This document shows, one piece after another, positions 1-64,000 of a DNA stretch of 64,000 bases. The stretch is from contig CAIVEI010000128.1 in NCBI GenBank assembly GCA_903904835.1, positions 124,001-188,000 of the forward strand, read 5' to 3'. The notes beneath the pieces are model-generated. The model searched no databases, was not told the origin of the DNA, and saw nothing but the letters and a program-made list of their open reading frames with translations. This DNA comes from an uncultured Schlesneria sp. (GTDB taxonomy: Bacteria; Planctomycetota; Planctomycetia; Planctomycetales; Planctomycetaceae). Position 1 is the first letter of the stretch, and each line of letters begins with the position of its first letter. Both the position numbers and the translations under genes were made by a program.

Positions 1-23
1 GACGGATTGTTATTGATCGTCAT
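1..23 (-). CDS. 5' end of a probable third NRPS gene (partial, runs off left edge)
   Basis: Read on the minus strand, an ATG at 23-21 opens M-T-I-N-N-N-P before the window ends. The first complete synthetase begins M-I-G-E-N-N-P, with the same AAC-AAT-CC(G/A) codons. The 70 bases upstream of the start share the A-run and CCAYACGGG block found ahead of the two complete synthetases, and the CATCCGTTAAACC around the start nearly matches CATCCATTAAACC at the start of the second one. I infer a third paralogue continuing the tandem array. Only seven codons are visible, so the product is a guess from context. Confidence 0.45.
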
Positions 24-92
24 CCGTTAAACCTTTTGCAAAACTTGTTGGGTTTTCAAAAAAACTCCATACGGGAAACCTACTCCCGTATG
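24..92 (-). promoter_or_regulatory. Conserved NRPS leader with terminator-like hairpin
   Basis: On the minus strand a 9-bp stem (84-92 pairing with 68-76, 7-nt loop) is followed after three bases by seven T residues (64-58), and the start codon lies about 35 bases further on. The same block, minus most of the hairpin, precedes both complete synthetase genes. This could be an intrinsic terminator of an upstream transcript or an attenuator in the leader. The sequence alone does not decide. Confidence 0.45.
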
Positions 93-896
93 AAGCAAAC
101 TGTTGTGACCTGACACCAAAGTTAAATCGCGTTCCTGTTCACGTAAAACGGAAATTCAATCACCACGTTCCAGAGCTCGCTCCAGACGACCATCTTCAAA
201 AAACGATCGACCCGTTTGCAGATTACCAGGCGTAATACGTAAATTTGTTTGCAATTCGAGTTTGGGAATAAATTCGAGTTCAAACCCGCGTTTCAACCGA
301 AAAATGATCCAAAAATCAAACGCGAAGAGTTCTCATCGATCTTGTTAACTACACTTCTGCACATCGTGATGACGGTTAGTATTGAATTCCACCTAAGCAG
401 CCGTCAATCTCGTTCTCACCTGAAGTTTGGCAACCTTGTCCACAGTCAACGACGATTAACCTGTGAACAGTGTTATAACAAATATACGTTGTGAAAACGA
501 CTGAAGGCAACGAGGTGAAGTGTTCTTGTGTTCATGTTTCGTGTTACTGAGTCTTTGTTAACTTGGGCTGGAATTGATCTCGTATGCTGGCGTCTGCAAC
601 TGTCCGATTCTGTTGTTGTTCATCAGCAACGGTTTATGTCGCCCGAAACTAATTCTTCCCTGGTGACTCGCATCGAAAGAATTGCTTCTTTTAATTTTCA
701 TTGGGCTGAATCATGCTCGTCACAGCTCACTTTGTCTGATCCATCAGCATCAATGTGTCGGGCACTTTCTGCCAATTTTGCTGACCACCAGCATCCCAGA
801 GAATTCAGTGATCGCGCATTTTTTGTTGTCGCGCAGTTTGATGAACTGAATTACAAACCTGGCGTCGTCGGCGACTCTGTCCAAAACATGACAGGC
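93..896. other. Intergenic spacer without a supported gene
   Basis: About 800 bases lie between the left-edge gene (leftward) and the end of the first complete synthetase (also leftward). It should hold the promoter of the left-edge gene. Short open frames at 249-494 and 528-950 have no recognisable domain, and the second runs into the synthetase end in antisense, so I do not call them. No tRNA or clear promoter consensus was found. Confidence 0.5.
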
Positions 897-3800
897 TCAT
901 CTCTGGCCCGACGTCGAACTCGGATGGTGTCTCGCGTCGTGATCAATTAACTGCAGCACGATATCCATCCAAACCATACTGTTCTGCGGGTCGGCCATCT
1001 CGTAGTGATCCAAATGCTCAGGTGTCGAGTGGATATGAAGTGAATGCTTGGCGCTTTGTTTCAATCGTTCGAAGCTCACTTTATCATAGTACCGTGTTTT
1101 GATCAGATGAACGTCCAGAGCCGTTGTGTCCGGCAGTTGAAATGCTCCGGCATTCTGTTTTAAGAACGGCTCCATATACACCCAGCGATCATCGATGGCG
1201 ATCTCTTGATCTGAAGGAGTTCGAGCGCTGATGATCAGATTCTTAACTCGTCCGATGGTTGATTTGTAAAACGCCCGCGAAACTTCTCGAACGTTTCGTA
1301 AATGATCTCGATTCTTGAACTCTTTGAGTTTCCGTTTGACTTTTTTGATGATCGGTTCTTGTCGAGTGGACCAAAGTGGTGGTTCCAGCAGGATGAGTTT
1401 GATATCGTGTTTTTCCAGCTGCATGAGTTGCTGGGCAATTCCAATTGCCAGCACGCCACCGTAGGAATGACCGCAAAGTAAAATTGTTCCCGACGGAATT
1501 GCGTTGGACAATTCCTGAGCATGGATTTCGGCTTGAGTCTTGAGATCCAGGTGTTTTGGTGGCCAGACATGCAGGCCATCCAGCTTCAGCCACCAGACAG
1601 GAATTTCGGGTGGAAGCACTTCGAGGGGGACTCGTAATTTGGCGCCAACAATCACAAGATGAGTACTGCCTTTGCCGGGGCGAATTGATTCGAGGTATTG
1701 GTCGCGATTCGAAACATTCGAAGAAATAACAGGATCGGATAGAGATCTGGCCAGCTCTGCAACGGTCGCGTGCCGAAAGAGATCCGCGACCTTGATCGTT
1801 ATTTCAGATGACGATTTAATCGCATCAACGACGCGGACCGCCAGCAACGAATGCCCACCCAGCTCAAAGAAATTGTCGTCGACGCTGATTGGTTGGAGGT
1901 TTAAGACGCGACTCCATGCCGACGCAATGATTTCTTCAACCCTGTTACGTGGTAGAACAATTGATCGTTCTCGGTTAAGTGATGGCGATTGCGGCAAGGG
2001 TAATGCTTTGATGTCGAGTTTGCCGTTGATTGTCAGCGGCAGCGTCTCTAACGCAATATAAAACGAGGGGACCATGTAACTGGGCAGCTTCAGCTGAAGA
2101 GCTTGTCGCACGTTTGCAACATCGAGTTGTGCTCCTGGTTGTGGCACAAGGTAAGCCACTAGAACGTTTCCAACGGGACCGTTGTCGCGAGCAACAACTG
2201 CTGCCTGGGCAAAAGATTCAAGTTGATGTATCGCGGCTTCGATTTCGCCAAGTTCAACCCGGTGGCCGCGGATTTTGACCTGATTGTCAATTCGTCCAAG
2301 GAAATCGAGACTTCCGTCATCGTTCCATCGTGCCAGGTCACCCGATCGATAAAGGCGATCTGAAGGGCATCCGTCAAAAGGTGGAGTTACGAAACGAGCC
2401 GTCGTCAGTTCCGGGCGATTCAGGTAGCCACGGGCCAGCCCTGCACCACCGACGTAAATCTCGCCGGGGACACCCACTGGTACCGGCTCACCCTCGGGAT
2501 TCAGCAAATAGACCTGCAGGTCAGCCAGCGGACGCCCGATCGGGCTGCCGCCACGTTCAACGTCTTCCGCAGTGATTCTTCGGTACGTCACGTGGACGGT
2601 GGTCTCGGTGATCCCGTACATGTTGATCAACTGAGGGCGATCGATACCGTGTCGCTGAACCCAACTGCGCAGCAAACGTGGGTCCAAGCCTTCACCACCG
2701 AAAATGACATAACGCAATTGCGGTGAATTGGTTTGATCAACTCGTGAATTCTCTGCTTCGATGAGTTGCCGGAATGCCGAGGGCGTCTGATTGAGGACAG
2801 TCACTCCTTCATGAATCAACAGGTCCAGAAACTCATCCGGTGATCGGCTGACGTCATAAGGAACGACAACCAGCCGCCCGCCATAAAATAAGGCTCCCCA
2901 AATCTCCCAAACCGAGAAATCAAAGGCGAATGAATGAAACAACGTCCAGACATCGGTCTCGTTGAAATCAAGCAGCGATTCCGTCGTTTGAAAAAGGCGA
3001 ACGACATTCCCGTGGGTGACGACACACCCCTTCGGTTGGCCTGTAGAACCTGATGTATAGATCACATAAGCAGCATTGTCGCTTGAGACTTCGGTCGATG
3101 AAAAATCGATATCTGTTACATCTCTTGATGGGTTGATGATCGATAACCTGGAAGGCCAATTGGAAAACATCGGCATCGTTGTTAGATCGCAAATCAAGAC
3201 CTTGATTCCGGCATCTTGAATCATGTAGGCCAGTCGGTCGTGAGGATATCGTGGATCAAGTGGAACGTAAGCGGCTCCTGCTTTAAGAATCGCAATGATC
3301 CCGACCACCATGTCGAGCGAACGTTCCACGCAAATGCCAACTCGTGATTCGATTTCGATATGATTCTCGACGAGTTGCTTCGCCAAGCGATTTGCCAGGG
3401 AATTCAACTGTGAATAACTCAGGGATTCGTTGCCATAAGAAAGGGCAATCGCGTTTGGTGTTCGATGAGCTTGTTCTTCAAAAAGTCGAATTGTCGAAAG
3501 CTTCTCAGGTAAAGCCGCTGCAATCTCATTCCATCCATGAATAATCTGTCGTCGCTCATCGATGTCGCAGATGTTCAATCGACCAATTTGCGTGTCGGGG
3601 TCTTTCACAATCGAATTCAGCAGTTCCACAAAATGAACAGCGAAACGTTCAATCTGAGGCTGGTTGAATAAATCCGTTTCGTACTCGAATCGACAGATCC
3701 ACTCGTTTCCTGTGACTTGAATGTCGAGTGTCAGATCATTTTTACTCGTGCCGGTATCCACCCATAACGGTCGACTGATTGCGTCGCCGAGTCGCAGTTC

Positions 3801-6800
3801 GTCCAGCGACTCTTCGAGCAGGACAAACATGACCTGATATACGGGGTGCCGACCGAGTTCGCGTTCTTTGACGGTCAGTTCGACTAACCGTTCGAATGGG
3901 ATTTCGACATGTGTGCAGGCGTCTCGGAATGTCTGATGAATTTGCCGGAGCACGCTGCGGAAGTCGAGCTTGCCCTCAAGTCTGGCGCGGATGGGGATTG
4001 TGTTGAGGAAATACCCAATCAGTGACTGAACTTCCGGTCTCTCTCGGTTGGCCAGCGGTGTTCCGACGATGAGATCGGTCTGCCCGGTGTGACGTACCAG
4101 CCAGACGTGGAACACGGCGAGCATCGTTGTGAAGAGAGTTACGGATTCGTCGCGGGCCAGTTGTCGAATTTTGCGAGTCAGGGGCTCGCTAAGTCGGAAT
4201 TCATGAATCGCGCCTTCGCCGCTTAGCTGGATCGGCCGGACTTTGTCTGTTGGCAAATCGAGCGCAGCTGGCAGATCGGCAAGCTGAACTTTCCAATAGG
4301 CGATCGATTGTTCCCACTCGGCCGTTGCGAGCCGAGCTTGTTGCCAGGCGGCGTAGTCGGCATATTGGATCGGTAGTTCCGGCAGCGAGGCCGCCTGGAA
4401 ATTTCCGGCGGTCCGATACAGGGCAGAAAGTTCGCTGCAGAAGATCCGCATCGACCATTCGTCAATGATGCTGTGATGAAATGTGAGCACCAGCACCCGG
4501 TCGTCGTCAGCCAATTCAATCCAAAGGACTCTCCACAGCGGTGCCACGGCCAGATCGAACGGTTGACGAACCTCATCCAACAAAGTCGCTTGCAGGGCCT
4601 GATGTTGCCGTTCAGTTGTTGGCTGATGCAAAGAGATCTCGCGGCGATTGACCGCGAATTCCGCCGGCTTGCAAATGTGTTGAACGAGCGTTTCGCCGGA
4701 TTGAACAAAAGCCGTTCGAAGTGATTCGTGTCTGCGTGCAATCTGTTCAATGGCTTGCGTAACCACCGCTCGGTCGATTCGCCCTGTCAAACGGATTGCA
4801 ATCGGCTGATTGTATGTCGCCGAGTCCGGAAGCAGGGCCTGGACCAGCCACATGGAATGCTGACCAAAGGAAAGTGGCAATGGCTGACTGCGATCAACGA
4901 GTGAAATTGGTTGTAACGGTCGGTTATCACCTTGAATCCCGATCAGTTTTTGGGAAAGCTGCTCGACCGTCGGGTTTTCAAAGACCCATTTGACGAGAAC
5001 TTCTCGGTTTAACTGTTTGCCGACAGTCGATGCCAGTCGCATCGCCAGCAGAGAATGTCCGCCAAGTTCGAAGAAGTTGTCATCAACGCTGATCCGTTCG
5101 ATTCCGAGAACGCTTTTCCATGAGTCCGCCAGAATTTGTTCCAGCGGTGTCCGAGGTGCGATGTGGTGCCGCTTTCCACCGGAAAGCTCATAATTGGGGA
5201 TCGGCAACGCCCTTCGATCGACCTTACCGTTCACAGTCAGTGGCAGGTTTGGTATCACCACAAAGATCGACGGAATCATGTATTCTGGCAACTGATTCTT
5301 CAGGAATCCACGCAACTCGTCGGCCGATGGAACCGCAGTCGGTTCGGTGGGGACGACGTAAGCCACGAGACGTTTCTCGCCCGGTTGGTCTTCCCGTAAC
5401 ATGACGAGTGCTTGCGTCACTTGCGGAGCGTGATTGAGAACGGCTTCGATCTCGCCAAGTTCAATACGAAATCCGCGGAATTTGACTTGCTGATCGATAC
5501 GTCCCAGGAATTCAAGTTGCCCATCGGCGTTCCAGCGAACTTTATCTCCTGTCCGATAGAGCCGAGAGCCCGCGTTGTTATTGAAGGGATCGGGGAGGAA
5601 TTTTTCTGCTGTCAGTTCCGGCTGGTTCAGATATCCGCGAGCCACTCCGACGCCAGCGAGATAAAGCTCGCCCGGCATGCCGACGGGAAGTGGCTGCCGA
5701 TGAGTGTCCAGAACGTAAACCTGGATGTTGGCAATGGGCCGTCCGATCGGTGGCAGAAGCGGCCAGTTCTGTGGCGGGCCCTCGAGCGTGTACGACGTGA
5801 CAACGTGTGCCTCAGTAGGCCCATATTGATTGACCAGTCGACAATCAGGGTTGTTTTCAAAAAACTTGACTAATTGCGGCGTGATCCGGAGTTGCTCACC
5901 AGCTGTCACAACTTCACGCAGCGAGGAGGCCTTTTGCAGGTGATCTTCACTGGCTTCAATGAATTGCTGGAGTACCACGAAGGGAACGAAAATCCGTTCG
6001 ACCTGTTCGCTCTCGATGTATTTGAAGAAGAGGGACATGTCCCGACGCGTGTTCTCATCGATCAGAACCAGCGTTCCACCAGAACACCACGTGGAAAAAA
6101 TCTCTTGGAACGAGACATCGAATCCCAGCGAAGCGAATTGCAGGGTTCTGAAATGTTTACCGGAGGAATATTGCTCAATCTGCCATTGGATCAGGTTTGT
6201 CAGGGCGCGATGTTCCATCGCCACTCCCTTGGGTCGGCCAGTTGAACCTGAGGTGTACAGGACGTAGGCGAGATTCGAGGGACCAGCAGTGTGAGGGGGA
6301 TTTTGGACAATCGACAATTCATCCGAACCTGACGCTCCCACGATGACGCGATGAAAGTTTCCTTCCGTTAGCTGATCGGCCAGGTGATCTTGTGTGACGA
6401 CGACGACGACGACGACTTCGATTCGTGCATCGTTGATGATGGATCGCAACCGTGCTTCGGGATAGGAGGGATCCAGAGGGACATAGGCGGCACCCGCCTT
6501 GAGAATCCCCAGCAGGCCGACCAATGTTTCTATCGAGCGTTCTGCAAACAGGCCGATCAAGCTGTCTGGTTTGGTGCCCAAATTGATCAGCCGATTTGCC
6601 AAAGCGTTAGCTCGCTCGTTGAGCTGGCGATAGCTCATCCGCATGTTATTGAAAACGATCGCGTTGCTCTCAGGCGTCAATTCCACCTGACGCTCGAAGA
6701 ATTCGTGGATCGTGCGAACGTCGGAAAATCTGACGGACGTCTGATTCCAGTCCTTCAGGACCTGCTGCGTTTCGATGTGAGACATCAAAGGGAAGTACTG

Positions 6801-9800
6801 AATTGGTGCTTCCGGTTTTTTCGCGATTTCTTTCAAAAGTGATTGGAAATTAACAGCAAATCGTTCAGCCAAAGTTTGACTGAACAGATCGGTGGCATAT
6901 TCCAATCGACAAACCCATTCATCGCCCGTCGCTTGGATATCGAGAGTAAGGTCATTTTTACTAGTGCTGGTATGTGCATCAATTGGAACCCCCGTTGCGG
7001 TTCCGAGCTTCAACTCGTTTAGCGGTTCTTCCAGAAGAACAAACATGACTTGGTAGATCGGATGGATCCCCGGCTCGCGTTGTTTGACCGCAAGTTCAAC
7101 CATTTGTTCGAACGGCAGATCGGCGTGGGAAAATGCGTTCCAGGTCGTTTGGTGTACTTGATGCAGAACTTGCAGGAAGGTGGTCTCCGACTCAAGTTTC
7201 GATCGAATCGGCAAAGTGTTCAGAAAATAGCCAATAAGCGATTGCACTTCAGGACGATTGCGATCTGCGAGGGGTGTTCCGACGATAAGATCAGATTGTC
7301 CGGTGAACCGATGAAGCCAGACTTGGAAACTTGTCAGAAGTACCGTGAACAGTGTTGTCTCTTGTTCGCGAGCTAAATGCCGAATCCCTGGTACAATACT
7401 TTGGTCAAGGCGGAACTCATGTACGCCGCCCTGCCCTGTGGGTTGCAGCGGTCGAATTCGATCGGACGGGAGTTGCAGAGCTGGCGGTAAATCGGTGAGC
7501 TGCTCTGTCCAATAGGCCAGGAGTCTCTCGCGATCTTGCCCGCTCAGTTTTTGACGTTGCCATTGGGCATAATCTGCGTATTGAACAGGTAAAAGAGGGA
7601 GATTGGCTCGTTTCAAGTCCCCCTGGAAGGAATAAAGTGTTTCAAGTTCGTGAGTGAAGAGCCTGAATGACCATTCATCGACGATGCTGTGATGAAACGT
7701 GACCACGAACGCGTGGTCGTCGTCAGCGAGATCAATCAGAAGCACTCGCCACAACGGAGCCAGTCCAAGATCAAAGGGTCTGCGAATTTCTTCCAAAAGG
7801 CGTTCTTTGAGAATTGATTCTCGCGCACTCGATGAGTCGCGACGAAGGCTCAGTTCACGCCATGGGACCGGAAGGTCTTTCGAGTCGAAGACCTGTTGAA
7901 TTAGAGTTCCGTTGTTTTGCACCAGAGCCAGGCGCAACGATTCGTGACGGCTGATCATCCCCGCGAGAGCGAGGGATAATGTTTGTCGATCCACAGGCCC
8001 TGAAATGCGAAAGGCAACCGGTGCATTGTATGTTGCCGAATCTGCCAGAATCGAATGGACGAGCCACAAAGCCTGTTGCCCGAAAGAGGCTTGTAATGGA
8101 ATCTTGCGGTCTAGAGGTCGAATCGGACGATTCGTCTCCAAACGATCCGTTGTGCAGTCAAGCTGCCGTGCCAGTTTTTCGACGGTGGGGTATTCAAACA
8201 CCCAGCGAAATGGGACGGTGTGACCGTATTGCTCGCTGATTTGCGATGCAATGACAATCGCTTTTAAGGAATGGCCGCCCAAGTCGAGAAACTTGTCATT
8301 ACGGCCGACACGTTCCAGTCCTAAGACGGACTGCCAGACTTCTGCGATCAAACGCTCGCGATGATTGATCGGTGGGACATAGATGTTGGTTTCGATCAAC
8401 TCGATGCCACCGATGACGTCAATCGGCGATGTCATCAAGGCTTTTCGATCGAGCTTTCCATTTGTGGTGAGCGGAAATGCGTGAACTACGATAAACTGTG
8501 ACGGAACCATGTAATCTGGCAATTTCATCGCCAGTCGTGACCTGATCGCGGATGCGGACAATGTCGTCCCGATTTCAGGCACAACAAAAGCAACGAGCAT
8601 CAACTCGTTATTTTCAGCTTCCGCCTGACTCGATTTCCCTCGGGCTACAACGGCACTTTCCGTGATACCATCGATTTCATCCAAGGTCGATTCGACCTCA
8701 CCAAGTTCGACTCGAAACCCGCGAATCTTGACCTGGTGATCCGACCGGCCAAGATATTCAAGTTGGCCGTCGGGCCTCCAGCGTGCGAGGTCTCCTGTGC
8801 GGTAAATCCGACCGCCGTCTTCGGGCATGAACGGATTCGTTAAAAATCGCTCTGCGGTCAGGTCGGGGCGTTTCCAATAACCACGCGCGACTCCCGCACC
8901 GCCAATCCACAAATCGCCAGCCGATCCCAACGGCACTGGATTTAGCCGCTCGTCCAACACGTAGACCTGCGTGTTTGCGATGGGACGTCCAATCGTGGCT
9001 GGTTGGCGAGGTTCGCGCCTGGCCCAGGTTGAATACGTCGTCGTTTCGGAGGGACCATAAAGATCATTCACCGCTCGAACTGATGGGTGGTCATACAGTG
9101 AATCAACCAACGCTGGTGATAGAGGTTCTCCTGCGAGATTGACTGTGATGACCGAATTCGGCAGCGCCCGGGCTTTCAAAAGTGCGGCCGCCACCGATGG
9201 AACGGTATTTAAAAGGGTCACTTCCTCGCGTGATTCGCAGGCAATCAAATCCAATGCCTGATCAACGAGGATCACCTTTCCTCCCCAGCTCAGCGGCCCG
9301 AACAGTTCAAACACCGAGAGGTCAAAACAGATCGACGTCGCCCCTAGGACTCCCGCGAGTTCTTCATCGGCAAATGTCTCACGGATCCAATACAGAAACG
9401 AAACCGCATTCCGGTGTTCAATCGCGACGCCTTTCGGCCGACCGGTCGAGCCGGATGTATAAATGAGATAAGCCAATTGCGTCGTTGAGGAATCGCAGTC
9501 CAGATCGGTATCGTCCAAATGCGTCCGGTTGTCCTCGATGAAAAGGACCGGAATATCTTGCACCAGTGACAGCCGATTCGAAACGATTTCGCGTTGCGTG
9601 ACCAGGACTCGAATCTGCGAATCATCGGCGATGAAATTTAATCGTTCGAAAGGGTAATTCGGGTCAAGCGGTACATAAGCGCCGCCAGCCTTGAGAATAC
9701 CGAAAAGTGCCACAAGCATCGCAAGAGAGCGATCGACACAGACCCCTACAAGAACTTCCGGACCGACCCCTAATCCTTTCAGTTCACGGGCTAATTGATT

Positions 9801-10034
9801 GGATTGAGTATTGAGATCGGAGTAGGTTAGTGATTTTCCCGCGGATAGCGCCGCAATGGCATCCGGCGTTCGTCGTACCTGTTCTTCGAACAGGTGATGC
9901 ACGCACCTGTCTTGTAGATAATCTCGCGCGGTCTGGTTCCACTCGACCAGAATCTTGTGGCGTTCTTCGAGGGCCATTTTTGGTATTAGAGTGATTTCGT
10001 TCGCTGATTCCAGTGGATTGTTTTCGCCGATCAT
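897..10034 (-). CDS. Three-module nonribosomal peptide synthetase (A-T-C-A-T-C-A-T-TE)
   Basis: A 3045-residue synthetase that would activate three amino acids, join them with two condensation domains and release the product by thioesterase. Order: A1 about 35-540, carrier 1 (GGHS serine near 588), C1 (HHSIVDEWS near 781), A2 about 1105-1600, carrier 2 (near 1658), C2 (HHSIIDEWS near 1855), A3 about 2170-2680, carrier 3 (near 2728), TE with GHSYGG near 2854. There is no starter C, epimerisation or methylation domain. Hand-aligned Stachelhaus codes are DLFNNALTYK (remembered as Ala-type), DVQFVAQVVK (Pro-like, weak) and DFWNIGMVHK (the classic Thr code). A run of seven valines in A2 is encoded by a GAC repeat. 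All condensation domains have DE where the usual motif has DG. No phosphopantetheinyl transferase or MbtH partner is in the window. Confidence 0.95.
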   Translation of the reverse strand: MIGENNPLESANEITLIPKMALEERHKILVEWNQTARDYLQDRCVHHLFEEQVRRTPDAIAALSAGKSLTYSDLNTQSNQLARELKGLGVGPEVLVGVCVDRSLAMLVALFGILKAGGAYVPLDPNYPFERLNFIADDSQIRVLVTQREIVSNRLSLVQDIPVLFIEDNRTHLDDTDLDCDSSTTQLAYLIYTSGSTGRPKGVAIEHRNAVSFLYWIRETFADEELAGVLGATSICFDLSVFELFGPLSWGGKVILVDQALDLIACESREEVTLLNTVPSVAAALLKARALPNSVITVNLAGEPLSPALVDSLYDHPSVRAVNDLYGPSETTTYSTWARREPRQPATIGRPIANTQVYVLDERLNPVPLGSAGDLWIGGAGVARGYWKRPDLTAERFLTNPFMPEDGGRIYRTGDLARWRPDGQLEYLGRSDHQVKIRGFRVELGEVESTLDEIDGITESAVVARGKSSQAEAENNELMLVAFVVPEIGTTLSASAIRSRLAMKLPDYMVPSQFIVVHAFPLTTNGKLDRKALMTSPIDVIGGIELIETNIYVPPINHRERLIAEVWQSVLGLERVGRNDKFLDLGGHSLKAIVIASQISEQYGHTVPFRWVFEYPTVEKLARQLDCTTDRLETNRPIRPLDRKIPLQASFGQQALWLVHSILADSATYNAPVAFRISGPVDRQTLSLALAGMISRHESLRLALVQNNGTLIQQVFDSKDLPVPWRELSLRRDSSSARESILKERLLEEIRRPFDLGLAPLWRVLLIDLADDDHAFVVTFHHSIVDEWSFRLFTHELETLYSFQGDLKRANLPLLPVQYADYAQWQRQKLSGQDRERLLAYWTEQLTDLPPALQLPSDRIRPLQPTGQGGVHEFRLDQSIVPGIRHLAREQETTLFTVLLTSFQVWLHRFTGQSDLIVGTPLADRNRPEVQSLIGYFLNTLPIRSKLESETTFLQVLHQVHQTTWNAFSHADLPFEQMVELAVKQREPGIHPIYQVMFVLLEEPLNELKLGTATGVPIDAHTSTSKNDLTLDIQATGDEWVCRLEYATDLFSQTLAERFAVNFQSLLKEIAKKPEAPIQYFPLMSHIETQQVLKDWNQTSVRFSDVRTIHEFFERQVELTPESNAIVFNNMRMSYRQLNERANALANRLINLGTKPDSLIGLFAERSIETLVGLLGILKAGAAYVPLDPSYPEARLRSIINDARIEVVVVVVVTQDHLADQLTEGNFHRVIVGASGSDELSIVQNPPHTAGPSNLAYVLYTSGSTGRPKGVAMEHRALTNLIQWQIEQYSSGKHFRTLQFASLGFDVSFQEIFSTWCSGGTLVLIDENTRRDMSLFFKYIESEQVERIFVPFVVLQQFIEASEDHLQKASSLREVVTAGEQLRITPQLVKFFENNPDCRLVNQYGPTEAHVVTSYTLEGPPQNWPLLPPIGRPIANIQVYVLDTHRQPLPVGMPGELYLAGVGVARGYLNQPELTAEKFLPDPFNNNAGSRLYRTGDKVRWNADGQLEFLGRIDQQVKFRGFRIELGEIEAVLNHAPQVTQALVMLREDQPGEKRLVAYVVPTEPTAVPSADELRGFLKNQLPEYMIPSIFVVIPNLPLTVNGKVDRRALPIPNYELSGGKRHHIAPRTPLEQILADSWKSVLGIERISVDDNFFELGGHSLLAMRLASTVGKQLNREVLVKWVFENPTVEQLSQKLIGIQGDNRPLQPISLVDRSQPLPLSFGQHSMWLVQALLPDSATYNQPIAIRLTGRIDRAVVTQAIEQIARRHESLRTAFVQSGETLVQHICKPAEFAVNRREISLHQPTTERQHQALQATLLDEVRQPFDLAVAPLWRVLWIELADDDRVLVLTFHHSIIDEWSMRIFCSELSALYRTAGNFQAASLPELPIQYADYAAWQQARLATAEWEQSIAYWKVQLADLPAALDLPTDKVRPIQLSGEGAIHEFRLSEPLTRKIRQLARDESVTLFTTMLAVFHVWLVRHTGQTDLIVGTPLANRERPEVQSLIGYFLNTIPIRARLEGKLDFRSVLRQIHQTFRDACTHVEIPFERLVELTVKERELGRHPVYQVMFVLLEESLDELRLGDAISRPLWVDTGTSKNDLTLDIQVTGNEWICRFEYETDLFNQPQIERFAVHFVELLNSIVKDPDTQIGRLNICDIDERRQIIHGWNEIAAALPEKLSTIRLFEEQAHRTPNAIALSYGNESLSYSQLNSLANRLAKQLVENHIEIESRVGICVERSLDMVVGIIAILKAGAAYVPLDPRYPHDRLAYMIQDAGIKVLICDLTTMPMFSNWPSRLSIINPSRDVTDIDFSSTEVSSDNAAYVIYTSGSTGQPKGCVVTHGNVVRLFQTTESLLDFNETDVWTLFHSFAFDFSVWEIWGALFYGGRLVVVPYDVSRSPDEFLDLLIHEGVTVLNQTPSAFRQLIEAENSRVDQTNSPQLRYVIFGGEGLDPRLLRSWVQRHGIDRPQLINMYGITETTVHVTYRRITAEDVERGGSPIGRPLADLQVYLLNPEGEPVPVGVPGEIYVGGAGLARGYLNRPELTTARFVTPPFDGCPSDRLYRSGDLARWNDDGSLDFLGRIDNQVKIRGHRVELGEIEAAIHQLESFAQAAVVARDNGPVGNVLVAYLVPQPGAQLDVANVRQALQLKLPSYMVPSFYIALETLPLTINGKLDIKALPLPQSPSLNRERSIVLPRNRVEEIIASAWSRVLNLQPISVDDNFFELGGHSLLAVRVVDAIKSSSEITIKVADLFRHATVAELARSLSDPVISSNVSNRDQYLESIRPGKGSTHLVIVGAKLRVPLEVLPPEIPVWWLKLDGLHVWPPKHLDLKTQAEIHAQELSNAIPSGTILLCGHSYGGVLAIGIAQQLMQLEKHDIKLILLEPPLWSTRQEPIIKKVKRKLKEFKNRDHLRNVREVSRAFYKSTIGRVKNLIISARTPSDQEIAIDDRWVYMEPFLKQNAGAFQLPDTTALDVHLIKTRYYDKVSFERLKQSAKHSLHIHSTPEHLDHYEMADPQNSMVWMDIVLQLIDHDARHHPSSTSGQR
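6396..6416. repeat. Trinucleotide (GAC)7 microsatellite inside NRPS A2
   Basis: Seven perfect GAC units on the plus strand encode seven consecutive valines (GTC) in the second adenylation domain, just before the conserved TQ. Related adenylation domains in the two synthetases have only two to four hydrophobic residues there. The repeat keeps the frame and could vary in length by slippage in steps of one residue. Confidence 0.9.
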
Positions 10035-10093
10035 CTGGCAAATCTTTCAAAAAAAGTTTTGCTTCGGTCGGTTTTAAAAAAAAGCCACACGGG
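10035..10093 (-). promoter_or_regulatory. Conserved NRPS leader block, copy 2
   Basis: Upstream of the first complete synthetase, the plus-strand sequence from 10071 reads GGTTTT-like, then an eight-A run (10076-10083), then GCCACACGGGAGACCTGCTCC. This matches the left-edge leader in order and spacing. The hairpin is reduced to GGAG/CTCC (92-95 and 101-104 of the 10000s). On the transcribed strand the hairpin precedes a T8 tract, with the start codon about 40 bases further. Confidence 0.45.
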
Positions 10094-10334
10094 AGACCTG
10101 CTCCTGAATTTCGAAGGACTTAACGTGAAAAGTTACGGCACTGAAACGTCGCTGTTTCGCGAACCTCAATTGATAACAAAATAAAGTCGTAATAACGACC
10201 GAAGAAGCAAGGGCGTAACAGCTTTAATTTTCTCTCGATGCATGAACTTCCTACTGTACAAGCAAGATGAGACGTTGTCGTTTCAGTTGTTAGTGCGATG
10301 TCCTGTCATTACGTACTACGCAGATTACTTGAAA

Positions 10335-10955
10335 TCATGCGACAGCAGGTCGGTCCATGTCGGAATAGGGGTAAACGCCTGCCCTCTTCAATTTTTGAAT
10401 CAACTTTGCACCGCCGTTCTTCCTGGCATATTCCATTTCCGACCGGTGGATTTCCATTACGAGCAAGAGGCCAAATTCGGAGTGCTCTGCATTCGATTCA
10501 TAAGCATCGAAAATCAGGCACTTACCTCCAATTCTTTCGAAATCTTCAGGGAACTCACACGTTTCGCAGGGATTAAGAGTTGCCTGACTGCTGTATGACG
10601 CGATGCAATTCAAAATTGAATTGATCGAACCGTGCACCTGACCAAATGCCGTTGATTCGTCCGGGGCGTCGTCGAGTGAAATGGGCAGTCGAGTGAACAT
10701 CACCAGTTCATAGAGGTCAAATACGTCGTTTGACGATCCCTCGCCGGGAATTTCGCAGAGTTCCTTCGTGGCGACGGCAGTCCCTTCGATCCCGTTGGGG
10801 AAGTAGTAAAGATCAAGTCCCCCGCCGATCGCAAACGGGATAATCGCGTGCATGACCATGTTGTGTTCTTCACCGAGAATGCCGACCATCAAGGCAGTCT
10901 TCCGGTCATACCATTCCTGGGCAGCGATTTCGTCTTCGTCTTGTTCGTCGTTCAT
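10335..10955 (-). CDS. Suppressor-of-fused (SUFU) domain-like protein
   Basis: A 206-residue acidic soluble protein with no signal peptide or membrane segment. The segment with GGGLDLYYFPNG (about residue 45) and the later ELVMFTRLP (about 82) resemble bacterial SUFU-domain proteins as I remember them; such proteins are widespread, often near toxin/immunity or unknown loci, and their bacterial role is unclear. It lies on the same strand between the two synthetases, with 300 bases to the upstream start of one and 267 to the end of the other. A role in peptide production or self-protection is only a possibility. The start is an ATG without a clear ribosome binding site. Confidence 0.6.
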   Translation of the reverse strand: MNDEQDEDEIAAQEWYDRKTALMVGILGEEHNMVMHAIIPFAIGGGLDLYYFPNGIEGTAVATKELCEIPGEGSSNDVFDLYELVMFTRLPISLDDAPDESTAFGQVHGSINSILNCIASYSSQATLNPCETCEFPEDFERIGGKCLIFDAYESNAEHSEFGLLLVMEIHRSEMEYARKNGGAKLIQKLKRAGVYPYSDMDRPAVA

Positions 10956-11222
10956 GGCAGTGTCTGTATCTATTTCTCAAACAAATGGAATTTTCACATT
11001 GCGGACAATCAAAACCCGTATCCAGTTTCAATGAATCTTAATCGATGATTAAGTTGTTACCCAGTTTGTAGGACCGGGTCGACAGGGAAAGCCCGGGGCT
11101 GAAAGGGCGTATGGGACCTAAACTTCCTGGAAAATTGAATCGTAATGTTGTGAACGATGTGGCTGCGGGGAAAAAGACGATCGCGTGAAAAGTGTCATCC
11201 ATCGCTCGTTCGCACGCGAAAG

Positions 11223-14200
11223 TCAGTTTGATCGTTCGGCGATCAATTGCTGAACGATCCTCATCCAGATCATACTGTGCCGAAATTTGGCAATATCAAG
11301 ATGATCGAGGCTTTCTGAAGCTGAATAGATCGACAGAGCACCCTTCGTGATTTGATTTAGCGTGGCTAAGAAATCCGTTTGGTAGAAATCTGTTTTGACC
11401 AGATGAACGTCGTGATCAATCGAATCTGGCAGTTGATATGCGCGGACATGCTCAAACAAAAACGGCGCCATGTAACGCCAACGGTCGTCAGCCGAGATCT
11501 TCTGTTCGGCAGACTGTCGAGCGTTGATCATCATGTTTTTAAGTTTTCCGACGGTCCGGTTGTGGAGCCCCGCAGCCAATTCATGGACGAGTCGAAACCG
11601 AATCCGTTTTCTGTAATGAAGGACTTTGTGAGTTGCTCGTTCGATGATTGATTCATCTCGATCTGGCGGAATTGATGGTTCCAGCAGGATGAGCGTGATT
11701 TCGTATTTTTCCGACTTTTTCAGTTGCTGGGCGACTTCAATTGCGAGCAGTCCGCTATAGGAATGACCGCAGAGTAAAATTGTTCCGGAGGGAATCGTGT
11801 CTAGCAATTCCTGAGCATGGATTTTGGCGTGAGTCGGGAGATCCAGGTGTTTTGGTGGCCAGACATGCAGCCCATCCAGTTTTAGCCACCAGACGGGAAT
11901 TTCGGGCGGAAGCATTTCAAGGGGAACTCGTAATTTGGCCCCCACGATCACAAGATGAATGTCCCCTTTGCTCGTGCGAATCGATTCCAGGTATTGAGCA
12001 TGATCGGAAACTTCCGCAGCCTGCTTGGACTCAGACAGAGATCCGGCCAACTCTGCGATCGTTGCGTGTCGAAAGAGATCCGCGACCTTAATCGTGATTC
12101 CGGACGCTGATTTGATGGCATCGACGACCCGCACCGCCAGCAGTGAATGCCCCCCCAGTTCGAAGAAATTTTCATGAACACCAATCCGTTCCTTTCCCAG
12201 CACCGTTTGCCAGATCTCGGTGAGCTGGAATTCGAGATTGGTTCGCGGAGGCTGGTATTCAGTCTCGGTTTCGAGTTCCAGAGCACTCAATTTCTTCAGC
12301 GCACGACGGTCAACTTTACCGTTGGGGCTGAGCGGAATTGCGGTGATTGAGAAGAAGCGGGACGGAATCATGTAGTCTGGCAATTTCCCCGCCAGCCATT
12401 TTCGCAACAATCCGACAAAGAGCACTGAATTTTCTGCGGGAATCAAATAAGCCTCGAGGGTTTTTTCCCCTCGTTTGTTTTCGTCAGCGCTGACGACGCA
12501 ATTTGACACATCGGGATTGCTGGCGAGGACCGATTCGATCTCATCTAATTCGATTCGGTAGCCGCGTATCTTGACCTGGTTGTCGATCCGTCCGAGAAAC
12601 TGAATATTGCCGTCAGAAAGAAATCGGCAGAGGTCACCCGTCTTGTACAGACGAGCGTTCGGGTCGCTCTGAAACGGATCAGGGATAAATTTCTGAGCTG
12701 TCAGTTCTGGCTGATTATGGTATCCGCGTCCAATCTGCACCCCTCCAAGATGCAACTCCCCGGAAACTCCGATGGGCACAGGTTCCAGGTGTGTATCGAG
12801 GATATAACACTGGGTATTTGCGATGGGTCGTCCGATGGAGACAAATGGCAGCGTCTGTTCACGACGACAGGTCCAGTGTGTCACAGCAACGGCCGCTTCA
12901 GTCGGTCCATAGAGATTGTGGAGGGGAACATCGAGTCGAGCGAAAAATCGATCCCTCAGATCAGCGGGCAACGCCTCCCCAATGCAAATGACGTGGCGAA
13001 GTGTAGTACATCGTTCGACCTCACTGTGTTCTAAAAATAACTGCAGCATGGACGGTACAAAATCGACTACTGTGACATGATGGGTTTGAATAAAACGCAC
13101 GAGGTAGTCCGCGTCCTTGTGTCCTCCCGGCTTCGCTACGCACAGCCGTGCTCCGTTCAGAAGTGGCCAGAAAAACTCCCAGACGGAAACATCGAAACTG
13201 AACGGTGTTTTTTGCAGGACCACGTCGGTCGGCTCGAGATCGTACTGCTCTTGTATCCAGTACATATGGTTGACGATCCCACGATGTGAATTCGTCGCCC
13301 CTTTGGGTTTGCCCGTCGAACCGGACGTATAAATCATATAAGCGAGGTTGGACGGCGTGGTTTTGAGATCAGGATTCACATCCGTCAGAGACGAGATGCT
13401 TTTCCATTCCGTGTCCAGGCAAAGCACCGTGGCTGAATGGATGGGCAAACTCGCGACGAGGTGACTTTGAGTCAGCAGCACCGAGACACCGGAATCCGAG
13501 AGCATGTAAGAAACCCGTTCCGCGGGATACTCCGGGTCGATTGGTACGTATGCTCCCCCTGCCTTCAGGATTCCGAACAGGCTCACTACCATTTCCAGTG
13601 ACCGGACGGCGTAGACGCCAACCAGCATCTCGGGCTGCACGCCTTGGGCACGCAGGTAGTTTGCGAGTTGATTGGCGCGTGCATTCAGCTCGCTGTATGT
13701 AAGGGACTGTCCTTCGAATTCGACTGCGACCGCCTCCGGCGTTCGTTGCACTTGTTCTTCAAAGAGTTGATGAAGACATTTATCGCGAGGGTAATCGCGC
13801 TCGGTCTGGTTCCATTCCACAAGAATTCGATGTCGTTCTTCCTGCGTCATCAGCTTCATTCGGCCAATCGGTACGTCGGTATCCTTGACGATCGACTGCA
13901 GCAACTCGGTGAAATGGTCAGCCATCCGATCTACAGCGTCGGGGCTGAATAAATCGGTGGCGTATTCCATCCGACAGATCCATTCGTCGCCAGTCGCTTG
14001 AATATCGAGCGTCAGATCATTTTTGCTGGTTTTGGTCGGTAGCTCGATTGGCTTTCCAATGGAAGACCCCAGCTTCAAATCGTTGAACGACTCTTCCAGC
14101 AAAATAAACATGGCTTGAAAAATGGGGTGCCGACCGAGTTCGCGATCTTTGACGGTCAGTTCGACTAACCGTTGAAACGGGATTTCGGCGTGCGTGTAGG

Positions 14201-17200
14201 CGTCCCAGAATGTCTGTTGAATTTGCTGAAGCAGACTACGGAAGCTGAGATGTCCGTCAATCCTGGCGCGGATGGGAAGAGTGTTGAGGAAATAGCCTAT
14301 CAGCGACTGGACTTCCGGTCGTTCACGGTTGGCCACGGGTGTTCCCACGATGATATCGGTTTGTCCGGTGTGACGGGCCAGCCAGACATGGAACACGGCA
14401 AGCATCAATGAAAAGTGAGTCGTGGATTCGGTGCGAGCCAGTTGACGAAGCTGGCTGGTCAGGGACACAGTCAATCGGAATTCATGAACCGCACCCTCTC
14501 CGCTTGGCTGGATCGGCCGTACCCGATCCGTTGGTAATTCGAGTGCAGGCGGCAGATCCGCAAGTTGTTCTTTCCAATAGGCAAGCGACTGTTCCCATTC
14601 GACCGAGGCTTGGCGTGCTCGTTGCCAACTGGCGAAGTCGGCATATTGGATTGGTAATTCCGGCAGCAAGGCCGCCTGAGGATCTCCGCCAGTCTGATAC
14701 AGTGCTGAAAGTTCGTCGGAAAAAATCCGCACTGACCATTCGTCAATAATACCATGATGAAATGTGAGGACCAGTACCTGGTCATCGTCTGCCAATTCAA
14801 TCCAGAAGACTCGCCACAGCGGCGCCACAGCCAGATCGAACGGACGACGAACCTCGTCTAGCAAGGTTGCCTGCATCGCCTTTTCCTGCTGTTCGGTGGT
14901 TAGCACATTCAGAGAGATCTCGCGACGATTCACCGCGAATTCCGCAGGCTCGCAAATATTTTGGACGAGTGTTTCTCCGGATTGAACAAAAGCCGTCCTA
15001 AGTGATTCGTGTCTGCGAGCAATCTGTTTAATGCACTGATCCACGACCGTTCGGTTGATTCGCCCTCTCAGGCGAATTGCGATGGGCAGGTTGTATGTCG
15101 CCGAGTCTATGAGCAGGGCCTGGACCAACCACATGGCATACTGACCAAAAGAAAGTGGCTGCGGCTGATGGCGATCGACCAGCGGTATTGTCTGTCGTTG
15201 GTCCTTATCGGCTTCAAGCCCCATTAGTTTTTGTGCAAGCTGTTGGATCGTCTGGTTTTCAAAAACCCATTTGACGAGAACCTCGCGGTTTAACTGTTTG
15301 GCGATGATCGACACCACTCGCATGGCGAGAAGTGAGTGTCCACCAAGTTCGAAGAAGTTGTCATCAACGCCGAGTCGTTCAATACCGAGAACGTTTTTCC
15401 AGGCGTCAGCCAGGATCTGTTCCAGTGGTGTTCGGGGGGCAATGTAGCGATGCTTTCCGCCCAAGAGATCATAATTAGGGACCGGCAAGCCCTTTCGATC
15501 GACCTTTCCATTCACTGTCAGTGGCAGGTTTGATAACTGGACGAAGATTGACGGCAACATGTATTCCGGCAAATGATTTTTCAGAAATAAACGTAGCTCG
15601 TCGGTCGGTAGGATTGAGGTCGGATCCCTCGGCAGAAAGTAAGCCACGAGTCGTTTTTCGCCCGGTCGATCTTCTCGCAGCATCACAACCGTTTGCGTGA
15701 CTGCGGAATGACGTAACAGAACCGTCTCGACTTCGCCCGTCTCGATTCGAAATCCCCGGAATTTGACCTGTTGATCGCGTCGTCCGAGAAACTCAAGCGT
15801 GCCATCGGCTCGCCAGCGGACCAGGTCGCCGGTTCTGTACATCCGAGCATTCGGGTGATCGCTGAACGGGTCGTGTAAAAACTTTTCCGCAGTCAGTCCG
15901 GGCTGGTTCAGATAACCAAGCGCGAGACCATCCCCACCGAGGTACAGTTCGCCCGTGACGCCGACGGGAACGGGTTCAAGATTGGAATCCAGAACGTAAG
16001 CGGTCGTGTTGGAAATCGGCCGCCCGATCGGGATCGACTGGCAATCCTGCAGAACTCTTGCAGGCAATTGGTGACAACAGGCGAATGTGGTACTCTCCGT
16101 GGGGCCGTATATATTGCTGAGTTGTGTCCGACTGCCAAGTGCCTGCTGGGCCCGTCGAACATGCGGCACCGAGAGGGCTTCGCCCCCAACGAGCAACTGT
16201 TCGATGCCCTTCAGTGCGTCGACGTGTCCATCCACCAGCGTGTTGAACAACGCAGTTGTGAGGAACAGCGTGCGGATATTTGTCTGACGCAGCAGTTTGT
16301 GAAGTTCGTCGGGCTCTGGGAATTGTGCCGGGGCCAGCACACAACGTCCCCCGTGCAACAATGGCCCCCAGATTTCGAATGTAGAGGCATCGAACGAAAG
16401 GACCGCCAGTTGCAGTACCGACTGTGATTCGTCGAGCTGGACATAGTTTGCGCCACAAACCAGCCGCACGATCCCGCGATGCACAACCTCGACACCTTTG
16501 GGGGTTCCCGTCGATCCTGATGTGTAGATCACATACGCCGAGCTTTCGGACGACTGTGCCAGATTTAAGTTGTCATCCGGTTCGTTGCTGCAAACAGAGT
16601 GATCGCTGTCGAGCGCGACCAGCTGCACGTCGGTGTTTTTCCATCGATTCTCGAGATGTCGCTGCGTCAGAATCGTCCCGATTCCAGTGTCAGACACCAG
16701 GAAGTTGAGTCGCTCGGCAGGATAATGAGAGTCGAGAGGAACATAGGCACCACCCGCCTTGAGAATCGCCAAAAGGCCGATGATCATTTCGAGTGATCGG
16801 TCAACGCAAATCCCAACACGCGTTTCCAGACCGATTCCAAGCTTTTGCAGGTAATGAGCCAGCTGGTTGGCACGTGCGTTAAGGTCGCCGTAAGTAAGGG
16901 ACTTGTCTTCGAACTCAACCGCGACGGCGTGCGGCGTCCGCTGAACCTGTTCTTCGAACAATTGATGGACGCACTTCTCGCGAGGGTAATCGCATCGGGT
17001 TTGATTCCATTCCACAAGAGTTCGATGTCGCTCTTCTTGCCCTATCAGCTTAAGCTGGCCAATCGGCGTGTCGGCTGTTTTTGAGATCGACCGCAGCAAT
17101 CCGGTGAAATGCTCCGCCATGCGGTTCACGGCCTCAGCGCTGAACAGTTCTGTGGCATATTCCATCCGACAGACCCATTCGTCGCCAGTCGCTTGAATAT

Positions 17201-20200
17201 CAAGGGCCAGTTCGTTTTTAGTGGTTCTTGAGTGCACATTGAACGGCACTCCCGTTGACGACCCAAGCTTCAAGTCGCCGAACGATTCTTCCAGCAGAAC
17301 AAACATCACTTGATAGATCGGGTTTCGTCCCGGTTCGCGTTCTTTGACCGCCAGCTCAACCATTTGTTCAAACGGCAGATCGGCATGTGAAAATGCGTTC
17401 CAGATCGTTTGATGCACATCGCGCAGAACGTGCCGGAAACAGGTGCTCGACTCCAATCGCGAGCGGATTGGCAACATATTCAGGAAATACCCGATCAACG
17501 ATTGAACTTCGGGACGTTCACGGTCGGCCAACGGTGTTCCGACAATGATATCGGTTTGCCCGGTGTACCGATAAAGCCAGACTTGGAAGCCGGCGAGCAA
17601 AATTGTGAAGAGTGTCATCTCTTCTTCGCGAGCCAATTGCCGAAGCCCCGTGACGACCAGTTGGTCAAGATGGAACTCGAGAATGGCTCCCTGACCCGTG
17701 GGTTGCAACGGTCGAATTCGATCGGCGGGAAGTTCGAGTGCCGGTGGTAAATCGGCGAGCTGATCCTTCCAATACGCGAGGAGTCGCTCCCGATGTCCGC
17801 CTGTCAGCTTCTGACGTTGCCAATTGGCGTAATCCACGTATTGAATTGGTAAGTCGGGCAGTTTGGCTCGCTGAGAATCCCCGTCGCAGGAATAAAGAGC
17901 GGAAAATTCCTGAACGAACAGTCTCAGGGACCATTCGTCGATGATGCTGTGATGAAACGTGAACAACAAAACGTGTTCAATCTCGGTGAGTTCGAACCAT
18001 ATCGATCGCCATAGCGGCGCTATTAGCAGATCAAACGGGCGGCGTACCTCTTCCAAAATCTGCTTTTGAAGAATGTCATTTCGCTGAGATGGTGACTCGG
18101 CAACGAGACTGATTTCATGCCAAGGCAATGTCAACACACCGTGATCAGCAACAAGTTGAACAAGAAGTCCACCGCAATGCTGATATGTCGTACGCAAGAC
18201 TTCATGCCGCCTTACAATCGCCAACAAGGTGAGACGAATTCGGGATTGATCAGCTTTACCTGAAATACGAAAGGCCACTGGTTGGTTGTACGTCGCTGAA
18301 TCCGGAAGAATTGCATGAACGAGACACATTCCCAGCTGACCGAACGACAACGGTAATTGACCGTGGCGATCGACAGGTTGAATTGAAGAATCGTTTCTCT
18401 CCCCTTCGGAAATCTGATCCATTCGTTTGGATAAATCCTGGATCGTTGGATGCTCGAAAATCCAGCGAACGGGAACCTCCAGTCTCAGTTGGTTTGCCGC
18501 TTTCGCGGACACTCGCATCGCTGAAAGTGAGTGGCCACCCAGCGAGAAAAAATTCTCCGTACAACTGACACGACTTAGTCCGAGAATTTCACACCAAATG
18601 GACGCGAGGGAGGTTTCCAGTTGGTTTCTTGGCGCGACGAAGTCAGTTGTAGTAACAGCGAGTGAATAACCACCTGCGGAAAGGGCCGTTCGGTCCACTT
18701 TACCGTTGGGTGTCAGTGGCATCGAATCCAGGAATACTAACTGCGAAGGAACCATGTATTCCGGTAGAACTTTTCGAAGGTCTACGATTAGTTCCTCAGC
18801 AGTCGTGTCCTGGTGACGAAGTACGACGTAGCCAAAAATTTGCTTGTTTCCATCAGACACCTCATGCAGAAGCACGGCACTGGATTTCACCGCTGGGTGT
18901 TCAGCCAGTTTCGCCTCAATTTCTCCTAGCTCAATCCGGAAACCACGGATCTTTACCTGGTTGTCGATTCGTCCCAGGTATTCCCGCGTTCCGTCAGCTC
19001 GGTAACGTGCGAGATCTCCTGAATTGTAGAGTCGGGCCGTGGTGTCCCGGGAGAACGGGTCTGGCACAAATTTCTGTTCGGTAAGCTCTCGGCGATTCCA
19101 GTAACCTCGAGCGACACCCGCGCCGCCGATGTAAAGCTGCCCCATCACTCCTGGAGGGACGGGATTCATCTGGCTGTCCAAGACATACAGTTGCGTATTC
19201 GAAATGGGTCGCCCAATTGGAACGGAGCCATGACGAGGATCGTCAGGGCGTACTTCGTAGACACAACATCCCACGACCGTCTCGGTTGGGCCATACTCAT
19301 TAACAAGGCGTGTGTTTGGAGCTTCATCGCGCCATCGTTGCAGACTTTCTGCCGTGAGATTTTCACCGCCAATCACGAAAACATGGGCCAGGTCGGACGC
19401 CTCCGATGGCCCAAGCTGCTCGGCCAACAGGGCGAGATGAGCCGGCGTGATCTTCACCAGGCTGCGCCCCTTTTTTCGTCGAAGTGACTCCAACAGGCTC
19501 AGTCCCCCGACATCTTCGGCAAGTAGTTCGACCCTTCCTCCAGCGATCAATGGTACCCAGAGGGCCGTGACGGTTAAGTCAAACGCAATGGATGAGTGGA
19601 CAGGTACGGATTCTCCGACGCCCGCCGAATATTCGGCTGCTGCCCAGGTGACATAGTTGACCAACCCTCCGTGAGTCACCATGACACCCTTCGGGTTTCC
19701 TGTCGACCCCGACGTATACATCACATAAGCCAGATCTTTTGGACTCACGGCGACGTCGGGAACTTCAGAACACACCTTGAACAACGATGGATCAGAATCG
19801 ATGCAAATCAAAAGATGATCCGTTTCTGCGAACAAATGACGCTGTTGTACGCTAATCAGTACAATTCTTGCCTCTGAGTCCGACAACATGTATCTAATTC
19901 GTTCGGAAGGATTTATCGGGTCTAATGGCACATAGGCACCGCCCGCCTTCCAGACTCCGAGAAGCGCAACAACTAATTCCACGGATCGCTCGATGCAGAC
20001 ACCAATTAAGCTATCGGCCTCAATGCCATTTTGACGCAGCAAACACGCGACTTGATTGGCGCGTGTGTTGAGATCGCTGTAGGTGACGGATTGCCCTTCG
20101 AACTCCACCGCGATGGCGTGCGGCGTCCGCTGAACTTGATCTTCAAACAGTTGATGGAGACACTTATCACGAGGGTAATCGCGTTTGGTCTGATTCCATT

Positions 20201-20291
20201 CCACGAGAATCTTGTGGCGTTCTTCGGTGCTCATCACTGGTGGATGGATCGAAGCTTCATATTCCGTGACCTGACTTTGGTCGACACTCAT
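11223..20291 (-). CDS. Three-module nonribosomal peptide synthetase (A-T-C-A-T-C-A-T-TE)
   Basis: A 3022-residue paralogue of the first synthetase with the same architecture: A1, carrier near 587, C1 (HHSIIDEWS near 780), A2, carrier near 1650, C2 (HHGIIDEWS near 1845), A3, carrier near 2714, TE with GHSYSG near 2842. Hand-read codes are DLTKVGEVGK (Asn-type), DAFFLGITFK (Ile/Val-type) and DVWDIILVAK (not recognised; Ser-like at the first three positions). The stretch entering each A domain (EERH..LVEWNQT..DYPR.KC.HQLFE.QVQRTP) is almost identical in all three modules, which points to recent module duplication or conversion. C2 through TE closely follows the first synthetase at both protein and DNA level. 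Confidence 0.95.
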   Translation of the reverse strand: MSVDQSQVTEYEASIHPPVMSTEERHKILVEWNQTKRDYPRDKCLHQLFEDQVQRTPHAIAVEFEGQSVTYSDLNTRANQVACLLRQNGIEADSLIGVCIERSVELVVALLGVWKAGGAYVPLDPINPSERIRYMLSDSEARIVLISVQQRHLFAETDHLLICIDSDPSLFKVCSEVPDVAVSPKDLAYVMYTSGSTGNPKGVMVTHGGLVNYVTWAAAEYSAGVGESVPVHSSIAFDLTVTALWVPLIAGGRVELLAEDVGGLSLLESLRRKKGRSLVKITPAHLALLAEQLGPSEASDLAHVFVIGGENLTAESLQRWRDEAPNTRLVNEYGPTETVVGCCVYEVRPDDPRHGSVPIGRPISNTQLYVLDSQMNPVPPGVMGQLYIGGAGVARGYWNRRELTEQKFVPDPFSRDTTARLYNSGDLARYRADGTREYLGRIDNQVKIRGFRIELGEIEAKLAEHPAVKSSAVLLHEVSDGNKQIFGYVVLRHQDTTAEELIVDLRKVLPEYMVPSQLVFLDSMPLTPNGKVDRTALSAGGYSLAVTTTDFVAPRNQLETSLASIWCEILGLSRVSCTENFFSLGGHSLSAMRVSAKAANQLRLEVPVRWIFEHPTIQDLSKRMDQISEGERNDSSIQPVDRHGQLPLSFGQLGMCLVHAILPDSATYNQPVAFRISGKADQSRIRLTLLAIVRRHEVLRTTYQHCGGLLVQLVADHGVLTLPWHEISLVAESPSQRNDILQKQILEEVRRPFDLLIAPLWRSIWFELTEIEHVLLFTFHHSIIDEWSLRLFVQEFSALYSCDGDSQRAKLPDLPIQYVDYANWQRQKLTGGHRERLLAYWKDQLADLPPALELPADRIRPLQPTGQGAILEFHLDQLVVTGLRQLAREEEMTLFTILLAGFQVWLYRYTGQTDIIVGTPLADRERPEVQSLIGYFLNMLPIRSRLESSTCFRHVLRDVHQTIWNAFSHADLPFEQMVELAVKEREPGRNPIYQVMFVLLEESFGDLKLGSSTGVPFNVHSRTTKNELALDIQATGDEWVCRMEYATELFSAEAVNRMAEHFTGLLRSISKTADTPIGQLKLIGQEERHRTLVEWNQTRCDYPREKCVHQLFEEQVQRTPHAVAVEFEDKSLTYGDLNARANQLAHYLQKLGIGLETRVGICVDRSLEMIIGLLAILKAGGAYVPLDSHYPAERLNFLVSDTGIGTILTQRHLENRWKNTDVQLVALDSDHSVCSNEPDDNLNLAQSSESSAYVIYTSGSTGTPKGVEVVHRGIVRLVCGANYVQLDESQSVLQLAVLSFDASTFEIWGPLLHGGRCVLAPAQFPEPDELHKLLRQTNIRTLFLTTALFNTLVDGHVDALKGIEQLLVGGEALSVPHVRRAQQALGSRTQLSNIYGPTESTTFACCHQLPARVLQDCQSIPIGRPISNTTAYVLDSNLEPVPVGVTGELYLGGDGLALGYLNQPGLTAEKFLHDPFSDHPNARMYRTGDLVRWRADGTLEFLGRRDQQVKFRGFRIETGEVETVLLRHSAVTQTVVMLREDRPGEKRLVAYFLPRDPTSILPTDELRLFLKNHLPEYMLPSIFVQLSNLPLTVNGKVDRKGLPVPNYDLLGGKHRYIAPRTPLEQILADAWKNVLGIERLGVDDNFFELGGHSLLAMRVVSIIAKQLNREVLVKWVFENQTIQQLAQKLMGLEADKDQRQTIPLVDRHQPQPLSFGQYAMWLVQALLIDSATYNLPIAIRLRGRINRTVVDQCIKQIARRHESLRTAFVQSGETLVQNICEPAEFAVNRREISLNVLTTEQQEKAMQATLLDEVRRPFDLAVAPLWRVFWIELADDDQVLVLTFHHGIIDEWSVRIFSDELSALYQTGGDPQAALLPELPIQYADFASWQRARQASVEWEQSLAYWKEQLADLPPALELPTDRVRPIQPSGEGAVHEFRLTVSLTSQLRQLARTESTTHFSLMLAVFHVWLARHTGQTDIIVGTPVANRERPEVQSLIGYFLNTLPIRARIDGHLSFRSLLQQIQQTFWDAYTHAEIPFQRLVELTVKDRELGRHPIFQAMFILLEESFNDLKLGSSIGKPIELPTKTSKNDLTLDIQATGDEWICRMEYATDLFSPDAVDRMADHFTELLQSIVKDTDVPIGRMKLMTQEERHRILVEWNQTERDYPRDKCLHQLFEEQVQRTPEAVAVEFEGQSLTYSELNARANQLANYLRAQGVQPEMLVGVYAVRSLEMVVSLFGILKAGGAYVPIDPEYPAERVSYMLSDSGVSVLLTQSHLVASLPIHSATVLCLDTEWKSISSLTDVNPDLKTTPSNLAYMIYTSGSTGKPKGATNSHRGIVNHMYWIQEQYDLEPTDVVLQKTPFSFDVSVWEFFWPLLNGARLCVAKPGGHKDADYLVRFIQTHHVTVVDFVPSMLQLFLEHSEVERCTTLRHVICIGEALPADLRDRFFARLDVPLHNLYGPTEAAVAVTHWTCRREQTLPFVSIGRPIANTQCYILDTHLEPVPIGVSGELHLGGVQIGRGYHNQPELTAQKFIPDPFQSDPNARLYKTGDLCRFLSDGNIQFLGRIDNQVKIRGYRIELDEIESVLASNPDVSNCVVSADENKRGEKTLEAYLIPAENSVLFVGLLRKWLAGKLPDYMIPSRFFSITAIPLSPNGKVDRRALKKLSALELETETEYQPPRTNLEFQLTEIWQTVLGKERIGVHENFFELGGHSLLAVRVVDAIKSASGITIKVADLFRHATIAELAGSLSESKQAAEVSDHAQYLESIRTSKGDIHLVIVGAKLRVPLEMLPPEIPVWWLKLDGLHVWPPKHLDLPTHAKIHAQELLDTIPSGTILLCGHSYSGLLAIEVAQQLKKSEKYEITLILLEPSIPPDRDESIIERATHKVLHYRKRIRFRLVHELAAGLHNRTVGKLKNMMINARQSAEQKISADDRWRYMAPFLFEHVRAYQLPDSIDHDVHLVKTDFYQTDFLATLNQITKGALSIYSASESLDHLDIAKFRHSMIWMRIVQQLIAERSN

Positions 20292-20357
20292 CCATTAAAC
20301 CTTTAAACCTTTTGGAAACGCTTCTACTCTGTCAGGTTTTGAAAAAAACACCACACG
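20292..20357 (-). promoter_or_regulatory. Conserved NRPS leader block, copy 3
   Basis: Upstream of the second complete synthetase the plus strand reads CAGGTTTTG, seven A (20342-20348), then CACCACACG. This matches the A-run/CCACACG block of the other two leaders, at about the same distance from the start, although the hairpin partner is lost here. There is also a doubled TTAAACCTTT next to the start (20295-20312). Confidence 0.4.
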
Positions 20358-21059
20358 CAAAACATTCTTCTTTATGAACTGATGATTTCGCTCGCCAGAA
20401 CCGGAAATCAAATTTCGTTTCGACTTATCGACTTTGAAAAACAATCGCTGGCCGCTCTCGCTCGTGATACCTCGAAGTACAAACACCTTCACCAAAACGT
20501 CGAACTTATCTGCAGAAGCTTAGACACCACATAACATCACGTCTAACGAAGATATGAAACGAAGGTTCCGTCTTCTCAATCAATTCTCTCGCGTATTTGC
20601 TTACGAACCGCTGTCGAGTCCAAACCCTTTTGCAAAAACGCACGGTTTTTCACATTAATTATTGAGACCCGTCAGGACTAAATACTATGCCACAGGACGT
20701 CATTTTCCAGTGCGATACGAATCCGACAATCGATCTGATTGAATAAATGGATTTTGAATAGGAGGCAAATTGATTTGAGTTGAATGTGTGTGCCAAAAAC
20801 GACGAAAAGACACAATCGACATGTGGTGTTGCGTACAGTGTTTTGGGCTTCGCTGATTTCGTCTGGCCACGCCGCACTATCTGAAGATCCAAGACCAATT
20901 GAAACATCTTGTAACAGCGCAAGACAGCGCAAGATGGGTGACTCGCTGTTGATTACTCGTACGAGAGTCAATCAACTGCGGGGAAGTCACAGTTTCGATC
21001 AAGGAATGACGAGATTATTTAATGTATACAGCCGTTCCATGTGTTTGCCGATTGAATCG
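20358..21059. other. Intergenic spacer, no supported gene
   Basis: About 700 bases between the second synthetase's leader and the end of the SDR gene, both leftward. It should contain the synthetase promoter. A ten-base unit ACAGCGCAAG is repeated directly around 20915-20935. The rightward open frame from 20784 has no recognisable domain and its only nearby GGAGG is about 19 bases too far upstream, so it is not called. Confidence 0.5.
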
Positions 21060-21833
21060 TTACAGAGTTCGGGTCTGTCCGCCGTCCACGTCGATGATCG
21101 TTCCCTGGCAATAGTCAGCACTGGGTGATGCGAGAAACGCCGCAACGCGGGCAATCTCTTCAGGGGAAGCAAAGCGCCCTACCCCGAGTAACTTGGCCAT
21201 TCGACCTGCTGCTTTGGCTTCATCAATCGATTGTTCGTCGGCGAGACTCTGCAGCCGACTTCTGAGTCGATCTGTCATCGTCGCTCCAGGGTTGACGGCG
21301 TTGACTCGCACCCCCTCGATGATGCCTCGGTCGGCAAGCGCCTTAGTCAGATTCAGTAGAGCCGCATTAACCGACCCGCCAATACTGAAATCTGCACTTG
21401 GAGTCCTTCCGCCAATTCCAACGATGTTGACGATGGTCCCGTGACTGACACTTAAATGCGGCCAGGCGGCGCGACAGAGCCGCATCGCGCCAAAAAACTT
21501 CAGGTCAAACCCGTCGTTCCAGTCGAAGTCAGACAGCTCCAGGAAATCGCCTCGCTTTGTCGCGCCTGCATTGTTGATCAGGATGTCAATGCGCCCAAAT
21601 CGTGAAAGTGTGGCAGCCACGACCGATTCAGCAGCGTTCGACTGCCGCAAGTCGACTTCCTGGGCCAGACTTTCGGTTGAGCATGACTCTGCGACTTGTT
21701 CGAGTTGTTCACGCGACCGCGCTGCCAGTACGAGTTTTGCCCCTTCGCCTGCCAAAGTGCGAGCGATGGCAGCACCAATGCCGCGACTCGCTCCTGTAAC
21801 AATTGCCACTTTCCCGCGTAGCTGAAGATCCAT
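21060..21833 (-). CDS. Short-chain dehydrogenase/reductase-family protein lacking the Ser-Tyr-Lys triad
   Basis: A 257-residue Rossmann-fold protein. It has the TGASRGIG cofactor-binding motif near residue 14, NNAG near 88 and VNPGA near 183, with the usual SDR length. The normal catalytic Ser then YxxxK region reads NIVGIGG...IGGSVNAAL, so the canonical Ser, Tyr and Lys are absent. It may be a subfamily with different chemistry or a non-catalytic binder. The start chosen is the internal ATG (residue 18 of the longest frame), which matches family starts and lies 26 bases after the upstream UxaA-type gene. Co-orientation with that gene suggests sugar-acid metabolism. Confidence 0.85.
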   Translation of the reverse strand: MDLQLRGKVAIVTGASRGIGAAIARTLAGEGAKLVLAARSREQLEQVAESCSTESLAQEVDLRQSNAAESVVAATLSRFGRIDILINNAGATKRGDFLELSDFDWNDGFDLKFFGAMRLCRAAWPHLSVSHGTIVNIVGIGGRTPSADFSIGGSVNAALLNLTKALADRGIIEGVRVNAVNPGATMTDRLRSRLQSLADEQSIDEAKAAGRMAKLLGVGRFASPEEIARVAAFLASPSADYCQGTIIDVDGGQTRTL

Positions 21834-21859
21834 GATGGAAAACTCTCGAGTGATTTCGT

Positions 21860-23401
21860 TTAAGTGATCGGGCCGTAGGTCCAAGGGTGGAACTCTTCGT
21901 CGCCGATCCCCTGGGCTTCGCTTTTTGTTTTCTTGCCGCTGGCTACTGCGATGACCTCCTCGAAAATTTCGCGACCGACATCTTCCAGTGAAACTCCATC
22001 CAGAATTTTACCGGCGTTGATGTCCATGTCGTCGATCATGCGATCGTACATCGGTGTGTTGGTCGCAATCTTCATCGTGGGGACCGGTTTACAACCAAAG
22101 CAACTGCCTCGGCCCGTTGTGAAGCAGACAACGTGTGATCCACCCGCGACCAGGCCGGTCACCGACGCCGGGTCGTATCCGGGCGTGTCCATAATGACAA
22201 AGCCCTTCTGATTAATCGCTTCACCGTATTGGTAGACGCCGCGTAGGGCGGACGTTCCTCCCTTGGCGATGGCGCCCAGTGACTTTTCGTAGATTGTGGT
22301 GAGGCCACCCTTTTTGTTGCCGACGGACGGATTGATATCGATCCGCTGGCCAAACTTGGCTGTGTAATCAACCCACCAGCGAATTCGTTCGAGCAGCGCT
22401 TCGCCCACTTCCCTGGTGACCGAGCGTCGGGTCAGCAGATGTTCGCCGCCGTAGATTTCAGGCGTTTCGGTCAGGACCGATGTTCCGCCCGCTGCGACCA
22501 GCATGTCACTGCAATAGCCCAATGCCGGGTTGGCAGTAGTGCCGCTGTTTCCATCGCTGCCACCACATTCAAGGCCCAGCATCAGTTCAGAAACGGGGAT
22601 CGTTTCACGTCGTGCACGATTGATTTCGGGCAGCATTTCGCGAATTTGAGCGACGGCTCGTGCCACCGTTTTAGCCACACCCCCCTGCTCTTGAATATTC
22701 ATGACCAGCGGTTGATTGGGTGACGGAGAATTGCCGAGTTGCAACAGGCCGCCGTTTTCCATCAGGAATGATGCTTGTGCCGTCTCGCATCCGAGGCCGA
22801 TGACGATGTAGGCTCCAATATTCGGATGGCGAGCGACGTTGGCCAGTGTGCGGGTCAACTGTTGATGGTCTTCACCGCCGTACTGAATGGCGCAACCCCC
22901 TTTGTGAATCAGGGGGACGACACCATCGACGTTAGGGAAATCGGCCAGCAGTTCGGCATTAAATTTGTCTGCGGCATATTTCGATGTCGTTGCAGAACAG
23001 TTCACTGTCGACACGATTCCGATGTAGTTTCGCGTTCCGAACTTGCCGTTCTGCCGTCGATATCCTTGAAATGTTCGTCCCGTGATTGGCGTTGGTTCAG
23101 GAGGAATTTCCGAACAAAACGCGTAGTCGAGGCTCAGTTCTCCCGCCGTCACATTGTGTACGTGAACCCAGGTCCCTTGTGGGATTGGCTGCGATGCATA
23201 GCCAATCGTCTGTCCGAACTTTTTGATTGGCTGGCCAGTCTCGATTGAACGAAGCGCAATCTTGTGACCCATGTCGATCAATTCGCGTGAAAAGATCTCG
23301 CCCGTTCCGTCGAACTGGAACGACGTTCCGAGCGGAACCTGTCGCGCCGCGACGGCGATATTGTCATCAGAGTGCAGACGAACGAAGGGGCGTGCAATCA
23401 T
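21860..23401 (-). CDS. UxaA-family altronate/galactarate-type dehydratase
   Basis: A 513-residue full-length protein of the UxaA/GarD family, which dehydrates sugar acids such as D-altronate to 2-keto-3-deoxy acids in the cytoplasm. The N-terminal 90 residues form a SAF-like domain. The core carries GTRNYIGIVSTVNCSA near 120, HKGGCAIQYGG near 166, LGLECGGSDG near 275 and GCKPVPTMKIATN near 440, with the conserved cysteines and acids expected for the metal site. Family members act on several aldonic acids, so the substrate is open. It probably forms an operon with the SDR gene 26 bases downstream. Confidence 0.9.
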   Translation of the reverse strand: MIARPFVRLHSDDNIAVAARQVPLGTSFQFDGTGEIFSRELIDMGHKIALRSIETGQPIKKFGQTIGYASQPIPQGTWVHVHNVTAGELSLDYAFCSEIPPEPTPITGRTFQGYRRQNGKFGTRNYIGIVSTVNCSATTSKYAADKFNAELLADFPNVDGVVPLIHKGGCAIQYGGEDHQQLTRTLANVARHPNIGAYIVIGLGCETAQASFLMENGGLLQLGNSPSPNQPLVMNIQEQGGVAKTVARAVAQIREMLPEINRARRETIPVSELMLGLECGGSDGNSGTTANPALGYCSDMLVAAGGTSVLTETPEIYGGEHLLTRRSVTREVGEALLERIRWWVDYTAKFGQRIDINPSVGNKKGGLTTIYEKSLGAIAKGGTSALRGVYQYGEAINQKGFVIMDTPGYDPASVTGLVAGGSHVVCFTTGRGSCFGCKPVPTMKIATNTPMYDRMIDDMDINAGKILDGVSLEDVGREIFEEVIAVASGKKTKSEAQGIGDEEFHPWTYGPIT

Positions 23402-23589
23402 GTCCAGTTTCCAGATGGTGAGACGATATCTAATTGGAAATCGCTGTATTTGTCACGGCGAACAAACCGGGTGTCAATACCGGGTCGTCCTTGGCGAGTC
23501 GTTTCGACGTTATCGCCGAAGACACTGCTTCCCCGAAACCTGCGAAGCAGTGGCACAAGATCCTACCAAAATTCGCCGAAGACGAGTCG

Positions 23590-24963
23590 CTACTCGTGTC
23601 GCAGAGCTTCAATCGGGTCCATTCGCGCGGCGGATCGCGCGGGATAAATTCCGAAGATGATACCGATCGTGACAGAGATGCCAAACGCGACAGGAAGACT
23701 CCAGAGGGCAACCTGCGGTTCCATGTCCGAGAAGATTTTTGCCATGGGCGATTCGCCTGACGACCGGTCCAGTACGTAATTGTGGACAATATGTTTGATG
23801 AAGAAGAATGCAAATGGGGTCGCGAGCCCCATCAGAATTCCAATGACACCCCCCGACCCGGAGAGCACAATCGTTTCTGTCAGGAATTGATTGATGATGT
23901 CGCGTTGACGTGCGCCGAGTGCCCGGCGAATTCCGATCTCGCGAGTACGTTCGGTCACGGTTGCGAGCATGATATTCATGATTCCGATACCGCCGACGAC
24001 CAGGCTGATGGCGGCGATCGACCCGAGAACGATGTTGAAAATCTGACGGATTTGATCGGCTTGACGTAAGAGCTCCAATGGCACGATCACATCGTAATCG
24101 GGTTTGCCGGCATGAGAACGTTTCAGAGATTCTTTGACGACTTCCGATGTGGGTACGACGTCTTCGCGATTTTTGACTTTGAGAGTAATTTGGTTCAGTT
24201 CGACCTGTTCGGCAGAAAATGTTCCGCTCACGCGTGTAAAGATCGTATCGCCGATTCGGCTGCGGAACGTACTAAGCGGAATATAAATATCCTTGTTAAA
24301 TTCCTGGCCTGACATACTGCCACCGATTGCTGCTGATGATGTTCTGGACCGCATGACTCCGACGACCAGATATCGCGCATTTCGGACAAGAACGGACTGA
24401 CCGATCGGGTCCTCGAACGGGAACAGGGTCGATGCCGTTTCTGCACCCAGCACAGCAACGTTGGCGACCTCGGCTTCGTCTTCGTCGCTGAGGAAGCGTC
24501 CTCGCAGTACCGCCAGATGATTCATGTCGAGATATTCAGTCGTGCTGCCGACAAGACGAGCGTTGAGCGTTCGTTGCAGGTACCGCGCCTCACTTGGGAT
24601 TTCACGCATCCGAACGGCACCGGTAATTGTTGAGAGCGTTTTTGTCAGCAATTCGTAATCAGTCCGCAGCAAGCCGTATTGTGGCACGACAAAACCACGG
24701 CCGCCGCCGCCGCGGCTGCCACCTCCACCGGACGATTGCGAATCGGCGGGTGGCTTGACGGTCACGATGATGATGTTCGTGGCACCGAGAGCGAGAACTT
24801 GTTGTTGCGCCTGGGCGCTGGCCCCTTCGCCAATGGCGAGCATTGCGATCACGGAAAACACGCCAAAGACAATCCCCAGCATGGTAAGGCCTGACCGCAG
24901 CTTATGCAGAAGCAGGCTCTTCATTGCCAGGCGAATTGTGCGGATCGTTTCGGAAAATGGCAT
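23590..24963 (-). CDS. MacB/FtsX-type ABC transporter permease
   Basis: A 457-residue inner-membrane protein. TM1 (about 20-45, [17 protein letters not shown]) is followed by a periplasmic MacB core domain (about 50-290) and three C-terminal FtsX membrane segments (about 325-445). The motif with [14 protein letters not shown] is typical of MacB/LolC permeases, which couple to a separate ATPase and usually export lipoproteins, peptides or envelope stress substrates. A glycine-rich [12 protein letters not shown] insertion lies near residue 78. The partner ATPase is not beside it in this window. The ATG start is supported by the normal family N-terminus. Confidence 0.9.
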
Positions 24964-25035
24964 GTCAGGCTCAGTTGAATTCGAGAATTAATAATTTGAA
25001 ATCGGGAATCATGAGTTTCAGTAAATAACAAGTCG

Positions 25036-25929
25036 TCAGTGTGAGGTTCTGGGTCTTCCCACCGAATCTCGGTTTTCGAATTCCGGTTGTCCGCCCCACC
25101 CCAGTTTGCGATGCAGCGTGGCATAGTAGCTGTGATCGAGCAATCGAGCGAGCTGAAAGTTGACAGCGGCCTTTCGAATTTCGATACGATCACCCGGCTG
25201 CAACAGTCGTTTGATCTGGCCATCAATGACGAGGGTTGCTCCTTCTGGCATCTCAGGTGCGGTTAAGGTGTAGACGCAATCGGCTCGATCGACCAGCGGT
25301 CGGTTGGTCAGCGTATGCGGACAAATGGGAGTGATGACAAACGCTTGCAGGTCTTGCCGAAGCAACGGGCCACCCGCGGCCAGGCTGTGAGCCGTCGAGC
25401 CGACAGGAGTGCTGACGATTAATCCGTCGCAGCGGTAGGTCGTGACCGGCTCGCCGTTAATCGCCAGGTTGATGTGCAATATGCGTAATGCCGCACCCGC
25501 CATCACCGAGACTTCGTTCAGCCCCAGATATTTCTCTTGCGATCCGTCGTCTCGCACCAGTCGACATTCAAACATCAGGTGATTGATCACCTGAAATTCT
25601 CTTGCCAGGATGCGAGGAAATTTTTCCCGAAATTCATTCAGTGACAAATCTGCGAGAAACCCAAGTCGACCCAGATTAACCCCCAGGATCGGTCGCTGGT
25701 TCGATCCCATTTGACGGCAGGTTCGCAGGATTGTGCCATCGCCTCCGAGGACAATCACGATATCCGTTTGCTGGCGACCGAGTTTCAGCTCGTCCGGTGT
25801 CCCAAAGACCCGCAGTTTCACACCCGGTTGCTGTTCCAGAAATTCGATAATCGATGCACGAATATTGTCAACGCCCTCTCCGTCGGAGCGGCTGGTGAGT
25901 GCCAGGCGAAGTGGAGTCGGGTTTGGCAT
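25036..25929 (-). CDS. nadK: NAD kinase
   Basis: Phosphorylates NAD to NADP with ATP or polyphosphate in the cytoplasm. The protein has the GGDGT motif near residue 62, LGRLGFLAD near 87, LNEVSV near 137 and the C-terminal substrate motif CDGLIVSTPVGSTAHSLAAGGP near 167-188. Length (297 residues from this ATG) fits the family. A GTG at 25974 would add 15 residues without similarity to known starts, so I prefer the ATG at 25929. It lies 72 bases upstream of the MacB-like permease on the same strand. Confidence 0.93.
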   Translation of the reverse strand: MPNPTPLRLALTSRSDGEGVDNIRASIIEFLEQQPGVKLRVFGTPDELKLGRQQTDIVIVLGGDGTILRTCRQMGSNQRPILGVNLGRLGFLADLSLNEFREKFPRILAREFQVINHLMFECRLVRDDGSQEKYLGLNEVSVMAGAALRILHINLAINGEPVTTYRCDGLIVSTPVGSTAHSLAAGGPLLRQDLQAFVITPICPHTLTNRPLVDRADCVYTLTAPEMPEGATLVIDGQIKRLLQPGDRIEIRKAAVNFQLARLLDHSYYATLHRKLGWGGQPEFENRDSVGRPRTSH

Positions 25930-26218
25930 CGGTCGAATGTTCACATGCGTTTGTCCAACTGGCGTTGGTGACACACATTGGAGGATCAGGAACGAGAAGC
26001 AAGACGCAGGTTATTGTATCGGCTATTGAGGCCTTTCATCATAACTGCGTCGGTCGGGCTACCGTGAGTCAAATCTTTAGGAAACATCGACCTGAAATCG
26101 GAAAACTTGCGGTTTATGGACGTTCGGGTGGCGTTGTGTACAATACACCGGGGTAGTCGGGCTGTTCGCCGACACCAAGAGGCTTCGGAATTTGATCTGT
26201 TCGACGGAGGAATTATCG

Positions 26219-26773
26219 ATGAAGAAGTGTTTCGCAGCGTGTGCAGCCGTGTTGGCCGTTTCAGCAAGTCTGGTTTTTGCCGCCGAGATTCAATCGGGTC
26301 TGGAAAAAGGGAAGAGTGTTCCGCCATTCAACGTCAAGGACGTTACAGGGCCGAACAAGGACGGCGAAGAATTGTGCTATCGATGCCGATATGGCAACCA
26401 GCCAGTCGTTAGCATTTTCGCTAAGGAAATGACGGAAGAAGTTGCACAGTTGTCCAAAGAACTCGACAACGTTGTTGCCAAGAATCGTGATCAGAAGATG
26501 GCCGGTTTCGTGGTGCTCTTGACCGAAGAACCGGAAAAGGCAGAAGCCAGCTTGACCGCTGCTGCTGCCAAGCACAAGATCAGCCAACTGCCGCTCACCA
26601 CGTTCAAAGGGACAAGCGGACCATCTGGCTACAAGCTCAATTCCAAGGCCGACGTCACTGTGATGATGTGGGTCGAAGGTAAGGTCAAGGTTAGCCAGGG
26701 TCTCAATAAAGGCGATCTCAACAAAGAAACGATTGCCAAGCTGGTCAGCGAAACGAAAACCATTCTCGAATAG
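26219..26773 (+). CDS. Secreted thioredoxin-fold-like protein
   Basis: A 184-residue exported protein. The Sec signal peptide is residues 1-22 (MKKCFAACAAVLAVSASLVFAA), and a GGAGGAA ribosome binding site sits six bases before the ATG, which fixes the start. The mature part begins with a segment like redoxins (FNVKDVTGPNKDGEELCYRC), containing a CYRC CxxC pair, followed by alternating helix/strand segments and a C-terminal helix. I infer a periplasmic thiol or redox-related role by fold; no substrate is indicated. An intrinsic terminator follows 33 bases after the stop, so it is probably a single-gene unit. Confidence 0.75.
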   Translation: MKKCFAACAAVLAVSASLVFAAEIQSGLEKGKSVPPFNVKDVTGPNKDGEELCYRCRYGNQPVVSIFAKEMTEEVAQLSKELDNVVAKNRDQKMAGFVVLLTEEPEKAEASLTAAAAKHKISQLPLTTFKGTSGPSGYKLNSKADVTVMMWVEGKVKVSQGLNKGDLNKETIAKLVSETKTILE

Positions 26774-26806
26774 TTTTCTGGTTCTCGCTTGAGAATTTTG
26801 AATTCG

Positions 26807-26840
26807 CACCCCATGTTCGCACGAGCATGGGGTGTTTTCG
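26807..26840 (+). terminator. Intrinsic terminator after the thioredoxin-like gene
   Basis: Perfect 9-bp stem CACCCCATG (26807-26815) with CATGGGGTG (26826-26834), a 10-base loop, then TTTTCGTTT. Confidence 0.85.
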
Positions 26841-26914
26841 TTTGTCAGGTGTGAAGTTTGGGTGACGCGATTTTATTCTGTGTCGGATTCAGGTTGTCAG
26901 GTGATCGAAGAGGG

Positions 26915-27005
26915 GGGCGGGTGTCCAAATTTCAGAATTGGCCTGCTCGTCGTAATGGAATCAGCGTCCGGCACGATGGCCAATTTTGAAATTTGGACGC
27001 CCGAC
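26915..27005. repeat. Long near-perfect inverted repeat between convergent genes
   Basis: Arms 26923-26943 and 26978-26998 are 21 bases with one mismatch; extending outward into the GC-rich flanks gives about 31 bases with three to four mismatches, loop 34 bases. It lies between a rightward gene and a leftward gene but is separate from the ordinary terminator at 26807. It could be a bidirectional terminator, a MITE-like element or a remnant of a mobile palindrome. Confidence 0.85.
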
Positions 27006-27055
27006 CCCAGAGGTTATGGGTCTCAAGCGTCAAGCAGCGCTGCCGACCTGCTGTG

Positions 27056-27481
27056 CTATTCCAAATCACCCTGCATGGTCAGTACGAGCGATCGCTGACC
27101 ACCGTGATTTCGATGTTCGCACAAGTAAATCCCCTGCCATGTTCCCAGGCACAGCCTGCCCGCGTTGATTGGAATTGTCAGTGAACTTCCCAACAGCGAC
27201 GATTTGACATGTGCGGGCATGTCGTCCGGTCCTTCGCACGTATGGACGTACGGGAAATCTTCAGGGGCAATCGCGTTGAACGAGGCTTCGAGGTCTCGTG
27301 GAACGTCAGGATCGGCGTTTTCGTTGATCGAAAACGAGGCCGACGTATGCTGGATAAAGACGTGCAGCAAACCGATCTTTACTGATGACAATTCGGGGAT
27401 TGCCTGAAGTACGATTGATGTGATCAGATGAAAACCACGTCGAAACGGGGGTAATTTCAGTCGTGTTTGATGCCAACCCAT
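27056..27481 (-). CDS. YjbQ/UPF0047-family protein
   Basis: A 141-residue cytoplasmic protein of the YjbQ family, whose members have been linked to a thiamine-phosphate-synthase-like activity. Family hallmarks are present: HTSASFSINENADPDV near 50, the long loop with HPYVHTCEGPDDMPAH-type residues near 85-95, and GTWQGIYLCEHRNHGG near 118. The longer open frame to 27607 would overlap the neighbouring gene's end, and family starts match the ATG at 27481. It is co-oriented with the gene ending at 27567, 85 bases upstream. Confidence 0.88.
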   Translation of the reverse strand: MGWHQTRLKLPPFRRGFHLITSIVLQAIPELSSVKIGLLHVFIQHTSASFSINENADPDVPRDLEASFNAIAPEDFPYVHTCEGPDDMPAHVKSSLLGSSLTIPINAGRLCLGTWQGIYLCEHRNHGGQRSLVLTMQGDLE

Positions 27482-27566
27482 GACCGGTTCTTGCGTATTT
27501 TGCGTTCGACTTGAAAAACTTAATGGGCTGCACGGGCTGATGCCCATGCGTCGCGAGAGATGGATT

Positions 27567-28082
27567 CTAAGAATCGAGGGTTCGGCTGGAGAAACTGGAC
27601 TCAGCACGTCTCACCCATTCCGCCGGCGGGTCGAGACGAGCGACATTGATATGAATTTCGCCGAGAATTTCGAGCACTCGTTCCATCGGAACTCCTGCAT
27701 CGCGAGCCCACTCGATGACTTCCAGGTCATTGATCACGCGGCGACGGTCAGTTTTCATCAATTCGAGAATGACCAGTACAAGTCGGTCATTTTGTAGAAT
27801 CGGTCGCAAGACTTTGGCAAAGTCTTCGTGAGAGAACTCGTACCAGCGATGCACCCCTTCGACGTGTTCAATCCGTCGCCAGCGGCAGAACCGCCACCAG
27901 AATCGCTTCAGCCAGTCGGCGACCGCCGCTTGCCCGACGTCGCGTTTTGCTTTTTCGCTTTCAATCCACTTGTGACGCTCGATCTCAAGCCATGCCATTG
28001 GGAGTAAGCTGGGAACATCGGTTCCCAGCCAACATTGGTCTGCGAGCGATTCTTCAGGGGCTGGGTCAGACGGTGAGTGCAT
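27567..28082 (-). CDS. Protein of unknown function
   Basis: A 171-residue cytoplasmic protein with no signal peptide. The middle is rich in tryptophan and arginine (DWLKRFWWRFCRWRRIEHVEG near 60-80), followed by a predominantly helical acidic half. I do not recognise the family. A strong AAGGAGG lies seven bases before the ATG at 28082, which decides the start against the upstream ATG at 28100. It follows the large TPR-cytochrome gene by 57 bases on the same strand and could be co-transcribed with it. Confidence 0.75.
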   Translation of the reverse strand: MHSPSDPAPEESLADQCWLGTDVPSLLPMAWLEIERHKWIESEKAKRDVGQAAVADWLKRFWWRFCRWRRIEHVEGVHRWYEFSHEDFAKVLRPILQNDRLVLVILELMKTDRRRVINDLEVIEWARDAGVPMERVLEILGEIHINVARLDPPAEWVRRAESSFSSRTLDS

Positions 28083-28139
28083 TCGTCGTTCCTCCTTCAC
28101 GTTTCAAGACTATACTCTATCAGGAGGAATAGGCAACCT

Positions 28140-31100
28140 TTATTTGACGCGTTTTTGAGCCATTTCGTTTGGGTCGATTTCAGCGGCCTTCGCAAATTGG
28201 CGGATAGCTTCGTCGCGGCGACCAAGTTTTTCAAGAGCCAGTCCCATCTGATAATGAATTTTCGCGGCGTAGGGCTCTACTGCATCCGCCTGGCGAAAGT
28301 GGTGTAGAGCCTCTTCGAATCGACCGTCCAGATAGGCCAGCCACCCGAGCATTCCGGGAGCATACGGATCATCGGGGTCGGATACCGCTGCGGCGTTCAG
28401 AGACTCGACCGCAAGTTGTTTCTTTCCCACAACCGCGTAGTTCGTACCGAGCTTACCCAGCGCCATCACATGGTCAGGCTTTGCGGCCAACACTCGCTGG
28501 AACGCTTCGATGGCCTGCTCGTATCGACGGTTTTTCTCATGCCACAGTCCGTCCTGCAAATCTGTATCGATTCCAGACTGGATTTTGAGCAATTGCGCCA
28601 GCTTTTCTTTCGTCTTGGTGTCAGGCTCAAATCTCAGGGATTCACGACAGGCATTGATGGCGGCGAGATACCGGGATTCGCCGTGAAGCCGTTCAGATTC
28701 TTTTCGCCAGTTTTCGCCGAGCAGCTTGGAGAGTCGAGCAACTTCTTTGAGGTTTTGCGGTTTGGATTGTGAGCGATACCATTCCAGCAGCACTTCATTC
28801 CTGGCATCCGGATAAACTGCGATCCGGTGTTCATACCGTTTGACCGGGGCCACGTATTTGTCCGTTTCCGTACGGAAAAAGACCTGGATCTTTCGCCCTT
28901 CTGGCATGTGGCAGCCGACACAGTTGTGTTGCAATTCGGCTGGAATCTGATTTCTATCGGTGCATTCTTCGTCGGAGTGGCATTTCTTGCACGACGCGGA
29001 ACCGGCGTTTGTCGCCGACCGAGGTTGATGCGGGTTATGACACGTAATACATGTCAGCGAATCGCTCTCCTGAAAGCACCGGCTTTGACGCAGGTATGTC
29101 GTCTGGTTGGCAACGTGGTCCTCTTCAGGATGTTTCGGCTTCAGGGTCACGTAGGATTCATCAAGCGGTTGACCCGGTCGATAACTGAAGGCCGGACCGC
29201 GATGTTTCAGCGCATTGCTGTGACACTGTGCGCACAGATCCATCCGTCGTTCTCGGGTCATCAGGGCCGGGCGAGCGACAGCATGCGCATCCAGGCTCTG
29301 CGGATTCATGCGGTGAAACGTGACGTGGTCCTGCCCAGGGCCATGACAGACTTCACAGGTCACTCCTAGAATAAAGTTGTCGCGACCGTAACGGTTTCGG
29401 GTTCCGGCGAAATGCTGGAACCAGGTGTTATGGCATTCAACGCAGCGGATGGTCATATCTCGCGAGAAATCGCCTGATCCGTGACGATCGAAAAGGCTCG
29501 ATCCCCATTCGTTTGATGGGGCAAGCCAGCCAACGGGAAGCTCGTATAAACGGTCTTCATGCCAGGCAAAATAGACTTCGTCATTTCCGCCTGCCGAACC
29601 GTAACAGAAGGCGATTTCTGACGATGTTTCCTTGTTTCCTGTCGCAGTCTGTTGAATGGCGGTGGTGAGGAATCCACGAGTTGATTCGGTCATCTCGAAA
29701 CGCAACGACTGCTCAGGAATTTGATAGGTCCCCTTCCCTTTCGAAAACCCGTCAGGCATTTTGCCCGACTGAGGTGTCTGGTTCGCAAGAAAATGTCGAG
29801 TCGTTTGAAACTCGGCAACACGATCGGCATGACATTCAATGCAGGCCTCTGGACCCAGAAACCCCGGATTGACGCGAGTCAAACCGACGATGGCATTTGT
29901 TGAGTTTGCTCGATCTGGCGACGGTGAATCGGGATCAAGAGCTGTTCGTGCCTTCGCAATCTGTGGGTCAATGGCAATCGCAGCTCGAAGCCACATCTTT
30001 GAGAGTTCAGGCTTACCGAGTTGACCGGCCAATTCTCCCAGTCGAAAACGGACGTCAGCATCGAGAGGCCGCTGCATGGCTGTTTCGTGCAGATCGGTGA
30101 ATTCTCGTTCTTGCAATTTGATTTCCTGCGACCGCTGCAGTTCTTCATCAGCTTTCTCGGGCTGTCCTAATTGCCTTAAGGCCTGGGACAACTGTAAATG
30201 AGTGACTCGGCTGAACGGATCAAGCAGGACGGCCTCTTTAAGAATCCGCACCGCTTGATCCGCCTGCCCCCCGTCCAAAAATAGCTTTCCTTGAGTCAAT
30301 TTGGCGGGAACAGACCGGGGATCAAGTATCATCGCCTTGTTGAGCAGGTCATGTGCGATTGCTGTTTCTCCCAGTGAATACTGGCATTCAGCCTCGAGCG
30401 TTAACACCGTGGCTGACCGCTGGCAGTCCTTTAAGACACTCATCGCTTCATCAAACAGGTTATCTTTGATCAGAGACTCGGCCAACTCGCTCAGGATTTT
30501 CTCTCGATCGGCTTGCTTCGGGTCGCGGCGCAGCGATTCTCGGTAATGGTCGATTGCGTTGACGTACTGTTCGCTGTCCTTGGCGATCAGACCCAGTAGT
30601 CGATCTGGGCGAGGATCATCTTTTGCTTCTCGTGAAATCTGTTCGAGTTCGATCACGGCATGTGCGACTGCACCCAGGTCGTAGTAGGCCGCTGCCAGCC
30701 ACCGTCGTGCATCAATCGAATTGGCATCTCGTGACAAAGCAACATGTGCGGCATCAATCGCATTAAGGTACTGTCCCAGTTGATAAAAACACTTTGCCGC
30801 GTTCTCACTCGCCTCGACGATGGTCGGGGCAGCATCCGCTTGCTGCAGTTGAATCAGGGCTCCGGCCAACTTTCCCTTGCGGACCAGCAACAATCCTCGC
30901 AGCAATTTCGCATGGGATTCGAAACCGGCAATTCGACTCAGATATTCTGCTTCCGAAAGGACGACATCGTCGTCACCCGCTTTCAATGCCTCGCGTCCAC
31001 GCTGGTAATGACTTTCTGGCTGATTGTATTGCCATTGCCGTCCCGCAAAGAGCGCGCCGAGTACGACTATTAAGGCAATGATCGGCCATATCCATCTTGG

Positions 31101-31154
31101 GATCATCTTTGCTCGCGATTGTTCAACAATGGAATTTGGCGAACCGTCAGTCAT
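28140..31154 (-). CDS. TPR - seven-heme cytochrome c - TPR membrane-anchored protein
   Basis: A 1004-residue protein with one N-terminal membrane anchor (about 18-39), N-terminal tetratricopeptide repeats (about 45-410), a multiheme cytochrome c region and C-terminal repeats (about 810-1000). Seven CxxCH motifs appear near residues 439 (CIECH), 573 (CVECH), 601 (CEVCH), 642 (CAQCH), 704 (CITCH), 724 (CKKCH) and 746 (CVGCH). The cytochrome part resembles c554-like or doubled-CXXCH families; such proteins carry electrons in the periplasm. The TPRs suggest a scaffold for partners. It lies 85 bases downstream of a CRTAC1 lipoprotein gene, so the two probably form one unit. Confidence 0.93.
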   Translation of the reverse strand: MTDGSPNSIVEQSRAKMIPRWIWPIIALIVVLGALFAGRQWQYNQPESHYQRGREALKAGDDDVVLSEAEYLSRIAGFESHAKLLRGLLLVRKGKLAGALIQLQQADAAPTIVEASENAAKCFYQLGQYLNAIDAAHVALSRDANSIDARRWLAAAYYDLGAVAHAVIELEQISREAKDDPRPDRLLGLIAKDSEQYVNAIDHYRESLRRDPKQADREKILSELAESLIKDNLFDEAMSVLKDCQRSATVLTLEAECQYSLGETAIAHDLLNKAMILDPRSVPAKLTQGKLFLDGGQADQAVRILKEAVLLDPFSRVTHLQLSQALRQLGQPEKADEELQRSQEIKLQEREFTDLHETAMQRPLDADVRFRLGELAGQLGKPELSKMWLRAAIAIDPQIAKARTALDPDSPSPDRANSTNAIVGLTRVNPGFLGPEACIECHADRVAEFQTTRHFLANQTPQSGKMPDGFSKGKGTYQIPEQSLRFEMTESTRGFLTTAIQQTATGNKETSSEIAFCYGSAGGNDEVYFAWHEDRLYELPVGWLAPSNEWGSSLFDRHGSGDFSRDMTIRCVECHNTWFQHFAGTRNRYGRDNFILGVTCEVCHGPGQDHVTFHRMNPQSLDAHAVARPALMTRERRMDLCAQCHSNALKHRGPAFSYRPGQPLDESYVTLKPKHPEEDHVANQTTYLRQSRCFQESDSLTCITCHNPHQPRSATNAGSASCKKCHSDEECTDRNQIPAELQHNCVGCHMPEGRKIQVFFRTETDKYVAPVKRYEHRIAVYPDARNEVLLEWYRSQSKPQNLKEVARLSKLLGENWRKESERLHGESRYLAAINACRESLRFEPDTKTKEKLAQLLKIQSGIDTDLQDGLWHEKNRRYEQAIEAFQRVLAAKPDHVMALGKLGTNYAVVGKKQLAVESLNAAAVSDPDDPYAPGMLGWLAYLDGRFEEALHHFRQADAVEPYAAKIHYQMGLALEKLGRRDEAIRQFAKAAEIDPNEMAQKRVK

Positions 31155-31239
31155 GAATGTTCATCAGCCGTCAGGGCAAAGGCCCGTGAACCACTCCCGT
31201 GGAGGGGGTGGGGTTTGGATTGGCCTGAATAAAATGTTT

Positions 31240-33006
31240 TTACGGTTTTGTTGGTTCAACGACAAGATGCCGCTGATCGACCGCGACATCGATGAGAGAT
31301 TGAGTGACGCCGGACGGCCAACGGATTTCGATGTTCCGAATCTTTTCCGCCTGGCCCAGGCCGAAGTGCAGCCAGTCAGATCCAGTTGAGCCATAACTGG
31401 ATCCTCCTTTGACCTGTCGTGACTGGCTGCTCAGTTCGGTCTGTATTGTGACGCGGACACCTTGGGCATCTCGACTGCTGACTGTGCCGACTAACCGAAT
31501 CTGCAACCAATGGTTCTTTGTCAACGTTGTATTCATCAGAATCGCGATCGGCTCGTTCATGCAGGAAACCACCAGATCCAAATCGCCGTCGTGATCAAGA
31601 TCTCCTGCTGCACATCCTCGGCCTGGATGAGGCGATGCCATCCACGGTCCAGCATTTGGGGCGACATCCTGAAAACGCTTTCCAAGAAGGTTTTCGAACA
31701 GCAAGGGGTGTTGTCGCACCGGAGCCGCTTCAGGAAAGTGGACTACGTGGCCATTCGACACAAAAACATCTTCGTCGCCGTCACAGTCCACATCGAAACA
31801 GACCGTTCCCCAGCCCACGAACCGACTCCCGACAGCAGTCACACCGGTCGCCTGACTGACATGGAGAAAGTTTTTTCCGCCGAAATTCTTGTAAACGGCG
31901 AAGCTTTCCCGCTCATAGTTCGACACCCAGAGATCGGGCAATCCGTCCAGGTTGAAATCTAGAACATCAACGCCCATGCTGCCGTCCGGCAGCCCTTTGT
32001 CGTTGACCGATGCACCGCTTGATTCGGAAATATCCTCCAATAGCCCGTTCCCATTATTACGATAAAGGAAATTCGGTACCGTATCGTTGGTTACGTAAAC
32101 ATCCTGGTGCCCATCCAGGTCGAGATCAGCGATCAGCACACCAAGTCCCTTGCCCAAAGTTGACAGCCCTGCCTCGCGGGAAGCGTCCCGAAACGTGCCA
32201 TCCCCGATCCCAAAATACAAAACATCAGGCAATGGTTGAAACTGTTTTGGCGGGCAGACGTCACGGCGATTCCCTGCGCCGCTTGCGCACACGGGATTGT
32301 TCCTGGGAGACCAGTTGACATAATGTGCGACGTACAAGTCGAGCACGCCATCTTCATTCAGGTCGCCCCATGCGGCACTGCTGCTCCAGAGACGGTCGTC
32401 CAGGCCGGAACTGATATCGCACTCTGAAAACGTCCCATCGCCGTGGTTGCGGAAGAAGATCAATCCACCGTATCCGGTCACAAGCAGATCCGGAAATCCG
32501 TCATTATCCGCATCAGCCCTCGCGACTCCGTGGGTGTAAAGTTTTTTATTGTCGACCCCAGCCAGATTCGTCACAGGCGAGAATTTACCGAATTCCTCTT
32601 GTCGATAGAGTGCGCCAGCATGTCCCATCGGCTGACCATCCGGATCAAACGCGCCACCTCCCGGTAAGAACAAATCGAGATCACCGTCCTGGTCATAGTC
32701 GACGAGTCCAACGCCACCTCCAAGTGACTCCAAAATCGAAAAATGTTCGGATTCTTCTCCGTTTCGATAGATGAAATGAACTCCCGTTTCGTCGGCACGA
32801 TCCGAGAATCGGATGTCGAGTCGGCCAGATTTGATCGACGGCGAGTCCGTCACCGACCGACGACTTGCGTCGTTCGTCGATGGCGATTGACTGTTTGATT
32901 CAGGAAATTGCTTCGTTGGAAACGAGTTCTTTCCTGGCCGAGATTCGCAACCGACAATGGAACCAAAAACCAGCAGCGGAATCAAAACCGCGCGTGCGAA
33001 GTGCAT
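31240..33006 (-). CDS. CRTAC1-family lipoprotein (VCBS/FG-GAP propeller plus ASPIC/UnbV)
   Basis: A 588-residue exported protein. The start at 33006 gives a lipoprotein signal with lipobox GSIVGC about 20 residues in; the longer frame to 33054 adds 16 residues that do not fit. The body has repeated calcium-loop motifs of DxDxDGxxDL type (for example DYDQDGDLDLF, DADNDGFPDLL, DLDLDGHQDVY), a seven-bladed propeller hallmark, and ends in an ASPIC/UnbV domain (about 500-585). Related to human CRTAC1 and UnbV by fold; substrate unknown. It lies upstream of the multiheme TPR cytochrome on the same strand. Confidence 0.9.
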   Translation of the reverse strand: MHFARAVLIPLLVFGSIVGCESRPGKNSFPTKQFPESNSQSPSTNDASRRSVTDSPSIKSGRLDIRFSDRADETGVHFIYRNGEESEHFSILESLGGGVGLVDYDQDGDLDLFLPGGGAFDPDGQPMGHAGALYRQEEFGKFSPVTNLAGVDNKKLYTHGVARADADNDGFPDLLVTGYGGLIFFRNHGDGTFSECDISSGLDDRLWSSSAAWGDLNEDGVLDLYVAHYVNWSPRNNPVCASGAGNRRDVCPPKQFQPLPDVLYFGIGDGTFRDASREAGLSTLGKGLGVLIADLDLDGHQDVYVTNDTVPNFLYRNNGNGLLEDISESSGASVNDKGLPDGSMGVDVLDFNLDGLPDLWVSNYERESFAVYKNFGGKNFLHVSQATGVTAVGSRFVGWGTVCFDVDCDGDEDVFVSNGHVVHFPEAAPVRQHPLLFENLLGKRFQDVAPNAGPWMASPHPGRGCAAGDLDHDGDLDLVVSCMNEPIAILMNTTLTKNHWLQIRLVGTVSSRDAQGVRVTIQTELSSQSRQVKGGSSYGSTGSDWLHFGLGQAEKIRNIEIRWPSGVTQSLIDVAVDQRHLVVEPTKP

Positions 33007-33102
33007 TCCATCTCGCTTTACCGTTTTCAAGCAAACAAACTCGAAAAAAATCATCGTGCACTGGTTCGTTCAGTCGGTCAACTCGATTTTACGGAATTTG
33101 AT

Positions 33103-33498
33103 ACCAATCCAACACTCTGCAAGGCGACTGTTGGGGCGAATCAGCAATACGCCGCTGGTACCAATGTCAGTTCCTGGGGCCAGGGTTCGTTATGGCCATT
33201 CGGACACCCGCATTGGTCTGCCGTGATAACGGTGTTGCCACCGAACAGCGCTTCCTGCACCTTAGGTGGTGACAACGCCAGCAATCAGTGTGGAATTTAC
33301 ACCCCAAGCAGTTATCACACGGGTGGCGTCAACGTGTTGATGGCAGATCGTGGTGTGCGGTTTATCAGCAACAATAATGATGCTGGTAACTACGGCGCGG
33401 GCACTCCTGCGAGCTTTGGTGTCTGGGGTGCTTTGGGTACGATCGCCGGAAATGAAGTGGTTGGAGACTTCTGGCCAAGGCAACGAACCCGACGTTAA
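33103..33498 (+). pseudogene. C-terminal remnant of a DUF1559 (pilin-like) gene
   Basis: This strand encodes the end of a DUF1559 protein without its start. NPTLCKATVGANQQYAAG leads into the HxxGxxxLxADRGVRFI element, which is the family's H-x9-DG signature with the usual DG-S altered to RG, and then the WGALGTIAGNEVVGDF ending. The family stop after GDF is lost and the frame runs on to 33498. The prepilin-like N-terminal 250 residues are missing. The fragment sits directly upstream of the divergent CRTAC1 gene start, so the break probably occurred between the two. Confidence 0.75.
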
Positions 33499-33533
33499 AT
33501 ACTCAAATCCAACGACCTGATGGCTAAACCTCA

Positions 33534-33558
33534 CCACCCCTGCGGGGGTGGTTAAGGG
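33534..33558 (+). terminator. Intrinsic terminator after the DUF1559 remnant
   Basis: Stem CCACCCC (33534-33540) with GGGGTGG (33545-33551), tetraloop TGCG, followed by TTAAGGGGTTTTT. It is intact although the gene before it is decayed. Confidence 0.65.
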
Positions 33559-33696
33559 GTTTTTGCCTTGGCATTTTGCGTTGCTTCGTATTAGCGAATT
33601 GTGGCTCGCGCTGGTGCAAGGGCCCGTTAACCACGGCCAGGGGGCGATGGGACTGTGTGTCAAGGCATTGAGTCCGGGTGACCAAGGGCAGCGGAA

Positions 33697-34470
33697 ATGT
33701 TTCCCGGATCTCGTCTCGCTGCGATCGCATCAGTGGTAACCGCAGTTCTGATCTCAGCGATGTATTCGTATTCCTTATTTACTCCGGCCGCGTCATCGGA
33801 AGCCTTACTTGCTGAAGCACGTTTATTGCTTGCACAGGGAGACCACCAGAAGGCCGAAGTTCTGGCCAGGCAGGCATTGGCCATGGCTCTGGACGTCGAG
33901 GGGCGTGGTCGTTTAAGTCTGTTCGTAGCCAATGATGAAGTCCCCAATTTCCTGTTCGGAGATGCCAACCTTGATGGACTTGAGGATCTTGTCGTCACGA
34001 ATAGTCATATCAATGATCTGACATCGATTGCCGAGCCTTACAAAATGCCGACGCAGTACTTTCAGAATGTCGGCCAGGGCCGGTTCGTCGAATTGGCTTC
34101 AACAAGCCTGGAGCCGTTTTTTCAGGAAACTCATCTGGGACGCGGACTGGCGCGACTCGATTGGAACCGGGACGGACTCGACGATTTTGCGGTCTCGCTG
34201 ATTGGCGAACCTGCAGGATTGCTGACAAATCAAACGCAAGGATCTGGGCACTTTCTGGCTATCCAGTTGCGTGGCACAATATCCAGTCGGGACGCAATCG
34301 GTACTACCGTTGAGATCACCGTCGGCGATCGGAGGTTCGTCAAACAATTGACGGCAGGTGACGGGTATCAGGCATCAAACGAGCGACAGTTACGGTTCGG
34401 CGTGGGAACAATTCCCCAAACGCGCAACTTCAAAACGTATATGCCAGGTGGCGTCGCTTTACTGTGCTGA
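33697..34470 (+). pseudogene. Decayed mosaic TPR-CRTAC1 gene with internal deletions, still open
   Basis: The 257-residue frame joins three family fragments. Residues 1-67 are a signal anchor and a single TPR half (LLAEARLLLAQGDHQKAEVLARQAL). It then jumps into the propeller at RLSLFVANDEVPNFLF, then, missing about 95 residues of the family, into DANLDGLEDLVVTNSHI, and continues into an ASPIC/UnbV domain that breaks off before its conserved WPSG end. The best architectural match is the 983-residue TPR-CRTAC1 protein at 46955-49906. The last codons coincide with a GGTGGCGTCGCTT repeat. Both internal losses are in frame, so translation of a shortened product cannot be excluded. Confidence 0.7.
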
Positions 34471-37059
34471 AATCTTGATATCCTCAACGATCAGCAACTC
34501 CCGATTGAGATCAATTGGTCCTTCGATTACCTGGCGGTGTCCGCTGGGCCATTGAACAACCAGTTGATCGATAGCGGTTGCTGCTCCCAGTCCGAAGTAC
34601 AGCGGCAGGCAGCTTTGCGACAAGTAGCCCGATTGTCCATCCTGAATCTGCGTCAGGATTTTTCCATCGGCTTTGATTTGAACCTTGGTGCCCAATCCAG
34701 ACTTGTTCGAACGAGTTCCTTCGAGGCGGACCTTCAAATACGCCAGTTTGTCATTGCGTGTGCTGAGGTTACTAAGCAATAACATCGGTCGTCCGTTGAA
34801 GTCGTTGGTCACAATATCCAGGTCACCATCTTGATCCAGGTCAAAGATGACTGACGAACGGGACCCGACTGCTCCCCAGACCGTGACAGGGCCAGAGCAA
34901 CCTTTACAGAGGGTGTGTTTCGTATCCGTTGCCGCGCAATCCAGCGTGAAGCAGGGTGAGGCGGTTCGACCGTCACGACGTGGTTCAATTCCCACAATGA
35001 ACTCTGCCCCCTGAAACTGCGTCCCTCGATCGTTGAGTAACAGCGAATTGTGGTGGTATCGAAATGGATAATTCATGCTGGCGGTGACGAACAAATCTTG
35101 AAAACCGTCGGCATTTAAATCGGCGGCGGTGTGTCCCCAGGGCCAGAACGTTTCTGCGTTGATCCGGTCAGAGATTTCCTCGAACTTGTCGCCGTGGTTT
35201 TCGAAGAACCCGTTTCCGAAAATGTTCATCCCAACCGCGCGGCTTTTCAGGATCGATTCCGGTAACACGTCTTGAGGAGCCTTTTCTGTTTCGACAGCTC
35301 CGAGATTTCCTCCATCACCCCGCTTCCACATATCCGCATGCATATTTGTGACGAACAGATCCATCAAACCATCGTTGTTGTAATCGAACGACTTGGCGCA
35401 CATTCCGCCCCAAACGGACTTCGGAAAGGCTTCCTGGCTCCGGCATTCAAACCGTTTTCCCTGGATGTTTTCGTAGTAGTCGTCGTTACCCTGCATATTG
35501 ACCACATACAGATCGATCCACCCGTCCCGGTTAAAATCGAGAGGAGTCGCGTCGCCGGACCATTTTCGATGGACCAGGCCGGTTTCCTCTGACACATCGC
35601 GAAAACGGTTTCCTCCTTCGTTGTGATACAGGATGCTTTGTTCGAAGCGATGTGGAAACAGGTGTCCGCTGAAGGAATCCGTAATCCCCGTGTAAAAGGG
35701 AAATTCTTTCTTGCCTGCATCACCCGCGTAGGCCACTTCATCCGTCGTGAAATTTCCCACGTTTGTGACGAACAGATCGAGTCGGCCGTCGTTGTCGAAG
35801 TCAAAGAAATCGGCACCCGACGAGTGCGCGTGTTGAGTCAATCCAGACGCTTCTGTCACGTCACGGAAATGCCCTTTGCCGTCGTTTTCAAAAAAGGCAT
35901 TTCCATGCCGAGTTGTCGTGACGTACAGGTCTGGATCTCCGTCGTTGTCGGTATCCGCAAACGCTGCCGAAACGCACACTCGGCCCTTCAAAGCAACGCC
36001 GGCAAGTTCCGTCAAGTCTTCAAACCGCCCCTGCCCCAGGTTTCGCCATAGTTCGTTTCCGCCAATCTGATTGACGAAGAAGATGTCGAGTAACCCGTCG
36101 CCATCCACATCGGCAACCGCGATCCCGTTCCCGTGGTCATAGTGGTTCGCTCGATAGTTTCTTGTGGCGTCACTGACAACCCGGTTGACGAAGCGAATCC
36201 CGCTGGCTTCGATTTCGTCGGTGAATGTGAAGTCGTGAAATACGCTGATCTGATCCACTTGTTTCTGCTGATCGGCGGCTCGTTGCGGCAGCCAGGGTGG
36301 ACAGAACACGTCCTTGGGGACCCCTATGTGCAGCATTCGCGTGTCGTCAATACCCGGTTCTGAAAGCAACGATCTCGCGTCGACGATTAATTTTCGAAAA
36401 TCAGGTTCCGACAGACCGTCGTAGAAGCCACGGATCTGATGCTGTTTATCCACCAGCACGAATCGTGGACTGTGGGTAATGGGCGAAGATGTGTCTGTGA
36501 CTGATTCAGAAACGGGAAGTTTGAATCCTTCGGCACAGAGCTTCCAGATCTCGGCCCGAGAGCCGGTCAGAAACTTCCAGAGTGAAGGGGTCGCGCGATG
36601 CGCTTGTGCATATTCTTGAAGGCGGCTGGAGGTGTCGTGTTCGGGATCGACTGTAACGCTGATCAAATTCAGACGGTCGACGTCAGGCCAGAGTTGGACG
36701 ACGCGTTGAAGCTCTTCGAATTTGGCCGTCTGGCGTGGACAGGTTGCCGTGCAACGCGTGAACATAAAATTGGCGATCCAGACCTGTCCATGCAGTTCGT
36801 CGGTTCCATAAGTTTTTTCAGCCTGATCGACGAGGCTGAACTTGGGAATATGCAGCAAAACGGGTAAGGACGACGACTTTTCGCTAGCGTTCTCGGAATT
36901 CGCCGGCTTTTCCGCAGTTGGCGACGTTACTTTCGCGGGGGTAGCCGGTTGCCTTTGACATCCCTGAGCCGTGAACAAGACGAGGCACAGTAGCAACAGC
37001 CAAACGGCACATGCCGATGAGGTTCGAACACGGTGCTCGGGCATTAGTCGCAAATTCAT
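34459..37059 (-). CDS. SCO1/SenC - CRTAC1 fusion lipoprotein
   Basis: An exported 866-residue lipoprotein. The signal peptide ends in FTAQGC near residue 34. A SCO1/SenC domain (about 75-240) keeps the copper-binding cysteines as CTATC near 105 and the distal histidine in THSPRFVLVD near 192. SCO1 proteins deliver copper to CuA of cytochrome oxidase. The rest is a CRTAC1-type propeller (DVDGDGLLDIF, DTDNDGDPDLY and similar) and ASPIC/UnbV domain. The ATG at 37059 is chosen over a GTG nine bases upstream. The gene 36 bases upstream on the same strand is a COX2-like copper-site protein, which fits a shared copper role. Confidence 0.92.
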   Translation of the reverse strand: MNLRLMPEHRVRTSSACAVWLLLLCLVLFTAQGCQRQPATPAKVTSPTAEKPANSENASEKSSSLPVLLHIPKFSLVDQAEKTYGTDELHGQVWIANFMFTRCTATCPRQTAKFEELQRVVQLWPDVDRLNLISVTVDPEHDTSSRLQEYAQAHRATPSLWKFLTGSRAEIWKLCAEGFKLPVSESVTDTSSPITHSPRFVLVDKQHQIRGFYDGLSEPDFRKLIVDARSLLSEPGIDDTRMLHIGVPKDVFCPPWLPQRAADQQKQVDQISVFHDFTFTDEIEASGIRFVNRVVSDATRNYRANHYDHGNGIAVADVDGDGLLDIFFVNQIGGNELWRNLGQGRFEDLTELAGVALKGRVCVSAAFADTDNDGDPDLYVTTTRHGNAFFENDGKGHFRDVTEASGLTQHAHSSGADFFDFDNDGRLDLFVTNVGNFTTDEVAYAGDAGKKEFPFYTGITDSFSGHLFPHRFEQSILYHNEGGNRFRDVSEETGLVHRKWSGDATPLDFNRDGWIDLYVVNMQGNDDYYENIQGKRFECRSQEAFPKSVWGGMCAKSFDYNNDGLMDLFVTNMHADMWKRGDGGNLGAVETEKAPQDVLPESILKSRAVGMNIFGNGFFENHGDKFEEISDRINAETFWPWGHTAADLNADGFQDLFVTASMNYPFRYHHNSLLLNDRGTQFQGAEFIVGIEPRRDGRTASPCFTLDCAATDTKHTLCKGCSGPVTVWGAVGSRSSVIFDLDQDGDLDIVTNDFNGRPMLLLSNLSTRNDKLAYLKVRLEGTRSNKSGLGTKVQIKADGKILTQIQDGQSGYLSQSCLPLYFGLGAATAIDQLVVQWPSGHRQVIEGPIDLNRELLIVEDIKISAQ

Positions 37060-37094
37060 CAAATCCACTCACTTTCGTGAAAGGCAAGAAAGTC

Positions 37095-37643
37095 TCAATC
37101 GAGTTGATTACCGTTGGTTGTTGCCGTCTGTTGACGCAGCCAGCGTTCGAACTGAGGTCGTGATTCGACAATCAGTCGACCACTCATTTCCGGGTGCAAA
37201 TCACCGCAGAGGTCGTCTCCTTGCAGGTCGAATTCACCAATTGTTCCGGGGCGAAGGGTGAGCGAGAAATCCAGCCCGGGAACGGCAATTTCTTTCAAAC
37301 GAAGCTGAGGCAGCGACAACAGGTAAACATAATCGGAACTCTTCAGCTCGAAGACAATTTCGGTATTTTCAGGAACATGAACATTCGGGCCTGTGATTAT
37401 GTCGTCCGTTGTTGCCAGCACTCCATCAAAACCAGGATATCGAACCTGCCATTGAAACTGCCTGCCAGTGATCTCGATCCGATACGGCTGCGGAACCGAG
37501 ATTTTGACCTTTGCCGAAACGTCATCCGTTCGCAATGGATGCATCGTGAACGGCCAGTCTGCCGGCGAGCACCCCGATTCCGATAGGAAAAAGCACAGGT
37601 AAAGTACGGAAAAGCCTTTTCTCGCAGTGAGAAATCGATTCAA
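37095..37643 (-). CDS. Cytochrome c oxidase subunit II-like protein with half-lost CuA site
   Basis: A cupredoxin-fold protein close to the soluble part of COX2 (GRQFQWQVRYP, then VHVPENTEIVFELKSSDY, then LRLKEIAVPG). In normal CuA the ligands are one His early and C-x-E-x-C-x3-H-x2-M late. Here the early His is Tyr, the first Cys is Gly and the Glu is Asp, while the second Cys, the His and the Met remain. The binuclear site therefore cannot form; a mononuclear site is conceivable. A TTG start at 37643 gives a 25-residue lipoprotein signal ending FLSESGC. The longer frame to 37826 is also open. The two N-terminal COX2 membrane helices are absent. No subunit I lies nearby. Confidence 0.8.
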   Translation of the reverse strand: MNRFLTARKGFSVLYLCFFLSESGCSPADWPFTMHPLRTDDVSAKVKISVPQPYRIEITGRQFQWQVRYPGFDGVLATTDDIITGPNVHVPENTEIVFELKSSDYVYLLSLPQLRLKEIAVPGLDFSLTLRPGTIGEFDLQGDDLCGDLHPEMSGRLIVESRPQFERWLRQQTATTNGNQLD

Positions 37644-37997
37644 TAATCGCAGAGCGAAGACTTTCGACGGAATTGATATTGGATCACCGATGACGAAGCT
37701 CAACCTGGGAGTTAGCAAATTTTGCACCTTTCCAAGTTTTTTCGTTGGTGGGCCGCGATGCCACGGGGAAGTTTGCTTGCGTTTCCGTTTAATCCTAATA
37801 TATGTTTTGCCGGTCTTCCATACCATGCGCTGGAATGTCCGGAGTTCGCTCCCCTAATTTTCGTGAAATACAGCGTCCTGGCCAGCCTGTCGATTGACGA
37901 TAGAAGCGGTTTTATCGTAGTGTTCTGAATATGTCCCAAAAGTCATTCAATTCTATGAATGATCTTGTCCTCAACTCCTTTTCATGGAATATCTATC

Positions 37998-38222
37998 ATG
38001 GGTGTTCGTAATTTTGTTTTGTTGGGCGTTTGCGTTGCGATGGTCGGATGTGGCGGTGGTCAAAGCAACAAAGCCCCTACGGCGGCAGAGCTCAAAGCGA
38101 TGAACGAGAAGATGGAAAAAGAAATGATGACGATGCCGAAACTGTCGCCAAAGGTCGGGAATGATAACGACCCGATGAAGTCGATGGGTGGGATGATGAA
38201 CACCAATCCTCCGAAGAAGTGA
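37998..38222 (+). CDS. Small secreted lipoprotein
   Basis: A 74-residue protein with a clear lipobox (signal MGVRNFVLLGVCVAMVGC, cysteine at residue 18). The mature part is short, Met/Lys-rich (KAMNEKMEKEMMTMPKLSP) and low-complexity, with no known domain. Methionine-rich small lipoproteins occasionally handle copper, and it stands between copper-type genes, but this is inference only. The frame start upstream at 37959 is less likely because it would displace the signal. It precedes the next CRTAC1 gene by 99 bases, on the same strand. Confidence 0.7.
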   Translation: MGVRNFVLLGVCVAMVGCGGGQSNKAPTAAELKAMNEKMEKEMMTMPKLSPKVGNDNDPMKSMGGMMNTNPPKK

Positions 38223-38321
38223 TCTGCCGCAATGATTTGAGCACGTCAGTTTTTTGTTTTTGTTCAAATTGACGATCGTTCCAGGGACATGTTCCTGTCC
38301 CTCTCGTCGTCGGAAGTTTTT

Positions 38322-40226
38322 ATGGGCAAAACCTCGAGTGTATTGCTGCGTCTGTTCGCGGTCCTCGGCGTTGCGGCTTTGCTCATTGGCCTTGAGGTGA
38401 TGCGTCTGACTCGTCAGCGGATCGTGGAAAAACGATCCGCGACGAGTCCCGCTTCGACTTCCTCGGGCATCGAATGTCTCGACGCTGCGCCAGCGATCAT
38501 CCGCCAGAGTAAAAATCCCTCCTTCGTCGATGTCACGCGGGCTTCGGGTCTTGATTTTCAGCATGCGGTCGGTCCCTTGGGGACCTATTTCATGCCTGAA
38601 TCTGTCGGGACCGGTGGAGCACTGTTCGACTTCGACGGCGATGGTCGATTGGATCTGTATCTCGTTCAGAGCGGTCGCTCTCCTGGTGTAGATCGTGACG
38701 TTCCCGATTCGGTGCCATTTGAAAGCCGACTTTTCCGACAAGCAGAAAATGGAGTTCTCGTCGATGTGACCCGGACAGCAGGCTTGGGGGGGACCGGCTA
38801 CGGAGTGGGTTGCGCCGTCGCAGATGTTGATAACGACGGCGATCCAGATCTTTATGTGACCCGCTATGATCAGGACAGTTTGTACCTGAATAATGCGGAC
38901 GGGACATTTTCAGATGTCACCCAGTCGTGTGGGATCGTTGAGCATGACTGGGGGACATGCGCTGCCTTCTTTGACTATAACCGCGATGGTCTGCTCGATC
39001 TGATTGTGGTCAATTACACGCACGACCCGACATACGGGCATTCTGTTGCCTGCGGGTTCCGCGAAGGTCTGGTGAGCTACTGCGGGCCACGCAAATTCCA
39101 GCCGACTGTCGATCGATTGTACCGAAATGACGGTTTGCAGACCGATTCCAGCGGTCGGCAGACGGTGAAGTTTACTGACGTGACTGATGTTGCTGGGCTG
39201 AGCGAGACGAAAACATACGGTTTTGGCGTCGTCTGCGCAGATTTCAGTGGTGACGGATGGCCTGACATTTTCGTGGCCAATGACGGGGCAGCAAATCGTC
39301 TCTGGATCAATCAGCAAAATGGCACGTTTCTCGAAGAGGCCACGCAGCGGGGATGTGCGACGAACGCTCACGGAGCGGCCGAGGCGGGGATGGGGGTTGC
39401 GATTGGCGATGTTAATCACGATGAACGCCTTGACCTGATTGTGACTCATCTTTCAGGAGAAAGGGCCACTCTCTATCTCGATAAGGGGGACGGAGTTTTT
39501 GAAGACGCCTCAGATGTCTCCCGGATTGTTCGACCAACCATGCGGCATACAGGCTGGGGAACCGGGCTGATCGATTTCAATCATGATGGGCAATTGGATT
39601 TTGCTGTGACGAACGGCCTGGTGATTCCTTGCCACTCGGGATTCCCGGCCCATGGCGAAGACAAATTTCAAGTTCGTCATGACGTGATTGCAAACCCTGT
39701 TGCTTTCTGGCACGAGTATGCTGACCAGAATCTGCTTTTCTTCGGTGCGGGGCGTGGTCTGTTTAATGAAGCCACGACGCAAGGTGGCGATTTCTGTGCG
39801 GCCGTCGGCTCAGGGCGTGCCTTGATTCACGGTGATCTCGATAACGATGGCGATATCGATCTGATCGTGACGAATTGTGGCGGGCCGGCGAAATTGTACA
39901 GGAATGATTTCACAAAATCAGGAAACTGGCTGATGGTTCGTGCCGTTGATCCCCGCTTCAGGCGCGATGCCTATGGAGCCGAAATCACGTTGTACGCAAA
40001 CGGTGTTCGGTATCTGGCGTGTGTTAACCCGACGTCAAGCTTCCTCGCCAGCAATGATGTTCGAGTTCATTTCGGCTTAGGCGAAACCCCAGCGTATGAA
40101 AAGATTGTCGTCAAATGGCCAGATGGCCCTCTCGAATCGGCAATCGAAGTTTTTGAAGGCGGAAATTCGAATCGACATGTCGAGGTTCGAAGAGGCGACG
40201 GTAAAGCATTGAAAGACATCCGATGA
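38322..40226 (+). CDS. CRTAC1-family protein (membrane-anchored propeller plus ASPIC/UnbV)
   Basis: A 634-residue protein beginning with a single hydrophobic anchor (about 7-28, LLRLFAVLGVAALLIGLEV), without a lipobox. The propeller follows with repeated DxDxDG-type calcium loops (DFDGDGRLDLY near 105, DVDNDGDPDLY near 167, DYNRDGLLDLI near 217, DLDNDGDIDLI near 510), then an ASPIC/UnbV domain near 535-620. The start at 38322 is preferred to 38289. The stop overlaps the start of the next gene by four bases (ATGA), so translation of the two is coupled. Confidence 0.9.
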   Translation: MGKTSSVLLRLFAVLGVAALLIGLEVMRLTRQRIVEKRSATSPASTSSGIECLDAAPAIIRQSKNPSFVDVTRASGLDFQHAVGPLGTYFMPESVGTGGALFDFDGDGRLDLYLVQSGRSPGVDRDVPDSVPFESRLFRQAENGVLVDVTRTAGLGGTGYGVGCAVADVDNDGDPDLYVTRYDQDSLYLNNADGTFSDVTQSCGIVEHDWGTCAAFFDYNRDGLLDLIVVNYTHDPTYGHSVACGFREGLVSYCGPRKFQPTVDRLYRNDGLQTDSSGRQTVKFTDVTDVAGLSETKTYGFGVVCADFSGDGWPDIFVANDGAANRLWINQQNGTFLEEATQRGCATNAHGAAEAGMGVAIGDVNHDERLDLIVTHLSGERATLYLDKGDGVFEDASDVSRIVRPTMRHTGWGTGLIDFNHDGQLDFAVTNGLVIPCHSGFPAHGEDKFQVRHDVIANPVAFWHEYADQNLLFFGAGRGLFNEATTQGGDFCAAVGSGRALIHGDLDNDGDIDLIVTNCGGPAKLYRNDFTKSGNWLMVRAVDPRFRRDAYGAEITLYANGVRYLACVNPTSSFLASNDVRVHFGLGETPAYEKIVVKWPDGPLESAIEVFEGGNSNRHVEVRRGDGKALKDIR

Positions 40227-41599
40227 TTCGATGGCATGACGATTTCAACTCGGGCGACATTGCGTTCCTGTTCCTCGCGATCGTAGTGCAGATCCTGCTC
40301 GCATTGCCTGCCCTGGGGCTGTTTTACCAAGGGATGGCGGATCGCAGCGGCTTACTGACACTGATCCCCAAACTGATCCCTCTGATTGCGCTTATGAGTC
40401 TTACATGGTGCCTATGGGCCTTCAGCCTGGCCTTTGCACCTGGACCAGGAACTGTTCCTGAAATTGATCTCAAAACACCTTCGCCCGTCTTAAACAGTTT
40501 TCAGGAGATGATGGAGATCGGCGACGCAAAAAAAGACGAAACGGCAGCGCACGGACGAGGTGGTTTTTGGGGGGGAGAAAATTTTCTGAATTTCCAAGGC
40601 CAATCGCCGATGTCGGGAGCCCAGCGCCCGGTGTTTCCCAGTCGAAGACCGTTTCATCAGATTCCTATTCTGTTGTTTATGGCTTTACATATGATGTTAT
40701 TTGTCGCTGCGCCGATTCCGCTGTTGCTGCTTCTGGTCGAACGAATCCGGCCTGGTGCAATCCTCTTGTTCGCAATGATTTGGGGCTCGATCGTCTACAC
40801 ACCATTGGCTCATTGGGTTTGGGGAGATGGCTGGCTGGAATCCCTCGGAGTGATCGACAGCGGCGGTGGATTGATCCAGGTCGGTATCGGTTTTTCGGCT
40901 TTGGCGTTTAGCGTTGCCCCTGGAAGAAAGCGGCATGCGCATCCCTCCGACGAATTGGCCACTTACGAGAATTCTCAACGGATTGTAATCGTAAGCCTGG
41001 GTGCTCTGGCCTATTGGGTAGGGACGTCAGTCGTCAATAGTGCGCTTAGCATGCATGCAGACGGACGGGCTGTCGTCACATTTGTGAACAGCTTTCTTGC
41101 CGGAAGTGCTGGAGCACTGTCCGGCATTGTTGCTTCAACTCTTATTCGTGGGCGTGCGGATCAATCGGCGGCGAGCACTGGAGCAATTGCAGGTCTTGTT
41201 GCCGTTGCGACGGGTTGCGGTTTAATGTTGCCGCAATCGAGCCTGATCACCGGTGGTACCGTGGCGGCGATTTGTTGCGTCGTCGCAGAACTGCTTCAAG
41301 TTCAAAGGAAGGATCACGGATACCTGTTTGTGTTTGTGCTTCAGGGGGTCGCGGGCAGTGTAGGCAGTATCCTCGCCAGTGTTTTTGCGACTTCAAGTGT
41401 CGCCGGGTTTCGCTGGGATGGACGGATTATTGAGGGGGCGATCGAAGGCAACTTCAATCAGATCCAAGTGCAACTGATCGGAGTGATGGCCACCGCCGCC
41501 TTGGGATTCGTGGGAACCTTGATCATTCTTTTACTCTTCAATTTACTGTTCCGCGGCAGGATCGTTGCGAATCCGGTTGCGACGACCGTCGCCAATTGA
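40223..41599 (+). CDS. Amt-like membrane protein with both channel histidines replaced by glutamine
   Basis: A 458-residue polytopic protein with about eleven membrane segments, homologous to ammonium transporters. The family landmark PLAHWVWGDGWLESLGVIDSGGG is present near residue 190. In AmtB the channel twin histidines lie in GGTVVHI and GVHGVCG; the corresponding positions here are GGLIQV (near 213) and VLQGVAG (near 373), so both are Gln. Ammonium transport by the usual relay is therefore doubtful; a sensor, channel for another small solute, or inactive scaffold are alternatives. The loop between TM2 and TM3 (about 75-135) is long, glycine/proline-rich. It overlaps the upstream CRTAC1 gene by four bases. 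Confidence 0.82.
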   Translation: MIRWHDDFNSGDIAFLFLAIVVQILLALPALGLFYQGMADRSGLLTLIPKLIPLIALMSLTWCLWAFSLAFAPGPGTVPEIDLKTPSPVLNSFQEMMEIGDAKKDETAAHGRGGFWGGENFLNFQGQSPMSGAQRPVFPSRRPFHQIPILLFMALHMMLFVAAPIPLLLLLVERIRPGAILLFAMIWGSIVYTPLAHWVWGDGWLESLGVIDSGGGLIQVGIGFSALAFSVAPGRKRHAHPSDELATYENSQRIVIVSLGALAYWVGTSVVNSALSMHADGRAVVTFVNSFLAGSAGALSGIVASTLIRGRADQSAASTGAIAGLVAVATGCGLMLPQSSLITGGTVAAICCVVAELLQVQRKDHGYLFVFVLQGVAGSVGSILASVFATSSVAGFRWDGRIIEGAIEGNFNQIQVQLIGVMATAALGFVGTLIILLLFNLLFRGRIVANPVATTVAN

Positions 41600-41894
41600 T
41601 CTGGAAACTTTGGATTAGACTTTTGGTAGTACCCACAACGCGTGGGAAATCGAGATTTGGTTTCCATTGGGCTTGTCGCAATGGGACCAACAACTGCCAG
41701 CTTTACACGTCAACCTGTTGAAGACCGAATACAAGCGGGGCGGGCCCCGGTAAGGTTTCGTTGTGCTGGCTGCTTTTATCGCAATCTGAGACGTGTCTTC
41801 TCGATTGATGAAGAAAAAAAAGAACCCTCGAATCGTGTGGACGATCCGAGGGTTCAAGTTTATTCGTCAACCGACGACTTCACGCGGGAATTGG
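41600..41894. other. Convergent intergenic region
   Basis: Between the rightward Amt-like gene and the leftward DUF1559 gene. It holds the terminator described at 41810-41855 and no gene. Confidence 0.6.
41810..41855 (-). terminator. Intrinsic terminator for the DUF1559 gene
   Basis: Inverted repeat GAACCCTCG (41822-41830) with CGAGGGTTC (41847-41855), extended internally by ATCGT/ACGAT after one mismatch. On the minus strand it is followed by a T-rich TCTTTTTTTCTTC, 40 bases after the DUF1559 stop. Confidence 0.85.
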
Positions 41895-42986
41895 TCAATT
41901 CCCCGTATTGCTTTCGTTACCTGAAACCGAATTCAAAGCTCGCCAAGCATTGAAATCCATGGTATCGTTCAGGAACCGTACTGTTCCATCGGCCATGAGG
42001 AAGTGGGCACCACCAGTATGGAGGCTGTGCGCACCAGGCCAGTTGTTGTTGATTCCAAAGCAAGTGAGATACGTTGGTTGGTAGACATATGGTGCGCCGA
42101 AATTCGTTCCCCCGCTGCCCCAGAATCCGGTATTGGGCGCACTCAAGTTTGCTGTGCCGTCCGCATTTCCTGGATACATCGCACCACCAGCACCGCTGGC
42201 ACCTACAGCAGGACTATCGATTGGAGCAATTGAGTGACCTGCAGCATCACTCGACGTTTGTACGCCGACGAGGCATGGGCGAAACACCGAGTTGTTACCG
42301 CCACCGCGCGCATGTCCGTTTCCATTAACCTGATGGCTTCGGTTGGGGTCATTTGCGTCGAATCCCGTTGTCGTGGTTTCGCCGAGCATGATTGTGTTCG
42401 AAGTTCCATCGGTGATGTCGCTAATTCGTGTATGAACAGTGATTGCAAAAACACCGTTCAGCGTACCACCCGGTCGGTTCCACCAGTCCCAACCTTCTGC
42501 ACCGGAATAATTGGTCCAGCCGAGATTAAAACGATTGCCGGAACCGCCAAAACCTGGATCGGATGGGCATTTAAACGCGGGGAACGAATAGGACGGCAGG
42601 GCCGCGCCGTTAATCATCTGATTCCACGCTGGCTGCGAGAAATTAATCGCGTTGTAGAGTGGTCCCTGATCGATGTACGGCAGAATCATCGTGATCCAAG
42701 TGTAGTTTCTTGGCTGAGGATTGACGGCAACCCCGTTGTTGTATCCGCCCGCTGCATAATGCCAGTAACAGGCTGCAGAAAGTCGTCCGTACGTATCGTG
42801 GTAATTGTGCAGAGCCAAGCCGGCCTGTTTCAGGTTGTTCCGGCACTGTGTTCGGCGTGCGGCTTCGCGCGCCTGTTGTACTGCTGGCAAAAGCAGCGCG
42901 ATCAGCACAGCGATAATCGCGATAACGACCAACAGCTCAATCAAAGTAAATCCACGCCATTTTTTTCTGACCGCAATTTGCTTCAT
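41895..42986 (-). CDS. DUF1559 protein with type IV prepilin-like N-terminus
   Basis: A 363-residue exported protein. After a basic start, RGFTLIELLVVIAIIAVLIALLLPAVQQAR (residues about 11-40) is a prepilin signal with the cleavage Gly before FTLIE, and the C-terminus has the family HxxGxxFLMADGTVRFL element near 325. In between are Asn/Gly-rich segments. Such genes are highly amplified in planctomycete genomes and are thought to be pseudopilins or surface proteins. An AAAGGAG ribosome binding site lies seven bases before the ATG, and an intrinsic terminator follows. Confidence 0.95.
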   Translation of the reverse strand: MKQIAVRKKWRGFTLIELLVVIAIIAVLIALLLPAVQQAREAARRTQCRNNLKQAGLALHNYHDTYGRLSAACYWHYAAGGYNNGVAVNPQPRNYTWITMILPYIDQGPLYNAINFSQPAWNQMINGAALPSYSFPAFKCPSDPGFGGSGNRFNLGWTNYSGAEGWDWWNRPGGTLNGVFAITVHTRISDITDGTSNTIMLGETTTTGFDANDPNRSHQVNGNGHARGGGNNSVFRPCLVGVQTSSDAAGHSIAPIDSPAVGASGAGGAMYPGNADGTANLSAPNTGFWGSGGTNFGAPYVYQPTYLTCFGINNNWPGAHSLHTGGAHFLMADGTVRFLNDTMDFNAWRALNSVSGNESNTGN

Positions 42987-43247
42987 TCACCGCTCCTTTG
43001 AAAAAACGTACAAAACACGAAATAGCCGATCGAAAGATTGATCGGCGAAACTCTTTGTATGTCACCAGAAAAACGAAGCCACACCACAAAACCGAGAGAG
43101 GCCTCACCCGACGTTTTTGATACGGACGAATTTGACTTTGACTGAATCAGCCTAGATTGATGAATTTGATAAAATAGAGTATCGACAAATTCCGATGCAG
43201 TCAAGCAAGTACTCTTTGAAAACTCACACGGAATTCGCGTTGTATTC

Positions 43248-44609
43248 TTATTTCGCCACCCCTGACGGGGAAAAGTTTGCCGGATTTAAGGCGGAAGCCG
43301 ATTCTGGCTCATTGGCGACCTCGCGAAACTGCCGTTCGATTTCCCGACGAACGATTTCATCCGGGTGTTTCAGGTGCATTGCCAGTTCAAGAAAGTGATT
43401 CGCTTGACTAGGCTTACCCAATTGTTGGTAGACGGCGGCAAGTGCAAGATACGCCGAAGCGATATCCGGAGCGGCGTGGATTGCTCGTTGATAGCATTCC
43501 GCCGCCACTTCCAGGTGCCCCTGCCGTTCTTCGATCATCCCCAGCATCGAATTGGCCTCTGCAGCGTCGGCCTTTTTGTCGATCGCTTGCTCAAAGCGAC
43601 GTTTGGCTTCCTGAAATCGACCAACGCTGGCCAGCAATCGCCCCCAAGCGAGATATCCTGTGGATTCGTCTGGAAAACGGGTCACCAGTTGTTGGAACTC
43701 GCGCTGAGACTCGGGTATTTGCCCAAGCTGCCACAAGACGATCGCCAGATTCAATCGGGCCCGCGACAGTTCTGGATGATCGCGAACGACGTTTTGCAGC
43801 ATCTTCGCTGCGGCCGCAAACTGCCCGGCAGCGAGAAGCTGGTCAGCACGTTCCGAAGAGGCCTGACCAGCCAGTTCGAGATCAAATACCTCTTTTAACC
43901 AGGGATCGTTAAGCGAAACTTCTGGCGTCGTCGCTAATTGAGCCGAATTTTCGTAGCCGAGCGCTTCAGTCCAATTCCCTTGTCGGGAGGCAAGGCGGGC
44001 TAGTTCGAGCTTAACGTCTCGACAATAGGGTGCCAAAGTCGAGGCGAGCTTCAAATTCTGTTCTGCAGACGACCATTTGGCTGCGGAAAGATCCAGACGG
44101 GCCAGTGCCAGTCGTGGGGCAGGTTCCTTTGGTTTAAGTTCCGCAGCCGTTTGAAATTCCGCTCGTGCCTCGTCAAGGCGACCAAGTCTTGCCAGGACCT
44201 TACCCAGACGATACCGGACGATCGCCGATTTGTCGTCGACTTTCAGTGTCTCGCGATAAACGGCTTTGCTGGCTTCGAGATCCGACTCCTCGAGCAAGAT
44301 TCCCTGGAGATAGATCCACTTCCCGTCTTGCTTGTCCAGCTTCGACGCGTGCCGAAAGCAAGTCATGGCTTCATTTCCGAAATCATGAGCCATGTAAAGT
44401 TTACCAAGATGCCCCCACGCGGCTGCTGATTTTGGTTGACTGATGACGGCATCTTTTCCGTCCGAACACGCCTTATGAATTGCGGCGGACAGCCCTGTCA
44501 TATTTGGTGACGGTACTGACAAAGCAGGCTGGCAGCCGATCAGAGACGTACCACAAAAAATACCGATCGAAACCAATATCTGCATCAGCGTTTTTCGGTC
44601 GTTCATCAT
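43248..44609 (-). CDS. TPR-repeat lipoprotein
   Basis: A roughly 453-residue exported protein. The signal MMNDRKTLMQILVSIGIFCG ends at the lipobox GTSLIGC, cysteine about residue 26; the longer open frame to 44684 adds 25 residues that do not look like a signal. The rest is about ten tetratricopeptide repeats (for example AWGHLGKLYMAHDFGNEAMTCFRHASKL, then RYRLGKVLARLGRLDEARAEFQTA). TPRs bind partner peptides. It lies beside CRTAC1 and DUF1559 genes, so a scaffold role for those surface proteins is likely but unproved. Confidence 0.88.
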   Translation of the reverse strand: MMNDRKTLMQILVSIGIFCGTSLIGCQPALSVPSPNMTGLSAAIHKACSDGKDAVISQPKSAAAWGHLGKLYMAHDFGNEAMTCFRHASKLDKQDGKWIYLQGILLEESDLEASKAVYRETLKVDDKSAIVRYRLGKVLARLGRLDEARAEFQTAAELKPKEPAPRLALARLDLSAAKWSSAEQNLKLASTLAPYCRDVKLELARLASRQGNWTEALGYENSAQLATTPEVSLNDPWLKEVFDLELAGQASSERADQLLAAGQFAAAAKMLQNVVRDHPELSRARLNLAIVLWQLGQIPESQREFQQLVTRFPDESTGYLAWGRLLASVGRFQEAKRRFEQAIDKKADAAEANSMLGMIEERQGHLEVAAECYQRAIHAAPDIASAYLALAAVYQQLGKPSQANHFLELAMHLKHPDEIVRREIERQFREVANEPESASALNPANFSPSGVAK

Positions 44610-45129
44610 TTTATTGGATGCTACTTGTTGCAACATGGCCGATCGCTCCACCAACATTGTGAAGGATTTTTGTAAATGGCGCAACCGTGATGGGCCAAAT
44701 AATCTGGGTAACGATTTTCTGACGAAAGTTTGGTCTCAAATTTATCTATGTCTCGAAGGGACTACAGCAATTAGCCGTTGGTTGAGCGCAGCGACACCAC
44801 CGGATATCGGGACCAACCAGGTCTTGCATCCTTGAAGGATGCAAGAGACGCTTGTTGTGAATTCAATTCAAGCTTGTCTTCTTCAAAGTTCTCTTTCATC
44901 GCCGAAAAGTTCGTTCGCTCCTTAATTCATTCGGTCATCCCTCCGTGATGATGCAATCATTCGTGACGCAGACCGGTGGCGTCGCTTCGCTCAGCCACGG
45001 GTTAATGGCTTCAAGTCCCTTCGGGACAAAGACACTGGGGCCAGCCTTAGCCAACCGATGTCAATCGTTACCTGCATCGCGCGGCACAGTTTTTTTCCAT
45101 CTGTCCCTGTTTTTTCGATGAACAATCAC
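44610..45129. repeat. Intergenic region with inverted short repeats
   Basis: About 520 bases without a gene. TGAGCGCAGCGACACCACCGG (44783-44803) recurs in opposite orientation, with three mismatches, at 44973-44993; part of the same unit also ends the decayed gene near 34443. An 11-base palindrome (44823-44833 with 44835-44845, CTTGCATCCTT) sits between them, and a GTCCC/GGGAC hairpin lies near 45015-45027. These look like a short dispersed planctomycete repeat; function unknown. Confidence 0.6.
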
Positions 45130-46866
45130 TCATTGAGTTGACGTTCCACGCCGTAATTCTACGGATTGATTAAGTTTCACATCAGTGAATTCTTCAGCGA
45201 TATCCCCGCCACGGAGAGGCCAATGAACCGTGATTCGTTTGACTTCTGTTGCGCCTCCCAGGCCAAAATGAAGTCTGGGATCGTGGTGGCTTAAGTATCC
45301 TGACGAGGGTTGTACGAACTGCGTCCACTTTTGGTCGCCGCACTCGACTGTCACGCGAGCTCCATAGGCATCGCGACAACGTTTTGCATCGATCACACGA
45401 ATCAGCAACCAGGCTCCGTCACGGGGCGCGTCATTTCGGTAGAGTCGAGCAGGCCCATTTGCGGTTGTGACCAGCAGGTCCAGGTCACCATCGTTATCAA
45501 TATCACCGCGAATCAAGCCGCGAGCGACCGAGTTCGTCTCAGTAAACGTCCCCGCAAGTTGCAACTCGTTACGAAAAACGCCTGGTGCAGTCTGCAGGAA
45601 TAATTGATTTGGCTGAGCATAGTCGCTCCAGAAATCTCGTGTCGCCGACGAATCGCGTTGCAGGCCGCCAGGCCGCTTCACGTGACCGTTGACAATCAGC
45701 AAATCAAGCCGACCATCGAGGTTCAGATCGATCGAAGTCACTCCAAAACCTGTCATTGAAATACTGGCGGGGCCGAGACCGGTTTGTGGGGTAATATCGT
45801 AATAAAGTCCCCCCTGCTCTCCCTGCCAAAGCGTATTGCTTTCTCCTCGAAGGTGAGTGATCAAGACATCGAATCGCCCGTCCCGGTTCAAATCATCGAA
45901 CACCACACCCATATTGGCTTCTGCCTGTCCCTGTTGATTGACGGACAGTCCTCGAACGACCGCTTCGTCGCGGAACGTGCCATTTTTCTGCTGAATCCAC
46001 AGGCGGTTCGGTTCCATATCGTTTGCGACCAGAATATCGGGGCGTTCATCGTCATTGAAGTCGGCACACATCACGCCTAAGCCCTTTCCAACAGCACCTG
46101 CCAGCCCACTCACGACGGTGTGATCCTCAAATAACGGTCCCCCCGCCTCCGAAGTGACTCCTTTATTGCGATACAGCCGGTCAACGGTTCCTTTAAACGA
46201 TTGAGGTCCGCAAAAATCTCGACGTCCGCTGCGGTCGTAACAGGGGCTGCCAGGGAAATAGTCAACGTAATTGACGACGACAAGATCAAGCCATCCATCC
46301 CGGTCAAAGTCCACAAAACTGCATGCGGTCGACCAGTTCGGGTCAGAGACACCTGCCGCGGGCGTGTGGTCAATGAACACACCGTTGCCTTTATTAACGA
46401 AGAAACGGTCGTCCCCCGCGTTCGATAAAAAAACATCCAGGTCACCGTCATTGTCGGCATCACCAACGGCGATTCCCATTCCGTAACCTGTGTTCTTCAA
46501 CCCAGACTCTTCAGTGACGTCAACAAAATGCCCGTCCGCTTCCTGCCGAAATAATCGGCTTGTAACCTGGGGGGATGTTGATGACAGGGGATAATCACCC
46601 CCACCAATTAGAAAGATGTCGAGATCGCCATCGCCGTCGTAATCGAACATTCCGCCACCCGACCCCATGATCTGCGGCATTTCAAACGCCTGAATCGAAC
46701 CGCCGTCACGTGAAAATGCCAGTCCAGTCGGCTGGGTGATATCGGTTAGCCAGCTTGCCGAAGCTTGGGACACGCTCGAGGCCGGAGTCTGAGGCAATGA
46801 TTTTCCGTAACACCCAATCGTTGTCATGAGCAGCACGAGAAATATCCGTCGGACTGATTTCTTCAT
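45130..46866 (-). CDS. CRTAC1-family lipoprotein (propeller plus ASPIC/UnbV)
   Basis: A 578-residue exported lipoprotein. The start at 46866 gives MKKSVRRIFLVLLMTTIGC, a clean lipoprotein signal; the longer frame begins at 46917. The propeller loops include DYDGDGDLDIF near 80, DADNDGDLDVF near 134, DFDRDGWLDLV near 185, DINLDGRLDLL-type near 376 and DIDNDGDLDLL near 440, and an ASPIC/UnbV domain ends the protein. It follows the TPR-CRTAC1 gene on the same strand, with about 90 bases between. The closest match in the window is the anchored copy at 38322. Confidence 0.9.
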   Translation of the reverse strand: MKKSVRRIFLVLLMTTIGCYGKSLPQTPASSVSQASASWLTDITQPTGLAFSRDGGSIQAFEMPQIMGSGGGMFDYDGDGDLDIFLIGGGDYPLSSTSPQVTSRLFRQEADGHFVDVTEESGLKNTGYGMGIAVGDADNDGDLDVFLSNAGDDRFFVNKGNGVFIDHTPAAGVSDPNWSTACSFVDFDRDGWLDLVVVNYVDYFPGSPCYDRSGRRDFCGPQSFKGTVDRLYRNKGVTSEAGGPLFEDHTVVSGLAGAVGKGLGVMCADFNDDERPDILVANDMEPNRLWIQQKNGTFRDEAVVRGLSVNQQGQAEANMGVVFDDLNRDGRFDVLITHLRGESNTLWQGEQGGLYYDITPQTGLGPASISMTGFGVTSIDLNLDGRLDLLIVNGHVKRPGGLQRDSSATRDFWSDYAQPNQLFLQTAPGVFRNELQLAGTFTETNSVARGLIRGDIDNDGDLDLLVTTANGPARLYRNDAPRDGAWLLIRVIDAKRCRDAYGARVTVECGDQKWTQFVQPSSGYLSHHDPRLHFGLGGATEVKRITVHWPLRGGDIAEEFTDVKLNQSVELRRGTSTQ

Positions 46867-46954
46867 GTTCGCTGGCATAAACGGTGTTTCGTAATCCGGA
46901 TTGATATTGCTTTTCATCGATTGACGTTCAGAGTTACGGCAATGCGAGATCCAG

Positions 46955-49906
46955 TTAATGCGACATTGGAATTGGCTGTGAACCTTCGATCACAATCCAG
47001 CGAGAACGCGATGGCAGGTCGGTCAAGACTTCATGCTTGCCACCGGGCCAGACAATTTCAATCCGGTCGATTCGATCGTGGTTTCCCAGCCCGAAGATCA
47101 GCTTTTGTTCGTTCGCACTGCAAAATCCATCTCCTCCGGTCAGATCAGCGCGTTGGGTCCGTCCTCCGCACGTCACCAGGACTTTGGCTCCAATGGCATT
47201 TCGATTTCCGATCGGAGATCGCAACTGAAGTTCGATAAAATTCCCTGGTTGAGCGGTGGTATTTTTCAGCAAGGCGACCGGACGATCTTGATGAACGATC
47301 ACAACATCAGGCAGGCCGTCCCTGTTCCAGTCGACTCGAGCGACGCCCCGACCGAGATATTCCCCCTGGAAATAATCACCTGCTTCACGTGATCGATCCG
47401 CATACTTTGAGGCTCCCCCCGAGACGAATAACTGAGGAGGCATTTTCCAGGGAATTCCCAAGGCTCGTTGATCGTCGATATGACCATTGGCCACAACCAG
47501 TTCCAGATATCCATCAAGATCAAAGTCGATCGCTTGAGTACCAAATCCCAGCATATTCAGGGTTGGCTGATAGAGGCCACTGGATCGAGTGGCATCGCGA
47601 AAGACCCCCTCGCCCAAATTCAAATAAAGTCCGTTCGCTTCACGATAGAAATAGGTGACGTAAAGGTCGAGACGCAGATCACCGTTAAGATCGCCACAGG
47701 CAATCCCCATTCCCGCTTGAGCAATTCCCGTTTCGCTCAGTGCGACCGTTGCCAATAATCCTTCTTCGACAAAATTGAGATGACCGGCGGAACTTCGATT
47801 TCGATAAAAGAAATTCGGCGTCGTATCGTTTGCGACAAATGCATCGACGAGACCATCGTCGTCCAGGTCCGCCAGCAGTAGTCCAAGCCCCTTGCCTCCT
47901 GGTGACAACCCGCTGGAGGGTGTCGCATCTTGAAATTGACCATCACCACGATTCATGAACAAGCGGTCGTCGACCCCGATGTGATTCGACGGACTGCAGG
48001 TACTGATCTCCCCCTTGTCGTTACGGCAGACTTTCAGGCCATCGACATAATTGACGATAAACAGGTCAAGGAAACCGTCCTGATCGAAATCAGCCCAACC
48101 GGCACTGGTCGACATTTCCTGCCGATTCAGGCCCGCCAGTTTTGTGATATCACGGAATGTTCCGTCCCCCTGATTCTGCAGCAATGAGCAGAGTCCGAAG
48201 TTCGTCACCAGCAGGTCGTCAAACCCATCGTTGTCAAAATCACCGACAGCCACTCCCATTCCGTAACCGGGATCTCCTACGCCGACATGGGATGGAACGG
48301 CACTGAACCCCGTCCCTCCGATATTTCGAAATAACTGGTCACGCCACGTGCCCGGACCTTTGGAATCTTCTTTCAGCATGTCATTTCCCTGCGGAAAGAA
48401 CAGGTCAGGCCAACCATCATGATCGAAGTCGATCACGCCAACTCCACCCCCCATCGATTCGATCAGGTACTGAAATCCACTTTTGCCGTTGTAGTACGAG
48501 AAATCCAGCCCTGCCGCTTCGTGGTTATCCTCGAATCGAATCACCGCTTGGTTTGAGGACGGTGCATTTTCTGAATCAGGCGAAGCCAGCTTTTTTGTGA
48601 GTTTGAGTGAAACTGGCCCGTTGGGGTGTGGGGCTTTCGCGAGTAATTGTGCGACGGTATTCATTTGCCGGAGCTGTAGGGCCTGGATTCCTGCCTCTGC
48701 CTCTGAAGATGTGGGATCTAACTTCAGGGCTTGCTCGTACCAGGCACTGGCTCGATCGGGCTCTTCGAGCACCGCGAGTTGATCAGCAAGTTCGTTTAGC
48801 GATTTGGCCGTGATCTTATTACGGGCCAACATGATCCCGAGCGTTTCACAATGCTCGCGCAGTTGGGCAATCAGTGCGGTCCGGTGCAGAGCAATCTCTG
48901 CCAGCTCGGGTTTTCCGAGTCGTTGCAGCGCCAGTCCCAGGCGGCGGTAGGCACTGCGGTCGAGCGAATCGCGTGCGGCGACGATCCCAAAACATTGGGC
49001 CGCCCGTTCCCACTCTTCACATGCCAGGAAAAACAAACCACCGCTGCGCCATAATTCAACGGGATCGTTGCTCGTCAGTTCAATTTTTTCCAACAGCTTT
49101 GCCGCTCCCGCAAGATCCTGCTGTTCGATAAGGATCTCGGCCAGCAGGCCGCGAGCAATCTTGTTACCGGGCTCGTTGTTGACAAGATTCCGCAGGACGT
49201 CGATGGCCTCTCGGGGGCGGACCGATTCGTTATAGTAGGCCGCAAGTGCCAACTGGCTTGGCGTGTCGTGGGGATTCTTCGTGATGTAGAGTTCCAATTG
49301 TGAGATCCCATCCTTAGGATCGAGCATCCGCTCCGCCGCAGACAATTTGAGTGCGAGTTCGGTCATTTTCAGGGTGCGGATCTGAGAGATCGCGTCAATC
49401 TGGCTCAGGAGATCCTCTTTCCGCCGTTGCAGGACGTAGAGCTGAACAAGCCGATCATGTGGCTGCAAATAGGTGGAATTGAGTTCCGCTGATCGGATTA
49501 GCTTTGCTTCCGCAACCACAGCATCATTCATCGCCAAAGCAATCGAACCTTCCAGAAATCGCGCCACGCCGGCGAATTTCCTGGCATCGTCTGGAACCTT
49601 TGCAAGTTCTTTTAAGGCAAGTTCATCGTCCCCCATGTCGCGAGCCAGTTGCGCTCGAAACAGCCTGGCTTCATGATGATCGGGTTGTTGTTTTAAAATC
49701 TGATCGAGAAGCCGCTGTGCGGTCGCGTGGTCTTTTCTTCGAATGGCTGATCGCGAATCTTCCATCTTTTCTTCAATGGAGATCTGCGGCGAACAGCCGA
49801 CAAGAAACAACATTCCCCAGACAAATACACGCAGAAACGGGGCGAAGCAGCTCAATGGCGTGAGGCTATTTTGTCGAACGTCACCGCGTAGTTTCGATCG
49901 CCGCAT
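46955..49906 (-). CDS. TPR-CRTAC1 lipoprotein
   Basis: A 983-residue exported protein. The signal ends at FLVGC near residue 38. About eleven tetratricopeptide repeats (about 55-425) precede the CRTAC1 propeller (about 460-870, DFDHDGWPDLF, DFDNDGFDDLL, DFDQDGFLDLF, DLDDDGLVDAF) and an ASPIC/UnbV domain (about 880-965). This is the full-length version of the architecture whose remnant is at 33697-34470. TPRs probably recruit partner proteins; the propeller's ligand is unknown. It is the first gene of a leftward run that continues with CRTAC1, TPR and DUF1559 genes. Confidence 0.92.
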   Translation of the reverse strand: MRRSKLRGDVRQNSLTPLSCFAPFLRVFVWGMLFLVGCSPQISIEEKMEDSRSAIRRKDHATAQRLLDQILKQQPDHHEARLFRAQLARDMGDDELALKELAKVPDDARKFAGVARFLEGSIALAMNDAVVAEAKLIRSAELNSTYLQPHDRLVQLYVLQRRKEDLLSQIDAISQIRTLKMTELALKLSAAERMLDPKDGISQLELYITKNPHDTPSQLALAAYYNESVRPREAIDVLRNLVNNEPGNKIARGLLAEILIEQQDLAGAAKLLEKIELTSNDPVELWRSGGLFFLACEEWERAAQCFGIVAARDSLDRSAYRRLGLALQRLGKPELAEIALHRTALIAQLREHCETLGIMLARNKITAKSLNELADQLAVLEEPDRASAWYEQALKLDPTSSEAEAGIQALQLRQMNTVAQLLAKAPHPNGPVSLKLTKKLASPDSENAPSSNQAVIRFEDNHEAAGLDFSYYNGKSGFQYLIESMGGGVGVIDFDHDGWPDLFFPQGNDMLKEDSKGPGTWRDQLFRNIGGTGFSAVPSHVGVGDPGYGMGVAVGDFDNDGFDDLLVTNFGLCSLLQNQGDGTFRDITKLAGLNRQEMSTSAGWADFDQDGFLDLFIVNYVDGLKVCRNDKGEISTCSPSNHIGVDDRLFMNRGDGQFQDATPSSGLSPGGKGLGLLLADLDDDGLVDAFVANDTTPNFFYRNRSSAGHLNFVEEGLLATVALSETGIAQAGMGIACGDLNGDLRLDLYVTYFYREANGLYLNLGEGVFRDATRSSGLYQPTLNMLGFGTQAIDFDLDGYLELVVANGHIDDQRALGIPWKMPPQLFVSGGASKYADRSREAGDYFQGEYLGRGVARVDWNRDGLPDVVIVHQDRPVALLKNTTAQPGNFIELQLRSPIGNRNAIGAKVLVTCGGRTQRADLTGGDGFCSANEQKLIFGLGNHDRIDRIEIVWPGGKHEVLTDLPSRSRWIVIEGSQPIPMSH

Positions 49907-50131
49907 TGGCTTTTCAATTCGATGTCAGGAGTTCGGAAAAAACGGTCAATCTTTACCGTTCGATCAGTTCCTGGTCAAGCGGTTGTCATCGATTCATCGG
50001 GGGTGATCGTCTCGTTCTCGACGGTAATACGGTAGACATGGCTCGTGTTCGTTCGTTGTTTTGCCGGGTTCTCGTTACAATTCTTGTCGCTTTCGCAGGG
50101 AATGGTTGTCTTACAAAGGAGTGCCTGGCCC

Positions 50132-52567
50132 GTGAGTTTTGCCGATGATTTGACTCCGTCTCAACGAGCGGCCGTCGAGCACTTTGAAGGTCCGTTGCTC
50201 GTCGTCGCGGGGCCAGGCTCGGGAAAGACGCGCGTGATTACGCGCCGGATTGCCCGACTGATTTCACGTGGCGTTCACCCTCGTGAAATTCTCGCCATCA
50301 CGTTTACAAATAAAGCCGCTCGCGTCATGAGCGAACGGGTTCAAGCATTACTGCCACGTTCGTTCGTTTGGGTGAGCACCTTTCACCGGTTCTGCGCGAA
50401 GCTACTTCGAGAACATGCTGCTGTCGCGGGCTTGGCATCAAATTACTCGATCTTTGACGTCAGCGATCAATTGACGCTATTAAAAAGTGTCCTGCAAGAC
50501 CTCGATTTCGATGCCACTCACTTTCCTGCGTCAAAACTGCTGGGGAGAATCAGCAAGGCAAAAAACGATTTGATTACGCCGGAAATGTACCAGGCTCGTC
50601 ATGCCAAGTCGGTCGGAACTCATATCGATGCGGTGGTCGCTCGGGTCTATCCTGCCTATCAGAAGCGGTTGCTTGAATCAAACGCTGTCGACTTCGACGA
50701 CTTGCTGATGCACGTCGCACGCATGCTGACCGAAAACGAGGAATTGCGGCTGTCGCTGGACGAACGCTTTCGGTTCATTCTGGTCGATGAATATCAAGAT
50801 ACGAACCGGGCGCAGTACCAGATCGTCGCGGCATTGTCCCAGCGCGAACCCAATCTTTGTGTGACGGGTGATCCTGATCAGTCGGTGTATGGCTGGCGCG
50901 GTGCCCAGATTGAAAACATTCTGCGTTTTGAACGCGATTTCCCTCGTGTCGAACTGATTCGGCTGGAAGAGAATTTCCGCAGCACCCCGGAAATCCTGGC
51001 CGCTGCCGACGAACTGATTCGGCACAACGAACGTCGTAAGCCAAAGCGCCTGATCGCGACTCGACCCAGCGGTCGACCCGTCGAATTACGGCTGTATCTG
51101 GATGGCCAGGACGAAGCGATGTCGATTACGTCAGAGATTCATTCGCTGGTGAAATCGGGTGATCGAAACTGGTCAGACTTTGCGATTTTCTATCGAGTGA
51201 ATTCACTGTCGCGGTCGGTTGAGACGGCGCTTTCACGGTGGAAGATCCCCTATCAGGTTGCTGGGGGCCTTGCGTTTTACGAGCGGGCCGAGATCAAGGA
51301 TGTGCTGGGCTATCTCCGATTGATCGACAACCCCCGCGACCGGATTGCATTTCTGCGAGTTGTCAACGCACCGGCGCGCGGTGTCGGAAAGAGTTCGCTC
51401 GATCGGTTCGTGAAATGGGCGGATGCGGCTGGTATTGAGCTACTGGCTGCTGCAAGAAATTCTGAGCGAGTTCCCAATCTATCCAAGAAAGCTGCCGTAG
51501 GCCTTCGAGCGTTTGCCGCGCTGATCGACGAATTTGCGGAACTGGCAGCGAACCCGTTCGGCGACGATGCCGGGTCAACTGAATTTCAGTTTGGTGACGA
51601 ACCAACGGAGCCGGATGACAAAGGCGAAACGGTCGGACCTGTGTCGACGCTGTTGCGGGCGGTGCTGGAACGAACTGGCTATTACCGCCAATACGAGGGG
51701 TCGTTAGAGGAAGACGAAATCCAGCGGAAGTCGAACGTCGATGAACTGATCAGTTCAGCGATACTGTACGATCGCCAGTTGGCAGAAAAAGAAGAAGTCG
51801 CCACGCTGGGAGGTTTTTTAGAGACCGCCAGTCTGACGCAAGATGTCGATTCATTGGAGGAAGATATTGGTGCCGTCACGTTGATGACGTTGCACGCTGC
51901 CAAGGGTTTGGAATTCCCGCACGTCTATCTCATCGGTGTCGAACAGAATCTGATCCCGCACGAACGATCGCTTCGTGAAAATGATCCGGCCCAACTTGAA
52001 GAAGAACGGCGTCTTTTGTTTGTCGGGATCACACGCGCGAAAGATCAACTGGTTCTCACTCACACGCAGCGGCGGGAAATCCACGGGCGAACGCTGTCGA
52101 CAATTACCAGTGATTTTCTGCAAGAACTGAGTGTTGAAACACGTGATTGCACTGTCGATGACAACTACGGCGATGAGCCTTCAAACGATTCGTTCGCCGC
52201 CGATTTCGACGCCGACAACCTTGACGATTTCCTGCCGGACGAAGCTCCCAATCGCAGTCGAGGCTTGAAACGTTCTGCGGGCTTAAAGCGAGGGAAAACA
52301 TCGGCTTCAGATAAACGCAAGGGGAAAGGGAAGCCGCATCTCACAACGGCAGCGGCCCTGGAATCTGGTTCCAATCAAGGTGTTTCACTTCCGATTGGAT
52401 TCGCGATTGGGATGCAGGTACGGCACCCGAGGTATGGTCTGGGTACAGTGGTTGACGTCAGTGGCTTTTCATTAAGACGAACGGTAACAGTCGACTTTAC
52501 CGTTGATAACCGTCGCGAAAGCTTTATCGCTGCGAAGTGTCCGCTTCAACCAGTCGGGTTGAGCTAA
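50132..52567 (+). CDS. UvrD/PcrA-type DNA helicase
   Basis: An 811-residue superfamily 1 helicase unwinding DNA in the cytoplasm during repair or replication. Walker A is GPGSGKTRV near residue 27. VDEYQDTNRAQY is near 215 and DPDQSVYGWRGA near 248; the C-terminal region has the GMQVRHPRYGLGTVV element of PcrA. Start: a GTG at 50132 with AAAGGAG ten bases upstream; the open frame extends to 50045 but begins with unrelated residues. Its stop overlaps the next gene (TAATG), so the pair is coupled. A low-complexity Lys/Arg/Ser linker near 720-760 separates the helicase core from the end domain. Confidence 0.93.
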   Translation: MSFADDLTPSQRAAVEHFEGPLLVVAGPGSGKTRVITRRIARLISRGVHPREILAITFTNKAARVMSERVQALLPRSFVWVSTFHRFCAKLLREHAAVAGLASNYSIFDVSDQLTLLKSVLQDLDFDATHFPASKLLGRISKAKNDLITPEMYQARHAKSVGTHIDAVVARVYPAYQKRLLESNAVDFDDLLMHVARMLTENEELRLSLDERFRFILVDEYQDTNRAQYQIVAALSQREPNLCVTGDPDQSVYGWRGAQIENILRFERDFPRVELIRLEENFRSTPEILAAADELIRHNERRKPKRLIATRPSGRPVELRLYLDGQDEAMSITSEIHSLVKSGDRNWSDFAIFYRVNSLSRSVETALSRWKIPYQVAGGLAFYERAEIKDVLGYLRLIDNPRDRIAFLRVVNAPARGVGKSSLDRFVKWADAAGIELLAAARNSERVPNLSKKAAVGLRAFAALIDEFAELAANPFGDDAGSTEFQFGDEPTEPDDKGETVGPVSTLLRAVLERTGYYRQYEGSLEEDEIQRKSNVDELISSAILYDRQLAEKEEVATLGGFLETASLTQDVDSLEEDIGAVTLMTLHAAKGLEFPHVYLIGVEQNLIPHERSLRENDPAQLEEERRLLFVGITRAKDQLVLTHTQRREIHGRTLSTITSDFLQELSVETRDCTVDDNYGDEPSNDSFAADFDADNLDDFLPDEAPNRSRGLKRSAGLKRGKTSASDKRKGKGKPHLTTAAALESGSNQGVSLPIGFAIGMQVRHPRYGLGTVVDVSGFSLRRTVTVDFTVDNRRESFIAAKCPLQPVGLS

Positions 52568-54402
52568 TGGCAATGATGGGAAGACAGATGACTTCGGAAT
52601 TGGCTCAGTTGGAATTGCTCGCAAACGTTGACGATCTGGTTGCTCGGCTGGGGGCCTGGTCAATTGAATCATCGGCGTGGGAGCCAGTTCAACAGAGCCA
52701 GGCGCTGATCAAACGACTTTTGTCCCGGCTCGAGCCGTTGCGGGCACGTGTCGAAGCCCCTTTGGTTGTGGCGACGTTTGGTGGGACCGGCGTCGGCAAA
52801 AGCTCGCTTGTTAACGGGCTGGTCGGACAGGAAGTCACGTCGGCTGGACGCCAGCGACCGACGACAACGCTTCCCATCGTGCTGGCGCATCCCCAGACCG
52901 ATCTTGCTGTTTATGAATTACCCACCAACTCGGGTGACGCCGAGGTCCAGATCGTTCGCGTTGATACTCCGCTGCTGCGAGACATTGTCATCGTCGATTG
53001 CCCGGACCCTGATACATCAGAGTCCGAAACAGCCAACAGTAATCTTGCGCGACTGCATCGGCTATTGCCCTATTGCGATGTCCTGCTTTATGTCGGAACG
53101 CAGCAGAAGTATCGGTCGGCCAAAGTCAGTGACGAACTTTTACAGGCGGCAAGTGGCTGTCGGCTGGTCTTTATCCAGTCACACGCGGATCTTGATTCCG
53201 ATATTCGGGACGATTGGCGGGCACACCTCAGTCCCAGATTTCAAATTGCCGAGATGTTCTTCGTCAACTCGAAACAGGCGCTCAACGAACAGCAATCAGG
53301 AATCCGGCCGACGGGCGAATTCGGTCGACTATTGGACCTGTTGATGCAGGAGCTTTCCGCAACGCAGCGAGTCCGAATCCGTCGCAGCAATCTGATGGGG
53401 TTGGTCCATGAAGTTCTCTCGCATGCCCGAGATGTCCTGAAGAATCACGCTCCGCTGGTTCAGCGCCTGGAAAAAGCTTTGGACGATCAACGGCACCGTG
53501 CGACGGAAAGGATGGCGAGTCGATTGCAGGACGAACTGCTGGTCAGTCGAGGTCTCTGGGAGCGACGATTGCTTGGGCAAGTAACGCAGATGTGGGGCTA
53601 CAGTCCTTTCGCTTCGGTGTTGAAGTTGTGGCACAGTCAGGCCAGCCTACTCGCTTCGTTCTCGTTGATGAGGTCGCAGACGACGGCCCAAATGGCATTG
53701 GTCGGTCTCGTGCATGGGACCCGCTGGTTAACATCACAACAACAGGAGCACGACGCCGAGAAGCGTCTGGATTCGTTGTCGTCACTCGGTTTGACTGATT
53801 CGGAATTGCGTGAAGCTCAGATGGTGATTACAGGGCACGTCCATTCCGCCAAACTGGATCGGGCACCGCAAGAGACAGGGACCTTCGACCATCTTCGTCA
53901 TTCTGCTGCAGATGTGCAGATGGAGTTTCTTACCGACGCTGCAAGACGCATCGATGATTTGATTCTGGATGCAGCCAAAAGAAACTCGCGCTGGTTCACG
54001 CGATATTGTTACGAAGCCTTTTTCACATTGCTACCAGGATTTCTGTTATACCGGGTCGGTCGCAATTTCTTTTATGACTCGTTCTGGCTCGAAAAGCCGC
54101 TGCTGGATACAAATTTCTATATTCCCGCCGCACTGTTTCTGGCCTGCTGGGCAGGAATGTTTGTGATGAGCTTTACATGGCGTTTGCGCCGTGGACTGAC
54201 GCGTCGGATTGAAGGCATGGCCCGCGAACTCGCCAGTGCGAAGGCGGGGGCAGGATTATTTCCGGAACTCGAACAGCGCTGCCGCGAATTCGCTCATCAC
54301 CGCGACCGACTCGACCAGTTCTCGGCCAGTCTCGATTCCATCCGCCAAAGCTATGCCGCAGGACACGCGGACGAGCGTTTGAGCCTCAAACAAGAGGCGT
54401 AA
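52567..54402 (+). CDS. Dynamin-like GTPase with C-terminal membrane hairpin
   Basis: A 611-residue protein. The Walker A GGTGVGKSS lies near 72-80, followed by a switch region RPTTTLP and a G3 that reads DCPDPDT rather than DxxG. The G4 is SHAD in place of NKxD. The middle is helical, and two membrane segments lie near 482-503 and 517-538, after which a helical tail ends the protein. These features suggest a bacterial dynamin-like or HSR1-type GTPase acting at the membrane. It starts on the TAATG overlap with the helicase. The start at 52567 is taken over the frame start at 52537, since it uses the coupled ATG. Confidence 0.75.
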   Translation: MAMMGRQMTSELAQLELLANVDDLVARLGAWSIESSAWEPVQQSQALIKRLLSRLEPLRARVEAPLVVATFGGTGVGKSSLVNGLVGQEVTSAGRQRPTTTLPIVLAHPQTDLAVYELPTNSGDAEVQIVRVDTPLLRDIVIVDCPDPDTSESETANSNLARLHRLLPYCDVLLYVGTQQKYRSAKVSDELLQAASGCRLVFIQSHADLDSDIRDDWRAHLSPRFQIAEMFFVNSKQALNEQQSGIRPTGEFGRLLDLLMQELSATQRVRIRRSNLMGLVHEVLSHARDVLKNHAPLVQRLEKALDDQRHRATERMASRLQDELLVSRGLWERRLLGQVTQMWGYSPFASVLKLWHSQASLLASFSLMRSQTTAQMALVGLVHGTRWLTSQQQEHDAEKRLDSLSSLGLTDSELREAQMVITGHVHSAKLDRAPQETGTFDHLRHSAADVQMEFLTDAARRIDDLILDAAKRNSRWFTRYCYEAFFTLLPGFLLYRVGRNFFYDSFWLEKPLLDTNFYIPAALFLACWAGMFVMSFTWRLRRGLTRRIEGMARELASAKAGAGLFPELEQRCREFAHHRDRLDQFSASLDSIRQSYAAGHADERLSLKQEA

Positions 54403-54550
54403 GAACAATATCAGGTTGCGATTGCACCCCGAAAGTTCGTCAGCCGTGAAATGAAAACGGGCTTGTCCAGAAATGAAATCGGATTACGTTGTCATTACAT
54501 GATGCGGTTGTTTTAACGTGTTTATCGTAGTTGTTGAGTTGGGATTAAAC

Positions 54551-55534
54551 TCAAACCCGCTCCAGCCAGATGCTTCCGCCAAGGTTTTTGATGGCCAACG
54601 GCATGCTCTCTTCGAGTTTCTCTGGATAAAACTTCCCGAGATAGTTGTTCCAGACGCGGACTTTAAATGCGGAATTATACTGCAAGAACGACCGCAATAT
54701 GTATGCCTCGTTCCAAAACCACCGCCGCTTTAAGATCCAGTCGTCAGGGTATTCGAACGGGTAAAAGATGTCGTGAAAATGAACAAACACGCCTTTGGCA
54801 AGACGCGGTAATATCTCGAACAAAATATGATTGACATCACTACCGACTTTGGACACATGCGACGAATCAACGAAGAGAATATCGCCTGCCACGAGTTTGC
54901 TGAATCGTTCCAGTTCGACATCCTGAACCCGCTTTGCAAGGAGATCAACTGCTTTTAAGTCAGTCTCCTTCAGACGCGAGCGAAGGCGGTCTGGATACGG
55001 TTCGATGAATGTCAATCGGATATTGTTGTCGAAGAAACGTTCATTGGTATCGAGCATTACGAAACTGGAGTAGCCAGATCCGATTTCAATGATCCGTTTG
55101 GGTTTGGCATAGCGAATCATTGAATATAAAAAGAGTGCGTCTGAGTACGAAAAGAAAACGTTTTTGAAGTAATATCGAAATCCCGCCGTCGGCTCGTCAG
55201 AAAACGGCTGCTGTGCATAAAAGTGCTTCAGTTCGTCAAGCAGTTTTACCTGTTCTTCCTGATTGAGTTCGATCCCGCCAAGCTCACGCTTGGTCCGGTC
55301 GAATATCCACGCTTTGTCGTTGCGGACTTCTTCCAATGAAGGGATCGGCGAATAGAAGGAGCCTCTCGCGTGCCCAATAGAACCAATGAGCTGGTCCAGT
55401 TTATTAAATAATTTGCTGAACTTATACAAAATGGCCCCTTGTTCGCATTTGCTCAAAGCGATTGCAAAAACCTCGGAATTTGATGTCACGAGGTCTGCAG
55501 AAAATGGGCTCAAGTGCCGAGTTCTTGTCGGCAC
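54551..55534 (-). CDS. Class I SAM-dependent methyltransferase
   Basis: A 327-residue protein. The AdoMet motif I reads IIEIGSGYSSFVMLD near residue 150, followed by TFIEPYP near 179 and FVDSSHVSK near 222, as in Methyltransf_24-type enzymes acting on small metabolites or sugars. The C-terminal third (FHDIFYPFEYPDDWILKRRWFWNEAY) is typical of methyltransferases near exopolysaccharide or glycan genes. No signal peptide. The frame opens with a GTG; an internal start could be used. The neighbours do not point to its substrate. Confidence 0.82.
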   Translation of the reverse strand: MPTRTRHLSPFSADLVTSNSEVFAIALSKCEQGAILYKFSKLFNKLDQLIGSIGHARGSFYSPIPSLEEVRNDKAWIFDRTKRELGGIELNQEEQVKLLDELKHFYAQQPFSDEPTAGFRYYFKNVFFSYSDALFLYSMIRYAKPKRIIEIGSGYSSFVMLDTNERFFDNNIRLTFIEPYPDRLRSRLKETDLKAVDLLAKRVQDVELERFSKLVAGDILFVDSSHVSKVGSDVNHILFEILPRLAKGVFVHFHDIFYPFEYPDDWILKRRWFWNEAYILRSFLQYNSAFKVRVWNNYLGKFYPEKLEESMPLAIKNLGGSIWLERV

Positions 55535-56013
55535 GTAACCCGAGTCAATTGAAACTCAGGACTCATCCGCACGCATTGTTAACAAAAAATAACAATGCGA
55601 AACGCGGTTTGATTCCTGTACGACAATTGCCTCAGCACTCTCTCGACCCGGATGGTATTTCACAGACTCCCCAATCAAACATACGGTAAATAATCGCGCT
55701 ATGCAACTCTATTCAGGCTGTTCAATTCCGAACTGGATGCAAGACCTGACTGTTGCTTTGAGAAGTGAGGTGCCACGACGTAAGTGCCCGTCAAATGCAG
55801 TAGTTCGAGATTGTTAGTAAGCCGTCGTTAAGTCGTTTTTCTGGGTGTGATTCAGCTCATTGCAACGGGATTCGCACAAAATTAATCTAATTAGTATCGT
55901 GCGAAACTATCTCTTGTTTTGTCGGCATGCTCTTGAGGAACTTGACGTTGCAAGTGGCGCCAAAGTTCCTTGGTTTCATGAAGCGGAAGCTCTCGCGAAC
56001 CGCCTGCAGCGGC
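55535..56013. other. Intergenic spacer with a small palindrome
   Basis: About 480 bases between leftward genes, holding the promoter region of the methyltransferase. A 7-bp inverted repeat TTCGCAC (55871-55877) with GTGCGAA (55899-55905) flanks an AT-rich core; it could be an operator. No gene seen. Confidence 0.4.
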
Positions 56014-56844
56014 TTACGAGTCGCTCGCTTCGAAGAGCTTGCGAAGTTCTACCAGGTTGTTAGCAATAATGTGCGGTGGTTTGATCGCCGTTTCGAAATC
56101 ATGGCGGGAACTGACGCCGGTAAGGACACCTGTCGTGGCAAGGCCCATTCCTAATGCACCTGAAATATCGGTGTCGTATCGATCGCCGACCATCATGGCT
56201 TCATGCGGTTGAACTCCAATTCGTCGAATCGCCTGGCTGTACATTCCTCGGTTGGGCTTTCCGATCACGATCGGCTCGACACCTGTAGCGGTTTGCAATA
56301 ATGAGAGAATACTACCAGCACCGGGTAACAGTCCTCGTTCACTGGGGTAGCTCGGGTCGGAATTCGTGCCGAGGAAGCGTGCTCCATTTCGAATCGCCAG
56401 GGCGACTCGGGCCAGTTCTTCGTAGGTTAATTCAAAATTGATCCCCGCGACGGCGTATGTTGCTTCGGCCGAGTCTGTCGTCAGTTCAAATCCATGCTGT
56501 TTGAGTGCGGCTTTCAACCCATCTTGACCGACGATTATGACCTTTCCTTGCGGCCAACCGTGGTCCCGAATTTGTTCGGCCAGCCAACCAGCAGTTGCCT
56601 CGGCACTCCCGAGAATCTGTTCTGGTCTGGCTCGAACACCCATTCCTGTCAGTTTTTCAACAAATTGTGCCGGAGTTTTGCTGGCATTATTGGTAACACA
56701 TAACCATTTTCGGCCGGTTTGTTCGAGGTAGTCAAACATCGCCTGAACGCCAGGAAGTAACTGAGTGCCGACGTAGATGACGCCATCCATGTCGAACAGA
56801 ACTCCTCGGATACGTCGCAGATCGACCGAAGGTGCAATTGTCAC
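56014..56844 (-). CDS. HAD-superfamily phosphatase, NagD-like (HAD-IIA)
   Basis: A 276-residue cytoplasmic phosphatase. The catalytic aspartates are in LFDMDGVIY near 16, the conserved VTNNAS near 51, [13 protein letters not shown] near 158, KPNRGMY near 196 and GDRYDTDI near 219. Family members remove phosphate from nucleotides or sugar phosphates. A GTG start at 56844 has AGGAG six bases upstream, supporting it. Substrate and pathway cannot be inferred from neighbours. Confidence 0.92.
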
Positions 56845-57127
56845 ACGAAACTCCTCAAAATAACATTTTCCAATTCACCATTAAGTCGCAAAGGTAGCGA
56901 AGGCGCTGATGGAATGCATCTGAAGATCGTGAAACTGATGATGAGCAAATCTTCGCGAGAAGAAAATCGTGAAAAACACCTGGGTTACGGTTCTGATTCT
57001 GGGCCACTACCATGTTCGGTGTCGGCAGCGAATTACCTCGTTTTAACGGACCAGACGAACCGGCGGTGGACGGCGAATCCGCCAACGTCACGCGACACCC
57101 CGCCGATTTCCGCTTGATTGGCTGGTC

Positions 57128-57697
57128 TTAAGCTTGAATTCTTGACGAATAGCGACGGCGGATCTCATTTGCGATGAAACCTAATGCACCGAAACCGGCA
57201 AGAGACAGACTCGACGGTTCAGGAATCGCAGCGACGAGGTTCACATCATCCAATCGCATATAGTTGACAAAATTCTGGCTCTCGAATGTGAGCACCGGAT
57301 TCAAATCAGTTGCGGTAATTCCATTCTCCACGACGTGGATATAAGCGCCTCCTCCGGAGTTCAATTGGCTGGTCAGATCGACGACAGTGACACCGTCGAA
57401 GACGACTTTAAACTCTTGACCGGTGGCGTCGTTATAGTACAGCCAGAAATCCAAATTATAAGTCCCAGGGCTGGCACTGACCGTCTGGGACAGCGTGTCA
57501 TATGAGGGGGGAGAAACCTGAGAGAAAACCGCGTTGTACGATCCCCCGTGAGAACCGTTTGAACTCACAATGATGGTGTTCGTGGAACTCCACGAACTGA
57601 GAGTCCCTGTTTCAAAGCTGCCGTTGACAATCAGGTTTGCATTAGCCGATGTTGTCGTGACAAGGAAAACGAACAGTGTGCAGAATACGCTCTTCAT
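57128..57697 (-). CDS. PEP-CTERM sorting-domain exported protein
   Basis: A 189-residue protein with a signal peptide (about 1-20), a beta-rich body beginning NLIVNGSFETG, and a C-terminal PEP-CTERM segment: PEPSSL near 160, then a hydrophobic stretch AGFGALGFIANEIRRR and a basic end. These are cut and sorted by exosortase in Gram-negative bacteria. The body resembles jelly-roll or carbohydrate-binding-like domains found in surface proteins, but no named domain is secure. The ATG start is supported by the signal peptide. No exosortase is in this window. Confidence 0.88.
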   Translation of the reverse strand: MKSVFCTLFVFLVTTTSANANLIVNGSFETGTLSSWSSTNTIIVSSNGSHGGSYNAVFSQVSPPSYDTLSQTVSASPGTYNLDFWLYYNDATGQEFKVVFDGVTVVDLTSQLNSGGGAYIHVVENGITATDLNPVLTFESQNFVNYMRLDDVNLVAAIPEPSSLSLAGFGALGFIANEIRRRYSSRIQA

Positions 57698-58112
57698 AGT
57701 TGAATCCCATGCTCAAAAGAGAATTCAATACAAACAGAACTGGCGAAACACTCGGCAAAATTAAATCAAAACGAAATCTCGGATTCAAGCAAAAAATGAA
57801 TCCTCCGAAATGGGTTTTTTACGTTGAATTGCGAATTTGATCGCGCTTCAAAAAATTTTTTAATGCATTTAAAATAATATTTAAAATCTCAAATAAAAAA
57901 AATTAATTTTGTTTACGTCAAGGTGATTGCTGGTGCGTCGTGTGCTGCGGTGTTGACTGAAATCCAATCAGGTGTTCAATTTGGGTTCTTACCTGAATTC
58001 TTTCTGAATTCCGCGGAACATCTTCTCTGTTTCGGGGTTTAATCTACTATCGGCAAAACTTTTCTCGTGAAACTTCGGGAACAGTGTGGTAGAAATGCCG
58101 AAATAAACTAAG
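57698..58112. other. Divergent intergenic region, strongly AT-rich core
   Basis: Between the leftward PEP-CTERM gene and the rightward DUF1549 gene, so it should hold two promoters. About 57840-57910 is nearly all A/T with runs such as AAAAAATTTTTT and TATTTAAAAT. No gene and no clear -35/-10 pair. Confidence 0.5.
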
Positions 58113-58138
58113 GATCGTTCGAAGAAACGATCTTTTTT
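58113..58138 (+). terminator. Terminator-like hairpin in the leader of the DUF1549 gene
   Basis: Stem GATCGTT (58113-58119) with AACGATC (58126-58132), 6-base loop, then six T (58133-58138). It lies 23 bases before the ATG of the rightward DUF1549 gene, a place for attenuation, or simply a terminator reading from the left. Confidence 0.55.
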
Positions 58139-58160
58139 GGCACGAAACAGGAACCAAGTG

Positions 58161-60119
58161 ATGATCAGGCCAGTTATCCACGTTGCGTTCGTATTCGTTC
58201 AAATCGCAGTGCTTGCTGTTTTTTCTGCAGCCGATGAAAAGCAAGGTGCGTCGTCAGCGAAAAGCATTTCTGCAAAAGACGTTGCATCGGAAGTTGATCG
58301 TCAGATCCTGGCCGAACTGCAAAAAACCGGTGTCACAGTTGCTGAGCGATGTAATGACGAGGACTTTCTTCGGCGGGTTTCGCTTGATATTACCGGCCAG
58401 TTGCCTTCACCCAGCGAAGTGATCGCGTTTCGCCAGAATAAGGATGCGGGCAAACGGGCTGCTTTGATTGAGAAATTGGTCGATTCTTCAGAATTCGGTT
58501 TGAATTGGGCCCGATACTGGCGCGACGTCATTTATTTCCGAGCGACCGAACAGCGGTCTCGATTTAATCAGGAAGAATTCACCGCTTGGATGGCCGAGCA
58601 GTGGAACAAAGGGACCGGATGGAATTCGACGGTCACAGCCATGCTGACCGCGTCCGGGAATGTTGAAGAGCATCCTGAAACGGCGCTGATTTTTGCGCAA
58701 GGTGCGCATGCTGAAGACGTTGCTGCGGAAGCATGTCGAGTGTTTCTTGGAATTCAACTTCAGTGCGCGAATTGCCATGATCACCCGTCCGATATCTGGA
58801 AACGGGAACAGTTTCATCAGTTGGCTGCTTATTTCCCTCGGATGGCTGAGCGGCGTGAGATGAAAGGGATGCCGGAATACGAGATCGTTTCGGTGAACAC
58901 AGAAAGCCGTCAAGGGGATTTCATGCGTGAAAACCCTGAGATGTTCGTTCAAATGTTTGACCGCGATAACGATCTGAAGCTTTCGAAAAAGGAGCTTGAG
59001 GCCGGGCCAAAACGAATCGGACGGCGGATTGCTTCACGGATGAAAGACGGGCAGAGTGATGAAATGCAGAACGAGGGGATGAACGCTGAAAAGATGGCAG
59101 CGGGAAGGATTCCTGCCAAAGCACTCGACCGGCTGTTTGCATTCGGCGACTCGAACAAGGACGAATTGTTGACGGTTGAAGAAATCAAGTCGGCACAGCC
59201 GCCTGTTAATCGACGTCGTGGGTCGACAGAACATCATATGGTCGATCTCAAGAACCCTAACAGCCTTGGTGATGTCATTGATCCGAAGTTCTTTGTCAGT
59301 GGGGAAACATTGCCTCGCGGAAAGAGTGATGAAGAGCGGCGAACAGCGGTGGCTAAATCATTTACGGCTCCGGAAAATCCCTGGTTCGCACGCGCGATCG
59401 TGAATCGTGTCTGGGCAGAAATGCTGGGCGAAGGTTTTTATATGCCGGTTGACGATATTGGTCCGACTCGAGAAGCGCGTTATCCCGCCGTTCTGGACTT
59501 GATTTGCCAGAACTTTGTTGCAAACGGGATGAATCCGAAGTGGCTGGTCCGAACGATTGCCAGCACAGAGGCCTATCAACGGAAGATTCAGTCAAGGCCC
59601 GCATCGGAAAATGAACTCCCCTTTGCTTCCGCAACTCCGGTTCCACTTCGTTCCGATGTCGTCTTCAATTCGTTAGTTCAGGTGTTTGGTATCACCGAAG
59701 ATGAAATGAATGGTCGTACTGTCAGGGCGGCGGACAAAAAGGAGAAGAAAGACAAGCCTCGCACATTTCTACAAAGTCCGCGGTTCTTGTTCGATACCTT
59801 GTTCGGGATCGATCCGTCCGTTCCCAAGGACGATGTGATGGGTAATATCCCTCAATCATTGATGATGATGAATTCTCGCGTTTTTCGAGCGAGAATGTCG
59901 GCCGGAAAAAACACGCAGCTTTCTAAGATTCTTGGTGAGCACAAAGACAATCGCGATGCGCTGAATGAGCTCTATTTGCTCGTGCTGGCGCGTGAGCCAT
60001 CGGCCGAAGAACTGAAAATCTGTGCGGATTACATCGCGGAAGTTAAGGATCGGCCGGAAGCGTTTGAAGACATGATGTGGAGTTTGCTGAACTCAAGCGA
60101 GTTCGTTTCCCGGCGATAG
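58161..60119 (+). CDS. DUF1549/DUF1553 protein with inserted EF-hands
   Basis: A 652-residue exported protein with signal peptide (MIRPVIHVAFVFVQIAVLAVFSA). DUF1549 occupies about 45-250 (RVSLDITGQLPSPSEV, WARYWRDVI) and contains a CANCH heme-type or metal motif near 203. Two EF-hand-like loops lie between the domains, DRDNDLKLSKKE near 262 and DSNKDELLTVEE near 325. DUF1553 follows (about 360-650, WFARAIVNRVWAEMLG; LNSSEF). An AGGAA precedes the ATG. These planctomycete proteins pair with DUF1501 proteins, here 61 bases downstream, and are thought to take part in surface polysaccharide or redox processing; the function is not settled. Confidence 0.9.
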   Translation: MIRPVIHVAFVFVQIAVLAVFSAADEKQGASSAKSISAKDVASEVDRQILAELQKTGVTVAERCNDEDFLRRVSLDITGQLPSPSEVIAFRQNKDAGKRAALIEKLVDSSEFGLNWARYWRDVIYFRATEQRSRFNQEEFTAWMAEQWNKGTGWNSTVTAMLTASGNVEEHPETALIFAQGAHAEDVAAEACRVFLGIQLQCANCHDHPSDIWKREQFHQLAAYFPRMAERREMKGMPEYEIVSVNTESRQGDFMRENPEMFVQMFDRDNDLKLSKKELEAGPKRIGRRIASRMKDGQSDEMQNEGMNAEKMAAGRIPAKALDRLFAFGDSNKDELLTVEEIKSAQPPVNRRRGSTEHHMVDLKNPNSLGDVIDPKFFVSGETLPRGKSDEERRTAVAKSFTAPENPWFARAIVNRVWAEMLGEGFYMPVDDIGPTREARYPAVLDLICQNFVANGMNPKWLVRTIASTEAYQRKIQSRPASENELPFASATPVPLRSDVVFNSLVQVFGITEDEMNGRTVRAADKKEKKDKPRTFLQSPRFLFDTLFGIDPSVPKDDVMGNIPQSLMMMNSRVFRARMSAGKNTQLSKILGEHKDNRDALNELYLLVLAREPSAEELKICADYIAEVKDRPEAFEDMMWSLLNSSEFVSRR

Positions 60120-60180
60120 GCCTTCAACTGTTTCGCCCATACTTCGAAAATCCAAACAACTCTCGTATCGGAGATTCGTT

Positions 60181-61479
60181 ATGACTGAATTCAGCTGGCA
60201 CGAAAACGTTTCGCTCAATCGACAGTCGGTTTCACGAAGAAGGTTCTTGTATGGAGCTTCGGCGGTCGCGGCTGCCGGGGCTACGAATTTTCGGGACGTC
60301 ATGTCGGTCCAGGCGGGTGAGCTTCGAAAGCAAGGGCGAGCGATGATCCTGCTGTTTATGCAGGGTGGTCCTTCTCAATTCGAAACATTTGATCCAAAAC
60401 CAGGCACAGAAAACGGCGGTCCGACAACCGCGATCAGCACAGCCGCCGCCGGTATCCAGATTGCCGAGGGTTGGGAAAAAACCGCTCAGCAGATGAACGA
60501 CATCGCAATCATTCGCTCCATGACCACCAAAGAAGGGGAGCATCAGCGTGCCGCCTATCAAATGCACACAGGCTATATCCCGTCGGGCTCGGTGAAGCAT
60601 CCATCGTTAGGCTCGTGTATCGCCAAAGAAATTGCTGTGTCGGAACGCGAATTACCATCAGTGGTCACGATCGGTGATCGCGGCAACCTTGGGTCCGGGG
60701 CAGGTTTTCTCGGCGTCGATTACGAGCCATTTCAAGTCTCAGGTCGTAGCGTCGGCACTGTGCCAGATAATGTCGGGCCGATCGTCGGCGAAAAGCGGTT
60801 TACTCGACGGCAAGGCTTGCTCGACAAGCTTGAAGGCGAGTTCGCCGCACGAGGGGGTGAGACCGTCGTCAACAACCATCGCCGAATCTACGACAAATCC
60901 GCGAAGCTGGTCCTTTCGCCAATGACAAAGACGTTCGACTTCGGCCTCGAAACGGCTGAAACGAAAGAGCGTTACGGCAATTCGGAGTTTGGAAAAGGCT
61001 GCCTGCTCGCACGGCGATTAATTGAAGCGGGAGTCACGTTTGTGGAGGTCAGGCTGGGTAGTTGGGATACCCATAAAGAGGTGTTCGATGGCGTCAAAGG
61101 ACTTGCCAGTAAATGCGATCCTGCGTTGTCGGCATTGATCACGGATCTTAAAGATCGCGGTCTGCTGGATACGACCCTGATTATGTGGACAGGTGAGTTT
61201 GGACGTACTCCAAAAATCAATCCGAATACCGGACGCGATCACTGGCCTCGTAATTTTAACGCCCTGCTTGCCGGCGGTGGAATTAAAGGGGGGCAGGTCA
61301 TCGGCGAAACGGCCAAAGACGGCATGGGGATCGTCCATGATCCTGTTAACATTCCTGACTTGTTCAGTACGATCTGCACGTCGCTTGACGTGAATCCCGC
61401 CAAGGAAAACATGAGTCCGATCGGCAGACCACTGAAGATCGTCGACGGCGGAAAACCTGTCGCTAAACTCTTTAGCTGA
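60181..61479 (+). CDS. DUF1501 protein, Tat-exported
   Basis: A 432-residue protein with a twin-arginine signal (SRRRFLYGASAVAAAGA near 18-35). The DUF1501 core includes GGPSQFETFDPK near 62, the central WDTHKEVF near 293 and the end region GEFGRTPKINPNTGRDHWPRNFNALLAGGG near 340. The family is related to the alkaline-phosphatase/sulfatase fold. It follows the DUF1549/DUF1553 gene by 61 bases and is almost certainly co-transcribed with it. Its stop lies 15 bases from the convergent LCAT-like gene. Confidence 0.93.
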   Translation: MTEFSWHENVSLNRQSVSRRRFLYGASAVAAAGATNFRDVMSVQAGELRKQGRAMILLFMQGGPSQFETFDPKPGTENGGPTTAISTAAAGIQIAEGWEKTAQQMNDIAIIRSMTTKEGEHQRAAYQMHTGYIPSGSVKHPSLGSCIAKEIAVSERELPSVVTIGDRGNLGSGAGFLGVDYEPFQVSGRSVGTVPDNVGPIVGEKRFTRRQGLLDKLEGEFAARGGETVVNNHRRIYDKSAKLVLSPMTKTFDFGLETAETKERYGNSEFGKGCLLARRLIEAGVTFVEVRLGSWDTHKEVFDGVKGLASKCDPALSALITDLKDRGLLDTTLIMWTGEFGRTPKINPNTGRDHWPRNFNALLAGGGIKGGQVIGETAKDGMGIVHDPVNIPDLFSTICTSLDVNPAKENMSPIGRPLKIVDGGKPVAKLFS

Positions 61480-61494
61480 AAGCCGGCTCGTTTC

Positions 61495-63096
61495 TCATCG
61501 AGGCGATTCGAGCAACAGGTAAAGCACGTTGTCGGTAAATGCAGGGTCTTTGGTCAGACCCAAATGGTCAGTGAACAGAAACGTCACGCTGTTCCATTTA
61601 ATCGGGCTTTGCAGTCGCGGAGCCCAGTTTGACCGATCGGCGAGGCGCTCGTCCATCAGAGCGCTGTGCCGTGTAACTAGTCCGTCTCCAGCGACTCGGG
61701 CGGTCGGGATGAGTGTGCCGCGACTATCAATCATGTATTGAAACAACGTCGGGTGAGCATCGCTGGCGATAAGATGAATCGATGTTCCATCTGGCGGATT
61801 GACTTTGGTATCGATTGCTGCGTGAAACTGTTCTGCCCGACGCAAGCATTTCGACAAGTGTTCATAGGCGATTTGCAGACGACGCTGAGGATCTGGTTCG
61901 TCTGGCAGTAACAATCGAAGTGGTTCAGCTTGGGTGGGGTTAAAGAATCCCCAACGAGCCTCTGCCCAGACTTTGGGGTCATAAAGATCGATAGCGACGC
62001 GTTTAGGGCCGGAAACCACCGGTCGATGCCGTGTCCGGGGAAGCAACTGATAAACGGACGGCATTGTTCCCAGTAGCGCGGGTTCATATTTCGAAAAGAA
62101 CCTCGAGAACTGCACCCCTTTCGTCAGATATTCGACCGCCTGTAATGATCCCGCGTTGGGAGGGGCGACCATCACCAGTCGATCGACGTATTTCGCACCC
62201 GCCCATGTCACTTCAGGTGGGGAATCATCCTCTGGAAGTGGGGCATTTCCGTATTGCAGGTAATATCGCGCCATGACGCCCCCCATCGAGTGGGCCACGA
62301 TGTCGAAACGAACTGGTTGAGCGTCGTCGCCGTATCGTTTGCGGCGTTCCTCTTCAACGTAAGCCTTTTTCTCGAGAATGAATTCGTGAAGTAGAGCCGC
62401 GGTTTCGACGTTATCGCGTCGCCAGTCGTAGGCGAATTGAAAGCAGTTTGCGGGCTGTGTACCCGGGTCGACGCTCGCGGCAGTCGACGCGGTGTCACGA
62501 TATCCGCCGATACCGAGCGCCGTGACAATGTCACGGTAAGCCGCGATCTGAAACAGCACGCCGAAGACGCGGACATTCAGATTGTCGAGCGGGCCAGCGA
62601 CTTTGTTCGTATCGGTTAATTCATCCAGGCGCTTGCCATCTTCAATGGGTAAAGCGAGCAGCCTTGCCCCTTCTGGTGTCGACGGGTCGATTCCATTTCC
62701 ACCGAATTCACCCCAAACGACACGCCGTTCTGTGTCGTCGACAAGCCTTGAGCCAAGAATTCCTGGGATGACGATGATCGGATTCCGCTGCAATTCGTCG
62801 GATTGCGAAGTTCGGCTGTAAATGCTGCTCAGATCCGGGCGACCCCAGGCGGTGCGAGATTCATTCGTCGCCGTCGGTATCACTTCGCCCGTTTCGTCTT
62901 CTGACGAAGCTGATGTTTGCTGAACTTTTACATCAGGTGGGCAAGATTTCCAAATGCCGACAGCGGAAGAGGTTGCGGCTTCTCGGTTTCCCGTGCGGTC
63001 ATTCAGTACAGTAGCGCGCCCCGCCGGAGCAAACGAGCGGCAACCTGCCACTGCCGCCCAGATACAGACCGCGAACCAGACTGTTTTCCGATACAT
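61495..63096 (-). CDS. LCAT-like alpha/beta-hydrolase lipoprotein
   Basis: A 533-residue exported lipoprotein (signal MYRKTVWFAVCIWAAVAGC, cysteine 19). The lecithin:cholesterol acyltransferase/lipase core has IVIPGILGSRLVD near 110, the long insert with FAYDWRRDN near 225 and the nucleophile in VAHSMGGVMARYYL near 270. Acts on lipids or esters in the periplasm by family inference. The start is the internal ATG at 63096; the frame extends to 63120. It converges with the DUF1501 gene. Confidence 0.87.
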   Translation of the reverse strand: MYRKTVWFAVCIWAAVAGCRSFAPAGRATVLNDRTGNREAATSSAVGIWKSCPPDVKVQQTSASSEDETGEVIPTATNESRTAWGRPDLSSIYSRTSQSDELQRNPIIVIPGILGSRLVDDTERRVVWGEFGGNGIDPSTPEGARLLALPIEDGKRLDELTDTNKVAGPLDNLNVRVFGVLFQIAAYRDIVTALGIGGYRDTASTAASVDPGTQPANCFQFAYDWRRDNVETAALLHEFILEKKAYVEEERRKRYGDDAQPVRFDIVAHSMGGVMARYYLQYGNAPLPEDDSPPEVTWAGAKYVDRLVMVAPPNAGSLQAVEYLTKGVQFSRFFSKYEPALLGTMPSVYQLLPRTRHRPVVSGPKRVAIDLYDPKVWAEARWGFFNPTQAEPLRLLLPDEPDPQRRLQIAYEHLSKCLRRAEQFHAAIDTKVNPPDGTSIHLIASDAHPTLFQYMIDSRGTLIPTARVAGDGLVTRHSALMDERLADRSNWAPRLQSPIKWNSVTFLFTDHLGLTKDPAFTDNVLYLLLESPR

Positions 63097-63174
63097 GACC
63101 CGCCCCGTCCATGGAGCCATTTTGAAGTGAGCCCGATCGTAGTCAAAATTCCCAATTCGGGACAGAGGATTTTC

Positions 63175-63555
63175 CTACCGCTGTTTTATCTCTCGAAACT
63201 TTGGCGGATGCTCCAGCGTGAATAAAACCACCTCTTCGCCAGTGGTGGTGCTGATGTCGTGATGCAGACTGATCACGCGAACTCCGGTTGCCTCCTGGAC
63301 CATGGATTCCATCAACGGTCGTGCCAATTCGATCAATTGGGTTCGAACTTGCTTGAGCAAATCTCGCCCCTTTTCGGGCAGCAACGTCTTCACCAGGTGT
63401 TGTTCTGCAGCGGTCAGCACGCCGTAAAGCCGAACCACCACCAGGTCACTGATCAGGTGGGTCTGGATGTCCTTCGGACCGCGTCCCATGTATTCCTGTT
63501 CGAAGCGGGAGATTCCCTGGCTGATCGCCGCTTCGATTTCGCCTTGTGACTTCAT
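63175..63555 (-). CDS. MpsC/DUF2294-family protein
   Basis: A 126-residue soluble protein of the DUF2294 family (COG5609), associated with the MpsC component of a sodium/membrane-potential system in some Gram-positives and present widely elsewhere with unknown role. Recognisable are GRGPKDIQTHLISDLVVVRLYGVLT near 24-48, the middle helix with LARPLMESMVQEATGV near 80 and LHHDISTTTGEEVVLFTL near 98. A GTG at 63573 is an alternative start, but the ATG at 63555 has AGGAA six bases before it. No membrane segments. Confidence 0.82.
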   Translation of the reverse strand: MKSQGEIEAAISQGISRFEQEYMGRGPKDIQTHLISDLVVVRLYGVLTAAEQHLVKTLLPEKGRDLLKQVRTQLIELARPLMESMVQEATGVRVISLHHDISTTTGEEVVLFTLEHPPKFREIKQR

Positions 63556-63708
63556 CGCGATTCCTGTTTTCACTCCCTACCTCGGCGATCGTCGCTTATC
63601 CAGGTCCGCCACCAAAATCGAACCGAAACGGACGCCATACTTAACGCGATTCGCATTTTTGTCGCTCAAGTTTATCAATGTTATTATGAAATAAATAGAA
63701 TAGTTGCA

Positions 63709-63736
63709 TTGCAAAATCTTCAAAGTCACGTAATAT
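63709..63736 (+). promoter_or_regulatory. Sigma-70-like promoter
   Basis: TTGCAA (63709-63714), a 16-base spacer and TAATAT (63731-63736), close to the consensus, followed seven bases later by the pseudoknot RNA. Confidence 0.55.
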
Positions 63737-63742
63737 AGCCCC

Positions 63743-63892
63743 TGTTGAAAGAGATTAGTTTCAGACCTTCTTTCAACAACGATCGGAAAACTAATTAAAA
63801 AGCAGCTCGGCCTGTGCCGGGGGGCTCGTTAAAAAGTAAGCCGACGCGATGGAACACCTCAGGGTGTTCTGCCGCGTCGGCTTTTTTTTTGC
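63743..63892 (+). ncRNA. Candidate structured RNA: H-type pseudoknot, hairpin and intrinsic terminator
   Basis: The stem GTTGAAAGA (63744-63752) pairs perfectly with TCTTTCAAC (63769-63777). Its loop segment ATTAGTTT (63754-63761) is exactly complementary to AAACTAAT (63788-63795), ten bases beyond the stem, so an H-type pseudoknot can form. A CGGC/GCCG hairpin (63808-63819) and a long terminator follow. No open frame lies here. It could be a small regulatory RNA or a terminating leader of the gene at 63987. I do not recognise a known riboswitch. Confidence 0.6.
63839..63890 (+). terminator. Strong intrinsic terminator
   Basis: AGCCGACGCG (63839-63848) pairs with CGCGTCGGCT (63873-63882), with a second inner stem GAACACC/GGTGTTC (63852-63858, 63863-63869), then nine T (63882-63890). 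Confidence 0.93.
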
Positions 63893-63986
63893 CTTGCTTT
63901 TCCCTCGTTTGCGTAACGCTTTACTCAGGATTCACGAGTGGAAGGCTGCTCGATCGGCATAGAAACACTTCAACGGAGGGATCACG

Positions 63987-64000
63987 ATGCGTCACTTATT
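63987..64000 (+). CDS. 5' end of an unknown gene (partial, runs off right edge)
   Basis: An ATG at 63987 opens M-R-H-L and leaves the window. GGAGGG lies six bases upstream, a strong ribosome binding site that makes the start credible. It begins 97 bases after the terminator of the candidate RNA; if the RNA is its leader, that terminator could control it. The product cannot be named. Confidence 0.55.

Follow-up and report, generated by a model that had tools for sequence, protein, structure and literature searches.

Gene organisation of the locus

The window (the whole stretch of 64,000 nucleotides analysed here, from an uncultured Schlesneria sp.) contains the following genes and features around an Amt-like gene:

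38289..40226, + strand: CRTAC_A, with an N-terminal helix, an FG-GAP propeller and a UnbV/ASPIC domain; the constant 5′ neighbour (Pfam, model)
40223..40226, + strand: ATGA, a four-base overlap in which the stop codon of CRTAC_A meets the start codon of the Amt-like gene (sequence)
40223..41599, + strand: Amt-like gene for a putative pseudo-transporter (open-reading-frame list, PF00909; AlphaFold, Foldseek)
41895..42986, − strand: pseudopilin-like gene, which we take to be of the DUF1559 type; recurrent neighbour (open reading frame, similarity across loci)
43248..44684, − strand: TPR protein, a member of the same set of genes (Pfam, relatives' loci)
45130..46917, − strand: CRTAC_B (Pfam, relatives' loci)
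46955..49906, − strand: CRTAC-like protein with a TPR-like N-terminal part; recurrent neighbour (open reading frame, similarity in relatives)

The Amt-like frame starts with ATG and encodes 458 residues. The protein matches PF00909 with E=1.8e-45 and 155.8 bits, against a curated cut-off of 23.2, and all 13 members of A3 match the same profile at E up to 0.01. Its AlphaFold model (pTM 0.78, with low confidence for residues 74-146) has 11 membrane-length helix regions, equal in number to the predicted transmembrane (TM) helices, and the top Foldseek match of this model is Amt-1 from A. fulgidus (E=1.1e-15). The predicted structure thus supports an 11-TM Amt fold. In the model, the chain ends 15 residues beyond TM11, and neither Pfam, which finds PF00909 alone, nor the model revealed a fused signalling domain. 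A canonical Amt is present elsewhere in the same genome; a regular-expression search of 19 kb around that gene (L035) found no PII gene.

The upstream gene combines the FG-GAP propeller and UnbV/ASPIC domain characteristic of the CRTAC1 family, according to both Pfam and its model (mean pLDDT 70.6), which matches the crystal structure of mouse CRTAC1 (9etn) with E=3.5e-33. The four-base overlap between a CRTAC1 gene and the Amt-like gene, described in the initial annotation, is real. In 10 relatives, the gene order is CRTAC_B, TPR, CRTAC_A, Amt-like; in the window, CRTAC_B is split off and convergent. Several CRTAC1 proteins are encoded in this window alone.

Loss of the twin histidines and other pore residues

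The initial annotation had aligned the protein by eye, placing glutamine at both positions of the twin histidines that line the ammonium pathway. The two codons are:

40877..40879, + strand: CAG, Gln219, at the position of AmtB His168 (phmmer, MAFFT)
41342..41344, + strand: CAG, Gln374, at the position of AmtB His318 (phmmer, MAFFT)

In a phmmer alignment with the solved Mep2 of Candida albicans, the histidine of GGGPVHENSGF lies opposite the glutamine of GGGLIQVGIGF, and that of LHGVGG opposite the glutamine of LQGVAG. A MAFFT alignment with canonical Amts likewise gives glutamine at both positions, confirming the assignment. A one-residue misalignment at the first site was rejected, since both methods place Gln219, not Val220, opposite His168. 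The HWVWG landmark is indeed retained, in that HWVWG.GW is common to this protein and to Amt/Mep transporters. The substitutions extend beyond the histidines: the Phe gate (F107/F215) is replaced by Leu and Val, and in the outer ammonium site S219 is replaced by Leu, with W148 and D160 retained.

We then compared these positions across 21 subfamily genes. An independent genome (G069, 68% identity) also has the Gln/Gln pair, so that a single aberrant copy was rejected. The pair is not, however, a conserved and tuned one. It occurs in 2 of the 21 genes, the remainder being His/Gln in three, Tyr/Gln in one, His/His in two and nonpolar in 13, with Leu/Leu, Leu/Met and Phe/Met among the non-histidine pairs. 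The argument that a paired, symmetrical change speaks against random decay fails. The branch nearest to the Gln/Gln pair in the tree, G088, has His/Gln, so the two positions changed stepwise and not at once. Further members of the subfamily have nonpolar residues there.

In clade I, F107, W212, F215 and S219 are altered in all 18 rows and none keeps both histidines together. By comparison, all ten key pore residues are retained in the 23 rows of the canonical set (which excludes c_L076 and c_L079). The tail motif GLD...H occurs in 23/23 canonical and 0/21 linked rows, G088 and G109b being cut by the contig end; in E. coli this C-terminal tail contacts GlnK (PMC10433425). Subfamily-wide, D160 is kept in 21/21 and W148 in 17/21, and the ligand vestibule on the outer side may thus have survived, a point against the explanation favoured below. 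A second such point is that the clade II copies G040b and G109b still have the two histidines as well as F107. These two proteins may still move ammonium, so a dead pore is no requirement for coupling to CRTAC_A.

Mutational data on AmtB (PMC7447429) bear on these substitutions in two ways. H168A/H318A did not support growth and S219A/H168A/H318A gave no current; single His-to-Ala mutants still let ammonium and potassium through, by which analogy a Gln-Gln pore could conduct. It is conceivable, then, that the protein is a channel of altered selectivity (for water, urea, gas or a cation), Gln-lined in this species. In favour of this idea, AmtB lacking one histidine becomes an unselective ammonium/potassium channel (PMC7447429), and both glutamines are polar and shared with G069 (the window's genome being G000). 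Homologues with the same partner, though, have Leu/Leu, Leu/Met, Phe/Met, Tyr/Gln or His/Gln, and thus preserve no common pore chemistry; we regard such a channel as quite unlikely. Continued ammonium transport by a changed mechanism, as part of a CRTAC1-linked nitrogen pathway, seems very unlikely to us. Membership of PF00909, the two histidines of the clade II genes and the adjacency of CRTAC1 genes to hydrazine-synthase-like genes in other bacteria (PMC12758564) are consistent with it. Against it, the twin histidines, Phe gate, W212, S219 and GLD...H tail are lost together, and the protein scores 151.9 bits with TIGR00836 (amt), below the cut-off of 343.3.

Linkage to CRTAC_A

All 21 subfamily genes that were read lie directly 3′ of a CRTAC1 gene of a single type, CRTAC_A, of which the available sequence covers only part at the HEM18, G066 and G116 loci. 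At 15 of the 18 clade I loci, the two frames share exactly four bases. The gene of the window is thus not one aberrant copy but belongs to a planctomycete subfamily. Conversely, a survey of 170 genomes from the order gave 19 CRTAC_A hits that score 918 bits or higher, in 17 genomes, and each of them is followed by an Amt-like gene; this cut-off rests on a gap in bit score, the next scores being 763 and below. The pairing is also found in G018, a single-contig genome of 8.92 Mb, and an assembly artefact was accordingly rejected. Among the papers retrieved on CRTAC1 in planctomycetes or on combinations of these protein families, titles and abstract openings contain no description of the pairing.

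As a control, we examined 104 Amt proteins from 105 loci, 37 of which are under 4500 bases and have little flank. Both histidines are present in 97 of the 104, and loss of the twin histidines as a general Amt trait in these collections was rejected. Six proteins depart clearly (L128, L129, L192, L194, L196 and L197), and a CRTAC-like ORF was found at 6/105 loci (37/105 with little flank), exactly the same six. Another control, L141, is a 254-residue piece lacking the second site. The tree separates the 21 linked from the 23 canonical rows with 100/100 support; this tree is unrooted and drawn at the midpoint, and we read the split as pointing to a single origin of the CRTAC_A-linked subfamily.

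Pairwise distances of the Amt-like and CRTAC_A proteins are strongly correlated (Mantel r 0.91, 19 rows, without HEM18 and G116), in a test that does not tell contact from shared history. Gene adjacency and this correlation could therefore come from a co-inherited gene block without contact, which weighs against a partnership.

Conservation of the outer face

Two predicted extracytoplasmic loops stand out in the protein:

40436..40666, + strand: TM2-TM3 loop, residues 72-148, enlarged, with conserved GRGGF.G and P.F.SRRP
41387..41455, + strand: TM10-TM11 loop, residues 389-411, with an RWDG..I.G.IEGN element

The TM2-TM3 loop measures 75-78 residues in all 18 clade I rows, whereas its median length in canonical Amts is 39. 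Within clade I, identity reaches at least 90% at 21 of the 137 outer-loop positions and at 11 of the 271 TM positions, but at 0 of the 50 positions in inner loops. In canonical Amts this bias across the topology is reversed. Conservation has shifted to the outer face in the subfamily.

A retained outer vestibule would suit a sensor of ammonium or another small ligand, in which the vestibule binds the ligand and, with no transport taking place, CRTAC_A or some other partner receives the signal. Amt-based sensors exist, and the structures matched by the fold of our model include entries titled Sensor Amt Protein (6eu6) and Receptor Sd-Amt1. Besides the retention of D160 and W148, a GAF-domain protein of about 700 residues precedes CRTAC_B, three genes 5′ of CRTAC_A, in G118 and G145. 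Nevertheless, we consider a sensor unlikely. There is no fused signalling domain; a Pfam scan of ten further neighbour proteins found no kinase-sensor, cyclase or response-regulator domain, the GAF proteins of G118 and G145 apart; and S219 and the Phe gate are gone throughout clade I, whereas Ks-Amt5 keeps its binding site, Phe gate and twin histidines (PMC10433425). The suggestion of a repurposed transporter or sensor stands in part. Repurposing is supported by purifying selection, the CRTAC1 linkage and the enlarged, conserved outer loop; for a transporter or sensor in particular there is no specific support, because the protein carries no fused signalling domain and its pore positions are free to vary across the subfamily.

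Purifying selection

In six pairs of Amt-like genes, chosen as close pairs and with dS above 1 in three, dN/dS is 0.08-0.29. No frame is broken in the 21 rows, G088 and G109b being readable up to the contig ends. The Amt-like proteins do diverge faster than CRTAC_A (mean protein distance over 19 rows 0.70 versus 0.49), as a decaying duplicate on its way to a pseudogene might. This faster divergence, together with the higher dN/dS of the Amt-like gene in the G040b/G109b pair (0.29 versus 0.17), also speaks against the partnership proposed below. With dN/dS well below 1, unbroken frames, a loop of fixed length and four-base coupling at most clade I loci, we find such decay extremely improbable. 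The earlier judgement against random decay was sound: the gene is under purifying selection, is linked to CRTAC1 and carries a conserved, enlarged outer loop.

A proposed membrane partner of CRTAC_A

On balance we favour, with some reservation, the explanation that this Amt-fold protein has lost ammonium transport and is retained because it serves CRTAC_A, encoded just upstream, as an integral-membrane partner. That is, an Amt relative in one planctomycete family has probably turned from a transporter into the membrane partner of a secreted propeller protein. In the proposed mechanism, the four-base overlap would couple translation of the two proteins, and CRTAC_A, anchored through an N-terminal helix of its own, would attach to a new, conserved extracytoplasmic surface of a putative Amt-like trimer. 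The candidate dock consists of the 75-78-residue TM2-TM3 loop, which carries the GRGG and RRP motifs, and the TM10-TM11 loop. The data directly show that pore residues are lost, that the gene is under purifying selection in a fixed pair and that conservation has moved outwards; the lack of transport, the contact between the proteins, the trimer and a role as scaffold or receptor are inferred.

More tentatively, and with doubt somewhat outweighing confidence, this bacterial Amt branch as a whole may have become a pore-dead membrane receptor or scaffold that keeps a CRTAC1-type propeller on the cell surface, and so the bacterial equivalent of RhCE in the red-cell membrane. Pore loss would then have followed the capture by CRTAC_A stepwise, from His/His (clade II) to His/Gln and on to Gln/Gln or nonpolar pairs.

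Relation to known systems

With Amt/Mep proteins (AmtB, AfAmt-1, Mep2; PF00909) the subfamily shares the fold, the 11 helices, D160, mostly W148, and HWVWG.GW. Unlike them, it lacks the twin histidines, Phe gate, W212, S219 and GLD...H tail, and has an enlarged outer loop and a co-encoded CRTAC_A. Sd-Amt1 reportedly carries a fused output domain. Both it and Ks-Amt5, the latter also from a planctomycete, put the Amt fold to non-uptake use, as the window protein may. Ks-Amt5 has a fused histidine kinase, and it keeps its pore residues (PMC10433425), whereas the window protein stops shortly after TM11 and does not keep them.

RhCE and RhD are not known to have the twin histidines or to transport. 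An entry of the Rh-ankyrin complex (7uzq) is among the fold matches of our model, and in the red-cell complex these Amt/Mep/Rh relatives sit inside a multi-protein membrane assembly (PMC10985258 and PMC11242273). They are eukaryotic and linked to the membrane skeleton, so the likeness is one of role, by analogy, and not of membership.

A 2020 mechanistic paper (PMC7447429) names Glu at the first site of fungal Mep proteins as the sole natural variation of the twin histidines. The subfamily offers a natural series of His/His, His/Gln, Gln/Gln, Tyr/Gln and nonpolar pores, with one fold and one constant partner gene. Such a series can help to establish the purpose of the histidines and the role that remains to the protein once transport is gone. 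The pair would, in addition, be a first starting point for work on the function of CRTAC1 proteins in planctomycetes. CRTAC_A shares the fold of mouse CRTAC1 and differs from it in its N-terminal helix of membrane-anchor type and its constant Amt-like neighbour gene.

Fold and family of the Amt-like protein

The Amt-like gene of the window lies directly behind CRTAC_A, a gene of the CRTAC1 type (38289-40226, plus strand) that encodes an FG-GAP propeller with an UnbV/ASPIC domain.

40223-41599, plus strand, Amt-like gene, 458 aa

The encoded protein matches the Pfam family PF00909 (E=1.8e-45), and its score against NCBIfam TIGR00836, 151.9 bits, is far under the cut-off of 343.3. An AlphaFold model built on a 13-sequence alignment (mean pLDDT 74.4, pTM 0.78) shows 11 helix regions long enough to span the membrane and a low-confidence stretch at residues 74-146. 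Used as a Foldseek query, this model returned Amt and Mep structures as top matches, including A. fulgidus Amt-1 (E=1.1e-15). The window genome assembly (8.18 Mb) contains four PF00909 matches, counting the window gene and one short fragment. A short Amt piece elsewhere in this genome (contig C155, L004 1240-1884) is a 214-aa frame that matches only the first part of PF00909.

Distribution and phylogeny

When 150 genomes of the order were searched with the one protein, 15 contained matches at an E-value of 1e-40 or better; the G026 match is canonical, i.e., an ordinary Amt. Across 397 genomes from the class, a profile built from 13 members of the Amt-like subfamily gave 14 matches of at least 305 bits; below these came G040b (232 bits), G116 (211) and G109b (203), with other Amts at 196 and below. 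Only the window genome and G018 passed E 1e-60 in a phylum sample of 392 genomes. Two very divergent members (G129 and G140, 32-39 bits to Pfam) were found via their CRTAC_A neighbor. The distribution is patchy: CRTAC_A scores at least 918 bits in 17 of 170 genomes of the order, and in the 397 class genomes E 1e-230 was passed only by members of the window's family, in 14 genomes.

In a tree of 44 rows, the 21 Amt-like genes linked to CRTAC_A split from 23 canonical rows with support of 100/100. The linked genes fall into clade I (18 genes; 100/98) and clade II (G040b, G109b and G116; 99/97).

Twin-histidine sites and pore residues

The initial annotation had aligned the protein with AmtB by eye and assigned Gln to both positions of the channel's twin histidines, H168 and H318. 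That alignment is correct, down to its handling of a one-residue gap, which invites misreading of the first site: in a phmmer comparison both Candida Mep2 histidines face Gln, and joint alignments concur. The codon is CAG at both sites. With AmtB residue numbers tied to motifs in a canonical row, we found F107, W148, D160, H168, W212, F215, N216, S219, D310 and H318 in all 23 canonical rows (two further rows, in the wrong reading frame, were left out).

Among the 21 linked rows, by contrast, the twin sites are Gln-Gln in two (the window and G069), His-Gln in three (G088, G053 and G116), Tyr-Gln in one (G031), His-His in two (G040b and G109b) and nonpolar in 13, one of which has Pro at the first site; the second-site letter, beside a gap, is uncertain in G145, HEM18, G118 and G072, the last with a Gln next to the gap-flanked site. 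Each of the 18 clade I rows has replaced F107, W212, F215 and S219. The tail motif GLD...H is present in 23 of 23 canonical versus 0 of 21 linked rows, G088 and G109b being cut by contig ends. As a control, 104 Amt proteins from 105 loci were inspected, 37 of these loci having little flank: 97 are His-His, six are not, and the remaining one is a piece without the second site. The six exceptions are exactly the six loci with a CRTAC-like ORF. Because a pattern spanning W148 was used to retrieve part of this set, W148 conservation there is not independent.

The Gln-Gln pair (100/99) is sister to the His-Gln protein of G088 (100/98), which, like G069, belongs to the window's genus. Because of this placement, the second-site Gln most simply predates the first-site Gln in the window's lineage. 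His-His persists in clade II, itself linked to CRTAC_A; thus, depending on the root of the tree, the linkage plausibly preceded pore loss.

According to PMC7447429, AmtB without both histidines no longer supports growth, single His-to-Ala changes yield an unselective channel, and the current is abolished when S219 is lost in addition to both histidines; the only natural twin-histidine variation stated there is a fungal one, with Glu at the first site. The window protein differs from AmtB in lacking both histidines, S219 and the Phe gate all at once. Because all of these are missing, selective ammonium transport would have been lost, and we consider such activity very unlikely. D160 is kept in all 21 linked rows and W148 in 17, and because these residues are retained, the main alternative to the partner-binding role considered next is a variant that senses a ligand.

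Pairing with CRTAC_A

CRTAC_A lies directly 5' of the Amt-like gene in 21 of 21 cases, with only part of its sequence available in HEM18, G066 and G116 (the G116 piece resembles CRTAC_A most closely, at 49% over 190 aa). The Amt-like gene, in turn, is directly 3' of all 19 CRTAC_A matches of at least 918 bits. A four-base overlap is exact in 15 of 18 clade I pairs, the exceptions being +58 (G112), +13 (G031) and -23 (G140). In ten loci (G053, G018, G145, G118, G072, G112, G031, G089, G129 and G140) the order is CRTAC_B (a second CRTAC gene), TPR gene, CRTAC_A, Amt-like gene. In the window, CRTAC_B, the TPR gene and a DUF1559-type gene lie on the opposite strand, convergent towards the pair. 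G040 and G109 each have a clade I pair and a clade II pair, arranged head to head. Distances of the two proteins are correlated (Mantel r 0.91, 19 rows; none of 2000 permutations reached this value), as would also arise from co-inheritance alone. No paper on an Amt-CRTAC1 pairing was found in the open-access literature searched.

The CRTAC_A model, from only 5 sequences, has an N-terminal helix and a propeller (mean pLDDT 70.6) and matches mouse CRTAC1 (9etn, E=3.5e-33).

Selection and outer-face conservation

In six close pairs, the dN/dS (NG86) of the Amt-like gene is 0.08, 0.18, 0.29, 0.12, 0.11 and 0.12, with dS above 1 in three pairs; that of CRTAC_A, in the same order, is 0.09, 0.18, 0.17, 0.11, 0.10 and 0.09. 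Amts are arranged N-out; with loops and membrane segments assigned from this arrangement and the model topology, the outer loops contain 21 positions (of 137) that are at least 90% identical in clade I, the membrane segments 11 (of 271) and the inner loops none (of 50) (outer loops versus the rest, p=2.3e-5). The bias is opposite in canonical Amts (p=0.0019). Measured from alignment column Phe71 to Pro148, the TM2-TM3 loop has 75-78 aa in 18 of 18 clade I proteins, 61-62 in clade II and a median of 39 (range 29-76) in canonical Amts. In clade I this loop contains G[RK]GG in 18 of 18 and [RK]RP in 16, G112 and G031 lacking the latter. Together, the fixed pairing, the coupling and the outer-face conservation make it fairly likely that the Amt-like protein would have an extracytoplasmic partner, for which CRTAC_A is the obvious candidate.

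Other CRTAC genes and neighbors

The next CRTAC group (740-763 bits; G067, G794, G111 and G123) has no Amt-like neighbor in the stretches examined. In G067, G111 and G123 (L175, L177 and L178) a protein of 823-846 aa precedes CRTAC; that of G111 has a weak match, just under the cut-off, to the membrane protein family YfhO. The membrane protein paired with CRTAC genes may differ between lineages. A Pfam scan of ten other neighbor proteins found a GAF domain in two; the other eight are housekeeping, efflux or without match.

L031 1283-3421 (G118), GAF-domain protein of about 700 aa before CRTAC_B
L029 2357-4444 (G145), GAF-domain protein of about 700 aa before CRTAC_B

At 28140-37826 of the window adjoin a TPR protein containing stretches similar to cytochrome c554, a CRTAC protein, an SCO1-CRTAC fusion and a weakly COX2-like protein, which suggests a redox setting for the CRTAC cluster. 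The 257-aa ORF at 33697-34470 covers no more than the end of a CRTAC-type protein, with a single FG-GAP stretch and UnbV, and is perhaps a remnant. Elsewhere, the window contains an ORF of 3045 aa (897-10034) and a 3022-aa non-ribosomal peptide synthetase gene (11223-20291) with condensation, AMP-binding and PP-binding domains.
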